From positions 1-64,000 of the forward strand of contig NZ_KB892744.1 in assembly GCF_000373925.1 (NCBI RefSeq): 64,000 nucleotides of DNA. Reading direction: 5' to 3'. Under the pieces are notes generated by a model. It was not told the origin of the DNA. It did no database searches and saw only the letters and a list, made by a program, of their open reading frames with translations. A program made the translations under genes and the position numbers. Origin of the DNA: Actinopolymorpha alba DSM 45243. GTDB taxonomy: Bacteria; Actinomycetota; Actinomycetes; Propionibacteriales; Actinopolymorphaceae. Of this stretch, positions 1 through 64,000 are shown piece by piece (the stretch's first letter is position 1; the number at the start of each line of letters is the position of its first letter).

Positions 1-67
1 CCCCGCCAGCCGACACGCCCCCAACCGCCACCACCACAAAAAGCAACAGGCTCCAGGGCACGGAAAA

Positions 68-235
68 GTCTCCACTGCCTCGCCGGATAAGCCTGCGGCC
101 CCGGCGAGCCGGTCCGGGTCGGATGCCCAGGATCGCGAGAGGTGCAGCTCGACGTCGACGAACGCGTGCCCGCGTGGGGTGGCCAGGATCGCGAACACCA
201 CGAACGCGCACCGCGTCTGCGGCGGCTCGAACCAG
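68..235 (-). pseudogene. IS701-family transposase, internal fragment
   Basis: On the minus strand an open stretch reads ...TRCAFVVFAILATPRGHAF followed by VDVELHLSRSWASDPDRLAG. This resembles the IS701 transposase segment in which a hydrophobic strand is followed by RGxAxxDxxLYLPxSW and a D-rich turn. There is no start codon, no N-terminus and no C-terminus, so it is a scrap only. I see nothing else recognisable in bases 1-357. Confidence 0.5.
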
Positions 236-357
236 CGACCAACCCGACACGTCAGCACGTCCAGTTCCCTCTCCCACCCGCCAACCACTACGCCGAGCGC
301 CCATCGATCGGCGCCGACTGATCGCGGTGCCGACGCCATTGGGCCAGAATGCCTAGC

Positions 358-969
358 ATGGGCACTGACATCCACGGCGTTATCGAGTGCCGTCCCGAGT
401 TCACGTTCGGCCCTGACGAGGACGACGCGTGGGAATGGGCCATCGATCTGAGTCTGCTGTACACAGGGCGGGACTATGACCTGTTCGGCTGCCTCTTCGG
501 CGTTCAGAACTTTGCTGGATTCGTTCCAGTGGCCGCCGGACGAGGGCTCCCGACTGACGTCGCACCCCGTACACGCGATGCTGTTGAACAGTTCGGCAAC
601 GAAGCCCACTCCGCGAGTTGGCTGAATGGGAACGACCTGGCAGCCATTGACTGGAGCGAGTCCGCCATACGAGCCGACTCCAGGATCCACAGGTACGTAC
701 GCGCCACCGAAGACACGTGGGTGTACGACTCGAAGGCCGGCCAGGACCGTGAATGGGCCGATGCGACAGGTCATCGCCTGGATCAAGACGGTTCAGAATT
801 CCCCGAGGGCACGGAGTGGCTTGTCGATGATCGTCTGTATCGAGTGGAACGCCTTTGCCGTCGTGACGCGATCGGCGACGAGTGGTTGCCCGTGTTCGAG
901 GTCATGCGGGTTCTCGTCAGGCTGCATGGGTCAAACAACGTTCGGCTCGTCGTTTGGTTCGACGCCTAA
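358..969 (+). CDS. conserved hypothetical protein (MGTDIHG type)
   Basis: Protein of 203 residues beginning MGTDIHGVIE. It is soluble, acidic and aromatic-rich (YTGRDYDLFGCLFG near residue 40), with no signal peptide or membrane segment. Proteins starting with this motif occur in actinomycetes and phages without an assigned role. I chose the ATG at 358 because it begins the motif; an in-frame ATG nine bases upstream is possible. No strong ribosome binding site is visible for either. It stands alone and converges with the TetR gene. Coding character is good, but function is unknown. Confidence 0.7.
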   Translation: MGTDIHGVIECRPEFTFGPDEDDAWEWAIDLSLLYTGRDYDLFGCLFGVQNFAGFVPVAAGRGLPTDVAPRTRDAVEQFGNEAHSASWLNGNDLAAIDWSESAIRADSRIHRYVRATEDTWVYDSKAGQDREWADATGHRLDQDGSEFPEGTEWLVDDRLYRVERLCRRDAIGDEWLPVFEVMRVLVRLHGSNNVRLVVWFDA

Positions 970-1032
970 TCGCCCGACCGGATCTGCCGCGATGAGTGCT
1001 TCCCTCTGTCGCGGTTCACTGCCCTGGCTGCT

Positions 1033-1068
1033 GCCCTTGCGGGCGGCGCAGGGGCGCCGTCCTCGGGC
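1033..1068. repeat. GC-rich repeat in a convergent gap, copy 1
   Basis: The block GCCCTTGCGGGCGG, four bases, then GGGGCGCCGTCCTCGGGC recurs at 63142-63176 with a three-base middle. Both copies lie between convergent genes. Each contains the short hairpin GCCC-TTGC-GGGC, so a bidirectional terminator or REP-like element is possible. Confidence 0.6.
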
Positions 1069-1085
1069 CCGCCGGGCCGGTTAGA

Positions 1086-1685
1086 TCAGCCGTCAGCCGC
1101 GGTGAGCGCGGACAGGACAGTCGCGGTCACAGTGTCACCGGCCCGGCGGGCGGACAGGCGGCCGGCGTTGACCTCTTCGGCTGCCTGATGCATGAGCCCG
1201 TAGATGGTCGCGATGAGCCACGTCTGCGGCAGGTCGGTACGGAACACACCCTCGTCCTGGCCGCGCGCGACGAGCTTCCTCATCTGGCCGAACAACGGCG
1301 CGTGCAGCGTGCGCAGCCGGGCCGGGGGCAGACTGGTTGCTGCGAACGTGTACAGCGTGCGGTAGCGGTCGAGCGTCCGCCACTGGGAGCGCACCAGCCT
1401 CGCCATGGCCTCTTTGGCCGTACCGTCATGCAGTTCGAGGTCTGCCATCAACAGCCTGGACTCCGCGATGCAACGCTCGACGACCGCCTCGAGCAACGCC
1501 TCGCGGGTCGGGAAGTGGGTGTAGAGGGTGACACGGCTGACGCCGGCCGCCCGGGCGAGGGCAGCCAGGTTGACCTCGCCGCCACGGAGGATCCGTTCCG
1601 TGGCGGCGTCGAGAATGGCGGCGACGTTGCGTTCGGCATCGGCCCTCAGACGGCGACGCGCTGCCGTGTCCGGCTCGCGAGTCAT
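1086..1685 (-). CDS. TetR/AcrR family transcriptional regulator
   Basis: Protein of 199 residues. The N-terminal helix-turn-helix spans about residues 18-65 (AAILDAATERIL, then LAALARAAGVSRVTLYTHF), followed by an all-helical ligand domain of normal length. It probably represses a nearby transport or modification gene; the minus-strand methyltransferase just upstream is the obvious candidate. Its start codon overlaps the stop of a 39-residue membrane-protein remnant (1682-1801). The target operator is not proven. The paired repeats at 2780-2860 are the best local candidate. Confidence 0.88.
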   Translation of the reverse strand: MTREPDTAARRRLRADAERNVAAILDAATERILRGGEVNLAALARAAGVSRVTLYTHFPTREALLEAVVERCIAESRLLMADLELHDGTAKEAMARLVRSQWRTLDRYRTLYTFAATSLPPARLRTLHAPLFGQMRKLVARGQDEGVFRTDLPQTWLIATIYGLMHQAAEEVNAGRLSARRAGDTVTATVLSALTAADG

Positions 1686-1801
1686 GCCGCGAGGATACGG
1701 CCGGGCGCGGAACCCTCCTCGACGGGGCCCAAACCGGCGAAGTAGCCGACGGTTAGCGCCACGACGAGGTCGAGGATGCCGCTCAGGCTCGCGAGGGTCA
1801 T
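1682..1801 (-). pseudogene. short membrane-protein remnant coupled to the TetR gene
   Basis: A 39-codon minus-strand frame encodes MTLASLSGILDLVVALTVGY followed by FAGLGPVEEGSAPGRILAA. It has one clear hydrophobic helix, and its TGA overlaps the ATG of the TetR gene. An in-frame TAG lies two codons before the ATG. The sequence resembles the middle of a small multi-helix membrane protein whose other helices are missing, so I take it as a leftover. A real small membrane peptide is the alternative. Confidence 0.35.
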
Positions 1802-1823
1802 GGCCTAGATGTAGCCGGGTAGA

Positions 1824-2705
1824 TCAGAAATGGCGGCCTCCAGAAGGACTCGTTCCGAGGGTGTCCCCGAGCGGGCGGGAGGCGGCGACCAGCCAGAAGC
1901 TGCCCGGCATCCGCACCCCTCCAGGTACCTCGTACGGACGAAGGGCCGCCGTGACCGCCGAGCGGACGCCCTCCGCGGGCCGGCCGGTCTGGTCGAGGTA
2001 GAAGCGGACGGGACCCATGCCGAGGACGAACTCAGCGGCGTCGGCGGCGTCGCTGCCGTACGTCATGTACACATCGATCCCGGTGGCGGTCACGGTCTCG
2101 AATCCGGCCCGACTCAGCAGGTCGTGGAGATGGTCGTGGTCGGCGAGCGAGAACATCCCGGGCTCTCGGGGTCCTGCCGGGCCGGGCGGTCGTCCAAGTA
2201 GGGCTGTCATGGGGGCGACGAACCAGTCCTGCCGATGGACGTCGCGGGGGCAGACGAAGACGAGACGGCCGCCGGGCCGCAGTGCCCGGCCGATGTTGGC
2301 GAAGGCGGTGACCGGATCGGAGAAAAACATGATCCCACCCCGGCTGATCGCGACGTCGAAACCCCCGGCCTCGAACGGATACACCTGCGCGTCGCCGTGT
2401 TCGAACCGAACGTTTGAGACGCCTTCGGCCGCAGCCGTCGCCCGTGCTTGGGCGAGCATCGGTGCGGAGAGGTCGACCCCTAAAGCGTGTCCTCGGTGTG
2501 CCCGCGCGGCCGCGAGTCTTGTGGACTGGCCGTTGCCGCAGCCGATGTCCAGCACGTGGTCCTGTTCACCGATCGCCGCCGCAGTGAGCAGGTGATGGTT
2601 CAACTCCTGGCTCACCGCGTCCCAACGCTGTTGGTGGGCAGCCCAGTGCTCGCCCTCGTAGCCGTTCCACGCCTCTGCCTGGTGGGTGTTCACGATGTGA
2701 CCCAT
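1824..2705 (-). CDS. class I SAM-dependent methyltransferase
   Basis: Protein of 293 residues. Motif I, HVLDIGCGNGQSTRLAA, lies near residues 50-66. An acidic turn (LGVDLSAPML) and FDVAISRGGIMFFSDP near residue 115 complete the Rossmann-fold methyltransferase pattern of the UbiE/Methyltransf_11 group. The substrate cannot be told. The start at 2705 is preceded by AAAGG at good spacing. The gene is divergent from the racemase. A TTGCTT/TACACT promoter pair and a repeated motif lie in the shared gap, so control by the neighbouring TetR protein is plausible. Confidence 0.85.
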   Translation of the reverse strand: MGHIVNTHQAEAWNGYEGEHWAAHQQRWDAVSQELNHHLLTAAAIGEQDHVLDIGCGNGQSTRLAAARAHRGHALGVDLSAPMLAQARATAAAEGVSNVRFEHGDAQVYPFEAGGFDVAISRGGIMFFSDPVTAFANIGRALRPGGRLVFVCPRDVHRQDWFVAPMTALLGRPPGPAGPREPGMFSLADHDHLHDLLSRAGFETVTATGIDVYMTYGSDAADAAEFVLGMGPVRFYLDQTGRPAEGVRSAVTAALRPYEVPGGVRMPGSFWLVAASRPLGDTLGTSPSGGRHF

Positions 2706-2779
2706 GGCTCTACCTTTCGTTTCCCGATCTACGTTCGTCCGAGCCAGCCGCCCTCCGCCGCCTGACGGACATCGAACTT

Positions 2780-2860
2780 ACCTGAACGCTAGTGTAAAGG
2801 TTAGGAGAGGCGAGCAAGCAACTGAAACGACGACCTATCTGAACGCATATGTTAAGTTTC
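2780..2860. promoter_or_regulatory. paired direct repeats in a divergent promoter region
   Basis: ACCTGAACGCTAGTGTAAAG at 2780 and ATCTGAACGCATATGTTAAG at 2838 match at most positions and are 58 bp apart. They lie between the methyltransferase and the racemase. The first overlaps the putative minus-strand -10 (TACACT), and the second lies next to a TTGACA on the plus strand at about 2871. They could be sites for the TetR protein encoded two genes away. Confidence 0.45.
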
Positions 2861-2896
2861 TTGACACAGTCACACGTGTGCTGAGAGGGACCGCGG

Positions 2897-3610
2897 ATGC
2901 GAACGATCGGACTGATCGGTGGGATGAGCTGGGAGTCGTCCGCCGAGTACTACCGGATGATCAACGAGGAGACTCGCCACCGGTTGGGCGGCCACCACTG
3001 CGCGCCGAGTCTGCTGCTCACGCTCGACTTCGCCGAGATCGAGGCAATGCAACGTGCAGGCGACTGGGACGCGGCCGGCGCCCGGCTGGCGGCCGCCGCG
3101 CGCACCCTCGAGGCGGCCGGCGCCGACCTCGTCCTGCTCTGCACGAACACGATGCACCTGGTGGCCGACGCGATCACCAGTGCCGTGGGCATCGAGTTCG
3201 TCCACATCGTCGACGCGACCGCGGAACGCGTCGTCGAGGCCGGACACCGGCGGGTCGGGCTACTGGCCACCCGCTACACGATGGAGCACGGCTTCTACCA
3301 CGACCGGATGCGCGCCCACGGCATCGAGGTGATCGTTCCGGACGAGCCCGATCGCACCCTCGTGCACGACGTGATCTACAAGGAACTCACGAGGAACCGG
3401 ATCGAGAACTCCTCACGCCTCGCCTACCAGAAGGTCATGGCCCAGCTTGCCGAGCGCGGAGCCGAGGCGCTCGTCCTGGGCTGCACCGAGATCACGTTGC
3501 TGGTCAGCCAGGACGACTGCCCGGTTCCGATGTACGACACCACCCGCATCCACGTCGAGGCCGCCGTCGACCTCGCGCTCACGCCCGAGACTTTGCCAGT
3601 CGGGCCGTAG
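2897..3610 (+). CDS. aspartate/glutamate racemase family protein
   Basis: Protein of 237 residues, the usual length for cofactor-independent amino-acid racemases. The N-terminus has GLIGGMSWESSAEYYR. The two catalytic cysteines appear in LLCTNTMH (about residue 82) and LVLGCTEI (about residue 195), which act as the paired thiol acid/base in this family. It most resembles the YgeA-type broad-specificity branch. The start ATG has a GAGAGGGA ribosome site six bases upstream. It is a single gene, divergent from the methyltransferase, with a cytosolic role in D-amino-acid supply or breakdown. Confidence 0.88.
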   Translation: MRTIGLIGGMSWESSAEYYRMINEETRHRLGGHHCAPSLLLTLDFAEIEAMQRAGDWDAAGARLAAAARTLEAAGADLVLLCTNTMHLVADAITSAVGIEFVHIVDATAERVVEAGHRRVGLLATRYTMEHGFYHDRMRAHGIEVIVPDEPDRTLVHDVIYKELTRNRIENSSRLAYQKVMAQLAERGAEALVLGCTEITLLVSQDDCPVPMYDTTRIHVEAAVDLALTPETLPVGP

Positions 3611-3992
3611 CCCCACGATCGCGCCGTATAGCTGGCTGACCTGGCCTTCCTTTGTTGCGCTTGCGAGCGATGTCCATTGCGCTTTCCATGAGTACGCCTC
3701 ATCCATGCCACGCAAAGCGGACGAACGCCCTGGCCGCGTGCATCAGTACGCAAGGATGACGTGGACAGGCCGGTCGCATTGCCGCGCACTGCGCGGTATG
3801 TCTGGTCCTGTCGGCCTGGTGCCGGAGCCCGTTGGCGACCAGCCGCCCCATTCGCTACGTTCGTTGAGCTCAGCCCCTTCAGCAGCTGCGATCTCGGCTG
3901 GCCTGTGTCGCACTCAGCGCACCCGACACCTTCGAGCTAGAGGGGCCTGAGAGGGAGGTGGCGGTCGAGACCTCTCCGCGTACCCTGGGCGG
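3611..3992. other. non-coding stretch, nothing recognised
   Basis: About 380 bases between the racemase and the AbrB-type gene. No frame has convincing coding character or a recognisable motif. Mixed short runs on the minus strand did not match any transposon family I know. Confidence 0.4.
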
Positions 3993-5132
3993 GTGCGTCA
4001 CCTCCGCCGCGCGGCAGTTCGAGCGTTCTCTGCGTCACGTTGGCGCTGGGCGACGTGGTTGGCTGTCACGGTGGTGGGTTGTGCGGCCGGAGAGGCCGCC
4101 GAACCAGTCGTACCCGCCGCGCACTTGCTGGTACCACTGATCGCTGGGGTCGCCGCGGCCGGCACCGGATTAGTCACCGCACAGGTCCCGCGCCGCATCA
4201 ACCGGAGTAGCCAGGCGGTGCTCGGAGTGTTGATGGGGAGCTACCTCAGCCCGTTGGCCCTGCACCAGGCGGCCGGTGCGATGCTGCCGTTGGTCGCGGT
4301 GACCGCCGCGACCATCGTCCTCAGCCTGGGGGTGGCTGCCGGATTGAGCCGGGTGATCCGCATGGACGGAGCCACGGCCACCCTCGGTATGCTCCCGGGC
4401 GGCTCAGCCGCTGTGGTGTCGTGCGCGGAGGATCTGAACGCCGACTCGCGAACTGTCGCCTTGATGCAGTACATGCGGGTCGCCTCGGTTGCCATGACCG
4501 CGCCGATCCTGGTCCAGTGGCTGGTCACGTCCGGGGCACCCGTACCACATCCCCTCGCCGCAGCTCCTGCTCCCTGGCACCTGGTGACTGGTGCCGATCA
4601 GGACACTGGGCTCGTCCTGCTCGCGGTCGTCGCCCTCGGCGGCGCCTGGCTCGGCCGACGAATTCGGTTACCCAGCCCCGCACTGTTCGGCCCCATGCTT
4701 GCAACGGCTGCGTTGAGCTTCAGCCTGCCCGTCCACAGCATGGCCCCGACCGGAATACTCCGCGGCGCGATGTTCACCATCGTTGGTCTGGACGTCGGCC
4801 TCCGCTTCAACCGTTCGACCGTCGCCCGCCTGGGCCGCCTCCTCCCACTGATCATGGCCTGCACCCTTGCCGTGTGTGCCGCGTGCGCCGCCCTGGCCTG
4901 GCTCCTGTCCGGCCTGATCCACATTCCTCTGTCGGACGCCTACCTCGCCACCACCCCTGGGGGCATCAACGCCGTCTTGGCGATCGCCGTGACCACTCAT
5001 GCCAACGTGTCCCTCATCTCGAGTGCGCAGAGTCTGCGTCTGCTCGCCATGGTGGTGCTCGCACCGCTCCTGATCCGGCTGATCACAGCGTTGCGTCCAC
5101 AGCGGATGCGAGACGATCAGCAAGTGGAATGA
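3993..5132 (+). CDS. AbrB-type integral membrane protein
   Basis: Protein of 379 residues with about ten hydrophobic segments arranged as two related halves. Each half carries a glycine/proline loop: MLPGGSAAVVS near residue 135 and TTPGGINAVLAI near residue 328. This duplicated layout is typical of the AbrB/putative ammonia-monooxygenase-regulator membrane family (PF05145), whose transport function is unsettled. A GTG start at 3993 fits the first positive-inside stretch (RHLRRAAVR). It stands alone between the racemase and the convergent sensor kinase. Confidence 0.8.
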   Translation: MRHLRRAAVRAFSASRWRWATWLAVTVVGCAAGEAAEPVVPAAHLLVPLIAGVAAAGTGLVTAQVPRRINRSSQAVLGVLMGSYLSPLALHQAAGAMLPLVAVTAATIVLSLGVAAGLSRVIRMDGATATLGMLPGGSAAVVSCAEDLNADSRTVALMQYMRVASVAMTAPILVQWLVTSGAPVPHPLAAAPAPWHLVTGADQDTGLVLLAVVALGGAWLGRRIRLPSPALFGPMLATAALSFSLPVHSMAPTGILRGAMFTIVGLDVGLRFNRSTVARLGRLLPLIMACTLAVCAACAALAWLLSGLIHIPLSDAYLATTPGGINAVLAIAVTTHANVSLISSAQSLRLLAMVVLAPLLIRLITALRPQRMRDDQQVE

Positions 5133-5190
5133 TCGAACCGCGACCGCTGCTTCGCATGTCGTCCGGCTTTCAGGGATCCATGTCCGGCCT

Positions 5191-6717
5191 CTACGGGGAG
5201 CTTGCCCCGACTGCCGGCACAGGCGGCGGCCCGCCGTCCGTCTGCTCGAGTGGTAGTGATACCTGGATCCTCGTGCCGTGGCCGGTAGGGCTGACGACGT
5301 CGATCGATCCTCCGAGAGCCTCAACCCTGTCGTACAACCCAATCAGACCCGAGCCACGCTGCGGTACTGCCCCACCGACACCGTCATCGCAGATGCGCAG
5401 CCGCAGTGTGCTGTCTCGCTCCTCGACGAAAACGGCCGCATGCGAGGCGTTGGCGTGCTTGATCGTGTTGGTGAGAGCCTCGGAAACGACGTAGTACGCC
5501 GCCACCTCCACCGGCGGCGAATACCGGGAGTCGGCATCGAGGCTGAGCTCGACCGGGACGGCCGAGCGCCGGGCAAGCGTCCGCAATGCCGGGCCGAGAC
5601 CGCCCTGAGAGAGAATCGCCGGGTGAATACCCCGCGTTGTCTCGCGGAGTTCATCCAACACCTCGGTGATCTCGTCAGCGACCTGGCCGATGTCGCCCCG
5701 CAGTGCCGGCAACTCTGCCGGCACCGTTTCCTGGGTAAAGCGTAGTTCGAGTCCCAGCGAAACGAGCCGCTGTTGCACGCCGTCGTGCAGGTCCCGCTCG
5801 AGACGTCGCCGCATGTCATCTCCGGCTGCGACCACGCGTGCACGCGACGCAGCGAGCTGTTCACGGCTCTCGGCGTTCGCGATCGCGGTAGCGACGATCT
5901 CGGTGAACCTCGCGATCTGTGCCTCCGTGTCCGGCGGGAAGGGTTCGGCGTTCCTCGTCGACGCAGCGATCACCCCCCACAAGCTTCCGGCCACGACGAT
6001 CGGGCAACCGACCGACGAGCGGATACCCAGTGCGCGCGATTCCTCCGCGATCGCACCCGTTGCGCCGACAAAGCTCTCGATCCGAACCGGGTCTCCGGTT
6101 TGTCGGACCTCGCGGGCGATGCTCAACCCTTCGAGCTCGAACCGCGTGCCGAGGGCCTGCTGCGCCGGCCCGCTGCTCCAGACGGCCACGCCGGTCACGG
6201 TCCCGTCCTCCTCGTAGCGCTCCAGACGGGCGAGATCGGCATTGCATTGCCGGCCGACCTCCCGGGCGACGGCTTCGAAGACCGCCGACGGCGAGACCGA
6301 CTTCGCAGCCAGTGTCGCCACCCGGCGCAACGCGGACTGCTCCTCGGCCAGGCGTGCCGACTCCTCTGCCGCCCGCCGCATCCGGCCCGCCAACTGCCCC
6401 ACGACGACGGCCGTGATGACGAAAACGATCAACACGACAAGGGTAAGCGGGTCACGAATCGTCAACGTGTGGATCGGAGGAACGAAAAGGTACTCATAGA
6501 CCAGAGCGCTCAGGACTGCGGCCACTACCGCGAGCCCCGTGCCCCAAATGGTGGCGGCAGCCAAGATCACGAGTATGTAGAGTGCTTCGAGACCAACCCC
6601 CGGTAGGTATGGATCGAAGAACACGATCAAGCTAGCGAACGCAGCCACCAGCGCCGCGCTGACCAACAGCCCGCTCAACCAATGCAGGACGGGCAAACTC
6701 GCCGCGTACCGTGCCAT
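5191..6717 (-). CDS. sensor histidine kinase (DUF4118-GAF-HisKA_3-HATPase)
   Basis: Protein of 508 residues. The first 105 residues hold four closely spaced membrane helices of the KdpD-like DUF4118 type. A GAF-like domain covers about 140-290. The dimerisation box has ERDLHDGVQQRLVSLGLELR with the predicted phospho-histidine at residue 311. The C-terminal ATPase shows N, G1 and G2 boxes (EALTNTIKHA, CDDGVGG, GLIGLYDRVEALGG). This is the NarL/LuxR-partner class, so the response regulator at 9562 is a likely partner although not adjacent. The signal is unknown; GAF kinases often sense redox state or gas. Confidence 0.88.
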   Translation of the reverse strand: MARYAASLPVLHWLSGLLVSAALVAAFASLIVFFDPYLPGVGLEALYILVILAAATIWGTGLAVVAAVLSALVYEYLFVPPIHTLTIRDPLTLVVLIVFVITAVVVGQLAGRMRRAAEESARLAEEQSALRRVATLAAKSVSPSAVFEAVAREVGRQCNADLARLERYEEDGTVTGVAVWSSGPAQQALGTRFELEGLSIAREVRQTGDPVRIESFVGATGAIAEESRALGIRSSVGCPIVVAGSLWGVIAASTRNAEPFPPDTEAQIARFTEIVATAIANAESREQLAASRARVVAAGDDMRRRLERDLHDGVQQRLVSLGLELRFTQETVPAELPALRGDIGQVADEITEVLDELRETTRGIHPAILSQGGLGPALRTLARRSAVPVELSLDADSRYSPPVEVAAYYVVSEALTNTIKHANASHAAVFVEERDSTLRLRICDDGVGGAVPQRGSGLIGLYDRVEALGGSIDVVSPTGHGTRIQVSLPLEQTDGGPPPVPAVGASSP

Positions 6718-6814
6718 CTCGTCGCATCCCCTTTAATGCAACGGTAACAGCAGTGGTTGCCAGGGGCTCCTGGAGCCGTCGGACCTCGAAGTGGGCGTCT
6801 CTCAGGCGTTGGTC

Positions 6815-7303
6815 TCAGACGGCCACGAACGGACCCGCGGGTGCCGTGAGGCTGAGGTAACGGCCCTCGATCGTGGTGAGCGGGACGCGAACGAACGTGA
6901 CGGCATCGGGGCTCCGCCGTTGTATACCCAATCGTGACAGCCGGGCGATCTCGTTTGGTTCCTCCACGATCCTGGCTTGGCCGACGGCCGCGACATACCA
7001 CCCGTGGTCGCCTTGGTCGATGTGGTCGACTTCGAGCGCCACAACCGAATTGCCGAGGGCGATGCCAAGCCTGGAATCCGAAGCGATCAGGAATACGGCA
7101 GCGTCCCTGTCGAGCCGGAAGTCCACGGGTTCGACCGCGGGGACCGCATTGTCGGTGAACACGATACGGCCGAGGCGCGCGTTCTCGAGCAGGCGTAGGC
7201 ATTCGAGCAGCGGAATTCTCTCCGACGCCTCAACCCCATCCATGCGCTCGACGTCTGCCGTTGTCCAGGCCACGTCCCCCGCGGTGATGTGAGCGGTCTT
7301 CAT
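6815..7303 (-). CDS. pyridoxamine 5-prime-phosphate oxidase family protein
   Basis: Protein of 162 residues with the split-barrel pattern LECLRLLENARLGRIVFTD followed by VEPVDFRLDRDAAVFLIASD near residues 33-80. These are small FMN- or F420-binding proteins, usually not true PdxH. The start at 7303 overlaps the stop of the glucosidase gene by four bases (ATGA), so the two are translationally coupled. Its position between the glucosidase and the sensor kinase suggests a shared stress or redox programme; the substrate is unknown. Confidence 0.8.
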   Translation of the reverse strand: MKTAHITAGDVAWTTADVERMDGVEASERIPLLECLRLLENARLGRIVFTDNAVPAVEPVDFRLDRDAAVFLIASDSRLGIALGNSVVALEVDHIDQGDHGWYVAAVGQARIVEEPNEIARLSRLGIQRRSPDAVTFVRVPLTTIEGRYLSLTAPAGPFVAV

Positions 7304-9147
7304 CGGAGTTCCTCGTTGGTCCCGTCACTCGTAACCAGCCACCAGGCGGCGGTGTTGGCAGGCATCTTCTCGCCAACATCGGAGTCGCTGCGAAGTATCA
7401 GTTCGCCGTCGATGGGGGAGGCGATCGGCCGGTCGGAGCAGTTGACCACGCAGGCGAGGTCGCCGTGGGTGAATGCCAGAACGCCGGGCTCGCTCGGCAG
7501 CCACCGCAGCTCGCCAGCTGATTCGGGGGAATCATGCCGCGCGGCCGAGAGCTGGCGACGCAGGGCGATCGCTTTGCGATACAGCCGCAGTGTCGAGTCG
7601 CCGTCGCGCAGCTGCTCGTCCACGGAAAGGTCGGCGAACCAGGCGGGCTGCGGCAGCCACGGGGTGCTGGAAGCCGAGTCCGGGGAGAACCCGAGCGAGC
7701 CCTTACCAGAGGTCCACGGCAACGGGACCCGGCAGCCGTCCCGGCCGCGCCGTGCACCGCCGGAGCGGTGGAACATCGGGTCGGTCAGCAACTCGACCGG
7801 CAGGTCCACGACCTCGGGCAGGCCCAGCTCCTCACCCTGATACAAGTACGCCGACCCCGGTAGCGCGAGCATCAGCAGCGCGGCAGCCCGTGCGCGGGCC
7901 TTGCCAAGCTCGACATCGCCCGCATCAGCACCGGGAGCGCCACCGGCGTACCGCGTAACCGAACGCGGCATGTCGTGGTTGTTGAGCACCCAGGTCACCA
8001 CCGAATCAGATGCGGCAACGGTGCCCAGCCCGCGATCGATCACCTTCGACAGCGACTGTTCGTTCCAGGCGGCGTGCAGGAAGTCGAAGAAGAACGTCTG
8101 GTGCAACTCGTCAGGCCGCTGGTACTGCGCCAGCTGCTCCGGGTCACGCAGACCAACCTCGCCGATCAGCGCCCGTTCCCTGCCGGTCCGTTCGGTGTAC
8201 TCGTCGGCGATCGCCCGCCACCGGCGCCACACCTCGTGCACCTCCGCCTGGTTCCAGGCGTAAGGGTTGACCGGATCGCCGGTCAGCTCGTCGTCGATGG
8301 CCCTCTCGTGGTCCGGCAGCCCGTCCCGCTTGTGCAATCCGTGCGCGACATCGATCCGCAGACCGTCCACACCCCGGTCGAGCCAGAACCGCAGCACCCG
8401 CTCGAAGTAGGCAGAGACGTCGAGGTTCCGCCAGTTGAAGTCCGGCTGATCCTTGGAGAACGTGTGCAGATACCACTGACCCGGGGAACCGTCCGGCTCG
8501 CTCACCCGCTGCCAGGCCGACCCACCGAAGATCGAACGCCAGTTGTTCGGCGGCAGTTCACCATGTTCACCCCGACCGTCGGCGAAGTGGAAGCGGGTAC
8601 GCTCCGGGCTTCCCGGCCCCGCAGCCAGCGCCGCGGCAAACCACGGATGCTCAACCGAGCAGTGATTCGGCACCACATCGATGATCACCCGCATGTGCAG
8701 CCGGTGAGCCTCACGCACCAGCCGGTCGAAAGACTCGAGGGTGCCGTAATCGGGATCCACCGCGCAGTAGTCGGCCACGTCATAACCGTGATCGCGCTGC
8801 GGCGAAGCGTAGAACGGGTTCAGCCAGAGCCCGTCGACTCCCAGATCCCGCAGGTAGGGAAGCTTCGCCCGTACACCGTACAGATCGCCGACACCGTCGC
8901 CGTCGGCATCATGAAAGCTGCGCACGTACACCTGGTAGATCACAGCGTTCCGCCACCAGCCCAGGTGGCGATCCACATCCTGAGGGCGACCCCGGACCGC
9001 CGTCACGTCGTCGGGGAAGTTGATGGAGCGCGGCCCGAATTCCGGAGAGCCGTCCTGGATCCAGGCGCGGCGATCCTCTAGCCAGCGTCGACGAGACGTG
9101 CGGCGCGATTTCGCTTGGAGAGTCATCGGGGACCGTCCTTTGGTCAT
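7300..9147 (-). CDS. GH13 alpha-glucosidase / oligo-1,6-glucosidase
   Basis: Protein of 615 residues carrying the GH13 motifs in order. DVVPNH is region I. GLRIDVAH holds the nucleophile Asp266. LIGEVGL holds the acid/base Glu330. NNHDMPRS holds the transition-state Asp392. The barrel starts near residue 85 (WWRNAVIYQVYVRSF), as in intracellular alpha-glucosidases or dextran glucosidases. About 80 extra basic residues lie at the N-terminus with no export signal. The ATG at 9126 has a better ribosome site (AAAGGA) than 9147 and may be the true start. A CATTGG/CCAATG inverted repeat lies just upstream. It is followed by the coupled flavin-binding protein. Confidence 0.9.
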   Translation of the reverse strand: MTKGRSPMTLQAKSRRTSRRRWLEDRRAWIQDGSPEFGPRSINFPDDVTAVRGRPQDVDRHLGWWRNAVIYQVYVRSFHDADGDGVGDLYGVRAKLPYLRDLGVDGLWLNPFYASPQRDHGYDVADYCAVDPDYGTLESFDRLVREAHRLHMRVIIDVVPNHCSVEHPWFAAALAAGPGSPERTRFHFADGRGEHGELPPNNWRSIFGGSAWQRVSEPDGSPGQWYLHTFSKDQPDFNWRNLDVSAYFERVLRFWLDRGVDGLRIDVAHGLHKRDGLPDHERAIDDELTGDPVNPYAWNQAEVHEVWRRWRAIADEYTERTGRERALIGEVGLRDPEQLAQYQRPDELHQTFFFDFLHAAWNEQSLSKVIDRGLGTVAASDSVVTWVLNNHDMPRSVTRYAGGAPGADAGDVELGKARARAAALLMLALPGSAYLYQGEELGLPEVVDLPVELLTDPMFHRSGGARRGRDGCRVPLPWTSGKGSLGFSPDSASSTPWLPQPAWFADLSVDEQLRDGDSTLRLYRKAIALRRQLSAARHDSPESAGELRWLPSEPGVLAFTHGDLACVVNCSDRPIASPIDGELILRSDSDVGEKMPANTAAWWLVTSDGTNEELR

Positions 9148-9175
9148 CGGGACTCCGGACCTTCGGTGGGCGGGC

Positions 9176-9192
9176 CATTGGTCTACCCAATG
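9176..9192. promoter_or_regulatory. inverted repeat upstream of the glucosidase
   Basis: CATTGG-TCTAC-CCAATG has perfect six-base arms with a five-base spacer, 29-45 bases before the glucosidase start. It is well placed for an operator. No cognate regulator is identifiable. Confidence 0.35.
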
Positions 9193-9561
9193 AGAGCCTC
9201 TCGACTCAGCGGCACCGTGTCATCAGGGCAAGCCACCATCTGCGGTGGTGGCCTGCCGGGATCGCGGAGTACCTGCTGGCTGGAATGCGCCGGCGCGGCA
9301 CCCGCGGAACGGCAGGGCCTGAAAGGCGCAAGGCGGGAGAGAAGCCCTGAATCCGGGAACCCCGAAGGACGGACAAAGGCAGGTAGCGCGGCGGAGCCGA
9401 GCCTCGTAACCGGGCAGTCGACTGACGGTACGCTGAACGCGTACGACGCACGGAGACTCACGGCGGCCGGGACGTCAGACCCTGCGGCCGACAGGGCAAA
9501 GGTCCCCAGCGTTCACTAAAAACGTCGCACTCCCGCCTGCCCTCTGTTCGCCGGTCGAGGC
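9193..9561. other. long divergent intergenic region
   Basis: About 370 bases between the glucosidase and the response regulator. It contains several short GC-rich inverted repeats and no credible coding frame. It presumably holds the divergent promoters, though no clear -35/-10 pair stands out. Confidence 0.35.
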
Positions 9562-10287
9562 ATGGCCGAGGTGACTGCCGGGATGACCATGGAAGGTCCA
9601 AACCACCCGAAGAGAAATGGCGACGGTCCGGTCGCGAGCCGGGGCCGTGTGGTCCTGGCCGACGACGATCTCCTGCTCCGCGAGGGTGTGGCAAGCCTGC
9701 TCGTCCGGTCAGGCTTCGAGGTGGTTGGACAGGTTGGCGATGGTTCGAGTCTCGTCGCCTTGGTTCGCGAAATGCGCCCAGACCTGGTCATTGTCGATAT
9801 TCGGATGCCTCCCACCCACAGCTCCGAAGGGCTGGATGCGGCCCGTGTGATCCGGGGCGAACTCCCGGAGATCGGCATTCTGGTTCTCTCCGCCTACGTC
9901 GAGACCGACCACGCGATGGAGCTGCTGGGCAGCGGGCGCAGGGTCGGATACCTGCTGAAAAGTCGCGTCACCGACGTGCAGGAGTTCCTCGAAACTCTCG
10001 ACCGGATCACCAAGGGCGGCTCGGTCGTCGACCCCGCGCTGGTGAACGAGCTCGTCGCGGCCCGGCGGAGGGACGATCCGCTGGCGGTCCTGAGCGTACG
10101 CGAGCGTGAGGTGCTGCACCTGATGGCGGAGGGGCGCTCGAATGCTGGCATTGCCCGCCAGCTGTGGGTGACCGAAGGCACCGTCGAGAAGCACGTCCAA
10201 CACATTCTCACAAAGCTCGACCTGCCTGAGACCAGTGACGACCACCGCCGCGTGCTTGCGGTCATCACCTTCCTCGAGGGCCGCTAG
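9562..10287 (+). CDS. NarL/LuxR-type response regulator
   Basis: Protein of 241 residues. The receiver domain (about 29-150) shows the acidic pair in VVLADDDLLL, the phosphoacceptor Asp79 in LVIVDIRMP, a conserved Ser (LVLSAY) and Lys (YLLKSRV). The C-terminal LuxR helix-turn-helix spans about 172-235 (SVREREVLHLMAEGRSNAGI, then LWVTEGTVEKHVQHIL). It is the natural partner type for the HisKA_3 kinase at 5191-6717. An in-frame ATG seven codons in is an alternative start. It converges with the receiver-only regulator that follows. Confidence 0.9.
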   Translation: MAEVTAGMTMEGPNHPKRNGDGPVASRGRVVLADDDLLLREGVASLLVRSGFEVVGQVGDGSSLVALVREMRPDLVIVDIRMPPTHSSEGLDAARVIRGELPEIGILVLSAYVETDHAMELLGSGRRVGYLLKSRVTDVQEFLETLDRITKGGSVVDPALVNELVAARRRDDPLAVLSVREREVLHLMAEGRSNAGIARQLWVTEGTVEKHVQHILTKLDLPETSDDHRRVLAVITFLEGR

Positions 10288-10313
10288 GCCGTAGCGCGTG
10301 CTTCGGGACTGCC

Positions 10314-10745
10314 TTAGAGCCTGCCGTTCGTACACCCACTGCTTGGGCGGAGCAGATCGCGGATGGCCGTGGCAGAAAGTTCTGTTTTGTCCAGGAACCC
10401 CACAGCAGGGCTTGCCTCGATGAGGTCCTCGAAGTCCTCCTGGGCATGACCCGAGATAAAGATGATCTCCGGCCGACCGCCGTCCGCCACTGCTCCTTCG
10501 TCGACGCGCCGCGCAAGCTCGAAGCCGCTCTCACTGCCCAGGTTGATATCGAGCAGCAGAACGTCCGGTCGAAGCTCCTCGGTTCGGTGAAGCGCTTCGG
10601 CGCTTGTCGTGGCGACGCCGACGACGGCGATTCCCTGGCGTTCGAGCAAGGCACGTGCGACCTTGAGGAAGCGGGCGTCGTCATCGACGAGAAGGCACCG
10701 CATGTCCATGTCATCTACGATCCCAAGCTGTCCGCTGGAGCGCAT
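10314..10745 (-). CDS. single-domain response regulator (receiver only)
   Basis: Protein of up to 143 residues consisting of one CheY-like receiver: CLLVDDDARFL, phosphoacceptor Asp66 in LLLDINLGS, IIFISGHAQED and the Lys in GFLDKTEL. No output domain follows, since the frame ends 27 residues after the Lys. The ATG at 10709 (MDMRCLLVDDD) gives a better-sized domain than 10745. It could relay or buffer phosphate for the nearby kinase, or be a truncated NarL-type regulator. It converges with the LuxR-type regulator. Confidence 0.8.
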   Translation of the reverse strand: MRSSGQLGIVDDMDMRCLLVDDDARFLKVARALLERQGIAVVGVATTSAEALHRTEELRPDVLLLDINLGSESGFELARRVDEGAVADGGRPEIIFISGHAQEDFEDLIEASPAVGFLDKTELSATAIRDLLRPSSGCTNGRL

Positions 10746-10985
10746 TCCCGCTAGCCCGAACTTCTGTACGTGATCGCGGAGGCGTAGATCCCTTCGGGCC
10801 TGGCCCGCGTGGCCCGACGGAGATCAATACGTTGTGCTCGCGAGGCGGGCGTTCGCGGTCGGCAGCGCCACGACCTCTTCGACAAGATCGGCCGGCAGGT
10901 GGCGGCGTCGATCCTTTCTCTGTCGGACTGTTGTGAGATCTGGGGTAGATGAACTCTTTTGAAGTGAAGTAGGGCGAGTTGGGGC
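10746..10985. other. gap upstream of the IS3 fragments
   Basis: No recognisable gene. The last 50 bases are comparatively AT-rich and lead into the plus-strand transposase start, so they may be the left flank of an IS3 element. No terminal inverted repeat could be defined. Confidence 0.3.
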
Positions 10986-10988
10986 GTC

Positions 10989-11227
10989 TTGACTGTGACG
11001 ATGACCCTTGCCGACCGGGCCGCGATGTCGATCGGCAGGGTCAGTGCGTGTGCGATCCTCGGGCGATCCCGGGCCACGTTGCACCGGCACCGCAATCCCG
11101 CGCCGCCCCGCCTGGGGCCGCGCCGCCCGTTCTGTCACCCGGCCGAACTGTCCCAGCCCGAGCTCGAGCAGGTGTTGGCCGTGCTGGACTCGCCCCGGTT
11201 CGCCGACAAGTCACCGGGCCAGGTGAT
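10989..11227 (+). pseudogene. IS3-family transposase OrfB, N-terminal fragment
   Basis: It reads MTVTMTLADRAAMSIGRVSA, CAILGRSRATLHRHRNPAPP and finally LDSPRFADKSPGQV. This is the helix-turn-helix and linker that opens one branch of IS3 OrfB. The reading stops being transposase-like at about 11227, exactly where the opposite-strand IS3 fragment begins. Everything C-terminal, including the DDE core, is missing. Confidence 0.7.
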
Positions 11228-11740
11228 CGAGGTGTACTGGGCGGATTCGTTGTGGTGCACAAGGCCGGACAGGTCGGCCTGGCCGTCCTTTGTGCGCCTC
11301 CAGATCGCCATCTCCAGCGCGTCCAGGACGAGTTGGGTCTTCTTGGTGGTGGCGGCTCGCCAGCCCAGGATGCCGCGGGAGAAGACGTCGAACACGAACG
11401 CCACGTAGACCATGCCGGTCCAGGTGGGCACGTAGGTGAAGTCGGCCACCCACAGCCGGTTCGGCGCCGGCGCGGTGAAGTTCGCCGCTCGCCAGCCACA
11501 TCTTCCGGGCACCGAACACAGCCGTGAACCGTTGCCGCTCCCGCGTCTGCCCGATCAGTTCCTTCACCCGCTCATCGCGCTGTTCTCTCTTACTGGGTTG
11601 ACGTCTCACCGCCTCGTAGTAGGTGGACGGGTCGGCGCCGCTCAGCGTTCTCCCGCTTCAGCCGCTTGATCACCGCATGCTCCTCGCTGCTCACCCCCGG
11701 CCGCTGCCCAGCATCGATCTCGGCCCGACGGACCATCCTG
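11228..11740 (-). pseudogene. degenerate IS3 element (orfA tail plus orfB pieces)
   Basis: Read on the minus strand, 11740-11650 encodes RRAEIDAGQRPGVSSEEHAV and IKRLKRENAE, the leucine-zipper end of IS3 OrfA. After a deletion, DPSTYYEAVRRQPSKREQRD opens OrfB. A second deletion and frame change lead to PNRLWVADFTYVPTW and VFDVFSRGILGW, with the first catalytic Asp, and then LVHHNESAQYTSI. Normal IS3 has HHSDxGSQY here, so the second acidic residue is gone. The sequence then runs into the oppositely oriented fragment at 11227. It is inactive. Confidence 0.75.
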
Positions 11741-12221
11741 AGCCGCCATGACGCCGAGAATCGACAACATCGTGATCGCATGTTCCGACCCCGAGGCGCT
11801 CGTCGGGGTACAACATCGAACTGCTCGAGATGCAGCCCCTGCACCGACCACCTGACTGGATGGTGCTCGGACGCGAGTGCGGATATCCACGGTTAGCGTT
11901 CGATCTGGTCGAGGAACTCCACCCGCCCGCGATCTGAAGGGTGCCCTGCACCAACAAACCAGGCCGCACGCGACCACGCCCGGCCAGAACCCAGATGAAA
12001 TCTCCGGCTGCCGCAACCACATGAATGGTTACTACCGGGCAAGACCGAAAGCGGTCGAGATGCGATCCGGAGGGGAGGCGACGGTCGCTGTGTCGCCTAT
12101 CGTCGGCCACCGAAGCTCAAGGTGATCGGTACCTCGATGCCGCGAGCAAATTCCAGCCTGGTGGGTCCCGCACTCGCCCGCCTCTGAGCGGTCAGATAAC
12201 TGACCTCACGAAGGAGGAGCC
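11741..12221. other. gap between the IS3 relic and the GH79 gene
   Basis: About 480 bases without a supportable gene. The last few bases carry a strong ribosome binding site for the GH79 gene. The rest gives short frames on both strands with no recognised motif. It is probably decayed sequence plus the GH79 promoter. Confidence 0.35.
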
Positions 12222-13961
12222 ATGCACACCCCTATCTCAGGGGTTCCGGACGGGACCCACCCATCGCGCGTCGAAGGTGCTGGCGCACGCAGCCAGACCG
12301 GTGACGTGTCGCGACGGAAGCTCCTCTCTAACGCTGGCCTGGTCACGCTCGGCGGGATGATGATGTCCGCGGCCGGCAGCACGAGCCGGGCCCGTGCCGG
12401 CTCGGCCAACTCCGCTGGCGAGCCGGTCACCCTGATCGTGGATGCCGGGGCCCGGGGGCGGGCGATTCCCCGCGACTTCGCTGGCCTGAGTTTCGAGGTA
12501 GGTCCGCTGAGGTCCGGCAACGCCGGCGTACCTGGATACTTCTTCAGCGCGGCGAACACCGAGCTGGTCACCCTCTTCCGCAACGCGGGCATCAACAACC
12601 TCCGGGTCGGCGGCGGTTCAGTTGACCAGCAGATTCCGGTCGGCACCGGCAGCGACGGTTACACCGGCGTCGACCACCTGTTTGAGTTCGCCGCCGCGGC
12701 CGGGGCGAACGTGATCTACTCCGTACGCCTTCACAACCCGTCCAGCAAGCCCCTCCCGACCCTCATGTCGGACAACGCCAAAGCGGTCCAGTACATCTCC
12801 CAGCGCTACGACCGCCTGGTCAGCTCGTATTCGATCGGCAACGAACCCGACTGGCACTCGTTCCACATCGGCGACCCCGCGATCTACGAGACGACCCCGG
12901 ACGTGCCAGGCACGGCGTACCCGTCTTACCTCACCCAATGGCGGCGGTTTGCCGACGCCATTCAGGAACTGGTGCCCGACGCCAGGTTCTCCGGACCGGA
13001 CACCGGCAACTACGGCACTCGGGGCGGTGTGCCGTACGTGACGTACACCCCGGATGCTGCCACGGGTGTGTCCTGGACCGAACAATTCGCCGTCGACGAC
13101 GGTGGCTCCGGCCGCATCAAGGACACCACCCAGCACCACTACGTCGGCGGCAGCCCCTTGAGTACGACCGCCGAGCAGGCGATTGACAACATGCTGTCGG
13201 CTGAATGGGTCGAGGACACCGACCTTGGGACGCAACCCGCCGGGGCCGAGTCCGCGACCTACGTGCCGTACCCCTGGTTCTACACGCACATCGTCGCGCC
13301 GACGCTGGCGGCTGGCCTGCCGTGCCGGCTGACCGAGGCCAACGACTACCTCACCGGGATTCCGGGTGCCAGCGACGCGTTCGCGTCCGCGCTGTGGACG
13401 CTGGACTATCTGCACTGGTGGGCGGCGCGCGGGGTGAGCGGGGTGAACTTCCACAACAAGCAGTGGCTCTACACCGACACGATCACCCCGGCGCTCGGAA
13501 GCTATACCCCGGAGCCCTCCTCGTGCCGAGCGCCCGGATGTGGCAACTACCGGGTCAGCCCGAAGGGGTACGGCATCAAGGCGTTCGACCTTGGTGCGCG
13601 CGGCGAGGTCAAGCCGGTGCGCGTGGCCAAACCGCCCGCCGTCAACGTCACCGCGTACGCGGTCGGTCGTGGCCGCGACCTCTACGTCACGCTGATCAAC
13701 AAGACCTACGGAGCCGGTGCCGCGAATGTCCGGGCGACGATCGTGACGGGCGAGTTCCGGCCGTCCGAGGCCGCGTCCATCACGCTCACAGCGGGCGAGC
13801 CCGGAGACCCGTCGTCGCAGTCCGCGACAGTCGGCGGGGCCCCTATCACCAACGACGCGCCATGGCAGGGAAGGTGGACCCCGCTGAGCCTGGACGGTCA
13901 AGGCCGCATCGCGGTGACCGTCCAGGCCACCACCGCCACCGTCGTACGAATTCACCGGTAG
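12222..13961 (+). CDS. secreted GH79-like glycoside hydrolase
   Basis: Protein of 579 residues. A twin-arginine-like signal (SRRKLLSNAGLVTLGG, about residues 30-60) indicates export. The catalytic domain resembles GH79 (beta-glucuronidase/heparanase-like): YSIGNEPDWHSF carries the predicted acid/base Glu208 and RLTEANDYL the nucleophile Glu372. INNLRVGGGSVDQQ near residue 130 fits an early strand of the barrel. The last 110 residues form the beta-domain (RDLYVTLINKTYGAGAANVR). AAGGAGGAG lies four bases before the ATG. It probably acts on uronic-acid-containing plant or glycosaminoglycan-like polymers. A CBM scrap follows directly on the other strand. Confidence 0.8.
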   Translation: MHTPISGVPDGTHPSRVEGAGARSQTGDVSRRKLLSNAGLVTLGGMMMSAAGSTSRARAGSANSAGEPVTLIVDAGARGRAIPRDFAGLSFEVGPLRSGNAGVPGYFFSAANTELVTLFRNAGINNLRVGGGSVDQQIPVGTGSDGYTGVDHLFEFAAAAGANVIYSVRLHNPSSKPLPTLMSDNAKAVQYISQRYDRLVSSYSIGNEPDWHSFHIGDPAIYETTPDVPGTAYPSYLTQWRRFADAIQELVPDARFSGPDTGNYGTRGGVPYVTYTPDAATGVSWTEQFAVDDGGSGRIKDTTQHHYVGGSPLSTTAEQAIDNMLSAEWVEDTDLGTQPAGAESATYVPYPWFYTHIVAPTLAAGLPCRLTEANDYLTGIPGASDAFASALWTLDYLHWWAARGVSGVNFHNKQWLYTDTITPALGSYTPEPSSCRAPGCGNYRVSPKGYGIKAFDLGARGEVKPVRVAKPPAVNVTAYAVGRGRDLYVTLINKTYGAGAANVRATIVTGEFRPSEAASITLTAGEPGDPSSQSATVGGAPITNDAPWQGRWTPLSLDGQGRIAVTVQATTATVVRIHR

Positions 13962-13980
13962 CTACCAGTTGGGGGCCCCG

Positions 13981-14150
13981 TCACCCTCGAGGGCGAGCGG
14001 TGAGCGAGACTTGGTCCTGGACCCACGCATCCGTGCCATCGCCCCAGAGGCCAGCGAAGACCACCACGCTGGTGGCGTTTCCGGGGTTGAAGTCCACGCT
14101 CACCTTGGTCCCCTTGGCGTGGTACCGAAGGTACGACGACCTCGTCGCAT
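13981..14150 (-). pseudogene. C-terminal carbohydrate-binding module fragment
   Basis: The minus strand encodes YHAKGTKVSVDFNPGNATSV, VVFAGLWGDGTDAWVQDQV and SLTARPRG, then stop. This is the last beta-strands of a jelly-roll carbohydrate-binding module as found at the end of secreted hydrolases. Nothing upstream continues it, so a larger enzyme gene has been removed down to its last 55 codons or so. It sits tail-to-tail with the GH79 gene. Confidence 0.5.
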
Positions 14151-14262
14151 AACCCCGGAATCTCCCGGTCCCGGGCGCCTGCGATTGTGGGGATCCTCGC
14201 GGTCAGGCCAAGGTCGCCTCGTGGCGCTACGCGCCTGCCTGGCGGCAGCACTGGACCTGTCC

Positions 14263-14521
14263 GCTGCTACCCACGGGATCAGCTTTGCGATTGGTACGTC
14301 GCCGATGGCTGGCTTGATGAGGCGCTCGGCGTACTCCCGGTACTTGTTCAGCGTTACCGGATCGGCTTCGTGTACCTCGAGCCACGCGTCCAGTGTGTAG
14401 CCGAGCGTCGCTCTGGTGGAGGCGTTGCGTTGTCGGTCGACCTTGGCGAGCAGTCTTGACCGGATCTTCTCGGCTTCACGCCGGTCTCGTGCTGACGATC
14501 GACGCCTGCGTAGACCCTGAG
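14263..14521 (-). pseudogene. tyrosine site-specific integrase, N-terminal SAM-like domain fragment
   Basis: The minus strand reads REAEKIRSRLLAKVDRQRN, then STRATLGYTLDAWLEVHEA, then TLNKYREYAERLIKPAIGDV. This is the core-binding domain of phage/ICE tyrosine recombinases, where LGYxLDxWLEVHExxxxTxxxY is typical. The arm-binding start and the whole catalytic domain (R-H-R-Y) are missing on either side. It is evidence that an integrative element once occupied this position. Confidence 0.7.
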
Positions 14522-14546
14522 CTCATAGGAACCGCCACGTTTCCGG

Positions 14547-14885
14547 ATGGATCGAGGTGGCGTGACGTTCCCAGATCACGGGCTCATCAACTACATCCAG
14601 GACAGCGTCTGCAACGAAGGGCGCGAACACATCGTCTTCCACATGAGAACCTCGCCCGAAGAATGCAAGAGAAGGCTGAAGAACAGGTTCCCCGGCCGCA
14701 TCGAGGAGAAGGGGGTCGAGTTCCACAGAATGGTGTTCGACCGATACCTGACGTTGCTGCGGACAGATGAACTCCTGAACCAGTTCTGTGAGAGCAACGA
14801 CATCTACTATGCGAACCTGGACGTCTTCTCTCCCGATGGGATGGAAGGGCTGATGTCCGTCATGAAAAATGGTCCACGACGTTGA
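14547..14885 (+). pseudogene. truncated P-loop nucleotide-kinase-like protein
   Basis: A 112-codon frame contains FPDHGLINYIQDSV, then IVFHMRTSPEECKRRLKNRF with a basic LID-like helix, then VEFHRMVFDRYLTLL. This resembles the C-terminal half of a small-molecule or deoxynucleoside kinase (Arg-rich lid, then a helix ending in an ExF/Y pattern). The Walker A half is absent, and the frame begins at the integrase-fragment junction. Codon use is less G/C-biased than the neighbours and similar to the convergent purC, so the two may have arrived together. The exact family is uncertain. Confidence 0.5.
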
Positions 14886-14951
14886 ATCATGCCGGCCGGT
14901 GCCTGGAAAGACCCGCCGGCTGAGAACCCCTGAGACGAGAGCCGTTCCCGT

Positions 14952-15938
14952 TTAGAAGTACTCAGGCAACTCCTTGGCCAGCGCGTCGTGGATACGAGCG
15001 CGCACGGAGACCGTTGGGTCCGGCTTCTCGAACTCCAGGCCGGTCAGGCGTTCGAACAAGGCGACATACTTGTTGCTGAACTCGATCAACGTCTCGGCGG
15101 GGATGTCCGGGATCGGGTCCTGGTAGGGGTCGCACTGGCTCACGATCCACAGCCGCAGGAATTCCTTGTCCAGACTGTCCGGCTCCTCGCCGACATCAAA
15201 CCTGTCCTGATAGGTGTCGGCGATCCAGAATCGGCTGGAGTCCGGAGTGTGGATCTCATCGGCGACAACGATCATCCCGTCTTCATCAAGGCCGAACTCA
15301 TACTTGGTGTCCACCAGGATGAGGCCCTTCTCGGCCGCCAGTTCCTGTCCACGGGCGAACAGAGCCAGGCTTCTCTCCGCCAGCTCGTGCCATTGCTCGG
15401 CCGTCACCAGCTGGGTCTCGAGGATCTCCGACTCGATGATCGGCGTGTCGTGCCCACCGTGGACCGGCTTCGTAGTCGGTGTGATGATAGGTCGAGCCAG
15501 CTTCTGGTTCTTCTTCATGCCATCGGGAAATTCGTGGCCATACAGCACCCTCTCGCCTCGGTCATACATGGGCCAAAGGCTGGTGTTGGTCGAACCGGTG
15601 AGGTAGGACCGCACGACGAGCTCGATCGGGAGCATGTCGAGATCTTTGACCATGACCACGTTCGAGTCTAGGTAAGAGATCACATGGTTTGGACAGACAC
15701 CTGCGGTTTCATCGAACCAGTAGCGTGCTGTCTGGGTCAGCACCTGGCCCTTGTAAGGTACGGCGGCCAAGATGCGGTCGAACGCAGATTGACGGTCAGT
15801 CGAGATCAAAAGCCGTCGTCGATCCGACAACTGATAGGAATCCCGCACCTTGTTACGTTGGTAACCAGGAAGCTCGCTATATTCTGCGTCGATGAGACAA
15901 TTGCCCATGAGTTTAAAATCGTTGGCCGGTCGGCTCAT
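14952..15938 (-). CDS. purC: phosphoribosylaminoimidazole-succinocarboxamide synthase (SAICAR synthetase), accessory-type context
   Basis: Protein of 328 residues from the ATG at 15938 (MSRPANDFKLMG). SAICAR synthetase motifs are present: YQRNKVRDSY, LISTDRQSAFDR, VVRSYLTGSTNTSLW, GLILVDTKYEFGLDEDG and EIHTPDSSRFW. These form the ATP, CAIR and aspartate sites. The length fits the longer eukaryote-like PurC form rather than the 237-residue E. coli type. No other purine gene is nearby. Base composition is lower in G/C than the surroundings, and it is flanked by fragments. It may be a spare or specialised copy: PurC homologues occur in purine-analogue antibiotic clusters such as pentostatin. That link is inference only. 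Confidence 0.88.
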   Translation of the reverse strand: MSRPANDFKLMGNCLIDAEYSELPGYQRNKVRDSYQLSDRRRLLISTDRQSAFDRILAAVPYKGQVLTQTARYWFDETAGVCPNHVISYLDSNVVMVKDLDMLPIELVVRSYLTGSTNTSLWPMYDRGERVLYGHEFPDGMKKNQKLARPIITPTTKPVHGGHDTPIIESEILETQLVTAEQWHELAERSLALFARGQELAAEKGLILVDTKYEFGLDEDGMIVVADEIHTPDSSRFWIADTYQDRFDVGEEPDSLDKEFLRLWIVSQCDPYQDPIPDIPAETLIEFSNKYVALFERLTGLEFEKPDPTVSVRARIHDALAKELPEYF

Positions 15939-16110
15939 AAACTCGACACCTCGTGGATGGTCTTCGGTGCAGTCGTCCGTATCGTACCGGCTGCGCCGGA
16001 GGTCGCAGTAGCGACAGTCCGCCGTGGTCGCCACGGCCGGGCGGGGTCCGACTGCCGGAGGCACTCCCGACCGATGCCTACAGCCAGCGACGCAGGCGGT
16101 GCTCGCAGCG

Positions 16111-16671
16111 CTAGAGCTCCGGGTAGCCGTAGGTGCGCAGCACATCTCCGTAGAGGCGCCCGAACGTCCGCGTCTGCTCAGCGCTGAACACGTCACGCCA
16201 CGCTCCGGCCTGGCCGCGGAAGAAGGTTCGAGCCGATGGGTCGAAGAGGCGGAGGTCCTGGTCTCTGGGCGCACTTCCCAAGAATTTACCGATGCGACGA
16301 ACCGTCGCGCGTTGCTGGCTCTCGGTCCCGCCGCCATCCGTGCCCACGAGCTCCTCGAACGACACGTTCGCCACGGAAGGGTGGAACAGCATCCAGTTGT
16401 TTCGCCACCCTGGGGGAACGGTTTGCCGATGAAGTCGAGGTAGTCCCGCTTGCCGATATCGAAGTTCATGCCGGTGTACTGCGGACCGTTGTCGATCTGA
16501 CGAAGGCGTTCGTCGACCACGATGGGGATCGACGTGGCGCTGAAGAGCATCTCGCACGTCTCCTTCTGACGTCGCATGGAGGATGTGTAGGCCGCCGCAG
16601 ACGTGCCGCTCGTCCGGATCAAGCCGTTCACCAGAAGGACAAGGTCCCGTGTCTGCGTCCTGACCCAGAAC
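16111..16671 (-). pseudogene. sulfotransferase-like gene, frameshifted and truncated
   Basis: The distal part in one frame reads WRNNWMLFHPSVANVSFEEL, VRRIGKFLG and TFFRGQAGAWRDVFSAEQTR, ending YGDVLRTYGYPEL. That is the C-terminal pattern of PAPS-dependent sulfotransferases (YEDL, FxRKGxxGDWKNxF). The proximal part (KRDYLDFIGKPFPQGG and upstream) lies in another frame, so a single frame change occurs near 16412. The 5-prime end with the PAPS loop is missing where the group II intron piece begins. Not functional as sequenced. Confidence 0.5.
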
Positions 16672-17226
16672 CCGCCGACGATTCTGTCCTCGTCGCGGGC
16701 GAACGCCGCCATGCTGAGCAGCTGCGAGATCAGGTGGCCGAGGTACTGGCAACGCTTGGGCTTCGGCTGTCTGAGGAGAAGACCCGCGTGGTCCACACTG
16801 ATGAGGGTTTCGACTTTCTCAGCTTTCACATCCGGCGGATGCGTAAGCGAGGAACCACGAAACGCTTCGTCTATACCAAGCCATCGACGAAGGCGATCGC
16901 TTCCGTCAAGGACAAGGTGAAAACCAAGACGCACAGATCAACCCTGCACATGGGCCTGGACGAGCTGCTGACCGGCTTGAACCAGGCTATGCGCGGGTGG
17001 GCGAACTACTACCGGCATGCGGTGTCCAAGAAGACCTTCAACAGCGTGGACTACTACGCCTGGCAGCGGGTCGCCGCTTGGATACACCGCAAGCATGGCC
17101 GGATGAGGTGACCCGCTACCGCTACCGCGGGGCAAGCATCCCGACCCCGTGGCCACCACCCAGACCGGCAGATACCCCAAGCTGACCAGATCGGCAACGG
17201 CACGTGGAGAGCCCGGTGCGTTGACC
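16672..17226 (+). mobile_element. group II intron remnant (reverse transcriptase/maturase C-terminal half)
   Basis: The frame opens inside the reverse-transcriptase active site as PADDSVLVAG (normally YADD). It continues LGLRLSEEKTRVVHTDEGFD, FLSFHIRRMRKRGTTKRF, TLHMGLDELLTGLNQAMRGW, ANYYRHAVSKKTF and WIHRKHGRMR, the thumb/maturase X region of bacterial intron proteins. After a small deletion and frame change, EVTRYRYRGASIPTPW follows (C-terminal DNA-binding/endonuclease segment). At 17204-17224 GAGAGCCCGGTGCGTTGA looks like the 5-prime half of intron domain V, cut before its second strand. Inactive. Confidence 0.75.
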
Positions 17227-17227
17227 C

Positions 17228-17330
17228 CACCACAACCGGTGGCACATCGAACACTGGAGCCGATACCGCCGACGCCACCAGCACCGAGCCAAACTCTGCC
17301 ACCACCGCCGACGAAACCAAATCACGATCT
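17228..17330 (+). pseudogene. possible transposase C-terminal tail (IS701-like)
   Basis: In frame: HHNRWHIEHWSRYRRRHQHR, AKLCHHRRR. A WSxYRRRHQHRA tail rich in Arg and His is usual at the end of IS701-type transposases. It is joined to the intron remnant with no spacer. Weak evidence. Confidence 0.35.
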
Positions 17331-17362
17331 ACGACTGTAGTACTAGGGAATACTTCTGCGTG

Positions 17363-18284
<922 letters not shown>

Positions 18285-18295
18285 GAACGAAGGGT

Positions 18296-18327
18296 GTGCC
18301 CGCGCGGAGAGTTCTCCGCGCGGGCAC
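18296..18327 (+). terminator. perfect 15-bp hairpin after the hydrolase gene
   Basis: GTGCCCGCGCGGAGA at 18296-18310 and its exact complement at 18313-18327 are separated by two bases. No long T-run follows, as is common for actinomycete terminators. It lies 12 bases after the hydrolase stop. Confidence 0.75.
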
Positions 18328-18336
18328 CTTGGTGAG

Positions 18337-18504
18337 ATGACCGAGAGAGACGTACGCACCCGCATCGTGGAGGCCGCGGACCGGCTGTTCTACGGTCGTG
18401 GCATCGGTCGGGTGGGCATGGACGCGGTGCGCGACGAGGCTGGCGCCTCGCTCAAGGCGATCTGCCGCGAGTTCCCGTCCAAAGAGGGTGGGGCCCTTCG
18501 TTGA
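18337..18504 (+). pseudogene. TetR-family regulator, N-terminal fragment
   Basis: 55 codons: RIVEAADRLFYGRGIGRVGM, DAVRDEAGASLKAICREFPS, KEG, then GALR and stop. This is a complete TetR helix-turn-helix, but the FPSKEGL motif that should lead into the ligand domain breaks off. No ligand domain is found in other frames downstream. It probably once controlled the adjacent hydrolase through the twin operators. Confidence 0.7.
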
Positions 18505-18651
18505 CATGGACTCGCGTATCGCAACCGACATCGCACGGGCCCGCGATCCTCGTGGGCGGGGCGTGGCAGCCGCTACTGCGCCGGTTGCCGTCCAGTCTGA
18601 CTTGCCAACAGGGTGACTGCACGCATCGGTGTTAATCGCGACGCGAGAGGT

Positions 18652-19085
18652 CAATTCTCCGTCGAATCGGTTTGGTGGTCGTCGAGAAGCTTGATGATGC
18701 GTGCGCTGATGTTGCCGAGAGCAACGGTGCCAAGTTCGCCGAGGCCGTTGAAAAGCGGGTCGCGGATCTCGTGACGTTGAGAGCGAAGCACTCGGCCGAC
18801 GAGCAGCCGCCCCTCGTTGGTCAGTGTGGCTTCGGATGCGCGACGCCCGCCGGTCGTGGGGCGGCTGTGACGAGCCCTTGGCGTTCGAGCGCGGTGAGAG
18901 CGTGGCTGATGCGGCTCTGGGAGAAGCGGAGGCTGTCGGCGAGGCTCTTCAGCGCCAGGGTCTGGTTGTCGGCGGCGCTGAGGAGCACAAGGAGCTTGAA
19001 GTGGCCGTGCGGGATTCCTCCGTCACGTTGCGCCTGCCGTTCGAGGGCGGCCTCGAGAAGGTGCCGATCGTCGCCGAACGCAACC
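18652..19085 (-). pseudogene. MarR-family regulator, truncated and frameshifted
   Basis: The minus strand reads RHLLEAALERQAQRDGGIPH, GHFKLLVLLSAADNQTLALK and SLADSLRFSQSRISHALTAL ERQGLVT, a MarR winged helix. It shifts frame near 18850 and continues RRASEATLTNEGRLLV and on to the stop at 18652. The N-terminal start is lost at the junction with the binding-protein fragment at about 19086. Two independent lesions make it non-functional. Confidence 0.65.
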
Positions 19086-19978
19086 GATATTTCGTGGGAC
19101 TTATGGGACTCGGCGTTAACACAGAGCGGCAATACCCGAACTACTTCGCGATGATACCCACCGGACCAAACCCCAGCTCTGCGCTCACAGAAGGTTTCTT
19201 CGAACTCGCCGCCCGGCAGGTACCGCGTCCCTGCACCGTGGCCTTCGTTTCAGCGGACGCGGAATTCGCCTACAACCCCATCATCGGTGCTGCGGAGAAC
19301 GCCAGAAAGTACGGATTCACCGTCGTCGACGAGGAAACCTATCAGCTGTCGACCAGCGAGTTCACTCCGATCATCGACTCCGTGGCCAGCAAGGACCCGG
19401 ACCTGCTGCTGCTGTGCTCCTACCTCGACGACTCGATCGGCCTGGTCCAGGCGCTGCGCAGCAGCGACTGGACACCGAAGATGGTCGGCGGGGCCATGAT
19501 CGGCCCTCAATCGACAGCGGTGAAAAGCGCACTCGGGCCGCTTCTGAACGGGCTGGTGAACTACGAGTACTGGCTACCCGTACCAAGCATGATGTTCACC
19601 GGCGTGGAGTCTCTCATGAAGACCTACCAGCTTCGGGCGCCAGCCGAGAACGCTGATCTGATCGGTTCCTACATGGCTCCCCAGGCGTACGCACAGATGC
19701 AGGTCATCGAACAAGCCGTCACCGCAACCGGAGGCCTGGACGATCAGGTGTTGGCGCAATACACCCGAAGGGAGTCGTTCGACACCGTTGTCGGTGCGGT
19801 CAAATTTGGGATAGGGGGCGAGTGGGAGCATCCCCGCGTCATCCAGGTGCAGTTTCAGAACGTCACCGACGCCGACTCGGAACAATTCAAGCACTCATAC
19901 ACGCAGGTCGTCGTCGCCCCAGCCGAATACACATCAGGCGAATTCCACTACCCCTATCCCGCAGGTGTTGCCGAATAG
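19086..19978 (+). pseudogene. ABC transporter substrate-binding protein, C-terminal fragment
   Basis: About 297 codons without a native start: NRYFVGLMGLGVNTERQYPN, then YFAMIPTGPNPSSALTEGFF, CTVAFVSADAEFAYNPIIGA, and further, ending YPYPAGVAE. It matches the second half of periplasmic type-I (branched-chain amino-acid or amide) binding proteins. The signal peptide and first lobe are missing. The frame is fused to antisense MarR sequence upstream, so it reads open but has no export signal. Confidence 0.7.
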
Positions 19979-20105
19979 TGTTGTTCAAAGTAGAAGCAGG
20001 CGCCTCGCCGGCATGAGGCCATAGCTCGGACTTCGATCGGTAAAGGACGCAAAGGCGGAGCGGTGCGTACGAGTCATCGCTGCCGGCGCCGCCGGTCGAT
20101 GGTGT

Positions 20106-21299
20106 TCAGCTGCTGACAATGGCCGGATGGAGATGTTTTGTCAGAGAGCGGACGGCGTCCCGGCCCGCACGGTTAGCGCCGACAGTGGATTGTGAGGGGC
20201 CGAACCCGATGAGATGTACCCGGGGGTCGGCAGCGACCTGGGTGCCTCGCATCTCGATCCCACCGCGCTCGTTGCGCAACGTCAGTGGGTCGAGGTGCCC
20301 GAGTGCCGCTCTGAATCCAGTCGCCCAGAGGATCGTGTCGACGGGGGTGAGTGTTCCATCCGCGTTTCGGACTCCCTCAGGTTCGATCTGTGTGAACATC
20401 GGTCGTCGGACGAGCGCGCCACGTTTCTTCGCGGCGAGTGCGTAGGGGGTCCAGGAGAGATGCGTGTAGGAGACGACGCTGCCGGTCAGGTTGCCTGCTT
20501 CGACGTCCGCGGTGACCTTGGAGATCACGTCACGCCCTTCGACCTCCGGGGCGAAGCCGCCGTCGCGGAAGATCGGTTCCCGGCGCGTGTACCAAAACAC
20601 TTCCGCTACCTGGGAGATTTCTTCGAGTTGCTGGACGGCTGAGATTCCCCCACCTACGAGGGCGACCCGCTGCCCGGTGAACTCGTCTAGCGAGGTGTAG
20701 TCCTTGGTGTGGAGCTGACGCCCGGCGAAGCTCTCCTGCCCGGGATAGGCGGGCACCGTCGGGTTGGTCCATGTCCCGGTTGCGTTGATGACCGCTCGTG
20801 CCGCCCAGGTGCCGCTGTCGGAGTCGATCAGGAGTTCACCGTCGGGCTCGTCGTCGGCGCGGGTTGCCGATGTGACGGTGACGGGCCGCAGGATCGGCAA
20901 CCGCATCTGCTGCTCGAACGCTGCGAAGTACGCGGGCACCGCCTGACGTGCCGGCGCGGCCGGATCAACGGGCGTCTGCCGAAACCCCGGCAGGTCGAAG
21001 ATGCCGTTGACAGTCGCCATCGTGAGGGACTCCCACCGGTGCAGCCAAGCTCCACCGGGCCTGTCTTCGGCATCGAGTATCACGAAGCTGCGGTCGGCGC
21101 CGGGCTCGGCGAGCGCGCTGGCGAATCCGCGCCGGTTCAGGTGGTAGCCGGCTGACAGCCCCGCTTGTCCGGCACCGATCACAACCACGGTTGCTCGGCG
21201 GCTCACGCCGCATTCCGCTGCTGTGCCCATGCCGCTGGGCCGGAGCTCGGCATGGCCGGCATATCGGTCCCGCCTGGGCGACTCGTGACCAGAAGGCAT
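20106..21299 (-). CDS. flavin-dependent monooxygenase (FAD/NADPH two-dinucleotide-fold type)
   Basis: Protein of up to 397 residues. The FAD fingerprint VVVIGAGQAGLSAGYHLNRR is near residue 37, and the second NAD(P)H fold, VALVGGGISAVQ, near residue 205. The ATG-region motif (TILWATGFRAALGHL) is near 320. This is the layout of flavin-containing monooxygenases and related thioreductase-like oxidases (CzcO/YpdA group). The N-terminal 20 residues are not conserved in type, so the ATG at 21230 may be the true start. It is the first of three co-oriented minus-strand genes. Confidence 0.85.
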   Translation of the reverse strand: MPSGHESPRRDRYAGHAELRPSGMGTAAECGVSRRATVVVIGAGQAGLSAGYHLNRRGFASALAEPGADRSFVILDAEDRPGGAWLHRWESLTMATVNGIFDLPGFRQTPVDPAAPARQAVPAYFAAFEQQMRLPILRPVTVTSATRADDEPDGELLIDSDSGTWAARAVINATGTWTNPTVPAYPGQESFAGRQLHTKDYTSLDEFTGQRVALVGGGISAVQQLEEISQVAEVFWYTRREPIFRDGGFAPEVEGRDVISKVTADVEAGNLTGSVVSYTHLSWTPYALAAKKRGALVRRPMFTQIEPEGVRNADGTLTPVDTILWATGFRAALGHLDPLTLRNERGGIEMRGTQVAADPRVHLIGFGPSQSTVGANRAGRDAVRSLTKHLHPAIVSS

Positions 21300-21377
21300 G
21301 TCGGTGGCCGGGTCCGGGCAATGGGTCCGACAGCGAAGGTGCCGAACTGCATGGCTTGCTACCTCCCGTACGGTCCG

Positions 21378-22334
21378 TCAGCCGATCGCGGCCTTCAGCG
21401 CGTCGGCGTTCTCGGTCGCCCACGTACGGAAGTCCCGCAGGGCGGGGTTGAGGCGGCGGAGCTCGTCGAGGTCGCGGGCGCCGGTGAACTGGGCGTCGAA
21501 GTCGCCGTAGTACTGGAACATATTCGCGACCTCTAGCGCAGCGGGGATCGGGAACGTGCGGAACGTGTCATACGGGACGGCATCGAACCGGACGGTCTCG
21601 CCGATGACCTCGCCGAGGATGTCCGCGTACTCGGCGCCGGTGAGGTGGTCGCCGGCCAGGCTCACGGTCCGCCCGACATAGGTGTCTCCAGCGGCGAGGA
21701 TGGCGAACGCGGTACGGCCGATGTCGTTGACGTCAACGCCGGCGAGGCGCTTGCCGGACTCGAGCGGGAGCGTGAGCGCGAGCACGCCGTCCTCCCCGCG
21801 GCGAGGCCCGACGCCGTCGATGAAGCCCTGGTAGAAGAACGTAGTGTTCAGGAATGTCGTGGGCACCCCGGCGTCGGTGAAGAAGCGGTTCCCTTCACCC
21901 TTGGCATCGAAATGGGGCACGTTGTAGGCGTCCTGCAGGACGGGCATGCGAGGGTCGCTGACCGGCAGCAGATCGCGGGTGTCCTCGAGAGTGGACCACA
22001 CCACGTGGGAGAGCTTCGTGGATGCCGAGGCCGCGGCGAGGTTCGCGATCTCCTGCGTCTCCTGTGCGGCTGAACCGTGCGCCCAGAAGTTGGTGACGAA
22101 GAACGCCCCGTGGGCACCCGCGAACGCTGTCTCGAGAGTGGCTGGGTGGGTGAAGTCGGCGCGGACGACCGCCGCGCCGCGGGCGGCGAGTGCCAATGCG
22201 GCCGGGGACTGCGGATCGCGGGTGAGGGCGCGTACGGCGAAGCGCTGCTGCGGGTCCTCCAAGAGCGCGGTGATCGCACCCCCGCCCTGGGATCCGGTGG
22301 CACCGGCGACGACGATGATCGGCTTGCTGGTCAT
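21378..22334 (-). CDS. NmrA/HSCARG-like NAD(P)-binding protein
   Basis: Protein of 318 residues starting TSKPIIVVAGATGSQGGGAI with the GATGxQGG dinucleotide motif of NmrA-like atypical short-chain dehydrogenases. The usual Tyr-x3-Lys catalytic pair is not obvious. NmrA-type members often sense NADP(H) balance rather than catalyse a reaction. It lies between the monooxygenase and the MarR gene on the same strand, with 50-80 base gaps, so an operon read from the MarR promoter is likely. Confidence 0.85.
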   Translation of the reverse strand: MTSKPIIVVAGATGSQGGGAITALLEDPQQRFAVRALTRDPQSPAALALAARGAAVVRADFTHPATLETAFAGAHGAFFVTNFWAHGSAAQETQEIANLAAASASTKLSHVVWSTLEDTRDLLPVSDPRMPVLQDAYNVPHFDAKGEGNRFFTDAGVPTTFLNTTFFYQGFIDGVGPRRGEDGVLALTLPLESGKRLAGVDVNDIGRTAFAILAAGDTYVGRTVSLAGDHLTGAEYADILGEVIGETVRFDAVPYDTFRTFPIPAALEVANMFQYYGDFDAQFTGARDLDELRRLNPALRDFRTWATENADALKAAIG

Positions 22335-22386
22335 GAGGGCTCTCCTTGTCGAAGAGGTCGAACGATTGGACGACGAACGGGTGCGT

Positions 22387-22872
22387 TCAGGGCTGATCAG
22401 GGGCCGCGTCGAGGTTCAGGTGGCTGCGCATGGCCGCTGCGGCCTCGCCCAGATGGGCGAGTTGCTGAGGCGTGAACGCGTCGACGAAGACGTCCTTGAT
22501 TGCCCGAAGGTGGGGGCGGGTGCTCGCGCGGAAGGCGCGGGAACCCTCCTCGGTGAGGACGACGCGCGCGCCGCGGGCGTCCTCCGCGCAGGGTTCGCGG
22601 CGCACCAGGCCTCGTTTCTCCATTCGGCCGAGCTGGCCGGACAGGCGGCTGCGTTCCCACTCGATGTGCGCGGCGAGCTCCGATGACCGCAACGCTTTCC
22701 CCTTCGCCTCATTCAGCGCGAGGAGCACCCTGTAGTCCCCACTCGACAGCTGCGAGTCCTGCTGCAGCCGGGACTCGATGCGGGCGCGAACGATCTCGAA
22801 CGTCTCGATGTGTGCCCGCCAGATCGCGAGTTCTTCGCTCGTGGGGAGCCGTCGACTCGGCGCTGTGCCCAT
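22387..22872 (-). CDS. MarR-family transcriptional regulator
   Basis: Protein of 161 residues. The winged helix-turn-helix has SSGDYRVLLALNEAKGKALR, then SSELAAHIEWERSRLSGQLG and RMEKRGLVRREPCAEDARGA, the standard MarR wing. It is divergent from the LLM oxidoreductase operon across a symmetrical promoter/operator at 22888-22929, which it very likely binds. Autoregulation and redox-linked control of both directions is the simplest reading; the ligand is unknown. Confidence 0.9.
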   Translation of the reverse strand: MGTAPSRRLPTSEELAIWRAHIETFEIVRARIESRLQQDSQLSSGDYRVLLALNEAKGKALRSSELAAHIEWERSRLSGQLGRMEKRGLVRREPCAEDARGARVVLTEEGSRAFRASTRPHLRAIKDVFVDAFTPQQLAHLGEAAAAMRSHLNLDAAPDQP

Positions 22873-22887
22873 CGCCCCTCCTCGGTA

Positions 22888-22929
22888 GTTGACATGTGAA
22901 CAATATGGCTACATGATTCACGTGTCAAC
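22888..22929. promoter_or_regulatory. symmetrical divergent promoter-operator
   Basis: GTTGACATGTGAA (22888-22900) and TTCACGTGTCAAC (22917-22929) are inverted with one mismatch. Each arm contains a TTGACA -35 box: minus-strand TTGACA-17-TATTGT and plus-strand TTGACA-17-CATGAT. A regulator bound to the arms would cover both -35 elements at once. The MarR protein encoded next to it is the obvious ligand. Confidence 0.75.
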
Positions 22930-23015
22930 TAGATGTGGAGGGTGTCGATCGCGCGGCATTCGCTCGGATTGATCGCCGAGACCGAGACTCAACGAAGACT
23001 TTGAAGGTGCACAAG

Positions 23016-24086
23016 ATGGATGTTTCGCAGATCGAGTTCGGTATCGACAGCTTCGGAGACCGGCCCCGTGACGACCGGGGGGAGATCGTCTCGCACGCGC
23101 AGGCGATCCGCGCGGCGGTGACCGAGGCGATCCTGGCCGATCAGATCGGCATCGACGTGGTCGCGTTGGGCGAGCACCACCGGCCGGAGTATGCGATCTC
23201 AAGCCCGGAAACGGTGCTGGCAGGCATCGCGACCGCCACGAAGCGCATCCGGCTCGCCTCGGGGGTGACGGTGCTGTCTTCGGACGACCCGGTGCGCGTG
23301 TTCCAACGATTCGCGACCGTGGACGCGCTTTCCAGTGGCCGTGCCGAGGTGATCCTCGGACGGGGCTCGTTCACCGAGTCGTTCCCGCTGTTCGGGTACG
23401 ACCTGAAGGACTACGAGGTTCTGTTCGAGGAGAAGATCCACCTGTTCCACCGACTCCTGGACGAGACGCCGGTCACCTGGGAAGGCACCACCCGTGCCGC
23501 TCTGCGCGATGCGGACGTGTACCCGAAGACCGATTCTGGACGTCTCAGTACCTGGGTGGGAGTCGGCGGGTCACCGCAGTCGGTGGTCCGCACCGCCCAC
23601 TACGGGTTCCGGCTCATGCTCGCCATCATCGGCGGCGCTCCCGATCGGTTCGCTCCCTACGTTGACCTGTACCGGCGGGCGAGCGAGCAGCTTGGCACCA
23701 CCGCACAGCCGGTCGGGATGCACTCGCCCGGCTTCGTCGCCGCCACCGACGATGAAGCCAAGGAGCTGTTCTACCCCGGGTACAGGGAGATCCGTGACCG
23801 GATCGGGGCGCTGCGCGGCTGGCCGCCGATCCATCGGCCAGAATTCGACGCCGAGGTGGAACGCGGTTCGCTGTATGTCGGCTCGGTCGAGACTGTCGCG
23901 GCGAAGATCGCCCACGCGATCCAGGTGCTGGATGCGGGCCGGTTCGACATGATCTACTCCGCCGTCGGCACCGTTTCCGCCAGCGCACGACTGCGTTCGG
24001 TCGAGTTGTACGGCACCCAGGTCATTCCCCGGGTCCGCGAGCTTCTGGCCGAACAGTCCGTCGTCGCGGCAGAGGCGACACGATGA
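23016..24086 (+). CDS. LLM-class flavin-dependent oxidoreductase (luciferase-like)
   Basis: Protein of 356 residues from the ATG at 23016 ([17 protein letters not shown]), with AAGGTG upstream. Luciferase-like TIM-barrel features are present: [60 protein letters not shown] and [16 protein letters not shown]. The GRGS..S.P..G signature fits the FMN-dependent alkanal-monooxygenase-like branch. Its stop overlaps the start of the reductase-like gene (ATGA). It is the first gene of a translationally coupled triplet under the MarR operator. Confidence 0.88.
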
Positions 24087-24754
24087 CCACCCCCGTGGCC
24101 ACCATCGGGATCCTGGGGGCCGGAAAGGTCGGCACCGTCCTGGCGCGCCTGGCGGTCGCCGCCGGCTATCGGGTGCTCGTTTCCGGATCCGGTGACCCCG
24201 CCAAGATCGCGCTGACCATCGAGGTCCTCACCCCGGGCGCGACCGCCGTGTGGCCGGCCGAGGCCGCGGACGCTGCCGACGTGGTGATCCTCGCGCTCCC
24301 GCTCAGTAAGCACCGCAATCTCCCGGTCCCGGAGCTGCGAGGGAAGCTGGTCGTGGATGCGATGAACCACTGGTGGGAGATCGATGGTCCTCGCGACACG
24401 GTCGTTCCGCCGGGGATCTCCTCGAGCGAACTCGTACAGAAGTTTCTGACGGGCGCGCGAGTTGTCAAAGCGCTCAACCATATGGGCTACCACGATCTTG
24501 AGGATGAGGCTCACCACGGAGGCAGCCCTGGGCGTAAGGCGATCGCAATTGCCGGTGACTCGCCCGAGGATCTCGCTGTCGTGTCGGAGCTGATCGACGC
24601 GCTCGGGTTCAACGCGCTCCCCATCGGCGACCTCGCTGCGGGCGCTCGGCTCGAGCCCGGCACCCCTGCATTCGGAGCCAATGTCGACGCCGCCCAGCTT
24701 CGCGCTCTCACCAGCATCCCTGCTCCGGCGTCTTACGAAAGGACAGTGAGATGA
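24083..24754 (+). CDS. NADPH-dependent F420 reductase-like NAD(P)-binding protein
   Basis: Protein of 223 residues. [20 protein letters not shown] is the GxGxxG dinucleotide fold, with [13 protein letters not shown] and [15 protein letters not shown] following. This matches the F420 reductase/coenzyme-reduction family (PF03807) and could supply reduced cofactor to the adjacent LLM enzyme. It overlaps its neighbours by four bases at both ends (ATGA), showing tight coupling. Whether it uses F420 or flavin cannot be read from the sequence. Confidence 0.85.
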
Positions 24755-25143
24755 CTCAAGGATTGATCGACAACACCGGCGCCTCCGTTACGGTCAAGCT
24801 CGATATCGCTAGCCCGATCAGCTCCTACACCGTGAGCCTCACCAATGAATCACCTGTCGGCAGGGCCGACTTCGTCGACTCTCCCGATGTGGACGAAGAC
24901 CGGATCTTCTTCCACACCGAGGTGAATCAGGAGTTTGGGGGACGAGGTCTGGCCGAGCTGCTGGTGCGTGAGGCCCTCGCAGACAGCATTCGCAAGAAGC
25001 TCACCGTCGTGCCCGTGTGCCCGCTGTTTGCTCGCCATCTGAGGATGCATGGCGATGAATTCGTCGCGAATGGCGGCGTGTTCCGCCAGCCGACACCTGC
25101 CGACATCGCACTGGTCACGCGCGCTGCACGGAGTGGGTCATGA
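24751..25143 (+). CDS. small GNAT-like N-acetyltransferase (NATD1/YjdJ type)
   Basis: Protein of 130 residues. [20 protein letters not shown] is the acetyl-CoA-binding segment (QxxGxG/A variant), followed by [19 protein letters not shown], the C-P-x3-x-x-x-L-R/H-x-H ending typical of the short NATD1-like acetyltransferases. Last gene of the coupled triplet. Its substrate is unknown. It may protect against the product of the oxidoreductase pair. Confidence 0.8.
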
Positions 25144-25277
25144 GATCCAATCGCTCGCGCACATCGTCGTTGTGATCTGGTGGGGCGTCTACAGGCGCCA
25201 GGAAGGTACACGTAGGACGACGGCCGCAGCGCTGATGTCACAGCGCGGAGGTTGCACATCTGTATGGAGGAGGACGA

Positions 25278-26606
25278 ATGCGGTCAGTCATTCCCGACTA
25301 TCTGACCGAGGTACTCGGAGATGTAGAGACGGACACCTCCGGAGATCCAGCGGGGTACATCCCCGAGCTCGCAGCAGCGGATCCCGAGCGCCTCGGCGCG
25401 GTCTTCGCCACTGTTGACGGCGAGGTCTACGGCGCCGGTGACATCGATACCGAGTTCACGATCCAATCGATCTCCAAGCCGTTCACGTATGCATTGGCAC
25501 TGTCTGATCGCGGATTCGATCCTGTGCTCGCCAAAGTCGGGGTTGAGCCATCGGGAGAGGCGTTCAACCAGATCTCCCTCGAAAGCGATACGGGGCGCCC
25601 CCTCAATCCAATGATCAACGCCGGTGCGATCACCGCTCACTCGCTGGCGGGCTCGGAGGACCTGAATCCGACAGAGCGCGTGGAGCGCGTGGTCCACGGC
25701 CTCTCGGCGTTCGCTGGTCGTCGGCTGACGATAGATGAGGTGGTGTGCGCGTCGGAACTGGAGCACGCGCACCGCAACCTCGCCATCGCACACATGCTCC
25801 GCAGCTACAACATCCTCACCGAGGACCCGAGGGCCATCGTCGACGGTTACATTCGCCAGTGCTCCGTGCTCGTCACGGCGCGAGATCTGGCCATAATGGC
25901 CGCGACGTTGGCCAACCGCGGGGTGAACCCTCTCTCGGGTGAGCAGGTGATACGCGAACCGGTGGTGCGTCAGGTGCTGAGCGTCATGGCCACCTGCGGA
26001 ATGTATGACGCGGCCGGTGACTGGGCGACCCAGGTCGGCATTCCGGCGAAGAGCGGCGTGGCTGGGGGCCTGATCGGCGCGCTCCCCGGCCAGATCGGCA
26101 TCGCAACGTTCTCACCACGACTGGATCCCCACGGGAACAGCGTTCGAGGAGTGTCGCTGTTCGAACGATTCTCCTCCGATATGGGTCTGCATGTGATGGA
26201 GGTCCCGGCCGCTGCGCGTGCGGTCGTACGATCCAACCACGTCGTCGGCAGCGGACCGAACGCGATCCGGGTCCTCCAACTGCAAGGTGGGATCCGCTTT
26301 GCCGGAGCCGAGAGAATCGTTCGAGAGACCGTGGAGACCGCGCCCGCGGAAGCCAGGGTCGTGCTGGACCTCACGATGGTCTATTCGATCGATGACGTGT
26401 CACGACGCATGTTGCTGGAGGTCGCGCGTCGGCTCACGCTGGACGGCCACGAGGTCTACCTCGTCGACCCGGAATCGATCATCCCCGACCCCGATCCCGG
26501 TGATGGCGGCCGAGTCACGGTCGTCAGCGACGTGGAACATGTCGTGAGTCCGCCGCACAAGGCGGCCCAGCGCAGCAGCCAGCCCGGAAGAGAGGCCGAC
26601 GCATGA
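25278..26606 (+). CDS. glsA: glutaminase fused to a STAS domain
   Basis: Protein of 442 residues. Residues 1-310 are a serine-dependent beta-lactamase-fold glutaminase: FTIQSISKPFTYALALSD holds the catalytic Ser-x-x-Lys, with INAGAITAHSL, KSGVAGGLIGALPGQIG and further family blocks. Residues 330-430 form a STAS domain (VLQLQGGIRFAGAERIVRET, VVLDLTMVYSIDDVSRRMLL). It hydrolyses glutamine to glutamate and ammonia; glutaminases of this type can give acid resistance. GGAGGA precedes the ATG. Its stop overlaps the next start (ATGA). Confidence 0.92.
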   Translation: MRSVIPDYLTEVLGDVETDTSGDPAGYIPELAAADPERLGAVFATVDGEVYGAGDIDTEFTIQSISKPFTYALALSDRGFDPVLAKVGVEPSGEAFNQISLESDTGRPLNPMINAGAITAHSLAGSEDLNPTERVERVVHGLSAFAGRRLTIDEVVCASELEHAHRNLAIAHMLRSYNILTEDPRAIVDGYIRQCSVLVTARDLAIMAATLANRGVNPLSGEQVIREPVVRQVLSVMATCGMYDAAGDWATQVGIPAKSGVAGGLIGALPGQIGIATFSPRLDPHGNSVRGVSLFERFSSDMGLHVMEVPAAARAVVRSNHVVGSGPNAIRVLQLQGGIRFAGAERIVRETVETAPAEARVVLDLTMVYSIDDVSRRMLLEVARRLTLDGHEVYLVDPESIIPDPDPGDGGRVTVVSDVEHVVSPPHKAAQRSSQPGREADA

Positions 26607-27982
26607 GCGGCGAGCCAGTCGCACGCGTTCGCGCATCAGGGAACGTCGCCGCGACCGCCCGCGACGGTCGTCGTGCGCGGAAGCAGGCACCGCGTCGAGC
26701 CGCGGCGCATTGGGACCCCAGCGTCCGTCACATGAGAGCCATCGACCGGCTGCGCGCACAAGAGGCCGTTCGCGACCCCGAGCTCCTGCCGTTGCGGTAT
26801 GCCCGGATGGCGTTCTCGCCATGGACCTACTTGCGCGGTGCGGCCGCCGTCATGGCAGCCGATCTCGCTGCGGCACCGCACTCAGGATTGACGGTTCAGA
26901 TGTGCGGCGACGCGCACATCCTCAATTTCGGGCTATGGGCCTCTCCTGAGCGACAACTGCTCTTCGACGCCCGCGACTTCGACGAAACCCTCCCGGGGCC
27001 CTTCGAGTGGGATCTGAAGCGTTTCGCGACCAGCATCTATGTGCTCGCAGACTCGGAACAGCTCCAGGGCTCGTGTGGCGAAGACGCAGCCGCCGCAGCG
27101 GTCGAAGGCTACCGCAAGGCGATGCGAAGGTACGCCCGGATGGGGGAGCTGGATGTCTGGTACGACCTGATCACGTCAGATGTGCCGTTGAGAGGTCTGA
27201 CCTCAGAGTTCGCCGAAGCCGCCTCTCGCGCCATTGAGAAGCAGTCGAGGAAGCGGACACATCACGGGGTGGCACAGCAACTCGTCTCCGAAGAGAACGG
27301 GCGGCACCGCATCATCTTGGATCCGATGAAGCGCATAGACGAAGGTCTGAGCCACGAGCAGCGGGTCCGGGCCTATGAACAGGTCTACGACACATACCTT
27401 GCCTCGATTCCGCCCCACCTGCGTCGACTCGTCGATCGATTCAAACGCGTCGATTCCGTACGGCAGATCGTGGGCGTGGGCAGCGTCGGTATGCGCGTCT
27501 GGCTACACCTGCTGGAAGGCGATAGCGGCCTACAGCCGTTGTTCTCCCAGGCCAAGCAGGCAACAGCATCGGTCTACGAGGAGTTCCTGGGTCCCAGCGA
27601 GTTCACGAACCACGGCGAGCGCGTCGTCGTCGGCCAACGCCTCATGCAGTCAGCAAGCGACATCTTCCTCGGCCATATGCGCGTTGACGGCAAGGACTAC
27701 TACGTACGCCAGTTTCGCGACATGAAGATCATCCCCAGCGGAAAGCAGATATCGGGATACCTACCCCAGTTCGCTGCGGCTTGCGGCCACGCGTTGGCAA
27801 AGTCGCATGCTCGCAGCGGCGACCCCGAAGCGATCGCCGGCTACATCGGCAAAGGGAATGCTTTCGCTGACGGCATCCTCCGCTATGCCCGCGCCTACGC
27901 CGAGCAGACCCACACGGATCACGCTGATCTACTCACCGCTATCGCGAACAACGAGGTGAGGGCCGCTGAACGCGGATGGTAG
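26603..27982 (+). CDS. DUF2252 family protein (kinase-like fold)
   Basis: Protein of 459 residues with the DUF2252 hallmark blocks MAFSPWTYLRGAAAVMAADL, VQMCGDAHILNFGLWASPER, LLFDARDFDETLPGPFEWDL, KRFATS and YYVRQFRDMK. The CGDxHxxNFG and FDxNDFDE pattern resembles the catalytic and metal-binding loops of aminoglycoside-phosphotransferase-like kinases. The substrate is not known. It is coupled to glutaminase by a four-base overlap, so the two are made together. Confidence 0.88.
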   Translation: MSGEPVARVRASGNVAATARDGRRARKQAPRRAAAHWDPSVRHMRAIDRLRAQEAVRDPELLPLRYARMAFSPWTYLRGAAAVMAADLAAAPHSGLTVQMCGDAHILNFGLWASPERQLLFDARDFDETLPGPFEWDLKRFATSIYVLADSEQLQGSCGEDAAAAAVEGYRKAMRRYARMGELDVWYDLITSDVPLRGLTSEFAEAASRAIEKQSRKRTHHGVAQQLVSEENGRHRIILDPMKRIDEGLSHEQRVRAYEQVYDTYLASIPPHLRRLVDRFKRVDSVRQIVGVGSVGMRVWLHLLEGDSGLQPLFSQAKQATASVYEEFLGPSEFTNHGERVVVGQRLMQSASDIFLGHMRVDGKDYYVRQFRDMKIIPSGKQISGYLPQFAAACGHALAKSHARSGDPEAIAGYIGKGNAFADGILRYARAYAEQTHTDHADLLTAIANNEVRAAERGW

Positions 27983-28048
27983 AGCGTGTGCGGCATTCCG
28001 GTGAGCACTCATAGGCGCTCTGCCTCTGCGAGCGCAGGAGGATACGAC

Positions 28049-28815
28049 ATGTCGTGGAGCACGCGCGAGCTCGCTGATCTGGCGGGCACGACGGTGAATA
28101 CCGTTCGCCACTACCACCGTCTCGGTCTGCTCGATGAACCGGAGCGCCGGTACAACGGATACAAGCAGTACGAGGTGCGGCATCTGGTGAGTCTCTTGCG
28201 CATCCGGATCTCGGTGTACCACTCTCGCAGATCGGTGCTGTCAGTGCGGGGGGTGACAGCGCAGCGGATGCTTTGCGCGACCTCGACGCGGAACTGCAGA
28301 TGAGCATTGAGCACTTGCAGAAGGCCCGGGCGGATATCGCAGCGATCCTTCGCGACCAAGCGCCAGCAGACGTACCCGCTGGGTTCGAGTCCGTGGCATC
28401 TCGACTGTCCGAGGCGGACAGCTCGGTGATCCACATCTACACGCAGCTATACGACGAGCGTGCATTGGCGGACGTTCAGAAGATGGTGGAGGCCGACACC
28501 GACGATGTCGCTGTGGACATCGACCGTTTGCCGGCGGACGCGGATGAGGAGACGCGGCAGCGTCTGGTCGAGAGGCTCGCGTCGACTCTCGCGCGGAATC
28601 TCATCGACTATCCCTGGTTGAGCGACCCTGCTTCGCGCCTGTCCAAGAGCGGATACGTCACGGCGCAGACGTTCGTGGACGCCGTGCGGGAGCTGTACAA
28701 CCCTGCGCAGCTGGACGTGCTCGCCCGTGCCAACACCCTCGCGAACGACCAAGTGCGCGCCATGCGGGAGGAGAGTAGAAAGGCGGCCGGGGAACGCACT
28801 CCTCACGGGGCTTGA
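28049..28815 (+). pseudogene. MerR-family regulator interrupted by a short deletion
   Basis: AGGAGGA leads to ATGTCG at 28049. STRELADLAGTTVNTVRHYH and RLGLLDEPERRYNGYKQYEV RHLVSLLRIR form a clear MerR DNA-binding domain. Near 28205 the frame is lost. The expected continuation (LGVPLSQIGAVSAGGDSAAD ALRDLDAELQ) is found in another frame and runs to 28815 through a long helical ligand domain ending RKAAGERTPHGA. A loss of about ten bases around CGCATCCGG/ATCTCGG explains it. As sequenced, only a truncated repressor could be made. Confidence 0.75.
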
Positions 28816-29027
28816 CCCTGTTGCGAGAACACGGTCTTTACTGAACCCACGTCGAGGTCACCCTCGTCGACTCGGCGAGTGAGGACATCCCGTTTGTGAT
28901 CCCCATCGAGAACCCTGCGCGATGACCTCGTGGCCCGTCGGAGTGGGTGGCGCCAGATCGATCGTCGCGGGGCTCGCCACGGCTGCCGAGAACTACGGTC
29001 GATGACGCGATGAGAAGGGAATTCGCA

Positions 29028-29783
29028 ATGACTGAACAGTACGGAGACCCGAGTCCGGCTTCTTCGGGGGAGCCGGACGAGACAGTAACACTTGGGAAGC
29101 CGACGTTGGCGGAGGATCTCCTCCTGCTTCTGTTCCAGCCGAATTCCGGTCTGCAGTCTGGCACCGGAAGCATCGCGGGGGAGGGCACGCTCTTCTATGT
29201 GCTCGCCGGGGCGGTGCTCGCCGACCTCGGGCTTGGCGACCACGTCCGGACCGGTACCGGGCGGATGGGAACGACGACAGTGGAGGCTGTCGCTGACAAC
29301 CCGCCGTCGGATCACCTTCTCCGCGCGAGCTGGGAGTATGTCGCCGACAAGCCTCGGGGAGTGCAGACCGTCCTTGCCGCGACGGGGCCGACCTTGCGTG
29401 AACCGCTGCTGGATCGACTCATCGAGCGCGGAGACCTGCGCCGCAGCACGCGCAAGGCACTCGGCCTGTTCCACACCTCAGTGCTCGCGGAAGGCGACAG
29501 CGGGCGCCGTGATGGACTGCTCGCCGACGTCCGTGCCGTGCTCGTCGACGGCGCGGAACCCACGCCCCGCGTCGTGGCGCTCGCCGCGCTCCTTAACGGC
29601 AGCGGAACTCTGCCACAGTTCGACCGAGACATCCCGTGGACCTCACTGGTCATCGCCCGCGCCGAGGAACTCAAGAACGGAAACTGGGGTGCCGGCGCTG
29701 CGGCTGAGGCTGTGGCGCGCACCGTCACCGCGACCATCGTCAACAACGTCATCATCGCCGCAGCCGTGCTCCCGCGCGGCTAG
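29028..29783 (+). CDS. GOLPH3/VPS74-like protein
   Basis: Protein of 251 residues from the ATG at 29028, with GAGAAGGGA upstream. LGKPTLAEDLLLLLFQPNSG opens the domain. Then comes GEGTLFYVLAGAVLADLGLG, a helical middle and a C-terminal hydrophobic hairpin (VTATIVNNVIIAAAVLPRG). This is the GPP34/GOLPH3 fold (PF05719), which binds phosphoinositides in eukaryotes and is common but uncharacterised in actinomycetes. It follows the broken merR gene and overlaps the SDR gene stop-to-stop. A membrane-surface role is likely. Confidence 0.85.
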   Translation: MTEQYGDPSPASSGEPDETVTLGKPTLAEDLLLLLFQPNSGLQSGTGSIAGEGTLFYVLAGAVLADLGLGDHVRTGTGRMGTTTVEAVADNPPSDHLLRASWEYVADKPRGVQTVLAATGPTLREPLLDRLIERGDLRRSTRKALGLFHTSVLAEGDSGRRDGLLADVRAVLVDGAEPTPRVVALAALLNGSGTLPQFDRDIPWTSLVIARAEELKNGNWGAGAAAEAVARTVTATIVNNVIIAAAVLPRG

Positions 29784-30433
29784 CTGCGGATGTTGTTGAG
29801 CACTGCTTCCGGGATCGCGGTGGCGCCAGTGTTGATTTCGAGGATCTGGCGGCGAATCCGGGGCTCGTGGACGATCTCTGTCAGCGTCGCAGCCACGTCG
29901 TCACGACTGATCTGGTCGTGGAGTTCGGCCGGCCCCATTGACACGCTCCCGTGCCCGGGCTCGTCGGTTAGGAGCGACGGCCGGAGAATGACCCAGTCAA
30001 GGCCGGTGCGTGTGAGCGACACGTCGGCCCGTTTCTTCACGGCGAAGTAGTATTCGACGTCGTCATCGAGGTCGCGTTCGCGCCAAGACTCCGGATACAC
30101 CGAAACGAGAACGAATCGCCGCACGTCTGCCAGAAGGGCCGCTTCCGCGGCTCGTTCCACTCCCTCACCGTCGACCGCGGCGGTGACGTCTCGGCTTCCC
30201 CCGTTGGAGCCTGCGCTGTAGACGATCACGTCCTGACCGGTGAACGCTTCGGCAAGTTCGTCGACGGTCAGAGTCGCGAGATCGCCGATGACAGTTCGGA
30301 TGCCGAGATCCTGGAGAGGGTGCTGCTGCTCAGGTCTCCGAACGAGCCCGGTCACATCGTCGCCGTGAGCGGCGAGTTTTCGAGCGAGCAACCCTCCGAC
30401 AGCTCCGGTGATACCCACCACGAATACTCGCAT
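29780..30433 (-). CDS. NAD(P)-binding protein, SDR/NmrA-like
   Basis: Protein of 217 residues from the ATG at 30433 (MRVFVVGITGAVGGLLARKL). The frame stays open upstream, but the G-x-x-G-x-x-G nucleotide motif sits right at this start. VIVYSAGSNGGSRDVTAAVD and FVLVSVYPESW follow, as in YwnB/BVR-B-like epimerases. The usual Tyr-Lys pair is replaced by YYFAVKKRAD. Converges with the GOLPH3-like gene, overlapping by four bases. Confidence 0.82.
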   Translation of the reverse strand: MRVFVVGITGAVGGLLARKLAAHGDDVTGLVRRPEQQHPLQDLGIRTVIGDLATLTVDELAEAFTGQDVIVYSAGSNGGSRDVTAAVDGEGVERAAEAALLADVRRFVLVSVYPESWRERDLDDDVEYYFAVKKRADVSLTRTGLDWVILRPSLLTDEPGHGSVSMGPAELHDQISRDDVAATLTEIVHEPRIRRQILEINTGATAIPEAVLNNIRS

Positions 30434-30972
30434 CGCTTCACTACTCTCTCGGGATGCCTCAGCAGACCACAGCGGTCCCGTTCTAAAAACGTCGCGAGCT
30501 CCTGGCGCATTCCCCGTACCTGCTGGCTCGATCACCACGGCAGAGCTGATTCCCGGCGCACGGGCGCCGAGGTTCATCTGGAAGGGGTGTCGACGACGCG
30601 GAAGATGACCCGGCCCGATCGCCGCGGAGCTCCCGCTTCTAGGCCCCGTAGGGGAAGTGTTCGTCTGCACCGGGTCATCGCGCTGGGACGCGCAGCGTCA
30701 TCGCAGGCCAACAGCCGATTCCGCCGTACACCCAGCCGTCGGCGGCTGCGGCGACGTGCACTGGGTATTCGTCAGGGAATAACGCGCGCTCATCCCGTGC
30801 CTTTCTGCCGGCGGAGTACGACTAGGTCTGCGGCGAACAGACGCTGAGATCGAGGACGGGCGAGGACGGAAGACCGGGGAGCGCGCGCGGAATGGCGATG
30901 CTGCCAGCAGGTCGCCGCGCAGTGCAATGACAAGGACCGGGTTACGCCTATATTGCGCCGACGTATTGCTGT

Positions 30973-31018
30973 TGGACCGGTCCAGTGCTACGTTCCGGAT
31001 CAACGTGGGACCAGTCCA
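30973..31018. promoter_or_regulatory. two GntR-type operators upstream of the xylanase gene
   Basis: TGGACCGGTCCA at 30973-30984 is a perfect palindrome. TGGGACCAGTCCA at 31006-31018 reads TTGGACTGGTCCCA on the other strand. The centres are about 33 bp apart, roughly three helical turns. The same TGGAC-NN-GTCCA plan recurs at 40587 and 41817 around the gntR gene, suggesting shared control. Confidence 0.6.
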
Positions 31019-31085
31019 ACAGCGACTGATCCCACACCGTGCGGCGAGGCGTGAGACCGGCGATCGGAGCTGAGGTGTCGCGGAT

Positions 31086-31163
31086 ATGACCCGACTGACG
31101 ATTCGCGACATCGCTCGCTTTGCACCTTCGAGCGTTTTCACGCGACCTGGTGCGGTCGCGTAG
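31086..31163 (+). pseudogene. LacI-like N-terminal remnant
   Basis: A 25-codon frame, MTRLTIRDIARFAPSSVFTR PGAVA, then stop. TIRDIARFA is the typical opening helix of LacI repressors, but the second helix (VSxSTVSR) is scrambled and nothing follows. It is probably the last trace of a sugar-pathway repressor. Confidence 0.3.
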
Positions 31164-31244
31164 CCAGCAATTCCTCTCACGCACCGCGGTCCGCCCCTGC
31201 TTTAGAGCCTAAGGCGCATACCAACCTGCCGGAAAGGAAGGGAC

Positions 31245-34200
31245 ATGAATCGACCTGCCCTCCGGACCACCGAATCCGGGCCGCCGCCCGCCCACAGCGA
31301 GCCGCCTACCCACGTGAAGAAGTCTCGCCGCACCGCTCGCCAGGCAAGGAGATCTGGCCTGCTCGCCACCCTCCTCCTGGTCGCGGTGACCGCCCTGCAG
31401 GCGGCTACTCCGTCCGCGGCCGCGGACGAACCCGTCGAGGTCATGCCCGCAAACTCCCTTGCTGCGTTCACCGAGGTGAAGGGCGACCCGGCGCCCATCA
31501 CGGAGATCGTCCCGATTTCAGGTAATCCGACCATCGACCGGGCGTTGCGGATCAACGTGACCGGCAGCCCGAGGAGTGGCGGCCTGGACGGGGAGTACGA
31601 GATCACGCTGGCCGCGCCCACGGGTACGGCGCTACGCGCCGGCGATGCCCTCCTCGCGACGTTCTGGGCGCGGTCGGTGGAGTCCGAGTCCGACGACGGG
31701 GCCGGCTACGCGACGTTCGTGTTCGAGCGCAACGGGGGCAACCACGCGAAGTCGGCGGTCGCGGCGTTGAAGCTCACCAGCGAGTGGCAGCGGTTCGAGT
31801 TTCCGTTCCGGGTGGTCGAGAACTACGCACCAGGCGAGGCCCACGTCTCGCTGTGGCTCGGCTACGGCCCCCAGGTGCTCGAGCTGGCGAACGTATCGGT
31901 GCTCGACTACGGGCAGGGTGAGCCGGCTGGATTCCCCTCGGTGACCTACGCCGGCCGGGAGGCGAAGGCTCCATGGCGAGCGGACGCGAACGACCGCATC
32001 GACCAGTACCGCAAGGGCGACTTGCGGGTCAACGTTGTCGACACCACGGGCCGACCGGTCCCTGATGCCGCGGTGAACGTGAAGATGCTTGAGCACGCGT
32101 TCAACTTCGGCAGCGCCGCCTCCGCGCAGACGTTGGCCAGCGACAGCGCCGACGCGCGTACCCACCGCGCGAAGATCAGTACGGACGTCAACCAGGTGAC
32201 GTTCGGCAACGATCTCAAGTGGAACTACTGGGAGAACGAGGCGCACCGCACCCAGTACACCCTGCCAGGGTTGGACTGGCTGCGGTCGAAGGACATGTAC
32301 GTGCACGGCCACACCCTGGTGTGGGGGTCGTGGGGGCTGATGCCGCCGGACGTGCGGCAGCTCGCGGACGATCCCGCCGCGCTGCGGGCCCGGATCGACG
32401 GGCACATCACTGACGAGGTGTCCGCGCTGAACGGCCGCGTTGACGCCTGGGATGTCGTGAACGAGCCGTACTCCGAGCACAACGTCACCGACATTCTCGG
32501 CCAGGACGAGATCGCCCGCTGGTTCCAGCTGGCCAGGGCCGCCGACCCGGACGCTCACCTGTTCCTCAACGAGTACGACATCCTCGAGAAGAACGGCTGG
32601 ACCAAGCGCAAGCAGGACTACTTCTACAACCTGGTCTCCTCGTTGTTGGCGAAGGGTGCCCCGATCGACGCCCTCGGCATCCAGGGGCACTTCACCGACC
32701 TCCAGCCGACGCCGCCGGCGGACCTGCTGCCGATCCTCGACCGGTTCGCCTCGCTCGGACTACCGATCGAGATCACCGAGTTCGACATCGTAGGCCGGAG
32801 CACCACCTGGATCGACGAGCAACTGCAGGCCGACTACACCCGCGACTTCCTGACCCTGGCGTTCAGCCACCCGAAGGTCGACGCCGTCAGCACGTTCGGC
32901 ATCTGGGAGCCCAACATCTGGCACCCGAAGGCCGCGTTCTACCGGCCGGACTGGTCGATCAAGCCGAACGGCCAGGCATGGCGTGACCTGATCTACCGGC
33001 AGTGGTGGACCAACGCACAAGGAACGACGAACGCGTCCGGCACGTACACCACTCGCGGCTTCCTCGGCGACTACCTGCTCACGGTGACCGTCGACGGTGT
33101 CGCGAAGCAGCAACGCGTCTCGATGCCGACCAACGCCGGCACGACCGTCACCGTCGTCGCCGACGGCATCCCCTCCACGCCGCGCGACGAGATCGCGAGC
33201 CTGATCCGAGGCGGCGGGTTCGAGCACGGCACGGCCGGCTGGCAGCCGCTCGCCGGCGCGCCGCAGGCCAGCAACGACGCCCACAGTGGCAGCGGCGCCG
33301 TGCGGATCGGCGACGCGGGCAACGGCAGTGGAGTCATCCAGGACGTCATCGACATGAAGCCTGGCACCAGCTACCTGCTCAGCGCCTGGGCGAAGTCGAG
33401 CGGCACCGGCAACCAGTGTTACGTCGGAGTCCGCGGCGGAGCGAGCCCCGGCCAGGCGAGCTTCCAGTACACCCTCAACTACCGCGAAGAATCGGCCTAC
33501 CAGCAGCAGATCGCCGCGTTCACCCCACCGGCCGACACCACCTGGACGCAGGCGTTCGTCTGGCAGAACGCCGAGGTCCCCGGCACACCGACTTGCACGG
33601 TCGACGACGTGACGCTGACCGAGACGGTCGGGACCCCACCGCCCCCACCCGCGCCGCCGTTCATCGGGCCCAAGCTTCCCGGTAACGCCAACGTGCTGAC
33701 GAACGGCGACCTCGAGCAGGGCAGCACCACGGGGTGGTACTGCCTAGGACCCTGCACCCTGTCGCTGGCCAGTAACCCAACCCACGGCGGATCGGGCGCA
33801 CTCGCCGTCACCAACCGGGGCGAGACCTGGGCGGGCGCAGCGCGAGGTGTGACGGTCGGCAACGGCGGCCGCTACGACGCCTCGGCCTGGATACGCCTGA
33901 AGAACCCCGGCAGCGACACCGTGGACGTCGCGCTCAAGGTGAACACCTCGACCGGAAGTACGACGTTCCGGCTGGGGTCGGCCAGGGTCACCGACACCGC
34001 GTGGACCCAGATCAGCGCCAGCAACGTCCCGGTCCAGTTCACCGGGTCGTTCCAGTCAGGTGAACTGTGGATCAGTACCCGCAGCGGCAGTAGCAAGGCC
34101 GACCTGCTGATCGACGACGCCAGCTTCAGTGCGCGCTCGGCCCCGCCAGCCGGCCTCGACCTGCTGGTGAACGGCGACGCCGAGAACGCCGCGAACAACT

Positions 34201-34973
34201 GGTACTGCTTCTCGCCCTGCGCCGCCAGCCCGGTGCCGAGCCCCGTGCACAGCGGGTCGGGCGCGCTGCGAATCACCAACCGGACCTACGAGTGGGCTGG
34301 TCCCGCCCAGGGGGTGCACCGGCCCGACGCCGGAGTCGCGCTCACCAACGGCGCGCGTTACAAGACGTCGGCCTGGCTCCGGCTGGCCGACGGGGCACCG
34401 GACACGACGGCATTGATCAAGCTCAAGCTGTGGTTCGCCGACGGCACGTCCACGACCCTGCCGCTGGCCGAAGGGCCGATCACCGCGGGGCAGTGGCGTG
34501 AGGTGAGCGCGAACGACGTCCCTGTGACGTGGACCGGAACGCTCGACCGGGCCGAGTGGTGGATCAGTACGACCACTGGCGCGAGCGACCTGTACGTCGA
34601 CGACGCCGCTCTGCAGCCGGCCGGCGCGTCCGAGACCGCTGTCAACCCGGTCATACCTCGGGAGGTGTGCCTGGTCCGGAGCCCCGGCAACACCAAGACG
34701 GTGTACTTCGGCTACATCAACGGGAACAGCTTCGGGCTGCCCGTACCGGTCGGCACCAGCAACCAGATCAGCCCGGCACCCGGCGACCGCGGCCAGCCGG
34801 TCACCTTCCTGCCTGGCCCCCGGCTGCGCCGAGCACCGGTCGCCCTCCCGGCCGGCCGCAGCGTGACCTGGCTGCTCTCCGGCCAGTCCCTCACCGCGAC
34901 AGTGGCGACACCCCCGTGCTCCGGGCCGAGTGCGGGAGTACACCCGACGTCTCCCTCCCACCAGCATCGTTAA
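31245..34973 (+). CDS. secreted multi-domain GH10 endo-1,4-beta-xylanase
   Basis: Protein of 1242 residues. A signal peptide (basic, then LLATLLLVAVTALQAATPSA) ends near residue 60. A CBM4/9-like jelly roll spans about 65-215. The GH10 barrel spans about 240-580, with HGHTLVWGSW, acid/base Glu407 in WDVVNEPYSE and nucleophile Glu512 in ITEFDIVG. An Ig-like linker and another jelly roll (about 645-800) follow. Then come two related modules with paired cysteines (GWYCLGPC about 827, NWYCFSPC about 985), and a short C-terminal domain. It degrades xylan outside the cell, with several glycan-binding modules. GntR-type operators lie upstream and a perfect terminator hairpin downstream. Confidence 0.93.
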   Translation: MNRPALRTTESGPPPAHSEPPTHVKKSRRTARQARRSGLLATLLLVAVTALQAATPSAAADEPVEVMPANSLAAFTEVKGDPAPITEIVPISGNPTIDRALRINVTGSPRSGGLDGEYEITLAAPTGTALRAGDALLATFWARSVESESDDGAGYATFVFERNGGNHAKSAVAALKLTSEWQRFEFPFRVVENYAPGEAHVSLWLGYGPQVLELANVSVLDYGQGEPAGFPSVTYAGREAKAPWRADANDRIDQYRKGDLRVNVVDTTGRPVPDAAVNVKMLEHAFNFGSAASAQTLASDSADARTHRAKISTDVNQVTFGNDLKWNYWENEAHRTQYTLPGLDWLRSKDMYVHGHTLVWGSWGLMPPDVRQLADDPAALRARIDGHITDEVSALNGRVDAWDVVNEPYSEHNVTDILGQDEIARWFQLARAADPDAHLFLNEYDILEKNGWTKRKQDYFYNLVSSLLAKGAPIDALGIQGHFTDLQPTPPADLLPILDRFASLGLPIEITEFDIVGRSTTWIDEQLQADYTRDFLTLAFSHPKVDAVSTFGIWEPNIWHPKAAFYRPDWSIKPNGQAWRDLIYRQWWTNAQGTTNASGTYTTRGFLGDYLLTVTVDGVAKQQRVSMPTNAGTTVTVVADGIPSTPRDEIASLIRGGGFEHGTAGWQPLAGAPQASNDAHSGSGAVRIGDAGNGSGVIQDVIDMKPGTSYLLSAWAKSSGTGNQCYVGVRGGASPGQASFQYTLNYREESAYQQQIAAFTPPADTTWTQAFVWQNAEVPGTPTCTVDDVTLTETVGTPPPPPAPPFIGPKLPGNANVLTNGDLEQGSTTGWYCLGPCTLSLASNPTHGGSGALAVTNRGETWAGAARGVTVGNGGRYDASAWIRLKNPGSDTVDVALKVNTSTGSTTFRLGSARVTDTAWTQISASNVPVQFTGSFQSGELWISTRSGSSKADLLIDDASFSARSAPPAGLDLLVNGDAENAANNWYCFSPCAASPVPSPVHSGSGALRITNRTYEWAGPAQGVHRPDAGVALTNGARYKTSAWLRLADGAPDTTALIKLKLWFADGTSTTLPLAEGPITAGQWREVSANDVPVTWTGTLDRAEWWISTTTGASDLYVDDAALQPAGASETAVNPVIPREVCLVRSPGNTKTVYFGYINGNSFGLPVPVGTSNQISPAPGDRGQPVTFLPGPRLRRAPVALPAGRSVTWLLSGQSLTATVATPPCSGPSAGVHPTSPSHQHR

Positions 34974-35033
34974 TCGTCGAAGGAGTAGGCGAAAGCCTGG
35001 GTCGGATCAGAACGGATGTGACGGCAAGTAGCA

Positions 35034-35070
35034 GCACGATGGCTCCCCGGACGCCGGGGAGCCATCGTGC
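35034..35070 (+). terminator. perfect 17-bp hairpin after the xylanase gene
   Basis: GCACGATGGCTCCCCGG (35034-35050) and its exact complement (35054-35070) with an ACG loop, about 60 bases after the xylanase stop. The only ATG available to the following broken gene lies inside this stem. Confidence 0.8.
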
Positions 35071-35935
35071 ATGGAGGACAGGCACGGGACACAGACAAGC
35101 GAAGGGGGTCCCTGCGAATCGTGCGATCGGTGCCGCCTCGCTGGCGGTCGCCATCCTCGGGTCGCCTGGATGCGCCGCGAGCGCGGCGCCCGATCCGCGG
35201 CTCAGCACCCGGAAAGCCCCGCGCCACCCGAAGGGCACTCGCAGTGGAAAAGGACATGACCGTGCACGAGGGGACCTCCTGCCGTACGTCAACCTGTTCC
35301 CCACCTACGCGAATGCGAAGCAGTTGGGAACGCCGACCTATCAGGACTATCTCGACCGATACGTCGGTGACGTCGATCCCGCCTTCCTCTCTTTCGACCA
35401 CTACGCGTTGTTCAAGCCGAGTGGGGTGCGGGACGACTCCTTCTACAACTGGGTCCTGGTGCGGAACAAGGCGCTCCAGTCGAGTCTGCCCTCCTGGGTC
35501 TTCATCCTGGCCTGCGAACACCTCGCGTACCGACTGCCCACCGAGGCCGAACTTCACTGGCAGACCAACGTCAGCCTCGCCTACGGCTGCAAGGGGATCC
35601 AGTACTTCACGTACTGGACTCCCGAGCCTCCGGAGGTCTTCCAGCAGGCGTTGATCTCCAGGGAGGGTGAACGAACGCCTCTCTACGACGCCGCGGCGCG
35701 GATCAACAACGACTACCTACGTCCCGTGGGCAGGCAGCTTCTCCCGCCCACCTCCGAGTCGGTCACGCACTTCGGTGAGGCGACGCCGCCGATGGGTGTG
35801 GAGATCTTCCACGGTGACTCATGGGTCTCCTCCGCGAGTGGAAGCGCGGTGATCCTCGGCCGGTTCTTCGATCGTCCCGCGCAGGAGAGGCGGTGGCTCC
35901 TGGTCGTCAACAGGTCCTTCGGCCGTGGACGGGTT
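35039..35935 (+). pseudogene. glycoside-hydrolase-like lipoprotein, internally deleted and fused to IS481
   Basis: An N-terminal basic stretch and ASLAVAILGSPGCAASAAP look like a lipoprotein signal, but the mature sequence soon jumps to DLLPYVNLFPTYANAKQLG, FLSFDHYALF, SWVFILACEHLAYRLPTEAE, LHWQTNVSLAYGCKGIQYFT YWTP and further. This is the back half of a clan GH-A (GH42-like) barrel with the aromatic YFTYWTP end. The first catalytic half is gone. The only start lies within the preceding terminator stem. Past 35935 the frame enters IS481 sequence. Not functional as seen. Confidence 0.55.
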
Positions 35936-35939
35936 CTCC

Positions 35940-36114
35940 CGGCGAAGAACTCCTCTACGCCCGCGTCTGGACCAGCGAAACCCAACGCGCCAAGGCGATC
36001 CAGGTGTGGAATATCCACTACAACTACCATCGAGCCCACACCGCCGCCGACGACCAACCACCCGCCTCACGCCTCCGGCAGACCGTCACCAACGTCATGA
36101 CCCAGATCACCTAG
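35940..36114 (+). pseudogene. IS481-type transposase, C-terminal fragment
   Basis: In frame: LLYARVWTSETQRAKAIQVW, NIHYNYHRAHTAADDQPPAS, RLRQTVTNVMTQIT and stop. WxxxYNxHRPHTALGGxPPxSR is the hallmark end of IS481 (rve_3) transposases. It is fused to the glycosidase fragment upstream. Its stop overlaps the stop of the convergent esterase gene. Confidence 0.75.
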
Positions 36115-37190
36115 CGGCCTTCACGCAGGTTGCGGTCCATGAAGGCGTACGCCGCGTGTCTGACGTGTTCGGGGAAGTCGTGCCCGCCATGGCCGATCCA
36201 GCTGATCATCTGGTCGCCCGCGCCGAGTCCGTCGTACACCTGGTGCGCCCGGTCCAGTCCCGCGACACACTCGCGCCAATGCGGGAAGTATTCGTCGCCG
36301 ACCGCCAGATAGGAGAACAGCGGCCGAGGAGCCACCAGCGCCAGGATCTCCGAGAATTCGAACGGCACCACACCGTCGTCGAGCAGCGGGTTCAGCGCCG
36401 GGAGATGACTGAACCAGTCGCGCTCGCCCCAGCGGTATCGATCGGCGTCACCGGCGAACGTGGCGAAGCCGCAACTCGACACGACGGCGGCGACCCGCGG
36501 GTCCGCCCCGGCGAGGAACCACGCGTTGTACCCGCCCAAGGAGTGCCCGATCGCGCCCAGGCGTTCCGGGTCGACGCCCCCGACGGCCGCGAGCACGCTG
36601 AGTGCCTGACGGTGGTCGGCGATCATCTTGCCGACCGGACTCAGATCCGGGTGCGTCGCGACGAATCCGGCGGTGCGGAACGGTTCCGATCCCGGCGCCA
36701 CCCGTTCCCCCGCGGTGATCGTGTCGGGGGTCAGTACGACGTAGCCGCGCTCGACGAGTTCGAGCGCGTATCTCCGGTTGTCGCGCCCGTGCTCGGTGGC
36801 GATGTCGTCCTTGCCGTCCTCCGATGTCGGGTGCAGCGCAAGGATTCCCGGCCGAACCCCTGTCGGCCCGGAGGTCGGTTCGGCCGGGACGAGCAGCAGC
36901 GCCGGAACCTGGTCGCCGTCCGCGGTGTCGTACCGCAGGTGGATCCGCGTGTGCGAACCGCGGTCCTCGCGGCCGGTCTCGTCCCATCGGGGCGCGATCG
37001 GATCCGGCACCCGGCCGACGAGCGCATTCCACCGCGCGTTGATCTCGGCCCGGGTGGCGGGCCAGTTCTCCATCGGGATCGGCGGCGGCCCCGAGGCGTG
37101 CAGATCGGCGAGCGAGTACGTCATCGCAGGCCAACGATGCGCGGGCGTGGGCAGTACGGCGTCCGCGCAGGTCATGTGCTTTTGGGGCAC
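36111..37190 (-). CDS. alpha/beta hydrolase, dienelactone-hydrolase/acetyl-xylan-esterase-like
   Basis: Protein of about 359 residues. GHSLGGYNAWFLAG carries the nucleophile Ser. ALVAPRPLFSYLAVGDEYFP gives the acid region and SWIGHGGHDFPEHV the His. This layout is seen in acetyl-ester hydrolases acting on sugars (AXE1/DLH group). I take the GTG at 37190 because AAAGGA lies four bases before it and it directly follows the permease stop. ATGs at 37175 and 37124 are alternatives. As last gene of the ABC importer operon it may deacylate imported oligosaccharides. Confidence 0.82.
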   Translation of the reverse strand: MPQKHMTCADAVLPTPAHRWPAMTYSLADLHASGPPPIPMENWPATRAEINARWNALVGRVPDPIAPRWDETGREDRGSHTRIHLRYDTADGDQVPALLLVPAEPTSGPTGVRPGILALHPTSEDGKDDIATEHGRDNRRYALELVERGYVVLTPDTITAGERVAPGSEPFRTAGFVATHPDLSPVGKMIADHRQALSVLAAVGGVDPERLGAIGHSLGGYNAWFLAGADPRVAAVVSSCGFATFAGDADRYRWGERDWFSHLPALNPLLDDGVVPFEFSEILALVAPRPLFSYLAVGDEYFPHWRECVAGLDRAHQVYDGLGAGDQMISWIGHGGHDFPEHVRHAAYAFMDRNLREGR

Positions 37191-37191
37191 A

Positions 37192-38088
37192 TCATCCTTT
37201 GACGGCACCTTTGGCGGCTTCCATGATCTGGCGTTGCAGGATGAGGAAGAAGACGATGATCGGGATGACGGAGATGACGGTCCCGGCGCTCATCAGCCGC
37301 AGGTCGACCCCACCGATGCCCTTGAGGTAGGCGACGCCCAGCGACACCGGGTAGAGGTTCTGGTCGCTCAACACCACCAGTGGCCAGAGGAAGTCGTTCC
37401 AGACGTTGATGAACCCGAAGATCGCCACGATCGCCAGGGTGGGACGCGTCACCGGGAGCATGACGTGCCAGAAGACCCGCCACTCGTTGCACCCGTCGAT
37501 GCGGGCGGCGTCGGCGAGCTCCCTCGGCACCGAGGTGAACGCCTGCCGCAGCAGGAAGATCGCGAACACCGTGAGGAGATTGGGCAGCACCACACCCGCA
37601 TAGGTGTTCACCAGACCGAGCTGGTTGACGATCAGGTACTGCGGGATCAGCATCACCTCCATCGGCAGGAACATGGCGGCGACCAGCCCGAAGAAGATCA
37701 GCGTCCGCCCCCGGAATCTCATCGTGGCCAGGGGGTACGCCGTCAGGGCGCTGATCACCACGTTGGCCGGGACGATCAACACGATCAACAGGAACGAGTT
37801 CAGCAGGTACCGCGGGAACTCGATGGTCGTCCAGGCCCGGACGAAGGCGTCGACGATCGGGGGCCGGGGAATCAGGTCCGGCGGGTTGCTGAACACGTCC
37901 TGGTGCCCGGGTTTCAACGCTGTCGACAGCAGGACGACGAACGGGAGGACGAACACGACGCCGATCGCCACCAGCAACAGGTACAACCCGATGCGACGGA
38001 TGACGCGACTCGCCGGGAGCCGGGTACGGTTGTTGGTCGGAACGGCCTGCGCCGTCTCCACGGGGCCGGTCCCCACGCTGGCGGCCAT
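37192..38088 (-). CDS. carbohydrate ABC transporter permease (MalG-like)
   Basis: Protein of 298 residues from the ATG at 38088, overlapping the previous permease stop by one base. Six membrane helices; the cytoplasmic EAA loop reads ELADAARIDGCNEWRVFWHV MLPVTRP, as in CUT1 MalG-type permeases. It forms the channel with the permease upstream and receives sugar from the binding protein at 39093. No ATPase is encoded here, so a shared MsiK-type ATPase elsewhere is likely, as in many actinomycetes. Confidence 0.92.
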   Translation of the reverse strand: MAASVGTGPVETAQAVPTNNRTRLPASRVIRRIGLYLLLVAIGVVFVLPFVVLLSTALKPGHQDVFSNPPDLIPRPPIVDAFVRAWTTIEFPRYLLNSFLLIVLIVPANVVISALTAYPLATMRFRGRTLIFFGLVAAMFLPMEVMLIPQYLIVNQLGLVNTYAGVVLPNLLTVFAIFLLRQAFTSVPRELADAARIDGCNEWRVFWHVMLPVTRPTLAIVAIFGFINVWNDFLWPLVVLSDQNLYPVSLGVAYLKGIGGVDLRLMSAGTVISVIPIIVFFLILQRQIMEAAKGAVKG

Positions 38089-39017
38089 CAGTCCTCCGCC
38101 TTCTTCCCGAGACGGTAGTTGAAGGTCGACAGCACGACCAGGAAGAGCGCCATCACCAGGGCCGCGGCACTCGCGTACCCCATCCGGTGTCCCTCGAAGG
38201 CCTGTTGGTAGATGAAGTACCCGAGCGATGCGGTCCGGTTGCCCGGCCCACCATCGGTCAGCATGTAAACCGAGGTGAAGATCTGCATCGCCCCCATCAT
38301 CTCGAGCGTCAGCGCGACCGCCATGAACGGCCGGATCAGGGGCAGCGTCACGTGCCGCAGCCGGCCCCATGCGCCTGCACCGTCGACGGTGGCGGCCTCG
38401 TACAGGTCGCTCGGGATGGACTGGAGTCCGGCCAGGAAGATCATCATGTACGTGCCGGTCCCCTTCCAACCCTCGACGAAGATCAACGCACCCTGGGCGG
38501 TGTCGTGGTTCGTGAGGAAGTGGATGGGTTCGTCGATCAGGCCGATGGTCCGCAGCACACCGTTGATCACGCCCAGGTCGTCGTACACGAAGTTCCAGGC
38601 GACCGCGATCGCCACCATGGACGTGACCACCGGAAGGAAGTAGATCGTCCGGAAGAAGTGGATCGCCCGCATCTTCCGGTTGACCAGGATCGCCAGCAGC
38701 AGGGGCAACACGACCGTGAACGGGATCATGCCGACGAGGTACACCAGCGAGTTGCGGAAGGTCTCCCAGAACTCACTGCTGGAGAGCAGGCGTTCGAAGT
38801 TGGCCAGACCGATGAATTCCGGTGGATCGATGATGTCGTACTTGTAGAACGCCAACTGGACCGCCGAGCTCGCCGGCCACACGACGAACACGGCGAAGAG
38901 GAGCATCCCGGGAATGAGGAACAGGTACGGCGTCACCCACCGCTGCCCGATCGGCCGTTCGATGGGCCCCAGCCGAAGCCGGGATCGTCGGCTCGGGGCC
39001 GAGGATTGTGTCGTCAC
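38088..39017 (-). CDS. carbohydrate ABC transporter permease (MalF-like)
   Basis: Protein of 309 residues with a GTG start at 39017 (AGGA six bases upstream); the frame is open further upstream. Six membrane helices, with the EAA loop DLYEAATVDGAGAWGRLRHV TLPLIRP near residue 205. Partner of the MalG-like permease. Substrate is not readable, but context (xylanase, esterase, SIS and kinase genes) points to plant or amino-sugar oligosaccharides. Confidence 0.92.
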   Translation of the reverse strand: MTTQSSAPSRRSRLRLGPIERPIGQRWVTPYLFLIPGMLLFAVFVVWPASSAVQLAFYKYDIIDPPEFIGLANFERLLSSSEFWETFRNSLVYLVGMIPFTVVLPLLLAILVNRKMRAIHFFRTIYFLPVVTSMVAIAVAWNFVYDDLGVINGVLRTIGLIDEPIHFLTNHDTAQGALIFVEGWKGTGTYMMIFLAGLQSIPSDLYEAATVDGAGAWGRLRHVTLPLIRPFMAVALTLEMMGAMQIFTSVYMLTDGGPGNRTASLGYFIYQQAFEGHRMGYASAAALVMALFLVVLSTFNYRLGKKAED

Positions 39018-39092
39018 GATGCATCCTGGTCTCTCGCTGGTGGCCACTGAGGCTGCCCTCGACCTCACCGTTGGAGGTCGAGGGCTGGGGGC

Positions 39093-40457
39093 TCAGCCGG
39101 CCAGGATGGTGTCCCACTTCTTGGCCAGGTCCGCGAGCGCCGCCGTGGCGTCCGCCTTACCACCCAGGTAGGCCTTCATCCCCTCGTTGAACACCTTGGT
39201 CAGCTCGGAGTCGTGCTTGGTGCCGTACGACACGTAGGTGGTGTCGGGCAGCTCGGTGGCGATCATCTCCTTGGCCTTGTCGTCCAGCGGGCTCCCGGTC
39301 TTCTCCTTGAAGAACGGGTCCGCGATGGCCTTGAGCGACGACGGGTAGATCGGCACCAGCTTGCAGAAGTCGACCTGGTTCTTGGCGTTGGTGACAAACT
39401 GGATGAAGGCCGCCGCTGCTGCGGGGTTCTTCGACCCGGACGGTACGACGAGCGTCTGCATCCCGTCGAGCAGGAAGTTTCCCTGCGAGGTCGTCGGTGC
39501 CGGGGCCAGTTCGAGGTCGGCGTACGCCTTCGGTGCGTTCTTCTTCAGGAACGCCAGGATGTACGGAGTGCTGATCGTGAAACCGATCTGGCCCGAGTCG
39601 ATCCACTGCGGTGGGACGTTGGCCGACGACGTCGACCCCGGAGCGAGACCCTTCTTCACGTAGGTGTCCTTGTAGCGCTGGATGATCGCGGCGGCCTCCG
39701 GTGTGCTGAAGGCGGCGGACTTCTTGTCGTCGGAGATCATCGTGACGCCGTGGTAGCGCATCACCGTGTCCGACGGGATCATCGTGGTCCCGTAGACATG
39801 GGTGGTGTCGTAGATCTGCTGGGCCAGCTCGAGCACCTGGGAGTAGTCCTTGGGCGACTTGGCGTAGTCGAAGCCGGTCACCTTCGCCATCACGGACTTG
39901 CGGAAGAACATGATCGGGGCGCCGCCGTGGTACCACGGGATCGCCGCCTGCTTCCCGTCGATCTTGAACGGGTTGAGCATGCCGGGCACGTAGTCCGCGA
40001 ACTGGTCCGCCGGAAGCAGGGTGCCGAGGTCCGACAACTTGCCGGCGGCTCCGGCGACCAGCTTGTTGGTGATGTTCACCGCATCCGGGACGTTCGACGA
40101 CGCCAGTGCGGCCAGGAACTTCGCGTCGATCTGATCGCCGGGCACATCGACCCAGTCGATCTTGACGCCCGGGTGCGCCGTCTCGAACTCCTTGATCATC
40201 CCGGTGATGTAGTCGGAGTACACCTCCTTGAGGTTGATCGTCCAGAACACGACCTTGCCCGTGATCACGGTCGCGGACGGCGTCGCCGCGGCGCTGGGCG
40301 ACAAGGAAGCGGAGCTGCCCTTGTTGGCCCCGGACGTACCTGGCGCGCAGGCGCTCAGGCCGAGGGCCACCGCAGCGGCACCCGCTCCGGTCAACAACCG
40401 GCGGCGATTGAGGGTGACCCGCTCGAGGTGGCCCGACGGACCTTGCGGCTGGGACAT
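39093..40457 (-). CDS. extracellular sugar-binding lipoprotein (ABC family 1)
   Basis: Protein of 454 residues from the ATG at 40457, with GGGAGG six bases upstream. The signal combines a twin-arginine (LNRRRLLTGAGAAAVALGLS) with a lipobox Cys (LSAC), so it is a Tat-exported lipoprotein. The mature part is an SBP_bac_1 fold: VVFWTINLKEVYSDYITGMI, IPWYHGGAPIMFFRKSVM, LLDGMQTLVVPSGSKNPAAA. First gene of the importer operon, 130 bases from a TGGACTAGTCCA operator and divergent from gntR. Confidence 0.92.
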   Translation of the reverse strand: MSQPQGPSGHLERVTLNRRRLLTGAGAAAVALGLSACAPGTSGANKGSSASLSPSAAATPSATVITGKVVFWTINLKEVYSDYITGMIKEFETAHPGVKIDWVDVPGDQIDAKFLAALASSNVPDAVNITNKLVAGAAGKLSDLGTLLPADQFADYVPGMLNPFKIDGKQAAIPWYHGGAPIMFFRKSVMAKVTGFDYAKSPKDYSQVLELAQQIYDTTHVYGTTMIPSDTVMRYHGVTMISDDKKSAAFSTPEAAAIIQRYKDTYVKKGLAPGSTSSANVPPQWIDSGQIGFTISTPYILAFLKKNAPKAYADLELAPAPTTSQGNFLLDGMQTLVVPSGSKNPAAAAAFIQFVTNAKNQVDFCKLVPIYPSSLKAIADPFFKEKTGSPLDDKAKEMIATELPDTTYVSYGTKHDSELTKVFNEGMKAYLGGKADATAALADLAKKWDTILAG

Positions 40458-40586
40458 GAGCAACCTCCCGAAGTTGACGTGGTGCAATGCTTGACGGCGT
40501 ACGACGACTGGCGGAGGCGAACGGTGCACGGTGGGATCGTCACCGACCTCGGCGCCGACCAGCGTGCGGATGACTGTGGGCATGAG

Positions 40587-40598
40587 TGGACTAGTCCA
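40587..40598. promoter_or_regulatory. GntR-type operator in the importer/gntR divergent region
   Basis: TGGACTAGTCCA, a perfect 12-bp palindrome, lies between the binding-protein gene and gntR. A degenerate half-matching copy (CTGGTCCAGTCCAA) lies at about 40832, just before gntR. Same plan as the sites at 30973 and 41817. Confidence 0.7.
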
Positions 40599-40889
40599 AA
40601 AACGTCGGTAATGCTGCTCTGCCCAACTTGGTCTGTCAAGCATCGTGATCTCGCCGTGACCTCTGCGCCGCTGCCACGGAGTCGCAGACGCTCGAAGTAC
40701 GTCGCGAGTGGGAACGGTGCTAGATCGAACGCGTCATCGACGGGGACCGCAGCGGCGCGGCTCGCGTTATCCTCCCAGGCGGGACGATCGCCCGGCCATC
40801 GCCGGAACAGTCCTGCCGGCCAGGTTTGGTGCTGGTCCAGTCCAACGGCATCCGGCGCCCACCAGGCGCCGGGAGGAGGAATCGTCACG

Positions 40890-41690
40890 GTGGCCAACCG
40901 CAGCGAACCGTTCGACCCCACAGCGTACGGACTTCCCGCACAACTGGACGAGGACCAGCCCAAGGGCGATCAGCTGCGGGAGGCATTGGAAAGCCTGGCC
41001 GCCCACCTCGGTCCCGGCGCACCCCTGCCATCGGAACGGCAACTTGCGGACGCCTTCGGCGTCGCCCGCATGACGGTCCGCGGGGAGGTCCGCCGACTGG
41101 CTGCGGACGGCGTCATCCGGCTCCGCGCCCGCGCCGCCGCCATCGTCGCCGACCCGGCCGCGCCGCGGTACACGGTCGGCTATTCCTTCGCCCACGAGCT
41201 GGCGCGGCGCGGTAAACAGGCGGGCTCGATCGTCCAGGAGCACAACATCCTGCGAGTCACTCCCCGGCTCGCCGAACTGCTCGAGGTGCCCGCCGGGACC
41301 CGGGCGTTGCGGCTGGTCCGGGTGCGCACCGCCGACGGCCAGCCGACCGGCGTCGAGCGGCCCACGCTGTCGCTGGAACGCTTCCCCGGCCTGGAGGACG
41401 TGGACTTCGAGCACGCCTCCCTGTACGAGACGATCCGCGACCGCTGGGGGGCGGAGCCCAGCAGCGTCCAGGCCCACGTCACCGCAGTTCACCCGTCAGC
41501 GGACGACGCGGAGCTGCTCGGGATCGACGACGCGGTCCCGTGTTTGCTGGTGACGCTCGTGCAGCGGGACACGTCCGGTCAGGTGATCGAGGCCGGCCGG
41601 TCGATCTACCGGGGCGACCGTTACGACCTGGACATCAGCCGCCGCGCCACCACGCTGCCGATGCCGGCAGCGAAGACCGACCTGGCGTAG
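40890..41690 (+). CDS. GntR/HutC-family regulator with UTRA domain
   Basis: Protein of 266 residues from the GTG at 40890, with GGAGGAGG upstream. The winged helix has LGPGAPLPSERQLADAFGVA and RMTVRGEVRRLAADGVIRLR. The C-terminal UTRA effector domain has TVGYSFAHELARRGKQAGSI, PAGTRALRLVRVRTADGQPT, and ends RSIYRGDRYDLDISRR. HutC-type members bind sugar phosphates or sugars. The TGGACTAGTCCA palindromes on both sides are natural targets. It likely controls the importer operon, itself, and the SIS/kinase operon. Confidence 0.9.
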   Translation: MANRSEPFDPTAYGLPAQLDEDQPKGDQLREALESLAAHLGPGAPLPSERQLADAFGVARMTVRGEVRRLAADGVIRLRARAAAIVADPAAPRYTVGYSFAHELARRGKQAGSIVQEHNILRVTPRLAELLEVPAGTRALRLVRVRTADGQPTGVERPTLSLERFPGLEDVDFEHASLYETIRDRWGAEPSSVQAHVTAVHPSADDAELLGIDDAVPCLLVTLVQRDTSGQVIEAGRSIYRGDRYDLDISRRATTLPMPAAKTDLA

Positions 41691-41816
41691 CCATCGCCTG
41701 CGGCGGCGCGGGCCACCACCGGGCCGACCCGCGGCAGGGCCACCGAGAGCGGCGGCGCCACCACCTCTCGACAGATGCGGGACTGGGTCTTGCATTACCT
41801 CACCCCGGCGCTATTT

Positions 41817-41830
41817 TTGGACTAGTCCAA
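41817..41830. promoter_or_regulatory. GntR-type operator before the SIS operon
   Basis: TTGGACTAGTCCAA, a perfect 14-bp palindrome containing the same 12-bp core as 40587. It stands 64 bases before the remnant ATG at 41894 that once opened the downstream catabolic operon. Confidence 0.75.
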
Positions 41831-41893
41831 CTGCCGCCGATGGCCGCAGCGATCCGGATCTCTGTTTTCGCGCACCCCAAGAACGGACCTTCG

Positions 41894-42110
41894 ATGACGA
41901 CACCCCTGCCCGCCCCGAGGCCGGCGGATTTCCCACCACTGGAGTTTCCGTCGTTCACCGACGTCGCCGGCCGGACGCTGGGTGGCCAGGAGATCGAGGC
42001 CGTTACCGCTGTTCGCCGACAAGGGATGGCCGCGGGATACCGGCGAGCAAACCCACCTGTTCTTCGGCGTCAACTACCGGATGACCAAGCTGCAGGCCGC
42101 CGTCAACCGC
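41894..42110 (+). pseudogene. DegT/DnrJ/EryC1-type aminotransferase, two joined pieces
   Basis: MTTPLPAPRPADFPPLEFPS FTDVAGRTLGGQEIEAV gives the N-terminus. In another frame LFADKGWPRDTGEQTHLFFG VNYRMTKLQAAV follows, which is the sugar-aminotransferase block containing GxNxRMTELQAA. The middle, including the PLP lysine region, is deleted. It was probably the first gene of the operon. Confidence 0.6.
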
Positions 42111-42290
42111 GCAGTTACTGTTCGGCAGCGATGCAACCCTGATCGATCCCGCGTCGCACTGGGCCGGTACGCCGATGCCGGCCCGAGCCCGGAATCGGCG
42201 GAACTCATCTTCTGGCGCAACGCCAGCGCGCTGTTCGGCCTGAGCGTCGAGGGCTCCGGCTACACGCATTCCAGGGAGGTATCCGCATGA
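42111..42290 (+). pseudogene. amidohydrolase C-terminal fragment
   Basis: One frame gives LFGSDATLIDPASHW (the metal-site FGSDxxxIDPA of amidohydrolase_2 proteins). A shifted frame continues LGRYADAGPSPESAELIFWR NASALFGL and ends in a TGA overlapping the SIS-protein ATG. So a second operon gene survives only as its tail, still coupled to the next gene. Confidence 0.55.
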
Positions 42291-42961
42291 CGACTCCGTC
42301 CGCGAACGCATTCTTCGCGGCTGCAACAGATGTGCTCACCACCGCGATCGCGACCCAACGCGATGTGGTCGTGGAGGCGGGCCGGCGGATCGCTGCGACG
42401 ATCGATGCCGGCGGCAAGTGGTGGGTGTTCGGCACCGGTCACTCGCATCTACTGGTGGAGGAACTGTGGGGCCGGGCCGGCGGGATGACGGATCTGCATC
42501 CCATCCTGGAACCGTCGCTGATGCTCCACGAGGGTTTGCTCAAGAGCAGCTTGCTGGAACAGCAGTCGGGGCTTGCCGAGGTATTGCTCCAGCTGTACCC
42601 CATGGCGCCGGGCGACCTGCTGTTGGCGATCTCCAATTCCGGGCGAAACGCGGTGCCGGTGGAGGTGGCGACCCTCGCTCGGGAGCGCGGCGTGCAGGTG
42701 ATCGCGCTGACCTCGCTGGCCCATTCGCGGTCGGTCACCTCTCGTGCGCCGTCCGGGAAGCGGCTGTTTGAGGTCGCCGACCTGGTGATCGACAACTGCG
42801 GCGTTCCCGGTGATGCCGTCATCGAGCACTCCCCGCACCCCGTCGGCGCGACATCAACCATCGTCGGAGCGATGCTGCTGCAGGCGTTGTCGGTGGAGGT
42901 CATCGGCGAGCTCGAACGGCGCGGCCGGCCGGCTTCGACACTGTTGAGTCTGAACGCGTGA
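42287..42961 (+). CDS. SIS-domain sugar-phosphate-binding protein
   Basis: Protein of 224 residues, ATG at 42287 with AGGGAGGT upstream. WWVFGTGHSHLLVEELWGRA, GDLLLAISNSGRNAVPVEVA and VQVIALTSLAHSRSV form a single SIS fold with the phosphosugar-binding Ser cluster (ISNSG). It resembles the COG4821 group of stand-alone SIS proteins found with amino-sugar pathways. Its stop overlaps the GTG of the next gene (GTGA). Probably an isomerase or deaminase-like step on a phosphorylated amino sugar. Confidence 0.85.
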   Translation: MTTPSANAFFAAATDVLTTAIATQRDVVVEAGRRIAATIDAGGKWWVFGTGHSHLLVEELWGRAGGMTDLHPILEPSLMLHEGLLKSSLLEQQSGLAEVLLQLYPMAPGDLLLAISNSGRNAVPVEVATLARERGVQVIALTSLAHSRSVTSRAPSGKRLFEVADLVIDNCGVPGDAVIEHSPHPVGATSTIVGAMLLQALSVEVIGELERRGRPASTLLSLNA

Positions 42962-44085
42962 GCGGGGCGGCGATGTGGACCATCACCATCGGTTCAGTGG
43001 TCGTCACCCCGTCCCGGCAGGTGCCGCTCGGGGGTTTCGTGGCCCGGGTGGGGAACAGCACCGGCATCCTGGACGATCTGGAAGCCAACCTGATCGTGCT
43101 GACCGGTGCCGACGCGCACACGATCGCCTGGGTCGCCATCGATGCGCTGGCAGTGATGCCGGAACTCCGGACGGTCGTGGTGGATGCGGTCGTCGCGCTG
43201 ACGAACTGCACCGCCGACCAGGTGGTGGTGACGGCCTCGCACACCCATTCGGCGCCGTCCGGGTGGGTGGGGCAGATCCTGCCCGCCCTGCCCGCACCCG
43301 TCGATGACGAACTGCTCGCCGACCTGGGCGCCGCGATCGCCGGCATGCCGCTTCGTTCGACCACGGTGCGGCTGGAGACCTTCAGCGCGGCGATCGATGG
43401 CGTCGGTTCGAATCGTGCCCGTCCGGACGGTCCGTTCGACCCGACCAGTGTGGCCGTGATGGCTCGCGACGACACCGGTGTCCCGGTGGCGCTGCTCTAC
43501 GATTTCGCCTGCCATCCCACGGTTCTCGGCCCGGACAGTCGGGTGATCTCGGCGGACTGGGTGGGCGCAGCCCGGCGCGCCCTGCGCCGAGGGCTGGGCG
43601 CTGATGATCTCCCGGTTGTGTTCGCCCAGGGCTGCGCCGGTGACGTCAGCACCCGGTTCTACCGACAGGGCCGCCTGCCACCCGAGGTCGACCGGCTCGG
43701 ATCGCGGGTCGCAGAGTGGCTGCTCGCTGCCGCCGGGCGCGCGGAACCCTTGGCGGGCAACGGGATCCGACTCCGGCACGACGTGATCGAGCTTCCGTCC
43801 CGATGGGCGCCCGACTCGACGGTGACGGTCCCGATCTCGTCGGTGGATATCGGCGTACGGCGCTGGCTGACCGTTCCGGGCGAGGTGGTGGCGTCCTTCG
43901 GGATCGATATCACCGCCGCCCTTCCGCGCACACGGCTGGTCAGTTGCACCGATGGGTACATCGGGTATCTGGCGGACGCGAACTGCCATGCCGACGGCAG
44001 TTACGAGGCGTCGGCGTCCCCGTTGACGCTGTCCGACACGCTCGAGGTGTTCCGCCGGGTGGAGAAGCTGGGCAGGGACCAATGA
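42958..44085 (+). CDS. neutral/alkaline-ceramidase-like metal-dependent hydrolase (single domain)
   Basis: Protein of 375 residues from a GTG overlapping the SIS stop. VVVTASHTHSAPSGWVGQIL near residue 95 is the zinc-binding THxHxxP motif of neutral ceramidases, and LLYDFACHPTVLGPDSRVIS ADWVG contains the second metal His. VFAQGCAGDVSTRF follows. It lacks a signal peptide and the C-terminal Ig-like domain of true ceramidases. In sugar operons such cytosolic homologues probably hydrolyse another amide or N-acyl sugar. The substrate is uncertain. Confidence 0.8.
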   Translation: MSGAAMWTITIGSVVVTPSRQVPLGGFVARVGNSTGILDDLEANLIVLTGADAHTIAWVAIDALAVMPELRTVVVDAVVALTNCTADQVVVTASHTHSAPSGWVGQILPALPAPVDDELLADLGAAIAGMPLRSTTVRLETFSAAIDGVGSNRARPDGPFDPTSVAVMARDDTGVPVALLYDFACHPTVLGPDSRVISADWVGAARRALRRGLGADDLPVVFAQGCAGDVSTRFYRQGRLPPEVDRLGSRVAEWLLAAAGRAEPLAGNGIRLRHDVIELPSRWAPDSTVTVPISSVDIGVRRWLTVPGEVVASFGIDITAALPRTRLVSCTDGYIGYLADANCHADGSYEASASPLTLSDTLEVFRRVEKLGRDQ

Positions 44086-44408
44086 CCCTTCCCGACAGGA
44101 CCCCCGTCCGGGTCGGCATCGTCGGCACCGACAACTCGCACAGCGACACCCCCACTTGTCTCCGGCGCCGGGATCGACACGATCGTGGACGCCGCGATGC
44201 TGGTCGAGCCCGCCACGAGGACGGCGCCGTTCCACGTGACCGAGGTGTGGCCGCACCGCGTCGACACGGCCGACATCGAACTCGACCCGACTATCTGCTC
44301 CCTGGCCTGGAACAGATCGTGACCTTGTTGCGCACCGGGGTGACACCACTGTCGGTGGCGGAACTGCGCACCCCGGTCGATGTGCTGGGCCGGATCGCCG
44401 ACCAATAG
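44082..44408 (+). pseudogene. Gfo/Idh/MocA-type oxidoreductase remnant
   Basis: MTLPDRTPVRVGIVGTDNSH SD is the N-terminal dinucleotide fold start, overlapping the previous stop (ATGA). Most of the body is missing. Bases 44150-44300 carry a different frame (GIDTIVDAAMLVEPATRTAP). The last piece, LEQIVTLLRTGVTPLSVAEL RTPVDVLGRIADQ, matches the C-terminal helix of such dehydrogenases. Only fragments remain. Confidence 0.5.
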
Positions 44409-44529
44409 CCATCGAGCCGTAGCGACGGCGCCGACCTTCCGGTGACAAGGTCGAGGTCACGGTCGATTCACTTGCCGCGACCGGAATCGGACGGTAGGAG
44501 CTACTGAGGATTGTCGAGGAACCAATCGG

Positions 44530-45486
44530 ATGGTCGAAACGATGAAGAACCCCGTCGAGTCCGACAGTCGGGCGGACGGGCACGCTGTCGTGGACGTCGG
44601 CAAATCGGCGACGAGGATCCGTCTCCAGAGCCGCGGCATCACCGTCATCGGGCCGGGCGCCGCACCGGAATTCGCCGGTGCCCCCGACTCCGGGCAACGA
44701 CTCTTCGAGGTGGTGCGGTCGACCTGGGCGGGCGCGGTCTGCACGTCGCGGATCACGCAGCTCACGATCGGAAGCACATTCCTGCCCGATGCCGTCGGCA
44801 TCGCCGATGCCGTGGGGCGCCTGGCGGACCTGTTCCCCGGCGCCCGGATCTCCGTGTTCGCCGACGGCGTACTCTGCCACGCCGCGGCGCTGGGCGGGCC
44901 GGGCAGCGTCGTCAGCGCCGGAACCGGCGTCACGGTCGTCGGCGCGGACACCGAAGACCAGTTGTACCAACGGGATTCCTGGGGTCCCGACCTCGGCGAC
45001 CGCGGCAGCGCCGCGGAGATCGGCCGGGCCGGGCTGCGGCTCGCCTGCTCCGCGATCGACGGGGTGATGGCAGCGCCCCAACTGGTGTCCGCAGCCACCC
45101 GATGGCTGGGACGCCGACTGGAGACTTCGGCTGCCATCGACCTGCTGGCCAGACCCGACCGGGTGGAGCGGCTGGCGAACTTCGCGATGACGGTCTGCGA
45201 TCTCGCCGCCGACGGTGACCGGCAGGCGCACGAACTGATCGAGCATGCGACGGCCGAGGTCGCGGTGACGTGTGCGGCGATGGCACGGCGCATCGGCGAT
45301 CCCTCAGTGGTGCTCCTCGGGAGGCTCACCGAGATCCCGGTGTACCGGGAACTCCTCGGCACCGCACTCGCCGGCGCCGGACTGCAGGAGCGGCAACCGG
45401 TTTCGGCGGTCCTCGACGTATCGCCCGATACGGTCAACCGCAGGCAGTACCAACGGTGGGCCGGACGCTCACCGCTCCCCGATTGA
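44530..45486 (+). CDS. BadF/BadG/BcrA-type sugar kinase (N-acetylglucosamine-kinase-like)
   Basis: Protein of 318 residues. The ASKHA fold shows phosphate-1 VVDVGKSATRIRL, connect and phosphate-2 region GSVVSAGTGVTVVG, and SWGPDLGDRGSAAEIGRAGL RLA, the block typical of N-acetylglucosamine kinases (WGxxLGDEGS). The first motif has VDVGKS instead of the common GDGGGT/S, a moderate deviation. ATGs at 44530 and 44542 are both possible. It likely phosphorylates the imported amino sugar before the SIS protein acts. A 120-base gap separates it from the fossil upstream. Confidence 0.82.
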   Translation: MVETMKNPVESDSRADGHAVVDVGKSATRIRLQSRGITVIGPGAAPEFAGAPDSGQRLFEVVRSTWAGAVCTSRITQLTIGSTFLPDAVGIADAVGRLADLFPGARISVFADGVLCHAAALGGPGSVVSAGTGVTVVGADTEDQLYQRDSWGPDLGDRGSAAEIGRAGLRLACSAIDGVMAAPQLVSAATRWLGRRLETSAAIDLLARPDRVERLANFAMTVCDLAADGDRQAHELIEHATAEVAVTCAAMARRIGDPSVVLLGRLTEIPVYRELLGTALAGAGLQERQPVSAVLDVSPDTVNRRQYQRWAGRSPLPD

Positions 45487-46283
45487 TCGCCGACGACGGG
45501 TCCGGCACCCCCGCGGCACCGTCGATCGTCGCTTCGACGAGCCCCGACGGCGAGCGCCGAACTGGCTGACCCAGGACTAGCCCTGATCGACGGGGCTCTA
45601 CGGCGCTTGCCACCGCGCGCTACTGGATCGATGAAGAGCCAGAGTTTGTTTCACACAAGGGTGTTTCCGAGTCATCTGCACCGACCGAGAGATGGATCGA
45701 GGTGCGCGGTGCGCTGGCTGTTGACAGGGTGCACCCAGGATGATGACTTGGGCTATCCCAGATTCCGCAAGTGCAGCCCTTCTTACCGCCGGCGCGCGGT
45801 GTACCTGGATCGGCGGCCCGTGCAGCGACGCCAAGCCGCGGCGCACTCAAGCGCAAGGAGCCCTCATGACGAAACCCCTTCTCCGTCGCCTGGCGATGGC
45901 GACCAGCACGATATGCGCTGCGAGTGCTGTTCACCGGCGCATCCAACGGCGGCATCGCCGCCGACGTCGACCACCCCCACCGAGGCCAGCGGCAAGCGGG
46001 GCAAGCTCGTTGTCGGCCTGCGCGAGCGCGTCAACGCCCTCGGCGGGCTTGCCGACCAGGGAGCAGAACTCGACGCGCTGCGGCGCCCACGCCTGCTCGG
46101 TGAGCAGGAACGACGCCGGATCGGCGTACCGGCGATCTCCTCGACCCCGGGAAGCGGTTTCTCCTGTTCGAGGGGGAAGTGACGTGGCGAGTGCGTTCCC
46201 GCACATCGCGGTGACGCTCAGCTGGGTGTCGCCCGTGGCCGGATCGGGCGACACGTCTTTGGGGCCTTCGTCGTGGGGGCGGG
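45487..46283. other. decayed region with a secretion-signal scrap
   Basis: About 800 bases without an intact gene. At 45866 a frame opens MTKPLLRRLAMATSTICAAS A, a probable signal-peptide start of a lost secreted protein, then collapses by frame change. On the minus strand at about 46010-46170, RYADPASFLLTEQAWAPQRV EFCSLVGKPAEGVDAL looks protein-like but I cannot assign it. Confidence 0.4.
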
Positions 46284-46673
46284 TCAGTGGTGTTCGGGGG
46301 CGACCCATTCGACGAACTGGACGATCACGCCGTTGGGGTCGGTGACCTGGAACAAGGCTTCGCCCCAGGGCTCCTGGCGCAGCGGCATGGTGATCTGTGC
46401 CCCGGCGTCGCGCAGCCGCTTTTCCTGCTCGGCCAGGCCGCCGGCGAGGGTGAAAGCGAGGATCAGACCGCCGGCACGCTGGTCGCGTTGCTCGGGCGGC
46501 AGCACCTCGATGCCGCGGGCGAGCAGGACGATGTCGACCGCGTCGTCGCGCGACAGGGAGGCGAAGCCGTCGGCGGCCTGCTGGACGGTGTAGCCCAGGT
46601 AGGTGGTGAAGAACGTCTGGGAGGCGGCGACGTCGTCGACAGTCAGCGAGACAGTGGAAGCGATGAACTGCAC
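46284..46673 (-). CDS. VOC-superfamily (glyoxalase/bleomycin-resistance-like) protein
   Basis: Protein of 129 residues, GTG start at 46673 behind GAGGAG. Two beta-alpha-beta-beta-beta repeats: ASTVSLTVDDVAASQTFFTT YLGY and a second half ending LFQVTDPNGVIVQFVEWV, where the final Glu is a metal ligand. Probably a cytosolic detoxification or resistance protein. It lies 24 bases after the small gene at 46698-46883 and shares its promoter, which carries the palindromic operator of the divergent TetR gene. Confidence 0.88.
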   Translation of the reverse strand: MQFIASTVSLTVDDVAASQTFFTTYLGYTVQQAADGFASLSRDDAVDIVLLARGIEVLPPEQRDQRAGGLILAFTLAGGLAEQEKRLRDAGAQITMPLRQEPWGEALFQVTDPNGVIVQFVEWVAPEHH

Positions 46674-46697
46674 GGGATCTCCTCTGGTGCGGTGGGG

Positions 46698-46883
46698 TCA
46701 GTAGCTGCGGCGCCGGGGGATGATGCGCATGCCCCGAACTTGCTGCGACGCACGGATGCTGTGGTCGGTCGGCGGACGACGCAGTTCGGCGCCGTGCAGC
46801 GGGGCTCGCTCGGGCTGCTGCGACCGGGGCACACGAGCGAACTCGACCACGGGCGCGGCGGCGTCGCGGGTGTGTTTGCGCAT
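46698..46883 (-). CDS. small basic protein in the VOC operon
   Basis: 61 residues, MRKHTRDAAAPVVEFARVPR to GMRIIPRRRSY, with AGGAGG six bases before the ATG. It is Arg-rich, with no membrane segment and no family I recognise. The good ribosome site and its position between operator and VOC gene argue that it is translated. Confidence 0.5.
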   Translation of the reverse strand: MRKHTRDAAAPVVEFARVPRSQQPERAPLHGAELRRPPTDHSIRASQQVRGMRIIPRRRSY

Positions 46884-46911
46884 GGGCGTCCTCCTCGGAC
46901 TCGGCGTTCCT

Positions 46912-46931
46912 CCGTCATAAATTTATGACGG
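46912..46931. promoter_or_regulatory. perfect 20-bp palindromic operator
   Basis: CCGTCATAAATTTATGACGG is self-complementary over all 20 bases. It lies between the divergent VOC operon and tetR gene, in a locally AT-rich stretch. It is the expected binding site of the adjacent TetR protein. Confidence 0.8.
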
Positions 46932-46997
46932 ATGTAAATTTAGCCCAAGGCGTCCAAGGGTGTCAACATAAAGATGCTACGAGGGTAAGATTGCGTC

Positions 46998-47645
46998 ATG
47001 GCTATCCAGACTCCCGCCCCGGCCGCCGGGCTGCGCGAGACCAAGAAGCACGAGACCAGGCAGCTCATCTCCGACCACGCGACCCGGCTGTTCATCGCAC
47101 AGGGCTTCGAGCAGACGACCATCGCCGAGATCGCCGCCGCCGCCCGCGTCGCCAAGAAGACCGTCACCAACTACTTCCCGCGTAAGGAAGACCTGGCCTT
47201 GGACCATCAGGAGGAGTTCGCCGCCTCCCTGGCCCGTGCCGTCACCGCACGACGCCGAGGGGAATCAGCGCTGGCCGCGCTGCGCCGCGCATTCGCCGAC
47301 GCCGTGGCCGCCCAGGACCCGGTCGCCGGATTCTCCGGCCAGGAGTTCGCCCGCATGATCGCCGACAGCCCCACCCTGACCGCCTGCCTGCGCGGCCTGC
47401 ACGACCAGCGTGAACACCAGCTCGCCCAGGTGCTCGCCGACGTCACTGCCGCTCAGTCCGACGACATCACCGTGCAGACTGCCGCCGCCCTGCTGGGCAC
47501 TGTCCACGGCGTGCTGTTTCACCGCATCCAGACCCTCACCCTCGCCGGACACTCCAACGACCAGATCGCCCACACCATCGCCGCCGAAGCCACCCAAGCC
47601 TTCGACTTGCTGGAGCCCGCCCTGGCCGACTACGCCTCCGCCTGA
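46998..47645 (+). CDS. TetR/AcrR family transcriptional regulator
   Basis: Protein of 215 residues. HETRQLISDHATRLFIAQGF and EQTTIAEIAAAARVAKKTVT NYFPRKEDL form a complete TetR DNA-binding domain, followed by a helical ligand domain with ALLGTVHGVLFHRIQTL. Divergent from the small-gene/VOC operon over the 20-bp palindrome, so it most likely represses both directions and responds to the compound that the VOC protein handles. Confidence 0.9.
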   Translation: MAIQTPAPAAGLRETKKHETRQLISDHATRLFIAQGFEQTTIAEIAAAARVAKKTVTNYFPRKEDLALDHQEEFAASLARAVTARRRGESALAALRRAFADAVAAQDPVAGFSGQEFARMIADSPTLTACLRGLHDQREHQLAQVLADVTAAQSDDITVQTAAALLGTVHGVLFHRIQTLTLAGHSNDQIAHTIAAEATQAFDLLEPALADYASA

Positions 47646-48200
47646 TGTGAGTCATCGGGCCTGAAGTTCGGGCAGGCTCGGCGCCGGGCAGTCGCTGGCG
47701 GCGACCCGGCGAGGGGTACCCGATCGAGTCGCGGCCGCGTCGCTTGGCCTCGGGCAGCCCATAGTGGCGGCGCACGCATAGGGCTGCTTCGCGACCGTGG
47801 TCCCAGGCTGCCGCCTCGGGGCTGCTCGCCAGGCGCGAGCGGTTCGGTCGAGATGCCGTACACGCGGCCGGTGCCACGGCGTGACCTGCACACATGCCGG
47901 TGCGACCCATGTGACGGGCTTCCTGGGCGTCGTGCATCCGTCGACGGGACTGCTCGGCCTCGTCGGTGGCTGAGTGGTACGACCTCGCCGCTTTCGTGAG
48001 GGGGCGCGGATCTTCTCCACGATCGACGGGCTCAAGCACCGGCATCTCTGAGTTCTCGGCTCACGGTCGAAGAAGTCATCTGAGCGCCTTCGGCGCACTC
48101 ACCGTCGAGAGTCCTTGCCATCCAGCCCTCACGCCACAGGAAGGCAGCCACATGAGCACACGGACCCAGCATTCGCTAGGTCTTGACCACGCCTGCGCGG
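47646..48200. other. region without an intact gene
   Basis: A minus-strand frame around 47800-48040 (PLTKAARSYHSATDEAEQSR RRMHDAQEARHMGRTG) looks faintly like small actinomycete helix-turn-helix proteins, but no wing or start is convincing. On the plus strand AGGAAGG precedes ATGAGCACACGG at 48152, which stops after about 20 codons, possibly the start of a lost gene. Confidence 0.3.
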
Positions 48201-48857
48201 CTAGCGGAGCAGCCTCCAGGTCTCCGAGTAGAGCTGAGCGAGTCGCGCCCGCGAGTAGCCGATCGCCACCATCGCCAGACCGAACGGGAGAATGGCCACT
48301 CCGATGAAGATGATCGCAAGAAGCCCAGAGTCGATGCTTCCTTCAGGGCTGAGCAACGCTTTGATCGCTGCGGTGAGTAGGACCAAGGAGACGAAGAGCA
48401 CACTGAATGCACCTCCCAGCGGAGTCATCCAGTGGATGGCCGGAATGGGCCAACGACTGCCCACGGGGCGTGCTCGAAGCACCGTCAACTGTAGGTCAAA
48501 CCTATCGGTGAGCTCCCGGTGGAGTCTCAACTCAGCCCGAACGTGACGGAGTACTCGCGCCCAGTAAGCCAGGTGGAGGCACAAGAGCCCGCCAAGAACT
48601 ACAGCGCCCACCACAACGCCCCCTGTGGTCCGATGGCGGGTCGGATCGTTCGTCAAGGCGTGCGGAAGGAGGAGCTGCCCGAAGATCGGCACGATCGTGG
48701 TGCTTCCCAGCCAAAGAAGGAATCCCAGCCACGGTTTGATTCGCGGAGCGAGCAACTGCGGTGACCGGAGACAGCCGATTAGCGCCCCGGCCTCGGTATC
48801 GGACGCTGAAGTCACGGGAGTCGAAGGTAGCGCATCATCAGAGCCCTTCTCAGCCAA
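48201..48857 (-). CDS. hypothetical membrane protein
   Basis: Protein of 218 residues with four predicted membrane helices: PWLGFLLWLGSTTIVPIFGQ about residue 43, GGVVVGAVVLGGLLCLHLAY about 80, AFSVLFVSLVLLTAAIKALL about 150, and SGLLAIIFIGVAILPFGLAM about 178. A cytoplasmic arginine-rich loop separates the pairs. No family is recognised. It is isolated between fragments, with usual codon bias. Confidence 0.6.
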   Translation of the reverse strand: MAEKGSDDALPSTPVTSASDTEAGALIGCLRSPQLLAPRIKPWLGFLLWLGSTTIVPIFGQLLLPHALTNDPTRHRTTGGVVVGAVVLGGLLCLHLAYWARVLRHVRAELRLHRELTDRFDLQLTVLRARPVGSRWPIPAIHWMTPLGGAFSVLFVSLVLLTAAIKALLSPEGSIDSGLLAIIFIGVAILPFGLAMVAIGYSRARLAQLYSETWRLLR

Positions 48858-48892
48858 CTGCTCGTTGGGTTGGCATCCGGGTCGAGGCCGCC

Positions 48893-49027
48893 ATGCTGAT
48901 GTTCTACGACCTCGACACCCGCGAGCTGCTGCGCACCCGACCCAACCCGCTCACTGCCGCCGAGATCCGCCGGCTCCGTTGGCCGGGCCGGCACGGTGAT
49001 GCCTGGGTCACCGTCCTAGGTTGGTAG
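48893..49027 (+). pseudogene. IS481-type transposase fragment
   Basis: MLMFYDLDTRELLRTRPNPL TAAEIRRLRWPG then stop. MLxFYDxxTRELLRTRPNPL is characteristic of the segment before the C-terminal beta-domain of actinomycete IS481-type transposases. Everything before and after is missing. Confidence 0.5.
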
Positions 49028-49175
49028 CTCTTCGGGATGCTTACCAACGCAATCGATCCCGCGTGATCTGGACGACGGCGGACGCCCGCAGATGATCTTC
49101 AGCGGCCTCCGGATCAGAACATCGGCGTGTGGCTCTGCGGACCCTTAAGGCCGTGTCCCGTGGGGAAGGCCGACG

Positions 49176-50225
49176 TCACACCCTGCGCTCAATGTCATAC
49201 GACGCGGTACCAGGCTGCCGCGACGGCGGTGCTGTTGTCGCCCGGACGACGAGGGTAGTGGGCACGGTGACGACGCGTGGAGTGGCGGGTGGGTGGGGGA
49301 GGAGTTGCTCGATCAGCAGCGTGGCCGCGAGCCGACCCTGTTCGCGGACCGGCTGGGCCACCGTGGTCAGGTTGAACAGCCGCGCCATATCGTGATTGTC
49401 GACTCCGACGACGGACAGGTCGGCCGGCACGTCGAGGTGCTCCGCGCGCGCGGCGTGCATGACGCCCATCGCGATCTCGTCCGATGCGGCGACGACGGCG
49501 GTGGGCGGGTCGTCGTGCCGCGCGAGCGCGGGAAAGCAGGAGAGCCCGCCGTCGATCGTGAAGGTGGCCGGAAACATGAGGCTCGCGTCGACCGGCAGGT
49601 CGCTCGCCTGCAGGGCGCGGATGTACCCCTCCTGGCGGGAGGCGGCGACCGGATAGCCGAAGTGGTCGCGTGGGTTCCCGCCGACGAAGGCGATCCGCCG
49701 GTGCCCCAGGTCGAGCAGATGCCGGGTCGCCTTCTCACCCACGCCGACCTCGTCGATCCGAACCCCGGAAAGCCCCGGCATGGTTGGACCGATGGTCGTG
49801 ACGGGACGTCGGAACTCGGCCAGGGCGGAGGCCTCGTCGGAGGGCAGGGGGAGGCTCAACGCCAGCAACGCGTCAACCCTCTTGCGCAGCAGGTGGGGAT
49901 TGATCGACCGGCGGTCGGCTCCCTCGACACCGCCCAGGTCGTAGAGCAGGACGTCGTACCCGTGCTCGACCAGGACCTGGCCGGCGCCAGCCAGGATGTT
50001 CGAGAAGTACCACTGCCCGGCCCAGGGGGCCACGACGCCGATGGTGCCGGTCCGACCGGTGGGGAGTCCCGCGGCGCTGGGTGACGGGACATAGCCGAGC
50101 TCGGCGGCGGCCGCGCAGACTGCCGACCGGGTCGCTTCGGACACGCCAGGCAGGCCGCGCAGGGCCCGAGACACGGTGGCCACCGAGACTCCGACCTTGT
50201 TCGCCACGTCTGTGATGCTGCTCAT
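49176..50225 (-). CDS. LacI-family transcriptional regulator
   Basis: Protein of 349 residues from the ATG at 50225. SITDVANKVGVSVATVSRAL RGLPGVSEATR is the helix-turn-helix plus hinge. GTIGVVAPWAGQWYFSNILA opens the periplasmic-binding-like sensor domain, with VVGVDNHDMARLFNLTTVAQ PVREQGRLAA near the end. It is the last gene of a binding protein-permease-permease-lacI array on one strand, and probably represses that array through the CGAAAACGTTTTCG operator at 53695. Confidence 0.92.
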   Translation of the reverse strand: MSSITDVANKVGVSVATVSRALRGLPGVSEATRSAVCAAAAELGYVPSPSAAGLPTGRTGTIGVVAPWAGQWYFSNILAGAGQVLVEHGYDVLLYDLGGVEGADRRSINPHLLRKRVDALLALSLPLPSDEASALAEFRRPVTTIGPTMPGLSGVRIDEVGVGEKATRHLLDLGHRRIAFVGGNPRDHFGYPVAASRQEGYIRALQASDLPVDASLMFPATFTIDGGLSCFPALARHDDPPTAVVAASDEIAMGVMHAARAEHLDVPADLSVVGVDNHDMARLFNLTTVAQPVREQGRLAATLLIEQLLPHPPATPRVVTVPTTLVVRATTAPPSRQPGTASYDIERRV

Positions 50226-50274
50226 CACCACGGTCCCTGTCGTACCGCCGTTGTCACGTGCTCGCCCGCGAACC

Positions 50275-51195
50275 CTAACCCTTGACGCTGCCGGCCAGCA
50301 GGCCGCGCACAAAGTAGCGCTGCAAGCTGAGGAATACCAGCAGGGGGACGATCATGGCAACGAACGCGCCGGCTGACAACAGGTGCCAGGCGGTTCCTCG
50401 GGTGCCCGAGAGCTCGGCGATCCGGACCGTCAGTGGGGCGACGTTCTGCGTTCCGCCGGCGAAGGTGAGGGCGACGAGCAGGTCGTTCCACACCCAGAGG
50501 AACTGGAAGATCCCGAACGCCGCGATGGCGGGGACCAGGAGCGGTAGCAGGACCCGGAAGAAGATCTGCACGTGACCCGCGCCGTCGACCCGGGCGGCTT
50601 CGACGAGGGAACGCGGGATGTCCTTCATGAAGTTGTGCAGCAGGAAGATCGCGAGCGGTAACGCGAAGATGGAGTGCGAGAGCCAGACGGTCCAGTACGA
50701 CCCGGCGAGGCTGAGATCGACGTAGGTCTGCAGCAGCGGGATCAGCGTCACCTGGATGGGGACGATCTGGAGGGCGAACACCGCGACGAACAGGAAGTCG
50801 CGGCCCCGAAAGTCGATCCAGGCGAACGCGTACGCCGCGAGCAGCGCGAGGGTGATCGGGATGACCACGGACGGAATCGTGATGACGATCGAATTGACGA
50901 AGAACGTCGACAGCTGGGTGCTTCCGCCAAACAGCACCTCGGTGTAGTTCTTGAGCGTGAGCTGAGGATCGCTGAAGAACGTCCACCAGCCGGTCGTCTT
51001 GATCTGTTGCTCGGGCCGGAACGACGAGAGCAGCAGCCCGAACGTTGGTACTGTCCAAAGAATCGCCACAGCGATCGAGATCGCCGTCGCCCACGGGGAG
51101 GAGAGCCTCGTCTTGGCCTGCTCAGCGCGCTGGGCCGTCCGGGCCACGCGCCGCGCCGTCCGGGGCCGGGAAAGGCTGTCAGGAGTCGCCGTCAT
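50275..51195 (-). CDS. carbohydrate ABC transporter permease (MalG-like)
   Basis: Protein of 306 residues from the ATG at 51195, overlapping the upstream permease stop by four bases. About 35 basic residues precede six membrane helices. EAA loop: RSLVEAARVDGAGHVQIFFR VLLPLLVP. It pairs with the permease at 51192. The frame stays open upstream of this ATG, but with no MalG-like character. Confidence 0.92.
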   Translation of the reverse strand: MTATPDSLSRPRTARRVARTAQRAEQAKTRLSSPWATAISIAVAILWTVPTFGLLLSSFRPEQQIKTTGWWTFFSDPQLTLKNYTEVLFGGSTQLSTFFVNSIVITIPSVVIPITLALLAAYAFAWIDFRGRDFLFVAVFALQIVPIQVTLIPLLQTYVDLSLAGSYWTVWLSHSIFALPLAIFLLHNFMKDIPRSLVEAARVDGAGHVQIFFRVLLPLLVPAIAAFGIFQFLWVWNDLLVALTFAGGTQNVAPLTVRIAELSGTRGTAWHLLSAGAFVAMIVPLLVFLSLQRYFVRGLLAGSVKG

Positions 51196-52181
51196 CGGAT
51201 CTCCTCGGACAGGCGCAGTTGGCGGATGTTGTAGATGACGATCGGGATGACGAGGATGAAGAGCACCACGGCCAGAGCCGCGCCGATTCCGGCGTTGAAC
51301 TGCCGGAAGCTCTGCATGTAGAACTCGTTGGCCACGACACTCGTCCCGAACTGGCCGCCGGTCATGGTGCGGACGATGTCGAAGATCTTGAGGGTCCCCA
51401 TCGCGATCGTCGTCACGACGACGACCAGCGCCGGCCGGATGGCGGGGACGGTCACGTGGCGGAAGAGCCGTATGCCGGTCGCGCCGTCGATCCGGGCGGC
51501 TTCCACGATGTCGTCGGGAATGGCTTTGATCGCGGCCGACAGGACCGTCATCGCGAAGCCCGCCTGGATCCAGATCATCACGATGAGAAGGAAGAAGGTG
51601 TTCCACGGCGCGGTGATGAGGAACTGGTGAGGATCCATGCCCAGCCAGACCCTGATCTGGTTGGCCAACCCGATCTGGTGGACGCCCTGCTGGTCCGGAC
51701 GGAACTCGTAGACGAACTTCCAGATGATTCCGGCGCCCACCATCGAGATCGCCATCGGGAGGAAAATCAGCCCTTTGGCCAGCGCCTCGAACCGCGTGCG
51801 GTCGACGAGAACGGCGTATACCAGCCCGATCAACGTCGAGGCCAGTGGGACGACGAGCAGCCAGACGAAGGTGTTGCGCAGGACGATCTGGAAGCCTTCC
51901 TGCGTGAAGATCGTGAGGTAGTTGTCGACACCGACGAAACCGGTGCTCGTCCGGTCGAAGAACGACTGGTAGATCGTCCGCAGGCCGGGATAGATCAGAC
52001 CGAATCCCAGCATGAGTCCGGCCGGACCGCAGAAGGCGAGTGCTATCAGCCAGTTCGGCACCCGCCGGGGGCGGTCGACGGCGAACAGGATGATCGCCAT
52101 CACCGCGGCGAACAGAACAATGGCGAAGGCCATCACGAGCAGCTTTTCACCAGTGGTGCTCGCGTCGAGAATCCAGCTCAC
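51192..52181 (-). CDS. carbohydrate ABC transporter permease (MalF-like)
   Basis: Protein of 329 residues, about eight hydrophobic segments including two extra at the N-terminus, as in larger MalF-type subunits. EAA loop: DDIVEAARIDGATGIRLFRH VTVPAIRP near residue 215. Together with the binding protein and MalG-like subunit it forms a second CUT1 importer lacking its own ATPase gene. Confidence 0.92.
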   Translation of the reverse strand: MSWILDASTTGEKLLVMAFAIVLFAAVMAIILFAVDRPRRVPNWLIALAFCGPAGLMLGFGLIYPGLRTIYQSFFDRTSTGFVGVDNYLTIFTQEGFQIVLRNTFVWLLVVPLASTLIGLVYAVLVDRTRFEALAKGLIFLPMAISMVGAGIIWKFVYEFRPDQQGVHQIGLANQIRVWLGMDPHQFLITAPWNTFFLLIVMIWIQAGFAMTVLSAAIKAIPDDIVEAARIDGATGIRLFRHVTVPAIRPALVVVVTTIAMGTLKIFDIVRTMTGGQFGTSVVANEFYMQSFRQFNAGIGAALAVVLFILVIPIVIYNIRQLRLSEEIR

Positions 52182-52274
52182 TCTCCGCGCCTCTCTGCGA
52201 GAGTGCCGGCCCGGTGGGGCGTCGGTGAGGACTCATCGATCCGCACCGCGGCCCACCGGACCGGCGTTGCTCCG

Positions 52275-53627
52275 CTACTTCGGCCAGGACCTTTCGATCG
52301 CGTTGAGAACCTGCTTGTCAGGTTTGTTGTTGGCGATCCAGTTGGTCATCTCGGTCCAGAAGCTGCCCGCGCCGACCTCGCCGGGCATCAGGTCGGACCC
52401 GTCGAACCGGAACACCGCATTGGGGTCCTGCAGGAGCTGCACCGAGAGTTTGTTGACCGGTGTGTCGACGTTGGCGATGTCGAGTCCGGTGTTTGCCGAG
52501 ATCCAGTTGCCTTCCTTCGCCTTGAGGTTGGCCCACTCCGGCGAGGACAAGAACTCCTGGAATGCGACCACCTCCGGCCGGTCGGAGAACGCCACCGCGA
52601 ATTCGCCACCACCGAGCACGGGCTTCCCGAACTTCTTGTTGATCGGCGGCAGGTAGAACGCGTACACGTCGCCGTCCTTCCCGACCTTGGTGCCCTCGGG
52701 CCAGTTCGCCTGGTAGAACGATGCCTGCCGGTGCAGGAAGCAGGTGCCGTCGAGGATCGGCAGGCCGGCGTCCTGGAACGTCGTGGACGCGACGCTGGTC
52801 ACATCGCCCAGACCGCCGTTGACGTAGTCGGGGTTCTTCAGGATCGAGCCGACCTTCGCAAGGACGGCGGCCACCTTCGGGTCGTTGAACGGGATCTTGT
52901 GGGTCACCCACTGGTTGTAGACGTCGGGACCGTACATGCGGAGCATGACGTCTTCCATCCAGTCGGTCGCCGGCCAGCCGGTCGCCTCGCCCGAGCCGAT
53001 GCCGGCGCACCACGGCTTGCCGCCATCCTTCACGATCTGGTCGGACAACGCGATCATGTCGTCCCAGGTCTGCGGAACCTGGTAGCCCTTCTTGGCGAAC
53101 TGCTTCGGGGAGTACCACACGAACGACTTCACGTTGGCGCCGATGGGCGCCGCGTAGAACGCGCCGTCGACCGTGCCGTAGCTCTTCCAGTCCTTGCCGA
53201 AGTACTTGTCAACGTTGTCGACGACGCCCTTGGACGCCGGTTTGACGGCCTTGGTGTCGCGGACGAGGGTCTGCAACAGCCCGGGCTGCGGGACGTACGC
53301 GATATCAGGCGCGTTCCCGCTCTTCGCCCGCACGACGACCTGTGCCTCGAACTCCTTCGAGCCCTCATAGACGACCTTCGCGCCCGTGCACTGCTCGAAC
53401 GGTTTGTAGGAGTTGATGTGGGGCTGATCTTCCGGTGCGACGATCGAGGTGTAGACGGTGATCTGCTTACCGGACAGGTCGCCGTACTTCTTGTACGGCT
53501 TGCAGTCGACGTTCGCCGCTTGGTCGGCGGTGGTGGAGCCGGTGCCGCCACAGGCGACGGCGCCGAGCGTGAGTACCGCCACCCCGACTGTCGCGGTGAT
53601 GCCGCGACATGCCAGTCGGTTGGCCAT
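52275..53627 (-). CDS. extracellular sugar-binding lipoprotein (ABC family 1)
   Basis: Protein of 450 residues. Signal and lipobox GVAVLTLGAVACGG; mature chain of the SBP_bac_1 type (KQITVYTSIVAPEDQPHINS, YKPFEQCTGAKVVYEGSKEF, PWCAGIGSGEATGWPATDWM). Cys residues near 80, 215 and 290 are more than usual and may form disulfides. ATG at 53627 behind AGGAAGG. First gene of the LacI-controlled operon; the importer resembles alpha-glucoside systems in layout, but the substrate is not proven. Confidence 0.9.
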   Translation of the reverse strand: MANRLACRGITATVGVAVLTLGAVACGGTGSTTADQAANVDCKPYKKYGDLSGKQITVYTSIVAPEDQPHINSYKPFEQCTGAKVVYEGSKEFEAQVVVRAKSGNAPDIAYVPQPGLLQTLVRDTKAVKPASKGVVDNVDKYFGKDWKSYGTVDGAFYAAPIGANVKSFVWYSPKQFAKKGYQVPQTWDDMIALSDQIVKDGGKPWCAGIGSGEATGWPATDWMEDVMLRMYGPDVYNQWVTHKIPFNDPKVAAVLAKVGSILKNPDYVNGGLGDVTSVASTTFQDAGLPILDGTCFLHRQASFYQANWPEGTKVGKDGDVYAFYLPPINKKFGKPVLGGGEFAVAFSDRPEVVAFQEFLSSPEWANLKAKEGNWISANTGLDIANVDTPVNKLSVQLLQDPNAVFRFDGSDLMPGEVGAGSFWTEMTNWIANNKPDKQVLNAIERSWPK

Positions 53628-53694
53628 CCTGGCGACCTTCCTCTCTCCCGGCCAGGTCGGGCGACCTTCCGTGCCCGAGTTCCTGACAGGAGAA

Positions 53695-53708
53695 CGAAAA
53701 CGTTTTCG
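53695..53708. promoter_or_regulatory. LacI-type operator
   Basis: CGAAAACGTTTTCG is a perfect 14-bp palindrome with the central CG typical of LacI/CcpA-family sites. It lies 68 bases before the binding-protein start in an AT-rich promoter patch. The lacI gene at the end of this operon is the expected ligand. Confidence 0.8.
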
Positions 53709-54015
53709 TAGCTAAAAAGCAAGTCCGAATTTGGATTCACCGCCGACGCAACTGCGGCGCGTGCGGGTGCCAGTGCGGGCGGTCACCGTCGTGTCCGTTA
53801 TCGCCCACCCTGCGCCTCGCGGTACCCGTCGGTCAGGGCGGAAAAGGAGGACCGCCAGCAGCTCGAGCCAGGCCACGTCGCGGCTGCACCAGCTACCGTC
53901 GCAGGTCCAGGTCCCGCCACGGGTCGGTGCACGGTCGAACGGTTGAATGCGCGAGCTGGGCGTCGGTGGGGCATGCGCGCCGCGGAAGCGCCCCCTGCGC
54001 CGCTGTTGCGGGCGG
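53709..54015. other. gap, nothing recognised
   Basis: About 300 bases between the sugar-importer promoter and the VOC fragment. No credible frame or motif on either strand. Confidence 0.35.
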
Positions 54016-54370
54016 TCAGCGCTGGTCGCGGCGCAGCGGATGGTCGCCGGGGACCTGGATGAGGATGAGCCGGGTGCCGTCTGGGTCCTGGATCGTCATC
54101 TCGATCAGGCCCCAGGGCTCACACCGGCGAGGCGCCACCACGTCGACCCCGGCCTCGACCAGGCGGGCGTGTTCGGCCGCCACGTCGCGAACCTGCAGCC
54201 AGATCGCGAGGTTCGCCGGCGGAGGAGCCGTCGACGTGTCCGAAACCTCCAGCAGCCCAGTACCGAGAAAGAACACGATTCCTGGACGGTCCGGCGGTCC
54301 GAACTGCCGATAGATCGCCAGGCCGAGCACGTCCGGTAGAACCGCTGGCTGCGCATCAGGACGTGGGTCG
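54016..54370 (-). pseudogene. VOC-superfamily protein, frameshifted and 5-prime truncated
   Basis: The minus strand reads THVLMRSQRFYR in one frame, then VLGLAIYRQFGPPDRPGIVF FLGTGLLEV, LAIWLQVRDVAAEHARLVEA GVDVV and ending DPDGTRLILIQVPGDHPLRR. A single missing base at the FYR-D codon junction (about 54335) splits it. The true N-terminus is cut where the DnaB fragment begins on the other strand. Confidence 0.65.
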
Positions 54371-54371
54371 G

Positions 54372-54551
54372 CGCGAGCAGGACGCCGACGTGGTGATCCT
54401 GCTGCACAGGGACGACTACTACAACAACGACGAACGCCCCGGCGAGGCCGACCTGATCGTCGCCAAGAACCGCTCGGGACCAGCAGGAACCCACTCGGTC
54501 GCGGCGGCCCTGCACCAGTCGCCATTCCGCCTCATGGCAAGCGCGGCTTGA
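54372..54551 (+). pseudogene. dnaB: replicative helicase DnaB, C-terminal fragment
   Basis: REQDADVVILLHRDDYYNND ERPGEADLIVAKNRSGPAGT HSVAAALHQSPFRLMASAA is the end of a DnaB-type helicase (SLRQDADVVxLLHRExxY, GEADLIVAKxRNGP, a final aromatic-rich tail). The native stop is kept. The Walker motifs are absent. The matching N-terminal piece lies about 850 bases downstream on the same strand. Confidence 0.75.
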
Positions 54552-54661
54552 CCCTCCAGGGGTTAGGAACCGTTCGGGGTTTCGTGAGTATGCGTGATCA
54601 AATGGCTGCGCTCGTGAGTGGCTGGGGTTGGTGTCGGTGGCTGCCGGGTGGGTGTGAGTGT

Positions 54662-54717
54662 GGGGAGGCCGGAGGTTCCGGAGGGTTGGGTGGTGCAGGC
54701 GTACCGGTATGCAGCCG
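54662..54717 (+). pseudogene. possible TnpB (IS605-type) N-terminal scrap
   Basis: The in-frame stretch RPEVPEGWVVQAYRYA resembles the opening of actinomycete TnpB-like proteins (xxPxGWxxQAYRxALDPT). It ends at the IS30 fragment junction. Very short, so tentative. Confidence 0.3.
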
Positions 54718-54719
54718 GG

Positions 54720-54873
54720 ATGAACGGGCTCCTGCGCGACTATTTCCCCAAGGGCACCGACCTGCGCCACGTCACACCCGGGGAACTCAAGCGGGTGGCT
54801 GACGGGGTCAACACCCGACCGCGCAAGAGCCTCGACTGGGCCCGGCCCTCTGACTTGATCGCCGACGCGATCA
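54720..54873 (+). pseudogene. IS30-family transposase, C-terminal fragment
   Basis: MNGLLRDYFPKGTDLRHVTP GELKRVADGVNTRPRKSLDW ARPSDLIADAI is the invariant end of IS30 transposases, after the catalytic Glu (NENxNGLLRxYFPKGTD). The DDE core and both ends of the element are missing. Confidence 0.75.
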
Positions 54874-54915
54874 CCTCGGCCACCGCGTATGCGGCTGGGA
54901 CGGACTTTCCCGGCG

Positions 54916-55257
54916 TCAACCCCAAAAGATTGCCATCGGGTCGCGATCGACTTCCGCGAGCAGGTCCTCGACGCTCTGGCTCGCGGGCACCCGGTCGTAC
55001 TCGTGAAAGCGCAGGTGGCGATCGCGCCAATACAGCGACCACAACCCCGTGGACTTCGTGTAACGCAGCCGCGCGATCGGGAACCGAGTCCACTCAACAC
55101 CCACGTCCTCCCGCCACGGCGGACGGCACTCCACGATCGTCACGTGACGCTCGGCGACGTCCAACTCGACCCGAACCTGGTCACGCACCTGCGCGGGCAC
55201 ACGGTCTCGACACCACCGCTGAACCCGGGCAACGTCCGTCTCCGGCAAACCCAACAT
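54916..55257 (-). CDS. DUF3024 family protein
   Basis: Protein of 113 residues from the ATG at 55257. VRVELDVAERHVTIVECRPP WREDVGVEWTRFPIARLRYT and WSLYWRDRHLRFHEYDRVPA match the DUF3024 pattern: a short beta-rich protein in which a WxLYWxDRxxxWHxY strand is followed by an acidic C-terminal helix (LLAEVDRDPMAIFWG). Common in actinomycetes near mobile elements; role unknown. It is complete and has no obvious partner here. Confidence 0.82.
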   Translation of the reverse strand: MLGLPETDVARVQRWCRDRVPAQVRDQVRVELDVAERHVTIVECRPPWREDVGVEWTRFPIARLRYTKSTGLWSLYWRDRHLRFHEYDRVPASQSVEDLLAEVDRDPMAIFWG

Positions 55258-55402
55258 GCCACTAGTCTGCAGACCAGACGAGATCAACACAGACCCGCCG
55301 TGTTGCGACGTTGACTGGAATCTGCCCGAGAAACCGGGCCAAGACTCGCGAGAGAAGTCACATGCCGCTCGTTCTGTAGCGCGCCTCGCGCTTCGAGTCG
55401 GT

Positions 55403-55510
55403 GACGACGAGTCGATCCACGACACGATCCTCGACCTCTACAGCCGAGGCGAGGCAGCCGATGCGGTCACTGTGGCGGCCGAGCTGCAACGCCGAGGTGA
55501 GGTTGCCAGG
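55403..55510 (+). pseudogene. dnaB: DnaB N-terminal domain fragment with a small-ORF tail
   Basis: DDESIHDTILDLYSRGEAAD AVTVAAELQRRGEVAR matches the helicase primase-interaction domain (hxxIYxTIxDLYxRGEPADP xTVxxEL). It is followed in frame by VTCRECREAGRTARVIEGET SA (two-Cys motif, stop at 55591), whose end overlaps a second tiny GTG frame (LDLQPRTDTAEVRWEYQPH). Such coupled small frames are typical of integrative plasmids. Confidence 0.6.
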
Positions 55511-55701
55511 CCGCAGCGGAAGGTGACCTGCCGCGAATGCCGGGAAGCCGGACGCACCGCCCGAGTGATCGAGGGGGAGACCAGTGCTTGACCTCCAGCC
55601 ACGCACCGACACCGCCGAGGTGCGGTGGGAGTACCAGCCACACGCCGGACTTTCAGCTGCCCAACGTCACGGTGATCGACCGGACCGACCCGCGTGAGGT
55701 G

Positions 55702-55743
55702 TAGGGCGGGCGGGACTCGAACCCGCGACCCAGGGATTATGAG
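55702..55743 (-). tRNA. tRNA 3-prime half (CAT anticodon), probable attachment-site remnant
   Basis: On the minus strand: anticodon loop CTCATAA, variable region, a perfect T-arm (GCGGG-TTCGAGT-CCCGC) and the 3-prime acceptor strand CCGCCCT with discriminator A. The 5-prime half is missing: the bases before the loop cannot pair with the 3-prime anticodon stem, and no D-arm or AGGGCGG follows. A tRNA piece running from the anticodon loop to the 3-prime end is the usual att core left by tyrosine-integrase elements. Elongator Met type is most likely. Confidence 0.7.
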
Positions 55744-55911
55744 AGGGACGCCCGGTCGTGAGCGAGTGGTCTCACGCCTGCTGTCCCGACCATGCGCCTG
55801 TCAGAAGCGTCACGGATGCATCCGAACGACAGCATTTCATTGACAGAACCATAGACAGACCTGCCACTCCACGCTGGCGCCTTCGGTTGCTCGGCTGCCG
55901 AGCAGGTACAC

Positions 55912-56112
55912 CTACGAGCGATCGCACTTGTGCCCGGCCGCACGGACCTCTTGGTGCTGGAGGACCTGCGGACCATGCGGTTGATGACGCTGACAGTCGA
56001 TGAACATCACCGGATACACCTGTTCCAGTCGCCGATTCTGCCAGGTGGTCATGTCCTCGACGGCGGCGGCGGCGTTGTCCCGAAGGCTTGGTCCCGAAGG
56101 GGTGACCACCAC
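55912..56112 (-). pseudogene. IS256-family transposase fragment
   Basis: The minus strand reads VEDMTTWQNRRLEQVYPVMF IDC, matching the IS256/mutator block (EMxxWQNRPLDPVYPVVFID) that leads to the first catalytic Asp, and then loses similarity. It overlaps the end of the MFS gene region. Confidence 0.65.
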
Positions 56113-57311
56113 GACAGCGCCGCGGAGACCGCGACCGGGACGGCCATGAGCGCGCAGGCGGCGCGGGCCCCGGCCAGGTCAGCGAGCGCGCCGGCGGCCA
56201 GCGCTCCGAGTGGTGTGCCGCCCCAGGCGATCATGCGTGCCGTGGTGTTGACGCGGGCCTGCAGGTAGTCGGGGGTGGCTCGTTGCCGGGCGGTGATCCC
56301 GTTGAGGACGACGAGCGTGCTGGTCAGGCTCCACGCGAGCAGGGCTCCCGCGGCCCACCGCGCGTCCGGGGCGAAGGCGAGCAGGGCGACGGCCGGCGGG
56401 CTGGCGCTGAGGGCGCCGATGCTGACCCACCCGATGGGGAGATGGCGTACGAGGCGGGGGAGCACCACGGCCGCGAGCAGCGCACCCGCCGCGGCGGCGA
56501 CGAGTAGCAGGCCGACTCCGTCCTCGCGCACGCCGAGGTCACGGATGGCGAGCACGACGAGCAGGCCGGTGACGGCGCCGGCGGTGACGGAGTTGCCGAG
56601 CCCGAGCAGGGTCAACGATCGCACGACGGTGTTGTCGCGCACGAACGCGAGCCCTTCGCGGATGTCAGCGAGCAGCTGGGACCGCCTTCTGTCGCGGATC
56701 GGCCGGGTGGGACCGAACACGCGTCCGACAACGGCCAGTGCGCCACCGGCGATGACGTATGACGCCGCGTCGAGCGCGAGGGCCCCCGGCGCGTCCAGTG
56801 CCGCCACGGCGGCGCCTCCGAGGGCGGGCGCGGCCACCCCGACGAGGGTCGTGGTCGACCACACCGCGCTGTTGGCCGCGAGGAGCCGGTCCTTGCCCAC
56901 GAGCGTGGGCAGCGCGCCGAACGCGGCCGCGTCGAACCACACGAACGCGGTCGCGAGCAGCGCTGCGACGGTGAGCAGGTGGGTGACGGTGAGGCGCGCG
57001 GTGTGCTCGACGAGTGGCACCGAGATGAGCGCCGCCGCCGACGCGGCCTGGCAGCACAGCATCAGTGGCCGCCGCGGCAGCCGGTCGGCCATGGCGCCGG
57101 CGATCAGCCCGAAGAGCAGGTAGGGCAGGACCTGCAACGCAGCCACGGCGGAGGTGAGCAGTGCGGACCGGGACAGGTCGTAGACCAGCAAGGGCAGCGC
57201 GACCGCCGTGACCGCGGACCCCACGGTTGCGACGGTGCGTGCGATGAGGAACAGGAGGAAGTCCCGGTCCCCCCACACGGCCGGAGAGGTAGCTTCCTTC
57301 GGGGTCGTCAC
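56049..57311 (-). CDS. MFS transporter (siderophore-exporter-like, EntS type)
   Basis: Protein of 420 residues, about twelve membrane helices, start at 57311. DFLLFLIARTVATVGSAVTA opens the first helix. The inter-helix loop AGAMADRLPRRPLMLCCQ carries the MFS GxxxDRxxRR motif. The MFS_3/EntS group often exports siderophores or drugs. It lies three bases after the stop of the binding-protein gene, so it is the last gene of the metal-chelate operon and may export the matching chelator. Confidence 0.87.
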   Translation of the reverse strand: MTTPKEATSPAVWGDRDFLLFLIARTVATVGSAVTAVALPLLVYDLSRSALLTSAVAALQVLPYLLFGLIAGAMADRLPRRPLMLCCQAASAAALISVPLVEHTARLTVTHLLTVAALLATAFVWFDAAAFGALPTLVGKDRLLAANSAVWSTTTLVGVAAPALGGAAVAALDAPGALALDAASYVIAGGALAVVGRVFGPTRPIRDRRRSQLLADIREGLAFVRDNTVVRSLTLLGLGNSVTAGAVTGLLVVLAIRDLGVREDGVGLLLVAAAAGALLAAVVLPRLVRHLPIGWVSIGALSASPPAVALLAFAPDARWAAGALLAWSLTSTLVVLNGITARQRATPDYLQARVNTTARMIAWGGTPLGALAAGALADLAGARAACALMAVPVAVSAALSWWSPLRDQAFGTTPPPPSRT

Positions 57312-57314
57312 GGG

Positions 57315-58330
57315 TCAGCGCTCCGGGTGGAGCCCTGCGGCGATCGTGCGCACGCCCTCGATCGCCGCCAGGCTGCCCGGGGCCATCGTCGTGTTGCGCA
57401 CCCCGACGAGGCGGTTCTCACGCACGGCAGCGGTCCCGGGGAACGTGCGCCTCAGGAAGTCCGTCGTCTGGCGGGCATGGTCCGCGTTCTGTACGGCGAA
57501 AACGAAGGCGTCCGGGTTCCGCGACAGGATGACCTCGGGGTTCACCTCGGCGGCGTAGAAGTCGGAGAACCGCTCCTCGGTCGCCGCGAAGACGTTGCTG
57601 CCTCCCCCAAGGCGCAGCATGTCGGTCTCGATGGACGCGCCGATCGCATAGAGCTTGCCGCCCTCGAAGTAGACCTGGGCGGTACGTACAGGCGTGCGGT
57701 CGCCGACCCGGTTTGCCACGCTCTTGAGCTCCGCGCGAGCCTCGCGCTCGAGGGCCGCCGCTTGGCTCTTCCTGCCGAGGACGGCGCCGAGGATGCGCAG
57801 GTCGGCGAACGTGTCCTCGACGGTGCCTGAGGAGCGGCGCTTCAGGCAGCCCGCCGTGGCGACGTAGGGGGTGGCACCTGCCTTGACCAGTTCGTCCTTG
57901 CCGGCGAAGCCCTGTTCGGCGTTGAACTCGAACTCCGAACCGGAGTAGACGAAGTCCGGTGACGTCGCGATGAGTGCCTCCCGGGTGGGCGGGGTCTTGG
58001 CGCTGAGAGACGGGATGGCTCGGAGTTGCTCCGCGAGGTCGGGGACGGGCTCCGACACCGCCTCCTGGGCCTGGGCGACGATGCGCTCGCCGACCCCGAG
58101 GCGCAGGAGGATCTCCGTCTGGCCCGGATAGAGGCTCGCGATGCGTTGCGGTGGTGCCGCCACGGTGTATGTGCGGCCGCAGTTCCTGATGGTCATGGGG
58201 TATGTGCCGCCCGCAGCCGCGCTCGTCGAGGCGGGCGCCGACGATGTGGCAGGGGCTTGCTGCGTCACGGTGCCGCAGGCGGCGACGAGCGGAAGCAGAG
58301 CTGCGGCGGCAGCTCGGCGGACGTTGGGGC

Positions 58331-58334
<4 letters not shown>
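57315..58334 (-). CDS. FecB/TroA-like metal-chelate-binding lipoprotein
   Basis: Protein of 339 residues. Lipoprotein signal RRAAAAALLPLVAACGT. The two-lobed helical-backbone binding fold has ASLYPGQTEILLRLGVGERI, ALIATSPDFVYSGSEFEF and VNPEVILSRNPDAFVFAV. These are hallmarks of siderophore or cobalamin-binding proteins. Its start overlaps the ATPase stop by four bases. Confidence 0.88.
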
Positions 58335-59112
<778 letters not shown>

Positions 59113-59116
<4 letters not shown>

Positions 59117-60189
59117 CGTCGCCTCCGGTGGCCACGCAGGAGCCAGAGAAAGAAGGGCGCTCCGAGCGCCGAGGTCACAATGCCGATCGGCAGCTCCTGA
59201 GGTGCTGCGGCGGTCCGCGCGATCATGTCGACGACGACGAGGAACACCGCACCGCCCAGCACCGTCGCCGGGACCAACCGCCGGTGGTCGGCGCCAACGA
59301 CGAGCCGGCAGACGTGGGGGACGACCATCCCCACGAACCCGATGCCGCCGCTCACCGCCACGACCGCCCCCGTGAGCAGCGACGTGGCCACCAGCGCCTC
59401 GATGCGGAACCGCGACACGTCGACCCCGAGCGACGTGGCGGACTCGTCCCCGGTCATCACCGCGTTGAGGTGGTCGACCCGAAGCGCCGCGTGCGTAAGC
59501 GCCGCGAGGAGCACGACGAGCGGGATGGCGAGCATCGCCCACGTCGCCGACGACACGCTGCCCAGCAGGAAGAACACGAGTCCGGGGAGCTTGCCGTGGT
59601 CTGCCGTGACCGTGATCCAGCTCGTCGCCGCGCTGAACAGATAGGAGAGGGCCACCCCCACGAGCACGAGCCGCAGGGGAGCGACCTGGCCCGCGCGTTG
59701 GGCGAGGACGAAGACCAGCGCGGCGGCTGCCGCTGCTCCACCGAACGCCGACCCCGACACCAGCAGGCTGGGCACGGTCGCGCCTGCGACGAGCGCCCCG
59801 ACCGCGCCCATGGACGCGCCCGATGAAGCCCCCAGGACGTACGGGTCGGCGAGAGGGTTGCGGATCACCGCTTGGAGCACCATGCCGGCGAGGGCGAGCG
59901 AGGCCCCGACGAGCGCGGCGAGCAGTGTCCGCGGCATACGGAAGGCCCACACGATCTGGTCCTGCGCCGCCGTCCAGTCGGCCACGTGCTCACCCGGCAG
60001 CAGGTGCGCCCACAAGATGCGGGCCGTCGTCCCGACCGGCACGCCGACCGGCCCGACGGCGGAGCTGACGAGCAGCACGACCGGCAGCGCCACGCCCAGG
60101 CCGGCCACGAGCAGGCGCCCACGGGAGGGACGCTCAGTCGTCGAGTCCGGGCGAGAGGCGTCGGACAGCTCGGAGGATGTCGCGGTCAT
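59113..60189 (-). CDS. FecCD-type metal-chelate ABC permease
   Basis: Protein of 358 residues with about ten membrane helices. RMPRTLLAALVGASLALAGM VLQAVIRNPLADPYVLGASS GA and GIGFVGMVVPHVCRLVVGAD HRRLVP are the two best-known FecCD blocks. A single subunit presumably forms a homodimer. First gene of the operon. TATCAT lies eight bases before the ATG, so the mRNA may be leaderless; a Fur-family box overlaps that -10. Confidence 0.93.
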
Positions 60190-60196
60190 GAAACGG

Positions 60197-60209
60197 AATG
60201 ATAATCATT
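60197..60209. promoter_or_regulatory. Fur-family metal box over the operon promoter
   Basis: AATGATAATCATT matches the core of the Fur/Zur consensus (GATAATGATAATCATTATC). It overlaps the TATCAT -10 of the permease gene. Fur versus Zur cannot be decided from the site. Metal-dependent repression of the whole operon is expected. Confidence 0.75.
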
Positions 60210-60210
60210 T

Positions 60211-61060
60211 CTATCTAGATGGTGCGACCGGGCCCGTCCAACCTCGGAAGCGCCGGCGCACTCGTTCCCGTCACGGCGCAGCATCGGCGGCACCCCTTCC
60301 CTGGGTATGAGCAAAGCTGATCTCCCGGCACCCGCGGACGGCGCACGGGGGAAGGGCGGGGTATTCGATCAGGTGCGGGTCGCGTACCGGCAACGCTGGG
60401 TGGATTGCTGGCGTCGGGGGACGCAGTCCTCGACGACATCGCTTTGTATGCGGGGATTCCCGAGCCGTTTCCGTCGTTCATCCGAGGGTCGGCGGATCCA
60501 ACATCCCTGAACCCGCCCAATTTCATCGGCCTGCATACGGGCTCGGTGTGCGGCACGTGTTCTCACCGAGCACGCACGCTACTTATCCCAGGGTCCGCCC
60601 CCGCGCATCAGGCGTTACGGCTTGATTCCGATCGGTTGGCCGTTCTGGTGGGCTACGGCGAAAACCCTCTGGTGGAGGCGTTTGGACCAACTGCCATGCC
60701 CTGATTGGGCAGCTCGCGTCCGGCACCGAATGGCTGGACGAACTCCATGTAGCCAAGCTCGCCGATGTGCTCCGGCTGCCGCGGGTCGGCGATCCTCGCA
60801 GGCTTCTGGTGCGACCACTCTTCATCGCGCGGCGTTGAGCGGTGAGTCTCAGCGCTTGATGTGGCGGGATTCGTTCATGGTTTCTCGAGTGGGCGGGCGA
60901 CGAGGAGATTGGCGTCGGCGAGCGTGGTACGCATTCCGGCGGCTGCGAGTTCGCGGGCGAGGTCGGTTTCGCTGACGGCCTACACCGGGTCGGTACCCAC
61001 CACCCGCGCTTCAGGCAAGAGCCGAGCCGTGTTCAACCGGCGGGTCAAGAACAAGCTGCC
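60211..61060. other. decayed region
   Basis: About 850 bases without an intact gene. Protein-like scraps include, on the minus strand at 60875-60985, VSETDLARELAAAGMRTTLA DANLLVARPLEKP with a stop, the tail of an unidentified protein. A plus-strand frame at about 60405-60700 is open but unrecognised. Confidence 0.35.
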
Positions 61061-61255
61061 TCGATCGGCTACCAGTGGGCCTTCTGCGCCCTCACCGCAT
61101 CCCCAGAAGCCCTGGCCCACTATCGTCGCCGCCGCGACCGAGGCGACCGGCATGCAGCTGCCCAACGCAACCTGTTCAACCGGATGCATGGCATGCTCCA
61201 CCACTGCCTGGCCACCGGCCAGCTCTATGACGAACACCGCGCCTTCGCCAGCTAA
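61061..61255 (+). pseudogene. IS110-family transposase, C-terminal fragment
   Basis: SIGYQWAFCALTASPEALAH YRRRRDRGDRHAAAQRNLFN RMHGMLHHCLATGQLYDEHR AFAS and stop. The block AxxxSPGAxAHYxRRRxxGD xHxAALRNLxNRxxGxLHHCL is the conserved end of IS110 transposases. The DEDD N-terminal half is missing. Confidence 0.75.
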
Positions 61256-61349
61256 GTCACGAACAAGCTCGCCAGGAGTTCACGGAGCTGCGGATGAATT
61301 CGAGGTCCCGCAGGTATCCGCTGCCGTGCTTCCAGGGTTCGGGCTGTTC

Positions 61350-62057
61350 CTACTGTGCCTTCCACCCAGGTCGGTCTTCGGCCGCCCACGTACGCATCGT
61401 CTCGTATGCGGCCTGGACCCTGGCGGGCACCGTGGTGAGTAACTCATCCCATTGGGACGGTGTGCAGCCGTAGGCCCAACGGACAGAGGCGAGCCGCTGT
61501 GAGACTGGCGTCGATGCCGGCCAACCCATCAGGGTGAGATTTTCCGGCGCGGCAAGCGGGACGAGGGTGTACGCGAGGTAGGCAAAGTCCCACATGCGCG
61601 GCCCCGGTGCGGCGGTGTCCCAGTCGACGAGGGCCACCGCTGTGTGACCCAGGCTGATCAGGTTCCACGGCGCGGCGTCGTTGTGACAGATGACCTCCGG
61701 TCGCCCGGTGGCGACGGGTGGCAGCTGCCACTCTGGGACGGTTGGAGTCCACCCGGCAACAGCATCGTGGTAGACCCGCAGAAGGACCGCTGAGCTCACC
61801 AGCAGCTCCGGATGGAACAGCGTCGGACGCGGCGGCCAAGGAGTTTCTCCAGGCACCAGCGACAAGACTTCTCGCCCTTGCTCGTCGATTCCGAGGAACC
61901 GGGGCGCTCCTCTGAACCCGACGGACTCCAGGTGCTGGAGGAGTTCATGCACCGCAGACGACCACGCGCCGACTGGACGCCGGATCGTAGTGCCAATCCG
62001 CACGATCGGGTTGATCCCACCGCGCAGGGACTCCTCGCCCTCCTCGATGCCAGCCAC
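61350..62057 (-). CDS. aminoglycoside-phosphotransferase-family kinase
   Basis: Protein of 235 residues with a GTG start at 62057. The catalytic loop VICHNDAAPWNLI (HNDxxxxN) and ALVDWDTAAPGPRMWDFAYL (Mg-binding Asp) are intact. The N-lobe is short, with no obvious Lys strand except the VRIGTTIRRP region, so the total length is at the small end of the family. It may act on a small alcohol or antibiotic. No resistance phenotype can be claimed. It stands alone. Confidence 0.82.
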   Translation of the reverse strand: MAGIEEGEESLRGGINPIVRIGTTIRRPVGAWSSAVHELLQHLESVGFRGAPRFLGIDEQGREVLSLVPGETPWPPRPTLFHPELLVSSAVLLRVYHDAVAGWTPTVPEWQLPPVATGRPEVICHNDAAPWNLISLGHTAVALVDWDTAAPGPRMWDFAYLAYTLVPLAAPENLTLMGWPASTPVSQRLASVRWAYGCTPSQWDELLTTVPARVQAAYETMRTWAAEDRPGWKAQ

Positions 62058-62370
62058 GTTCCGATGGTCGCACGGTCACGTCCTCGACGACGAAACGGCC
62101 TCCTACGAGACCAAGCCTGACAGGGCCCCGACCACCAGTTGGTTGTCTTCCTTGACGCATAGCCCCTGTGGGAGGTCTCCGAGAGTGGAGGCAGCGCCTT
62201 TCTCGCCGGTCGGCCACCGCGAGCGGTGTACCCGGAACCTGCACAGGACCCGGGTGCGGTCGAGCTGTCCGACCGACGGGAGTGGAGCCCTGGGGCTGGA
62301 GGTCTACGGGACGGACCGCCATCGGCGCTGAGCAGAATGGTGTGGCGGTACGTGGCCCAAGGGTGACAAG

Positions 62371-62868
62371 GTGACGCGTATGTCCGAAGTCGTGCTACCG
62401 CTGACGGTTAGAGATCTGACTGCCGAGGACCTGCATCTGGGCTTCTCCGGGTGGTCAGAGACATATCTTGAGGGCACATTCACGGCTCTCGACCGGGCGG
62501 AGCGCGGCGAGGTCGACTTCCTCGCAGTCTGTCCGCCGTCTGGCATTCCGGTGGCGACCGGCGGGGTCGACTACGCCAAGCCCTCGGGTATCGCACTCCT
62601 GTGGCAGCTTTCCGTTGATTCGCCGCTGCGTGGCTGTGGCATTGGCACGGTCCTCATCCAAGCCTTGGAGCAGCGGATCCGCGGACGCGGCCTCACCTTG
62701 GCCGAGCTGGGCTTCGACGAGAAGAAGTCACGGCCACGCACACTCTATGAACGCCTCGGCTACGTCGTCACCGGCCGCGAACCTGGAGCCTGGGACGAGG
62801 AAGCGCCGGACGGCACGGTCGCTCGCTACGAAACGATGATCACGGTCATGCACAAGGAACTTGCCTAG
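62371..62868 (+). CDS. GNAT-family N-acetyltransferase
   Basis: Protein of 165 residues, GTG at 62371 (ATG at 62380 possible). LLWQLSVDSPLRGCGIGTVL IQALEQRIRGRGLTLAELGF contains the acetyl-CoA motif A (RGCGIGTxL). SRPRTLYERLGYVVTGREPG AWDEE is motif B. A typical cytosolic acetyltransferase of unknown acceptor. Confidence 0.88.
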   Translation: MTRMSEVVLPLTVRDLTAEDLHLGFSGWSETYLEGTFTALDRAERGEVDFLAVCPPSGIPVATGGVDYAKPSGIALLWQLSVDSPLRGCGIGTVLIQALEQRIRGRGLTLAELGFDEKKSRPRTLYERLGYVVTGREPGAWDEEAPDGTVARYETMITVMHKELA

Positions 62869-63335
62869 TCTTCCTGCCAGGAGCCGGACGAGTCTGCTAA
62901 CGCGGTTCCTAACAGGACGCTGGACGGCCATGGACGGTGGCCGACGCTACTGGCCCATCGAACCCATCCGTCCTGCGTGAGCTGGACGGCCCTGGACGAG
63001 GCTGGTCGATCCCAATCGGCCTACGGATCAGCTGGTCCGGTCCATTTCCCGTCGGTTCGTGCCGCGTGTGCCAGCTCTACGTTGCTGATTCCGGCTCTCC
63101 AGGGTCAAGGCGCCGCTGACGCGGCGCACCGCCCGGCTACCGCCCTTGCGGGCGGGCTGGGGCGCCGTCCTCGGGCTCGCCGTGCGGAAGCCGGTGGTGA
63201 CTCGCTCAAACGAGAACCTCGGGCTCTGCCCCGAACCCCGGTCCTCTCTCGGGGAAGGAGCGCCGGACTCCTCTCCCATCGGACGACCACCACGGGCGGG
63301 TTCGGGCAAGCTGTCCGATCGACGGGAGAGGAGCC
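62869..63335. other. convergent gap containing the second GC-rich repeat
   Basis: About 470 bases between the acetyltransferase and the YcaQ-like gene. Bases 63142-63176 are the second copy of the repeat at 1033-1068. Tandem traces of CTGGACGGCC(A/C)TGGACG occur at about 62920-63000. No gene seen. Confidence 0.5.
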
Positions 63336-64000
63336 TCAGATTGGGTTGCTATGCATGGGTTGGAGCTGGAAGCGCTCAAAGCGGGTGAGCTCGTTTTCGA
63401 TCGGTACCTTGTGGCGACTGGCCGTGCCTTTGCCTACCCAGGTCCATTGCTGCATGAATAGCGCGGCCTCTTCGCGGTCGACTTTCAGGTCGATGACGGC
63501 GACGATCTCGTCACCTACGAGGACGGGCAGCGCGAAGTATCCGAGAACGCGTTTTTCCTGGGGTACGTAGGCCTCGAACCGGGTGGTTGTAGTCGAAGAA
63601 CAGCGCGAGTCGCTTGCGTTGAATGATCAGGGGATCGAACGGAGACAGGATGTGGACTGGCCGATCATCTGGCGAGGAGATGGTGTCAAGGGTATGCGGC
63701 GTTGTCCAGTGCTCGACCTTGCCGGTGCCTTCGATCGTTACGGGTACGAGCTCCCTTCTTTGCACTCGTGCCTCGATCAGTGCTCGGATCGCAGGCTTTG
63801 ACTTGGCCGAGAGGTGACAGGTGGAGTCGAGGCTTACCAAGCCTTGGGAGCGCAGGGCGCGATCGAGCCGGTAGGTGAGGACCTGCCTGTCCGTCGCGGG
63901 TCGGGGTGGCTTGTCCCATCCGAAATGGCGATCTATGAGCTCATACGTCTTGACCATTCCAGCGCGTTCGCTAATCGTGACGAGGCCCCAGTGGAATGCC
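63336..64000 (-). pseudogene. YcaQ-like winged-helix DNA glycosylase, C-terminal part, frameshifted, runs off the window
   Basis: From the window end: AFHWGLVTISERAGMVKTYE LIDRHFGW, then IRALIEARVQRRELVPVTIE and VHILSPFDPLIIQRKRLALF FDYNH. One extra base in the C/G run at 63579-63583 breaks the frame. In the next frame FEAYVPQEKRVLGYFALPVL VGDEIVAVIDLKVDREE continues to the stop at 63336. This matches the C-terminal half of the YcaQ/AlkX family (DNA crosslink repair glycosylases). The 5-prime part lies beyond base 64000. The frameshift may be real or a sequencing error in the homopolymer. Confidence 0.7.

Follow-up and report, generated by a model that had tools for sequence, protein, structure and literature searches.

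Glutaminase-STAS, DUF2252, MerR and GPP34 genes of Actinopolymorpha alba as the candidate distal part of a MarR-controlled monooxygenase operon

Introduction

Chemical-stress operons with a divergent MarR gene and a MarR operator are a known general kind, and in glutaminase acid-resistance systems a glutamine/glutamate antiporter or permease lies beside the glutaminase. Two further families are relevant here. According to the accessible part of PMC9758233, the Pfam protein-kinase clan includes DUF2252 (PF10009), with the lobes flipped. The GOLPH3-like protein SCO4440 of Streptomyces coelicolor is reported to affect peptidoglycan cross-links and wall-deficient cells (accessible part of PMC12402492), the one role that our literature search found for a bacterial GPP34; the original prediction, in which no role was assigned to bacterial GOLPH3 proteins, is outdated on this point.

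The window analysed here (64,000 nucleotides of Actinopolymorpha alba DSM 45243) carries glutaminase-STAS, DUF2252, MerR and GPP34 genes, originally proposed as an acid or envelope stress module. Our reading, held with moderate confidence, is that these four genes lie at the downstream end of an operon that was acquired horizontally, is repressed by MarR and serves against reactive or aromatic chemical stress; DUF2252 and MerR-GPP34 are optional members of it. This reading is based on gene order, ATGA overlaps, partner counts, recurrence of the operator, absence from congeners and purifying selection.

Results

Gene content and extent of the operon

The features of the region were as follows (G611, G572 and G826 are the genomes of the three relatives forming a close DUF2252 clade with the window, at 79-88% identity):

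17436..18284, + strand, alpha/beta hydrolase (PF00561, E 6e-38)
20106..21188, - strand, flavoprotein (Pyr_redox_3 / FMO-like), leftward with NmrA and MarR (Pfam scan; 80% homologue in G611, L158)
21378..22334, - strand, NmrA-like NAD(P)-binding protein (PF05368, E 4e-44; 84% homologue in L158)
22387..22872, - strand, MarR-family regulator, divergent from the monooxygenase operon (PF12802, E 2e-12)
22886..22931, no strand, putative MarR operator, inverted repeat (promoter/repeat scan and recurrence)
23016..24086, + strand, LLM-class flavin monooxygenase of the Atu2307/SP_0267 family, first rightward gene (PF00296; TIGR03858)
24083..24754, + strand, F420_oxidored-domain NADP-binding protein (PF03807, E 5e-16)
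24751..25143, + strand, small GNAT-like acetyltransferase (PF14542, E 3e-14)
25278..26606, + strand, glutaminase with fused C-terminal STAS domain (PF04960, E 2e-114; PF01740, E 1e-5)
26603..27982, + strand, DUF2252, kinase-clan protein with permuted motif order (PF10009, E 3e-118, 395.9 bits)
28049..28815, + strand, MerR-type regulator gene, disrupted, in two frames (PF00376, E 5e-11, N-terminal domain)
29028..29783, + strand, GPP34 (GOLPH3/VPS74-like) protein (PF05719, E 5e-37, 128.5 bits)

All four predicted gene types (25278-29783) were thus present by Pfam, the MerR gene being broken by a 10-bp deletion. The proposed coupling of glutaminase and DUF2252 was borne out: the DUF2252 start overlapped the glutaminase stop in a shared ATGA, and this arrangement beside glutaminase-STAS was kept in all four genomes of the close clade. 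Directly upstream of glutaminase-STAS were the flavin monooxygenase, the Rossmann oxidoreductase and the GNAT gene, with further ATGA overlaps between monooxygenase and NADP-binding oxidoreductase and between the latter and GNAT. The monooxygenase matched TIGR03858 (484.7 bits, cut-off 462); the oxidoreductase scored only 39 bits against the npdG model (cut-off 150), and its identity as an F420 reductase is therefore not proven.

Transcription of the unit most likely begins near 22.9 kb, and the limits originally drawn around the four genes were too narrow. The idea of a functional gene group stood as far as conserved order, ATGA coupling and purifying selection are concerned; the unit is larger than four genes, and what is conserved at its core is the monooxygenase operon upstream, together with the MarR operator. 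Other promoters could lie within the gaps before glutaminase (134 bp) and GPP34 (212 bp).

The MarR regulator and its putative operator

The leftward MarR-NmrA-flavoprotein operon faced the rightward monooxygenase operon across an inverted repeat with 15-bp arms (TAGTTGACATGTGAA - 16 nt - TTCACGTGTCAACTA), which overlapped two opposed promoter-like sites; a divergent MarR gene and a palindromic site over promoters were thus both found at this operon. MarR probably represses in both directions, presumably by binding the repeat, with a candidate inducer considered below. Homologues of this MarR were located at the same place in G611 (79%), at a second site in G611 (80%, L158) and in Brachybacterium (81%, L044).

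The half-site, searched with up to one mismatch, was found 10 times in 2.11 Mb vs. 0.06 expected (200 scrambled patterns), and nine of these sites preceded the monooxygenase gene or, in the case of L019, lay immediately before glutaminase. Four named species and G611 carried the half-site at the corresponding operon. As the motif was derived from the window, L014 and L018, the independent confirmations are L017, L019 and L132. A search of the window's own genome revealed no operator site besides 22886-22931. G611 had one site at this operon, where only the left half was kept, and one in the second MarR locus, separating another MarR-NmrA-flavoprotein set from another LLM gene. In G572, glutaminase-DUF2252-GPP34 was kept but monooxygenase, MarR and operator were all missing; G826 had a TetR-like gene and no operator. 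MarR control is therefore not universal.

MerR and GPP34

The 10-bp deletion, relative to the intact 251-aa MerR of G611, placed the MerR helix-turn-helix (frame of 28049) and the C-terminal part (28273-28815) in different frames; an assembly error is conceivable as its cause, although 10 bp would be unusual for one. MerR was a remnant in Nocardiopsis (L018), a frameshift had shortened GPP34 in G572, and GPP34 was fragmentary in Agromyces (L020), so MerR-GPP34 add-ons may be dispensable cargo.

A division into two units, a MarR operon ending at DUF2252 and an independent, appended MerR-controlled membrane unit, is possible, though rather unlikely. MerR-GPP34 was missing from G826, MerR and GPP34 overlapped by ATGA in G611, and in the window 66 bp preceded MerR in addition to the 212-bp gap, all of which would suit such a division. 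However, GPP34 followed in the same orientation in three of the four close-clade genomes, in G572 without an intervening MerR, and a scan limited to the sigma-70 consensus revealed no promoter-like site before MerR or GPP34.

The window GPP34 was a divergent second copy in its own genome. A profile of seven bacterial GPP34 proteins matched GOLPH3, a eukaryotic Golgi protein (E 3e-15), and Vps74 (E 1e-11), both of solved structure. GOLPH3 contacts PtdIns(4)P through W81, R90, R171 and R174 (PMC13408441); the aligned window residues were E52, A60, P121 and R124, only one of the four being kept, and envelope placement through GPP34 consequently gained no specific support. The window protein may be linked to membranes. 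A structure prediction for this GPP34 with one relative was too poor for use (mean pLDDT 37.3). SCO4440 and the window GPP34, compared at the level of the family, are both actinobacterial PF05719 proteins (accessible part of PMC12402492).

Distribution and conservation

DUF2252 is widespread: at E 1e-60 it was detected in 149 of the 394 genomes sampled from the class. The other DUF2252 loci (L133-L150, about 60% identity or less) were beside glutaminase-STAS in 0 of 18 cases, and their neighbours were heterogeneous by eye, with no shared theme; among the PF10009 loci compared, only the window's clade was found beside glutaminase-STAS. G611 contained all four families and the rightward operon genes in the same order, with the ATGA at glutaminase/DUF2252 and, as one extra gene, a hydrolase between DUF2252 and MerR (L132, 10840-11682; 79% identical to the alpha/beta hydrolase of the window). 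Monooxygenase through DUF2252 was conserved in G826. The hydrolase homologue of Streptomyces sp. F001 came after glutaminase and was also followed by GPP34.

The four families had been expected to recur as neighbours, which was true for four of them in G611, three in G572 and two in G826, but not for the wider set: within 5 kb of glutaminase-STAS relatives (the best 80 of 586 confirmed loci, some on short contigs), DUF2252 was found in 0/80 and GPP34 in 1/80. The group is therefore real and not due to chance, but rare. Frequent partners around glutaminase-STAS relatives were monooxygenase, hydrolase, GNAT, pirin, CMD and MarR. Around 16 close glutaminase loci (within 5 kb), LLM was counted in 7, hydrolase and GNAT in 6 each, pirin, CMD and F420-like in 5 each and MarR in 4, vs. 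0 for each in 25 control regions; several reference proteins were taken from the counted loci, which thus score themselves, and one of the reference MarR translations, which carries a stop, was used unchanged. The genome samples behind the different counts overlap, and the counts were kept separate.

Purifying selection was detected on every gene compared (dN/dS 0.11-0.46, a simple Nei-Gojobori count with partly saturated synonymous sites). These data bear on an alternative that we consider unlikely, namely that DUF2252, MerR and GPP34 are functionally unrelated cargo, co-transferred with the glutaminase operon in a recombining island. The rare and patchy distribution, the 80-locus counts, the degraded MerR and GPP34 genes of several genomes and the nearby intron fragment (see below) are in line with it, but the ATGA persisted in all four genomes despite a synonymous divergence of about 0.4-1.1, DUF2252 itself was constrained (dN/dS 0.11-0.20), and the glutaminase-hydrolase-GPP34 order recurred in Streptomyces sp. 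F001. On the preferred reading, the operon is a bacterial unit of patchy distribution that carries its own repressor and operator.

The glutaminase gene was absent from all five congeners. Glutaminase had 208 matches in plasmid records, all below 60% identity, and GPP34 had none, so a plasmid carrier was not found. A group II intron maturase fragment was observed near the operon. Contamination of contig C38 with foreign assembly sequence is possible (genome estimate 3.69%); one window gene (7300-9126) was closer to a paralogue in the same genome (72%) than to full-length congener matches (at most 64%), and another had no close congener match. A phage-defence reading was dropped, the PADLOC matches being weak and generic only.

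Glutaminase-STAS and DUF2252 proteins

S64, K67, N114, E160, N167 and Y243 of the glutaminase, which we take to be the catalytic residues (SxxK etc.) of a serine-dependent glutaminase, were invariant in 82/82 aligned rows (the window and 81 of 83 loci giving a usable row). The protein matched NCBIfam NF002134 (675 bits, cut-off 557) and, in two stretches (phmmer, E 4.5e-111), PDB 3agd and six more entries; 3agd is presumably the glutaminase of Micrococcus luteus K-3, a salt-tolerant type that the window protein resembles along its glutaminase part as well as its C-terminal part. The STAS domain scored 25.7 bits (PF01740, cut-off 22.6). Position 374, after a conserved Asp, is presumably the SpoIIAA-type phosphoserine site; it was V374 here and Ser in only 3/82 rows (Ser at 375 in 4/82), and STAS sensing through a SpoIIAA-type phosphoswitch found no support.

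An acid or envelope stress module, in which glutamine-derived ammonia raises pH, STAS senses and GPP34 sits on the membrane, is highly doubtful: it agrees with the intact glutaminase catalytic residues, but the partner genes encode redox and detoxification enzymes, a Pfam scan of the genes called between 16.7 and 30.7 kb revealed no amino-acid antiporter, permease or decarboxylase family, a SpoIIAA-type phosphoserine was absent and the PtdIns(4)P site was mostly lost, leaving the acid and envelope roles without specific support.

For DUF2252 (one of 32 hits dropped from the alignment for short coverage), GDxHxxN (102-108), DFDE (125-128), GxGSxG (291-296) and K318, presumably kinase-like motifs, were invariant in 32/32 rows, and their order and conservation fit a permuted kinase-like fold, as judged from the alignment. 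A sequence search found no solved DUF2252 structure, and an AlphaFold2 model of the protein alone, without alignment, was too poor for use (mean pLDDT 35.6).

Discussion

The architecture of the operon (monooxygenase - NADP-binding oxidoreductase - GNAT - glutaminase-STAS - DUF2252 - (MerR) - GPP34) is well supported; the biochemical roles of all its members are putative. Under the preferred, MarR-controlled reading, a reactive or aromatic compound would free MarR from the inverted repeat and switch on both operons. The flavin enzymes and Rossmann oxidoreductases, in relatives together with alpha/beta hydrolase, CMD and pirin-like proteins, would transform the compound, and GNAT may acetylate a product. 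Glutaminase would release glutamate and ammonia to serve as a source of nitrogen, an osmolyte or a buffer while the response lasts, and DUF2252, produced in step with it, may act as a small-molecule or protein kinase. MerR-GPP34 would be an optional membrane-side add-on, originally with its own switch, which is broken here.

A more specific extension, which we regard as doubtful, is that DUF2252 is a permuted kinase, translationally coupled with glutaminase-STAS, that phosphorylates either glutaminase or a monooxygenase-pathway product, and that the MarR-induced response also recruits a bacterial GOLPH3 homologue to the membrane. If true, this response would give DUF2252 its first functional setting and bacterial GPP34 its second. 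The compact operon with its defined operator would offer both families an inducible, testable setting, and it points to a chemical-stress regulon, and not plain nitrogen metabolism, as the place of some actinobacterial STAS-glutaminases.

A literature search retrieved no report of glutaminase-STAS, DUF2252 and GPP34 combined in a MarR-type operon. Unlike the M. luteus K-3 type, the window glutaminase is located inside a monooxygenase operon and overlaps DUF2252. SCO4440 adjoins the carboxypeptidase SCO4439 (accessible part of PMC12402492), whereas the window GPP34 adjoins glutaminase, DUF2252 and MerR. The window operon looks like a chemical-stress cassette and not a proven acid or envelope system. 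It shares with the divergent MarR chemical-stress operons the divergent MarR gene, a palindrome over both promoters and flavin and Rossmann oxidoreductases, and differs from them in that it includes glutaminase-STAS, DUF2252 and GPP34.

The four-gene group

The four genes that the original prediction combined into an acid or envelope-stress module were present at the positions assigned to them, all on the forward strand:

25278-26606, +, glutaminase-STAS
26603-27982, +, DUF2252
from 28049, +, MerR domain
29028-29783, +, GPP34, a member of the GOLPH3/Vps74 family

The proposed coupling of the first two was also present, the glutaminase stop overlapping the DUF2252 start in ATGA. The MerR domain was confirmed, but the gene is broken: in alignment with the 251-aa MerR of genome G611, 10 bases were missing just past the helix-turn-helix, splitting the reading frame in two.

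DUF2252 matches at E 1e-60 were found in 149 of the 394 genomes of the class, and the near relatives of the window protein formed a small clade among them. Sampling of these 394 genomes and 248 of G611's order (one added member) gave four members: the window, G572 (88%), G826 (82%) and G611 (79%); 22 genomes of G572's family yielded no further ones. Glutaminase-STAS adjoined DUF2252 with the ATGA overlap in all four. The expected recurrence of the four families as neighbours held in part within this clade: all four lay in order in G611, with a hydrolase inserted (glutaminase, DUF2252, alpha/beta hydrolase, MerR, GPP34), three in G572 (glutaminase, DUF2252, GPP34) and two in G826, where the gene row ends at DUF2252. 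It did not extend to 18 loci fetched for less similar DUF2252 genes (identity about 60% or below), none of which had these neighbours, nor to 80 glutaminase-STAS loci (the best 80 of 586), where DUF2252 was found within 5 kb in none and GPP34 in one. In Agromyces humatus, a GPP34 fragment lay 6.4 kb from glutaminase-STAS. The clade neighbourhoods, dN/dS values of 0.11-0.46 across the genes compared, and the scarcity around other DUF2252 and glutaminase loci argue that the group is real and under selection, yet rare.

A probable larger operon and its putative operator

Three genes upstream of the glutaminase, mutually linked by ATGA overlaps, encode an Atu2307/SP_0267-family LLM monooxygenase (TIGR03858), a protein with an F420_oxidored domain and a small GNAT. 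The order in Streptomyces sp. F001 was monooxygenase, F420-like, GNAT, glutaminase, hydrolase and GPP34, followed by homologues of window genes 29780-30433 and 18836-19978. In the neighbourhoods (up to 5 kb away) of 16 closely related glutaminase-STAS genes we counted LLM (7), hydrolase (6), GNAT (6), pirin (5), CMD (5), F420-like (5) and MarR (4), some reference proteins coming from the very loci counted; each was absent from 25 control regions, and counts were low in the remaining 64 loci of the best 80 of 586 (GNAT 4, CMD 3, LLM 3, pirin 2, F420-like 1, MarR 1, hydrolase 0). One of these distant glutaminase-STAS genes, in Brachybacterium, came after genes for MarR (81% identity to that of the window), CMD, pirin and GNAT. 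Downstream of the glutaminase in Nocardiopsis ansamitocini were hydrolase-like and MerR-like remnants arranged as in G611, the former recognized by eye and the latter by tblastn.

The DNA separating the monooxygenase from the divergent MarR gene holds a 15-base inverted repeat (TAGTTGACATGTGAA / TTCACGTGTCAACTA, spacing 16 bases) that spans two opposed promoter-like sites (3 such sites in 8.5 kb vs. 1.1 expected). The 14-base half-site pattern, with at most one mismatch, had 10 matches in 2.11 Mb of fetched DNA, whereas 200 scrambled patterns averaged 0.06. Nine were 5' of the monooxygenase (window, Streptomyces sp. F001, N. ansamitocini, the G611 operon and locus L017) or, at locus L019, immediately 5' of the glutaminase, following a MarR gene; the tenth was close to a response-regulator gene at L017. 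The single palindrome in the whole genome of the window was the one at this operon. G611 had a half-site at the glutaminase operon and one palindrome elsewhere (contig 1), separating another LLM gene from a second set of MarR, NmrA and flavoprotein genes (80-84% identity to those of the window); the whole genomes of G572 and G826 had no sites. From this distribution, the MarR type and the operator occur together, and glutaminase-STAS belongs to the presumed MarR regulon in several lineages, not all. The second G611 operon, whose full palindrome faces a different LLM monooxygenase, suggests a broader role of this MarR type in the control of LLM genes.

These gene contexts support a MarR-controlled accessory operon in which recurrent redox/detoxification enzymes are combined with glutaminase-STAS and GNAT; relatives also have pirin and CMD proteins, and DUF2252 and MerR-GPP34 are optional additions. 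Given its enzyme classes and MarR control, the operon may act on reactive or aromatic compounds; the acid and envelope roles proposed originally found no specific support. No published description of the operon was found in the literature searched, where coverage of subscription papers was thin.

Origin and surrounding DNA

The glutaminase was absent from five congeners and relatives of the cluster were scattered (Nocardia, Streptomyces, Nocardiopsis, Pseudactinotalea and others), which indicates acquisition by horizontal transfer; alternatively, the contig with the cluster may be contamination. Near the cluster, partial genes for a group II intron maturase (PF08388, 16734-17111) and an integrase core domain (PF00665, 11135-11449) point to former mobile elements. 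The SAICAR synthetase gene at 14952-15938 (PF01259) lies in a low-GC stretch (0.58 vs. 0.66 for the window), is oddly placed for a purine gene and is possibly an extra or transferred copy.

The encoded proteins

Of the PtdIns(4)P-contact residues of GOLPH3 named in PMC13408441 (W81, R90, R171 and R174), the window GPP34 keeps R174 only (as R124). The same genome also encodes another GPP34, more typical of the family, on contig 62 (8326-9009 of locus L098); this copy looks resident, because its gene neighbourhood recurs in a congener (L153). The view that bacterial GOLPH3 proteins lack an assigned role has been superseded by PMC12402492. In G572 (about 8150-8900 of locus L131), GPP34 was shortened by a frame change near the 3' end, with a run of N close to the gene start. 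A small hydrophobic protein, possibly a membrane partner of bacterial GPP34, was encoded directly beside GPP34 in G348 (8936-9475 of locus L096) and beside the A. humatus fragment (17105-17689 of locus L020), the latter copy having no Pfam match.

A sequence search for DUF2252 relatives with a solved structure found none. In the glutaminase, the catalytic residues were invariant in all 82 aligned rows. The STAS site equivalent to the phosphorylated position of SpoIIAA was Val in the window and Ser in 3 of the 82 rows, and the best solved-structure match of the glutaminase was the salt-tolerant glutaminase 3agd.

Follow-up and report, generated by a model that had tools for sequence, protein, structure and literature searches.

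The window analysed here is the whole 64,000-nucleotide stretch (positions 1 to 64,000 of contig NZ_KB892744.1) of the genome of Actinopolymorpha alba DSM 45243, a soil-type actinobacterium. The genes of an ABC sugar importer lie on its minus strand, divergent from a GntR-type regulator and a catabolic operon on the plus strand. Three genes of this operon are intact, and they stand between remnants of others. The features are listed below; residue numbers of the remnants and percentage identities refer to the homologous locus L060, described further on.

37192–38100, minus strand: ABC sugar permease 2, UgpE-type, intact, start approximate; 65% identity to the L060 permease over 292 aa
38088–39068, minus strand: ABC sugar permease 1, UgpA-type, intact; 63% to L060
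39093–40457, minus strand: sugar-binding lipoprotein of the importer (PF01547), start approximate; 56% to L060
40587–40598: putative GntR operator TGGACTAGTCCA, a perfect palindrome upstream of the importer genes
40890–41690, plus strand: GntR/UTRA regulator (PF00392, PF07702), intact; 58% to the L060 regulator over 258 codons
41818–41829: putative GntR operator TGGACTAGTCCA, a perfect palindrome upstream of the catabolic operon
41894–42010, plus strand: DegT aminotransferase remnant, N-terminus; residues 13–38 at 41933–42010, frame 2
41994–42113, plus strand: DegT remnant, internal, in another frame; residues 221–260, frame 0, score 166
42112–42290, plus strand: C-terminal remnant of amidohydrolase AH2 (PF04909 in L060) in two frames; residues 204–217 at 42112–42153 (frame 1, score 56) and 218–247 at 42153–42242 (frame 0, score 96)
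42287–42961, plus strand: SIS protein of the UPF0309/PRK02947 family (NagS-like), intact
42958–44085, plus strand: ceramidase-fold hydrolase with a single catalytic domain (PF04734), intact
44082–44144, plus strand: Gfo/Idh/MocA remnant, N-terminus; residues 4–18 at 44100–44144, score 72
44149–44288, plus strand: probable internal MocA remnants, frame-shifted; translation compared with L060 MocA by eye, unscored
44289–44408, plus strand: Gfo/Idh/MocA remnant, C-terminus; residues 242–277 at 44289–44396, score 59, borderline alone
44530–45486, plus strand: BadF-family sugar kinase (PF01869), intact

The SIS, ceramidase-like and kinase genes had been described as full length in a first-pass annotation of this DNA. 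Their open reading frames (224, 375 and 318 aa, respectively) were indeed intact and aligned along their length with the L060 homologues, over 222 codons at 68%, 355 at 49% and 297 at 46% identity. The annotation also proposed coupled starts with overlaps. This held for the starts of SIS (ATGA at 42287, shared with the stop of the AH2 remnant), the hydrolase (GTGA at 42958, shared with SIS) and the MocA remnant (ATGA at 44082, shared with the hydrolase), but not for BadF, which is uncoupled. Since the SIS gene has a Shine–Dalgarno sequence of its own (AGGGAGG), it does not require coupling, and translational coupling as the cause of the in-frame remnants was discarded as unneeded for this gene. 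An internal deletion in the hydrolase, whose relatives carry 30–50 additional residues near residue 290, was likewise dropped because L060, its closest relative, also lacks the stretch.

When named genomes were scanned with the SIS alignment, a complete syntenic operon, L060, emerged from the metagenome-assembled genome (MAG) 'Actinobacteria bacterium 69-20', as had been predicted for an operon combining DegT, amidohydrolase, SIS, ceramidase-like, MocA and kinase genes. In L060 the permeases and the binding protein lie on the minus strand, followed by GntR, DegT, AH1, AH2, an NAD epimerase (EPI1), SIS, the hydrolase, MocA, an enolase-superfamily protein (ENO), BadF, a second epimerase (EPI2) and a DapA-like protein. 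AH1 has no Pfam match, and its amidohydrolase likeness was judged by eye. No second complete operon was found in the sampled genomes of the window's order and class. The SIS protein is 68% identical to that of L060 versus 55–64% to those of the window's own order, the hydrolase about 49% versus 32–41%, and same-genus genomes contain distant hydrolases only; horizontal spread of the operon is likely.

The remnants were scored by frame-by-frame alignment with the L060 proteins, and 540 best-of-three-frame alignments with shuffled proteins, with a maximum score of 58, served as the control. The stronger pieces scored 72–166, and the weakest (AH2 residues 204–217 and the MocA C-terminus), close to the shuffled limit, are supported by their order beside the stronger ones. 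DegT, amidohydrolase and MocA had been thought to survive only as joined ends; all three are broken, but the best DegT piece is internal and the pieces lie in differing frames. Because of these frame shifts, the three genes cannot yield their proteins. The further genes of the complete operon leave no trace in the window: AH1, EPI1, ENO, EPI2 and DapA were sought in the gaps, and none scored above the shuffled maximum. EPI1 may never have been located between AH2 and SIS in the window's lineage. Elsewhere in the genome we found an intact DegT gene, 57% identical to that of L060 (contig C50), and an epimerase-DapA pair (55–59%, contig C41), whereas a search of the same genome for close copies of AH2 or MocA found none. 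The remnants are 33–79% identical to L060, with an excess of third-position changes that resembles the pattern of the intact genes, so the decay looks recent relative to the split from L060.

Similar decay, in a different gene, was seen in L059, a locus in a related MAG with about 93% DNA identity to L060. Its hydrolase gene has lost 561, 138 and 69 bases while the frame remained open; zinc-ligand regions are gone, and the first deletion is flanked on both sides by the microhomology GGATCG. The hydrolase is thus dead and MocA intact in L059, the opposite of the state in the window. These reversed fates, with one example of each and both in MAG or draft assemblies, hint at two separable sub-modules.

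Tessaracoccus oleiagri (L062), Acidipropionibacterium jensenii (L061), Caldanaerobacter subterraneus (L083) and three clostridial MAGs (L084, L086 and L088) also carry SIS, hydrolase and BadF genes together but lack the accessory ones. The first-pass annotation had named such relatives as evidence against its reading. A single obligatory pathway is not supported in view of these occurrences, which instead identify the surviving genes as a stand-alone core and the dead ones as accessory. The locus is better read as a widespread core of three enzymes with its importer, together with a rare extension of accessory genes that the window has lost. The neighbours of the core include GH84 (L062), a NagZ-type GH3 together with an M20 peptidase (L083) and NanE (L034). 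In stretches of about 20 kb around Kribbella hydrolase genes, BadF was present in 15 of 15 loci and NanE in seven of 15, and the SIS gene is separate from those for the hydrolase and BadF in most Kribbella. The genome of A. alba encodes a second hydrolase (C1:71183–72193) with NagB-like and NagA-like genes before it, and a same-family genome shows this arrangement too. The NanE, GH84, NagZ-type GH3, NagA and NagB neighbours indicate amino-sugar catabolism, and since the same three enzymes occur together beside such genes in unrelated bacteria, they look like the working core of an amino-sugar pathway. No description of this module was found in the open-access subset of the literature that was searched.

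The SIS protein belongs to the UPF0309/PRK02947 family of sugar isomerase-domain proteins (NF002805, 247.2 bits, cut-off 135). One member of UPF0309, NagS of Streptomyces coelicolor (SCO4393; PDB 9eol), dehydrates GlcNAc-6P; essential residues are H53, R64, E94 and D179, and S91 is important (PMC12680351). H53, R64, S91, E94 and D179 of NagS correspond to the identical residues H52, R63, S88, E91 and D176 of the window's SIS protein, in an alignment that ends at NagS residue 222, short of N228, which the neighbouring subunit contributes. The protein is, however, closer to the putative isomerase 3cvj (163 bits) than to NagS (112 bits) and, unlike NagS, is encoded in an operon with importer, kinase and hydrolase genes. 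NagS homologues from three species outside Streptomycetaceae, 26–36% identical to NagS, had no or negligible activity on GlcNAc-6P, and the function of UPF0309 outside Streptomycetaceae was left open (PMC12680351). By analogy with these homologues, the substrate of the window's SIS protein is probably different from GlcNAc-6P.

The hydrolase scored above the gathering threshold of PF04734 (42.5 bits, cut-off 32.1) and below the cut-off of the ceramidase equivalog NF041649 (20.7 bits, cut-off 1200). Its structural model (pLDDT 85.7) matched the catalytic domain of neutral ceramidase (Pseudomonas aeruginosa 2zws) with Z 33.6 over 361 residues, and it shares this fold and the zinc-ligand positions with human neutral ceramidase (4wgk) as well. 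We take the zinc ligands of neutral ceramidase to be H97, H204, E411 and Y448, whose positions were checked in the aligned chain; the hydrolase has H95, H186, E309 and Y337, which were invariant across eight aligned sequences. It differs from neutral ceramidase in its low identity (18%), its placement in sugar operons and the missing C-terminal domain, the 375-aa protein spanning only residues 1–486 of 2zws. Because NagA adjoins one hydrolase paralogue, the enzyme may cut an amide other than N-acetyl, and its gene context leaves room for an activity other than plain GlcNAc deacetylation. The kinase exceeded the gathering score of PF01869 (42.2 bits, cut-off 31.5) and fell far below the cut-off of the N-acetylglucosamine kinase model for NagK, NF046058 (33.6 bits, cut-off 370). 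It shares PF01869 and a match to the NagK model with the BadF-type GlcNAc kinases NagK (SO3507) and MurK, and is, as judged by these profiles, a sugar kinase relative of NagK.

Only two copies of the palindrome TGGACTAGTCCA exist in the genome of 7,983,713 bases, both at the operon locus. A 14-base form of it, searched with up to two mismatches, gave three matches in the window versus 0.06 expected. Similar but imperfect counterparts, CTGGTCTAGTCCGG and CTGGGCTAGTCCGG, were read by eye at the same places in L060. The palindromes are probably operators of the local GntR regulator, and their confinement to the fronts of the importer genes and the operon argues that control sites were kept.

Our preferred explanation, which we hold with moderate confidence, is that the locus is an amino-sugar catabolic operon under GntR control, one that has probably been shared horizontally and is now partly decayed, with the importer, the regulator, the operators and the three-enzyme core retained. 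Gene content and intactness, the fold, the conserved catalytic residues, the paired palindromes, the core without accessory genes and the amino-sugar neighbours are the directly supported elements. Several internal deletions and frameshifts would have removed the accessory part, namely DegT, the amidohydrolase, MocA and probably further L060 genes. In the likeliest mechanism, the ABC importer would take up an N-acylated amino-sugar compound, and the hexosamine would be phosphorylated by BadF. The UPF0309 SIS protein, with its phosphosugar pocket of NagS/MurQ type, would carry out an elimination or isomerisation of hexosamine-6-phosphate, and the ceramidase-fold zinc hydrolase, a cytosolic enzyme, would cut an N-acyl or other amide bond. 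We infer the step order and the substrate, as well as the expression, usefulness and continued function of the genes.

The whole locus may instead be dying, the SIS, hydrolase and BadF genes simply having been spared so far and no pathway working, which we regard as unlikely but worth weighing. The remnants are as conserved as the intact genes, and decay this recent could have left the three genes whole by chance. The coding coverage of the contig is low (0.47–0.74 versus 0.86–0.89 in same-family genomes), which leaves room for passive survival. However, of the six genes with traces, the surviving three are exactly the core known elsewhere (a 1 in 20 chance), and importer, regulator and both operators are intact with them. 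The intactness of all these elements favours retention, although not strongly.

A more specific form of the preferred explanation, overlapping with it, is muropeptide salvage like that of the Bacillus mur operon (murQ-murR-murP-amiE-nagZ). Both share a logic in which a glycosidase, an amidase, a phosphorylation step and a SIS enzyme work together: NagZ or GH84 would be the glycosidase, the ceramidase-fold amidase would take the role of AmiE, BadF that of MurK and the UPF0309 SIS protein that of MurQ. The roles are nevertheless filled mostly by other protein families, and an ABC importer and BadF replace the PTS. The GH3 NagZ and M20 peptidase that adjoin the core in Caldanaerobacter speak for this scheme, as does the relationship of NagS to MurQ (PMC12680351), and the enolase-superfamily gene of L060 could encode an Ala-Glu epimerase. 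Against it, the SIS protein reached only 15.5 bits with the MurNAc-6P etherase (MurQ) model NF003915 (cut-off 168), and Kribbella clusters have NanE instead. We consider it a serious rival, albeit an improbable one.

That the deletions are assembly errors in a draft genome of 127 contigs and the true operon is complete is very unlikely, since several deletions plus frameshifts within a few hundred bases would be unusual for such errors and L059, although itself from a MAG, has the same kind of deletions, one of them at the GGATCG microhomology.

We tentatively propose, as a possibility short of an even chance, that SIS, a cytosolic ceramidase-fold zinc amidase and BadF form a new amino-sugar pathway shared by Actinobacteria and Clostridia, with a hexosamine phosphate different from GlcNAc-6P as the substrate of the UPF0309 protein. 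If so, a fold known from sphingolipid breakdown would work on imported sugars. The conserved partnership of SIS, BadF and hydrolase, found in importer operons with NanE, NagA/NagB, GH84 and NagZ as neighbours, leads to a short list of candidate substrates. It also suggests amino sugars instead of lipids as the substrates of many bacterial proteins that carry the annotation 'ceramidase'. The eroded copy of the operon indicates which genes make up its core.

The window's contig looks eroded because its ORF coverage is low, its GC content is slightly lower (in the window and in L112 and L113, which cover 64–104 kb of the same contig) and rRNA genes were found in none of these three stretches. With a simple ORF caller, coverage was 0.74 in the window, 0.47 in L112 and 0.64 in L113, all below the 0.86–0.89 of same-family genomes.

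Genes related to those of the window's decayed operon were located on other contigs of the same genome (C1, C106, C41) and in Acidipropionibacterium:

C1:71183-73996 (= L041:9090-12356), ceramidase-like hydrolase with adjoining NagA-like and NagB-like genes
C106:46245-49488 (= L108:9113-12971), further hydrolase paralogue, then DegT and Gfo/Idh/MocA genes
L110:10986-13210 (contig C41), intact epimerase and DapA-like gene pair
L061:5008-8493, Acidipropionibacterium core genes (SIS, hydrolase, BadF kinase), adjoined by a CRISPR-Cas cluster (Cas_CT1975, Cas1)

The C1 grouping was kept in the same-family genome L040. The gene types at the C106 locus match those of the window's decayed operon. The C41 pair shared 55–59% identity with the end of the complete operon in L060; next to it lie a MocA gene and an ABC transporter of the oligopeptide type.

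A shrunken hydrolase gene was also observed in Nakamurella MAG HJP_bin23 (L059:2873-3226). It carried three deletions (561, 138 and 69 bases), the first with GGATCG microhomology; its frame was still open, and the flanking genes were apparently intact.
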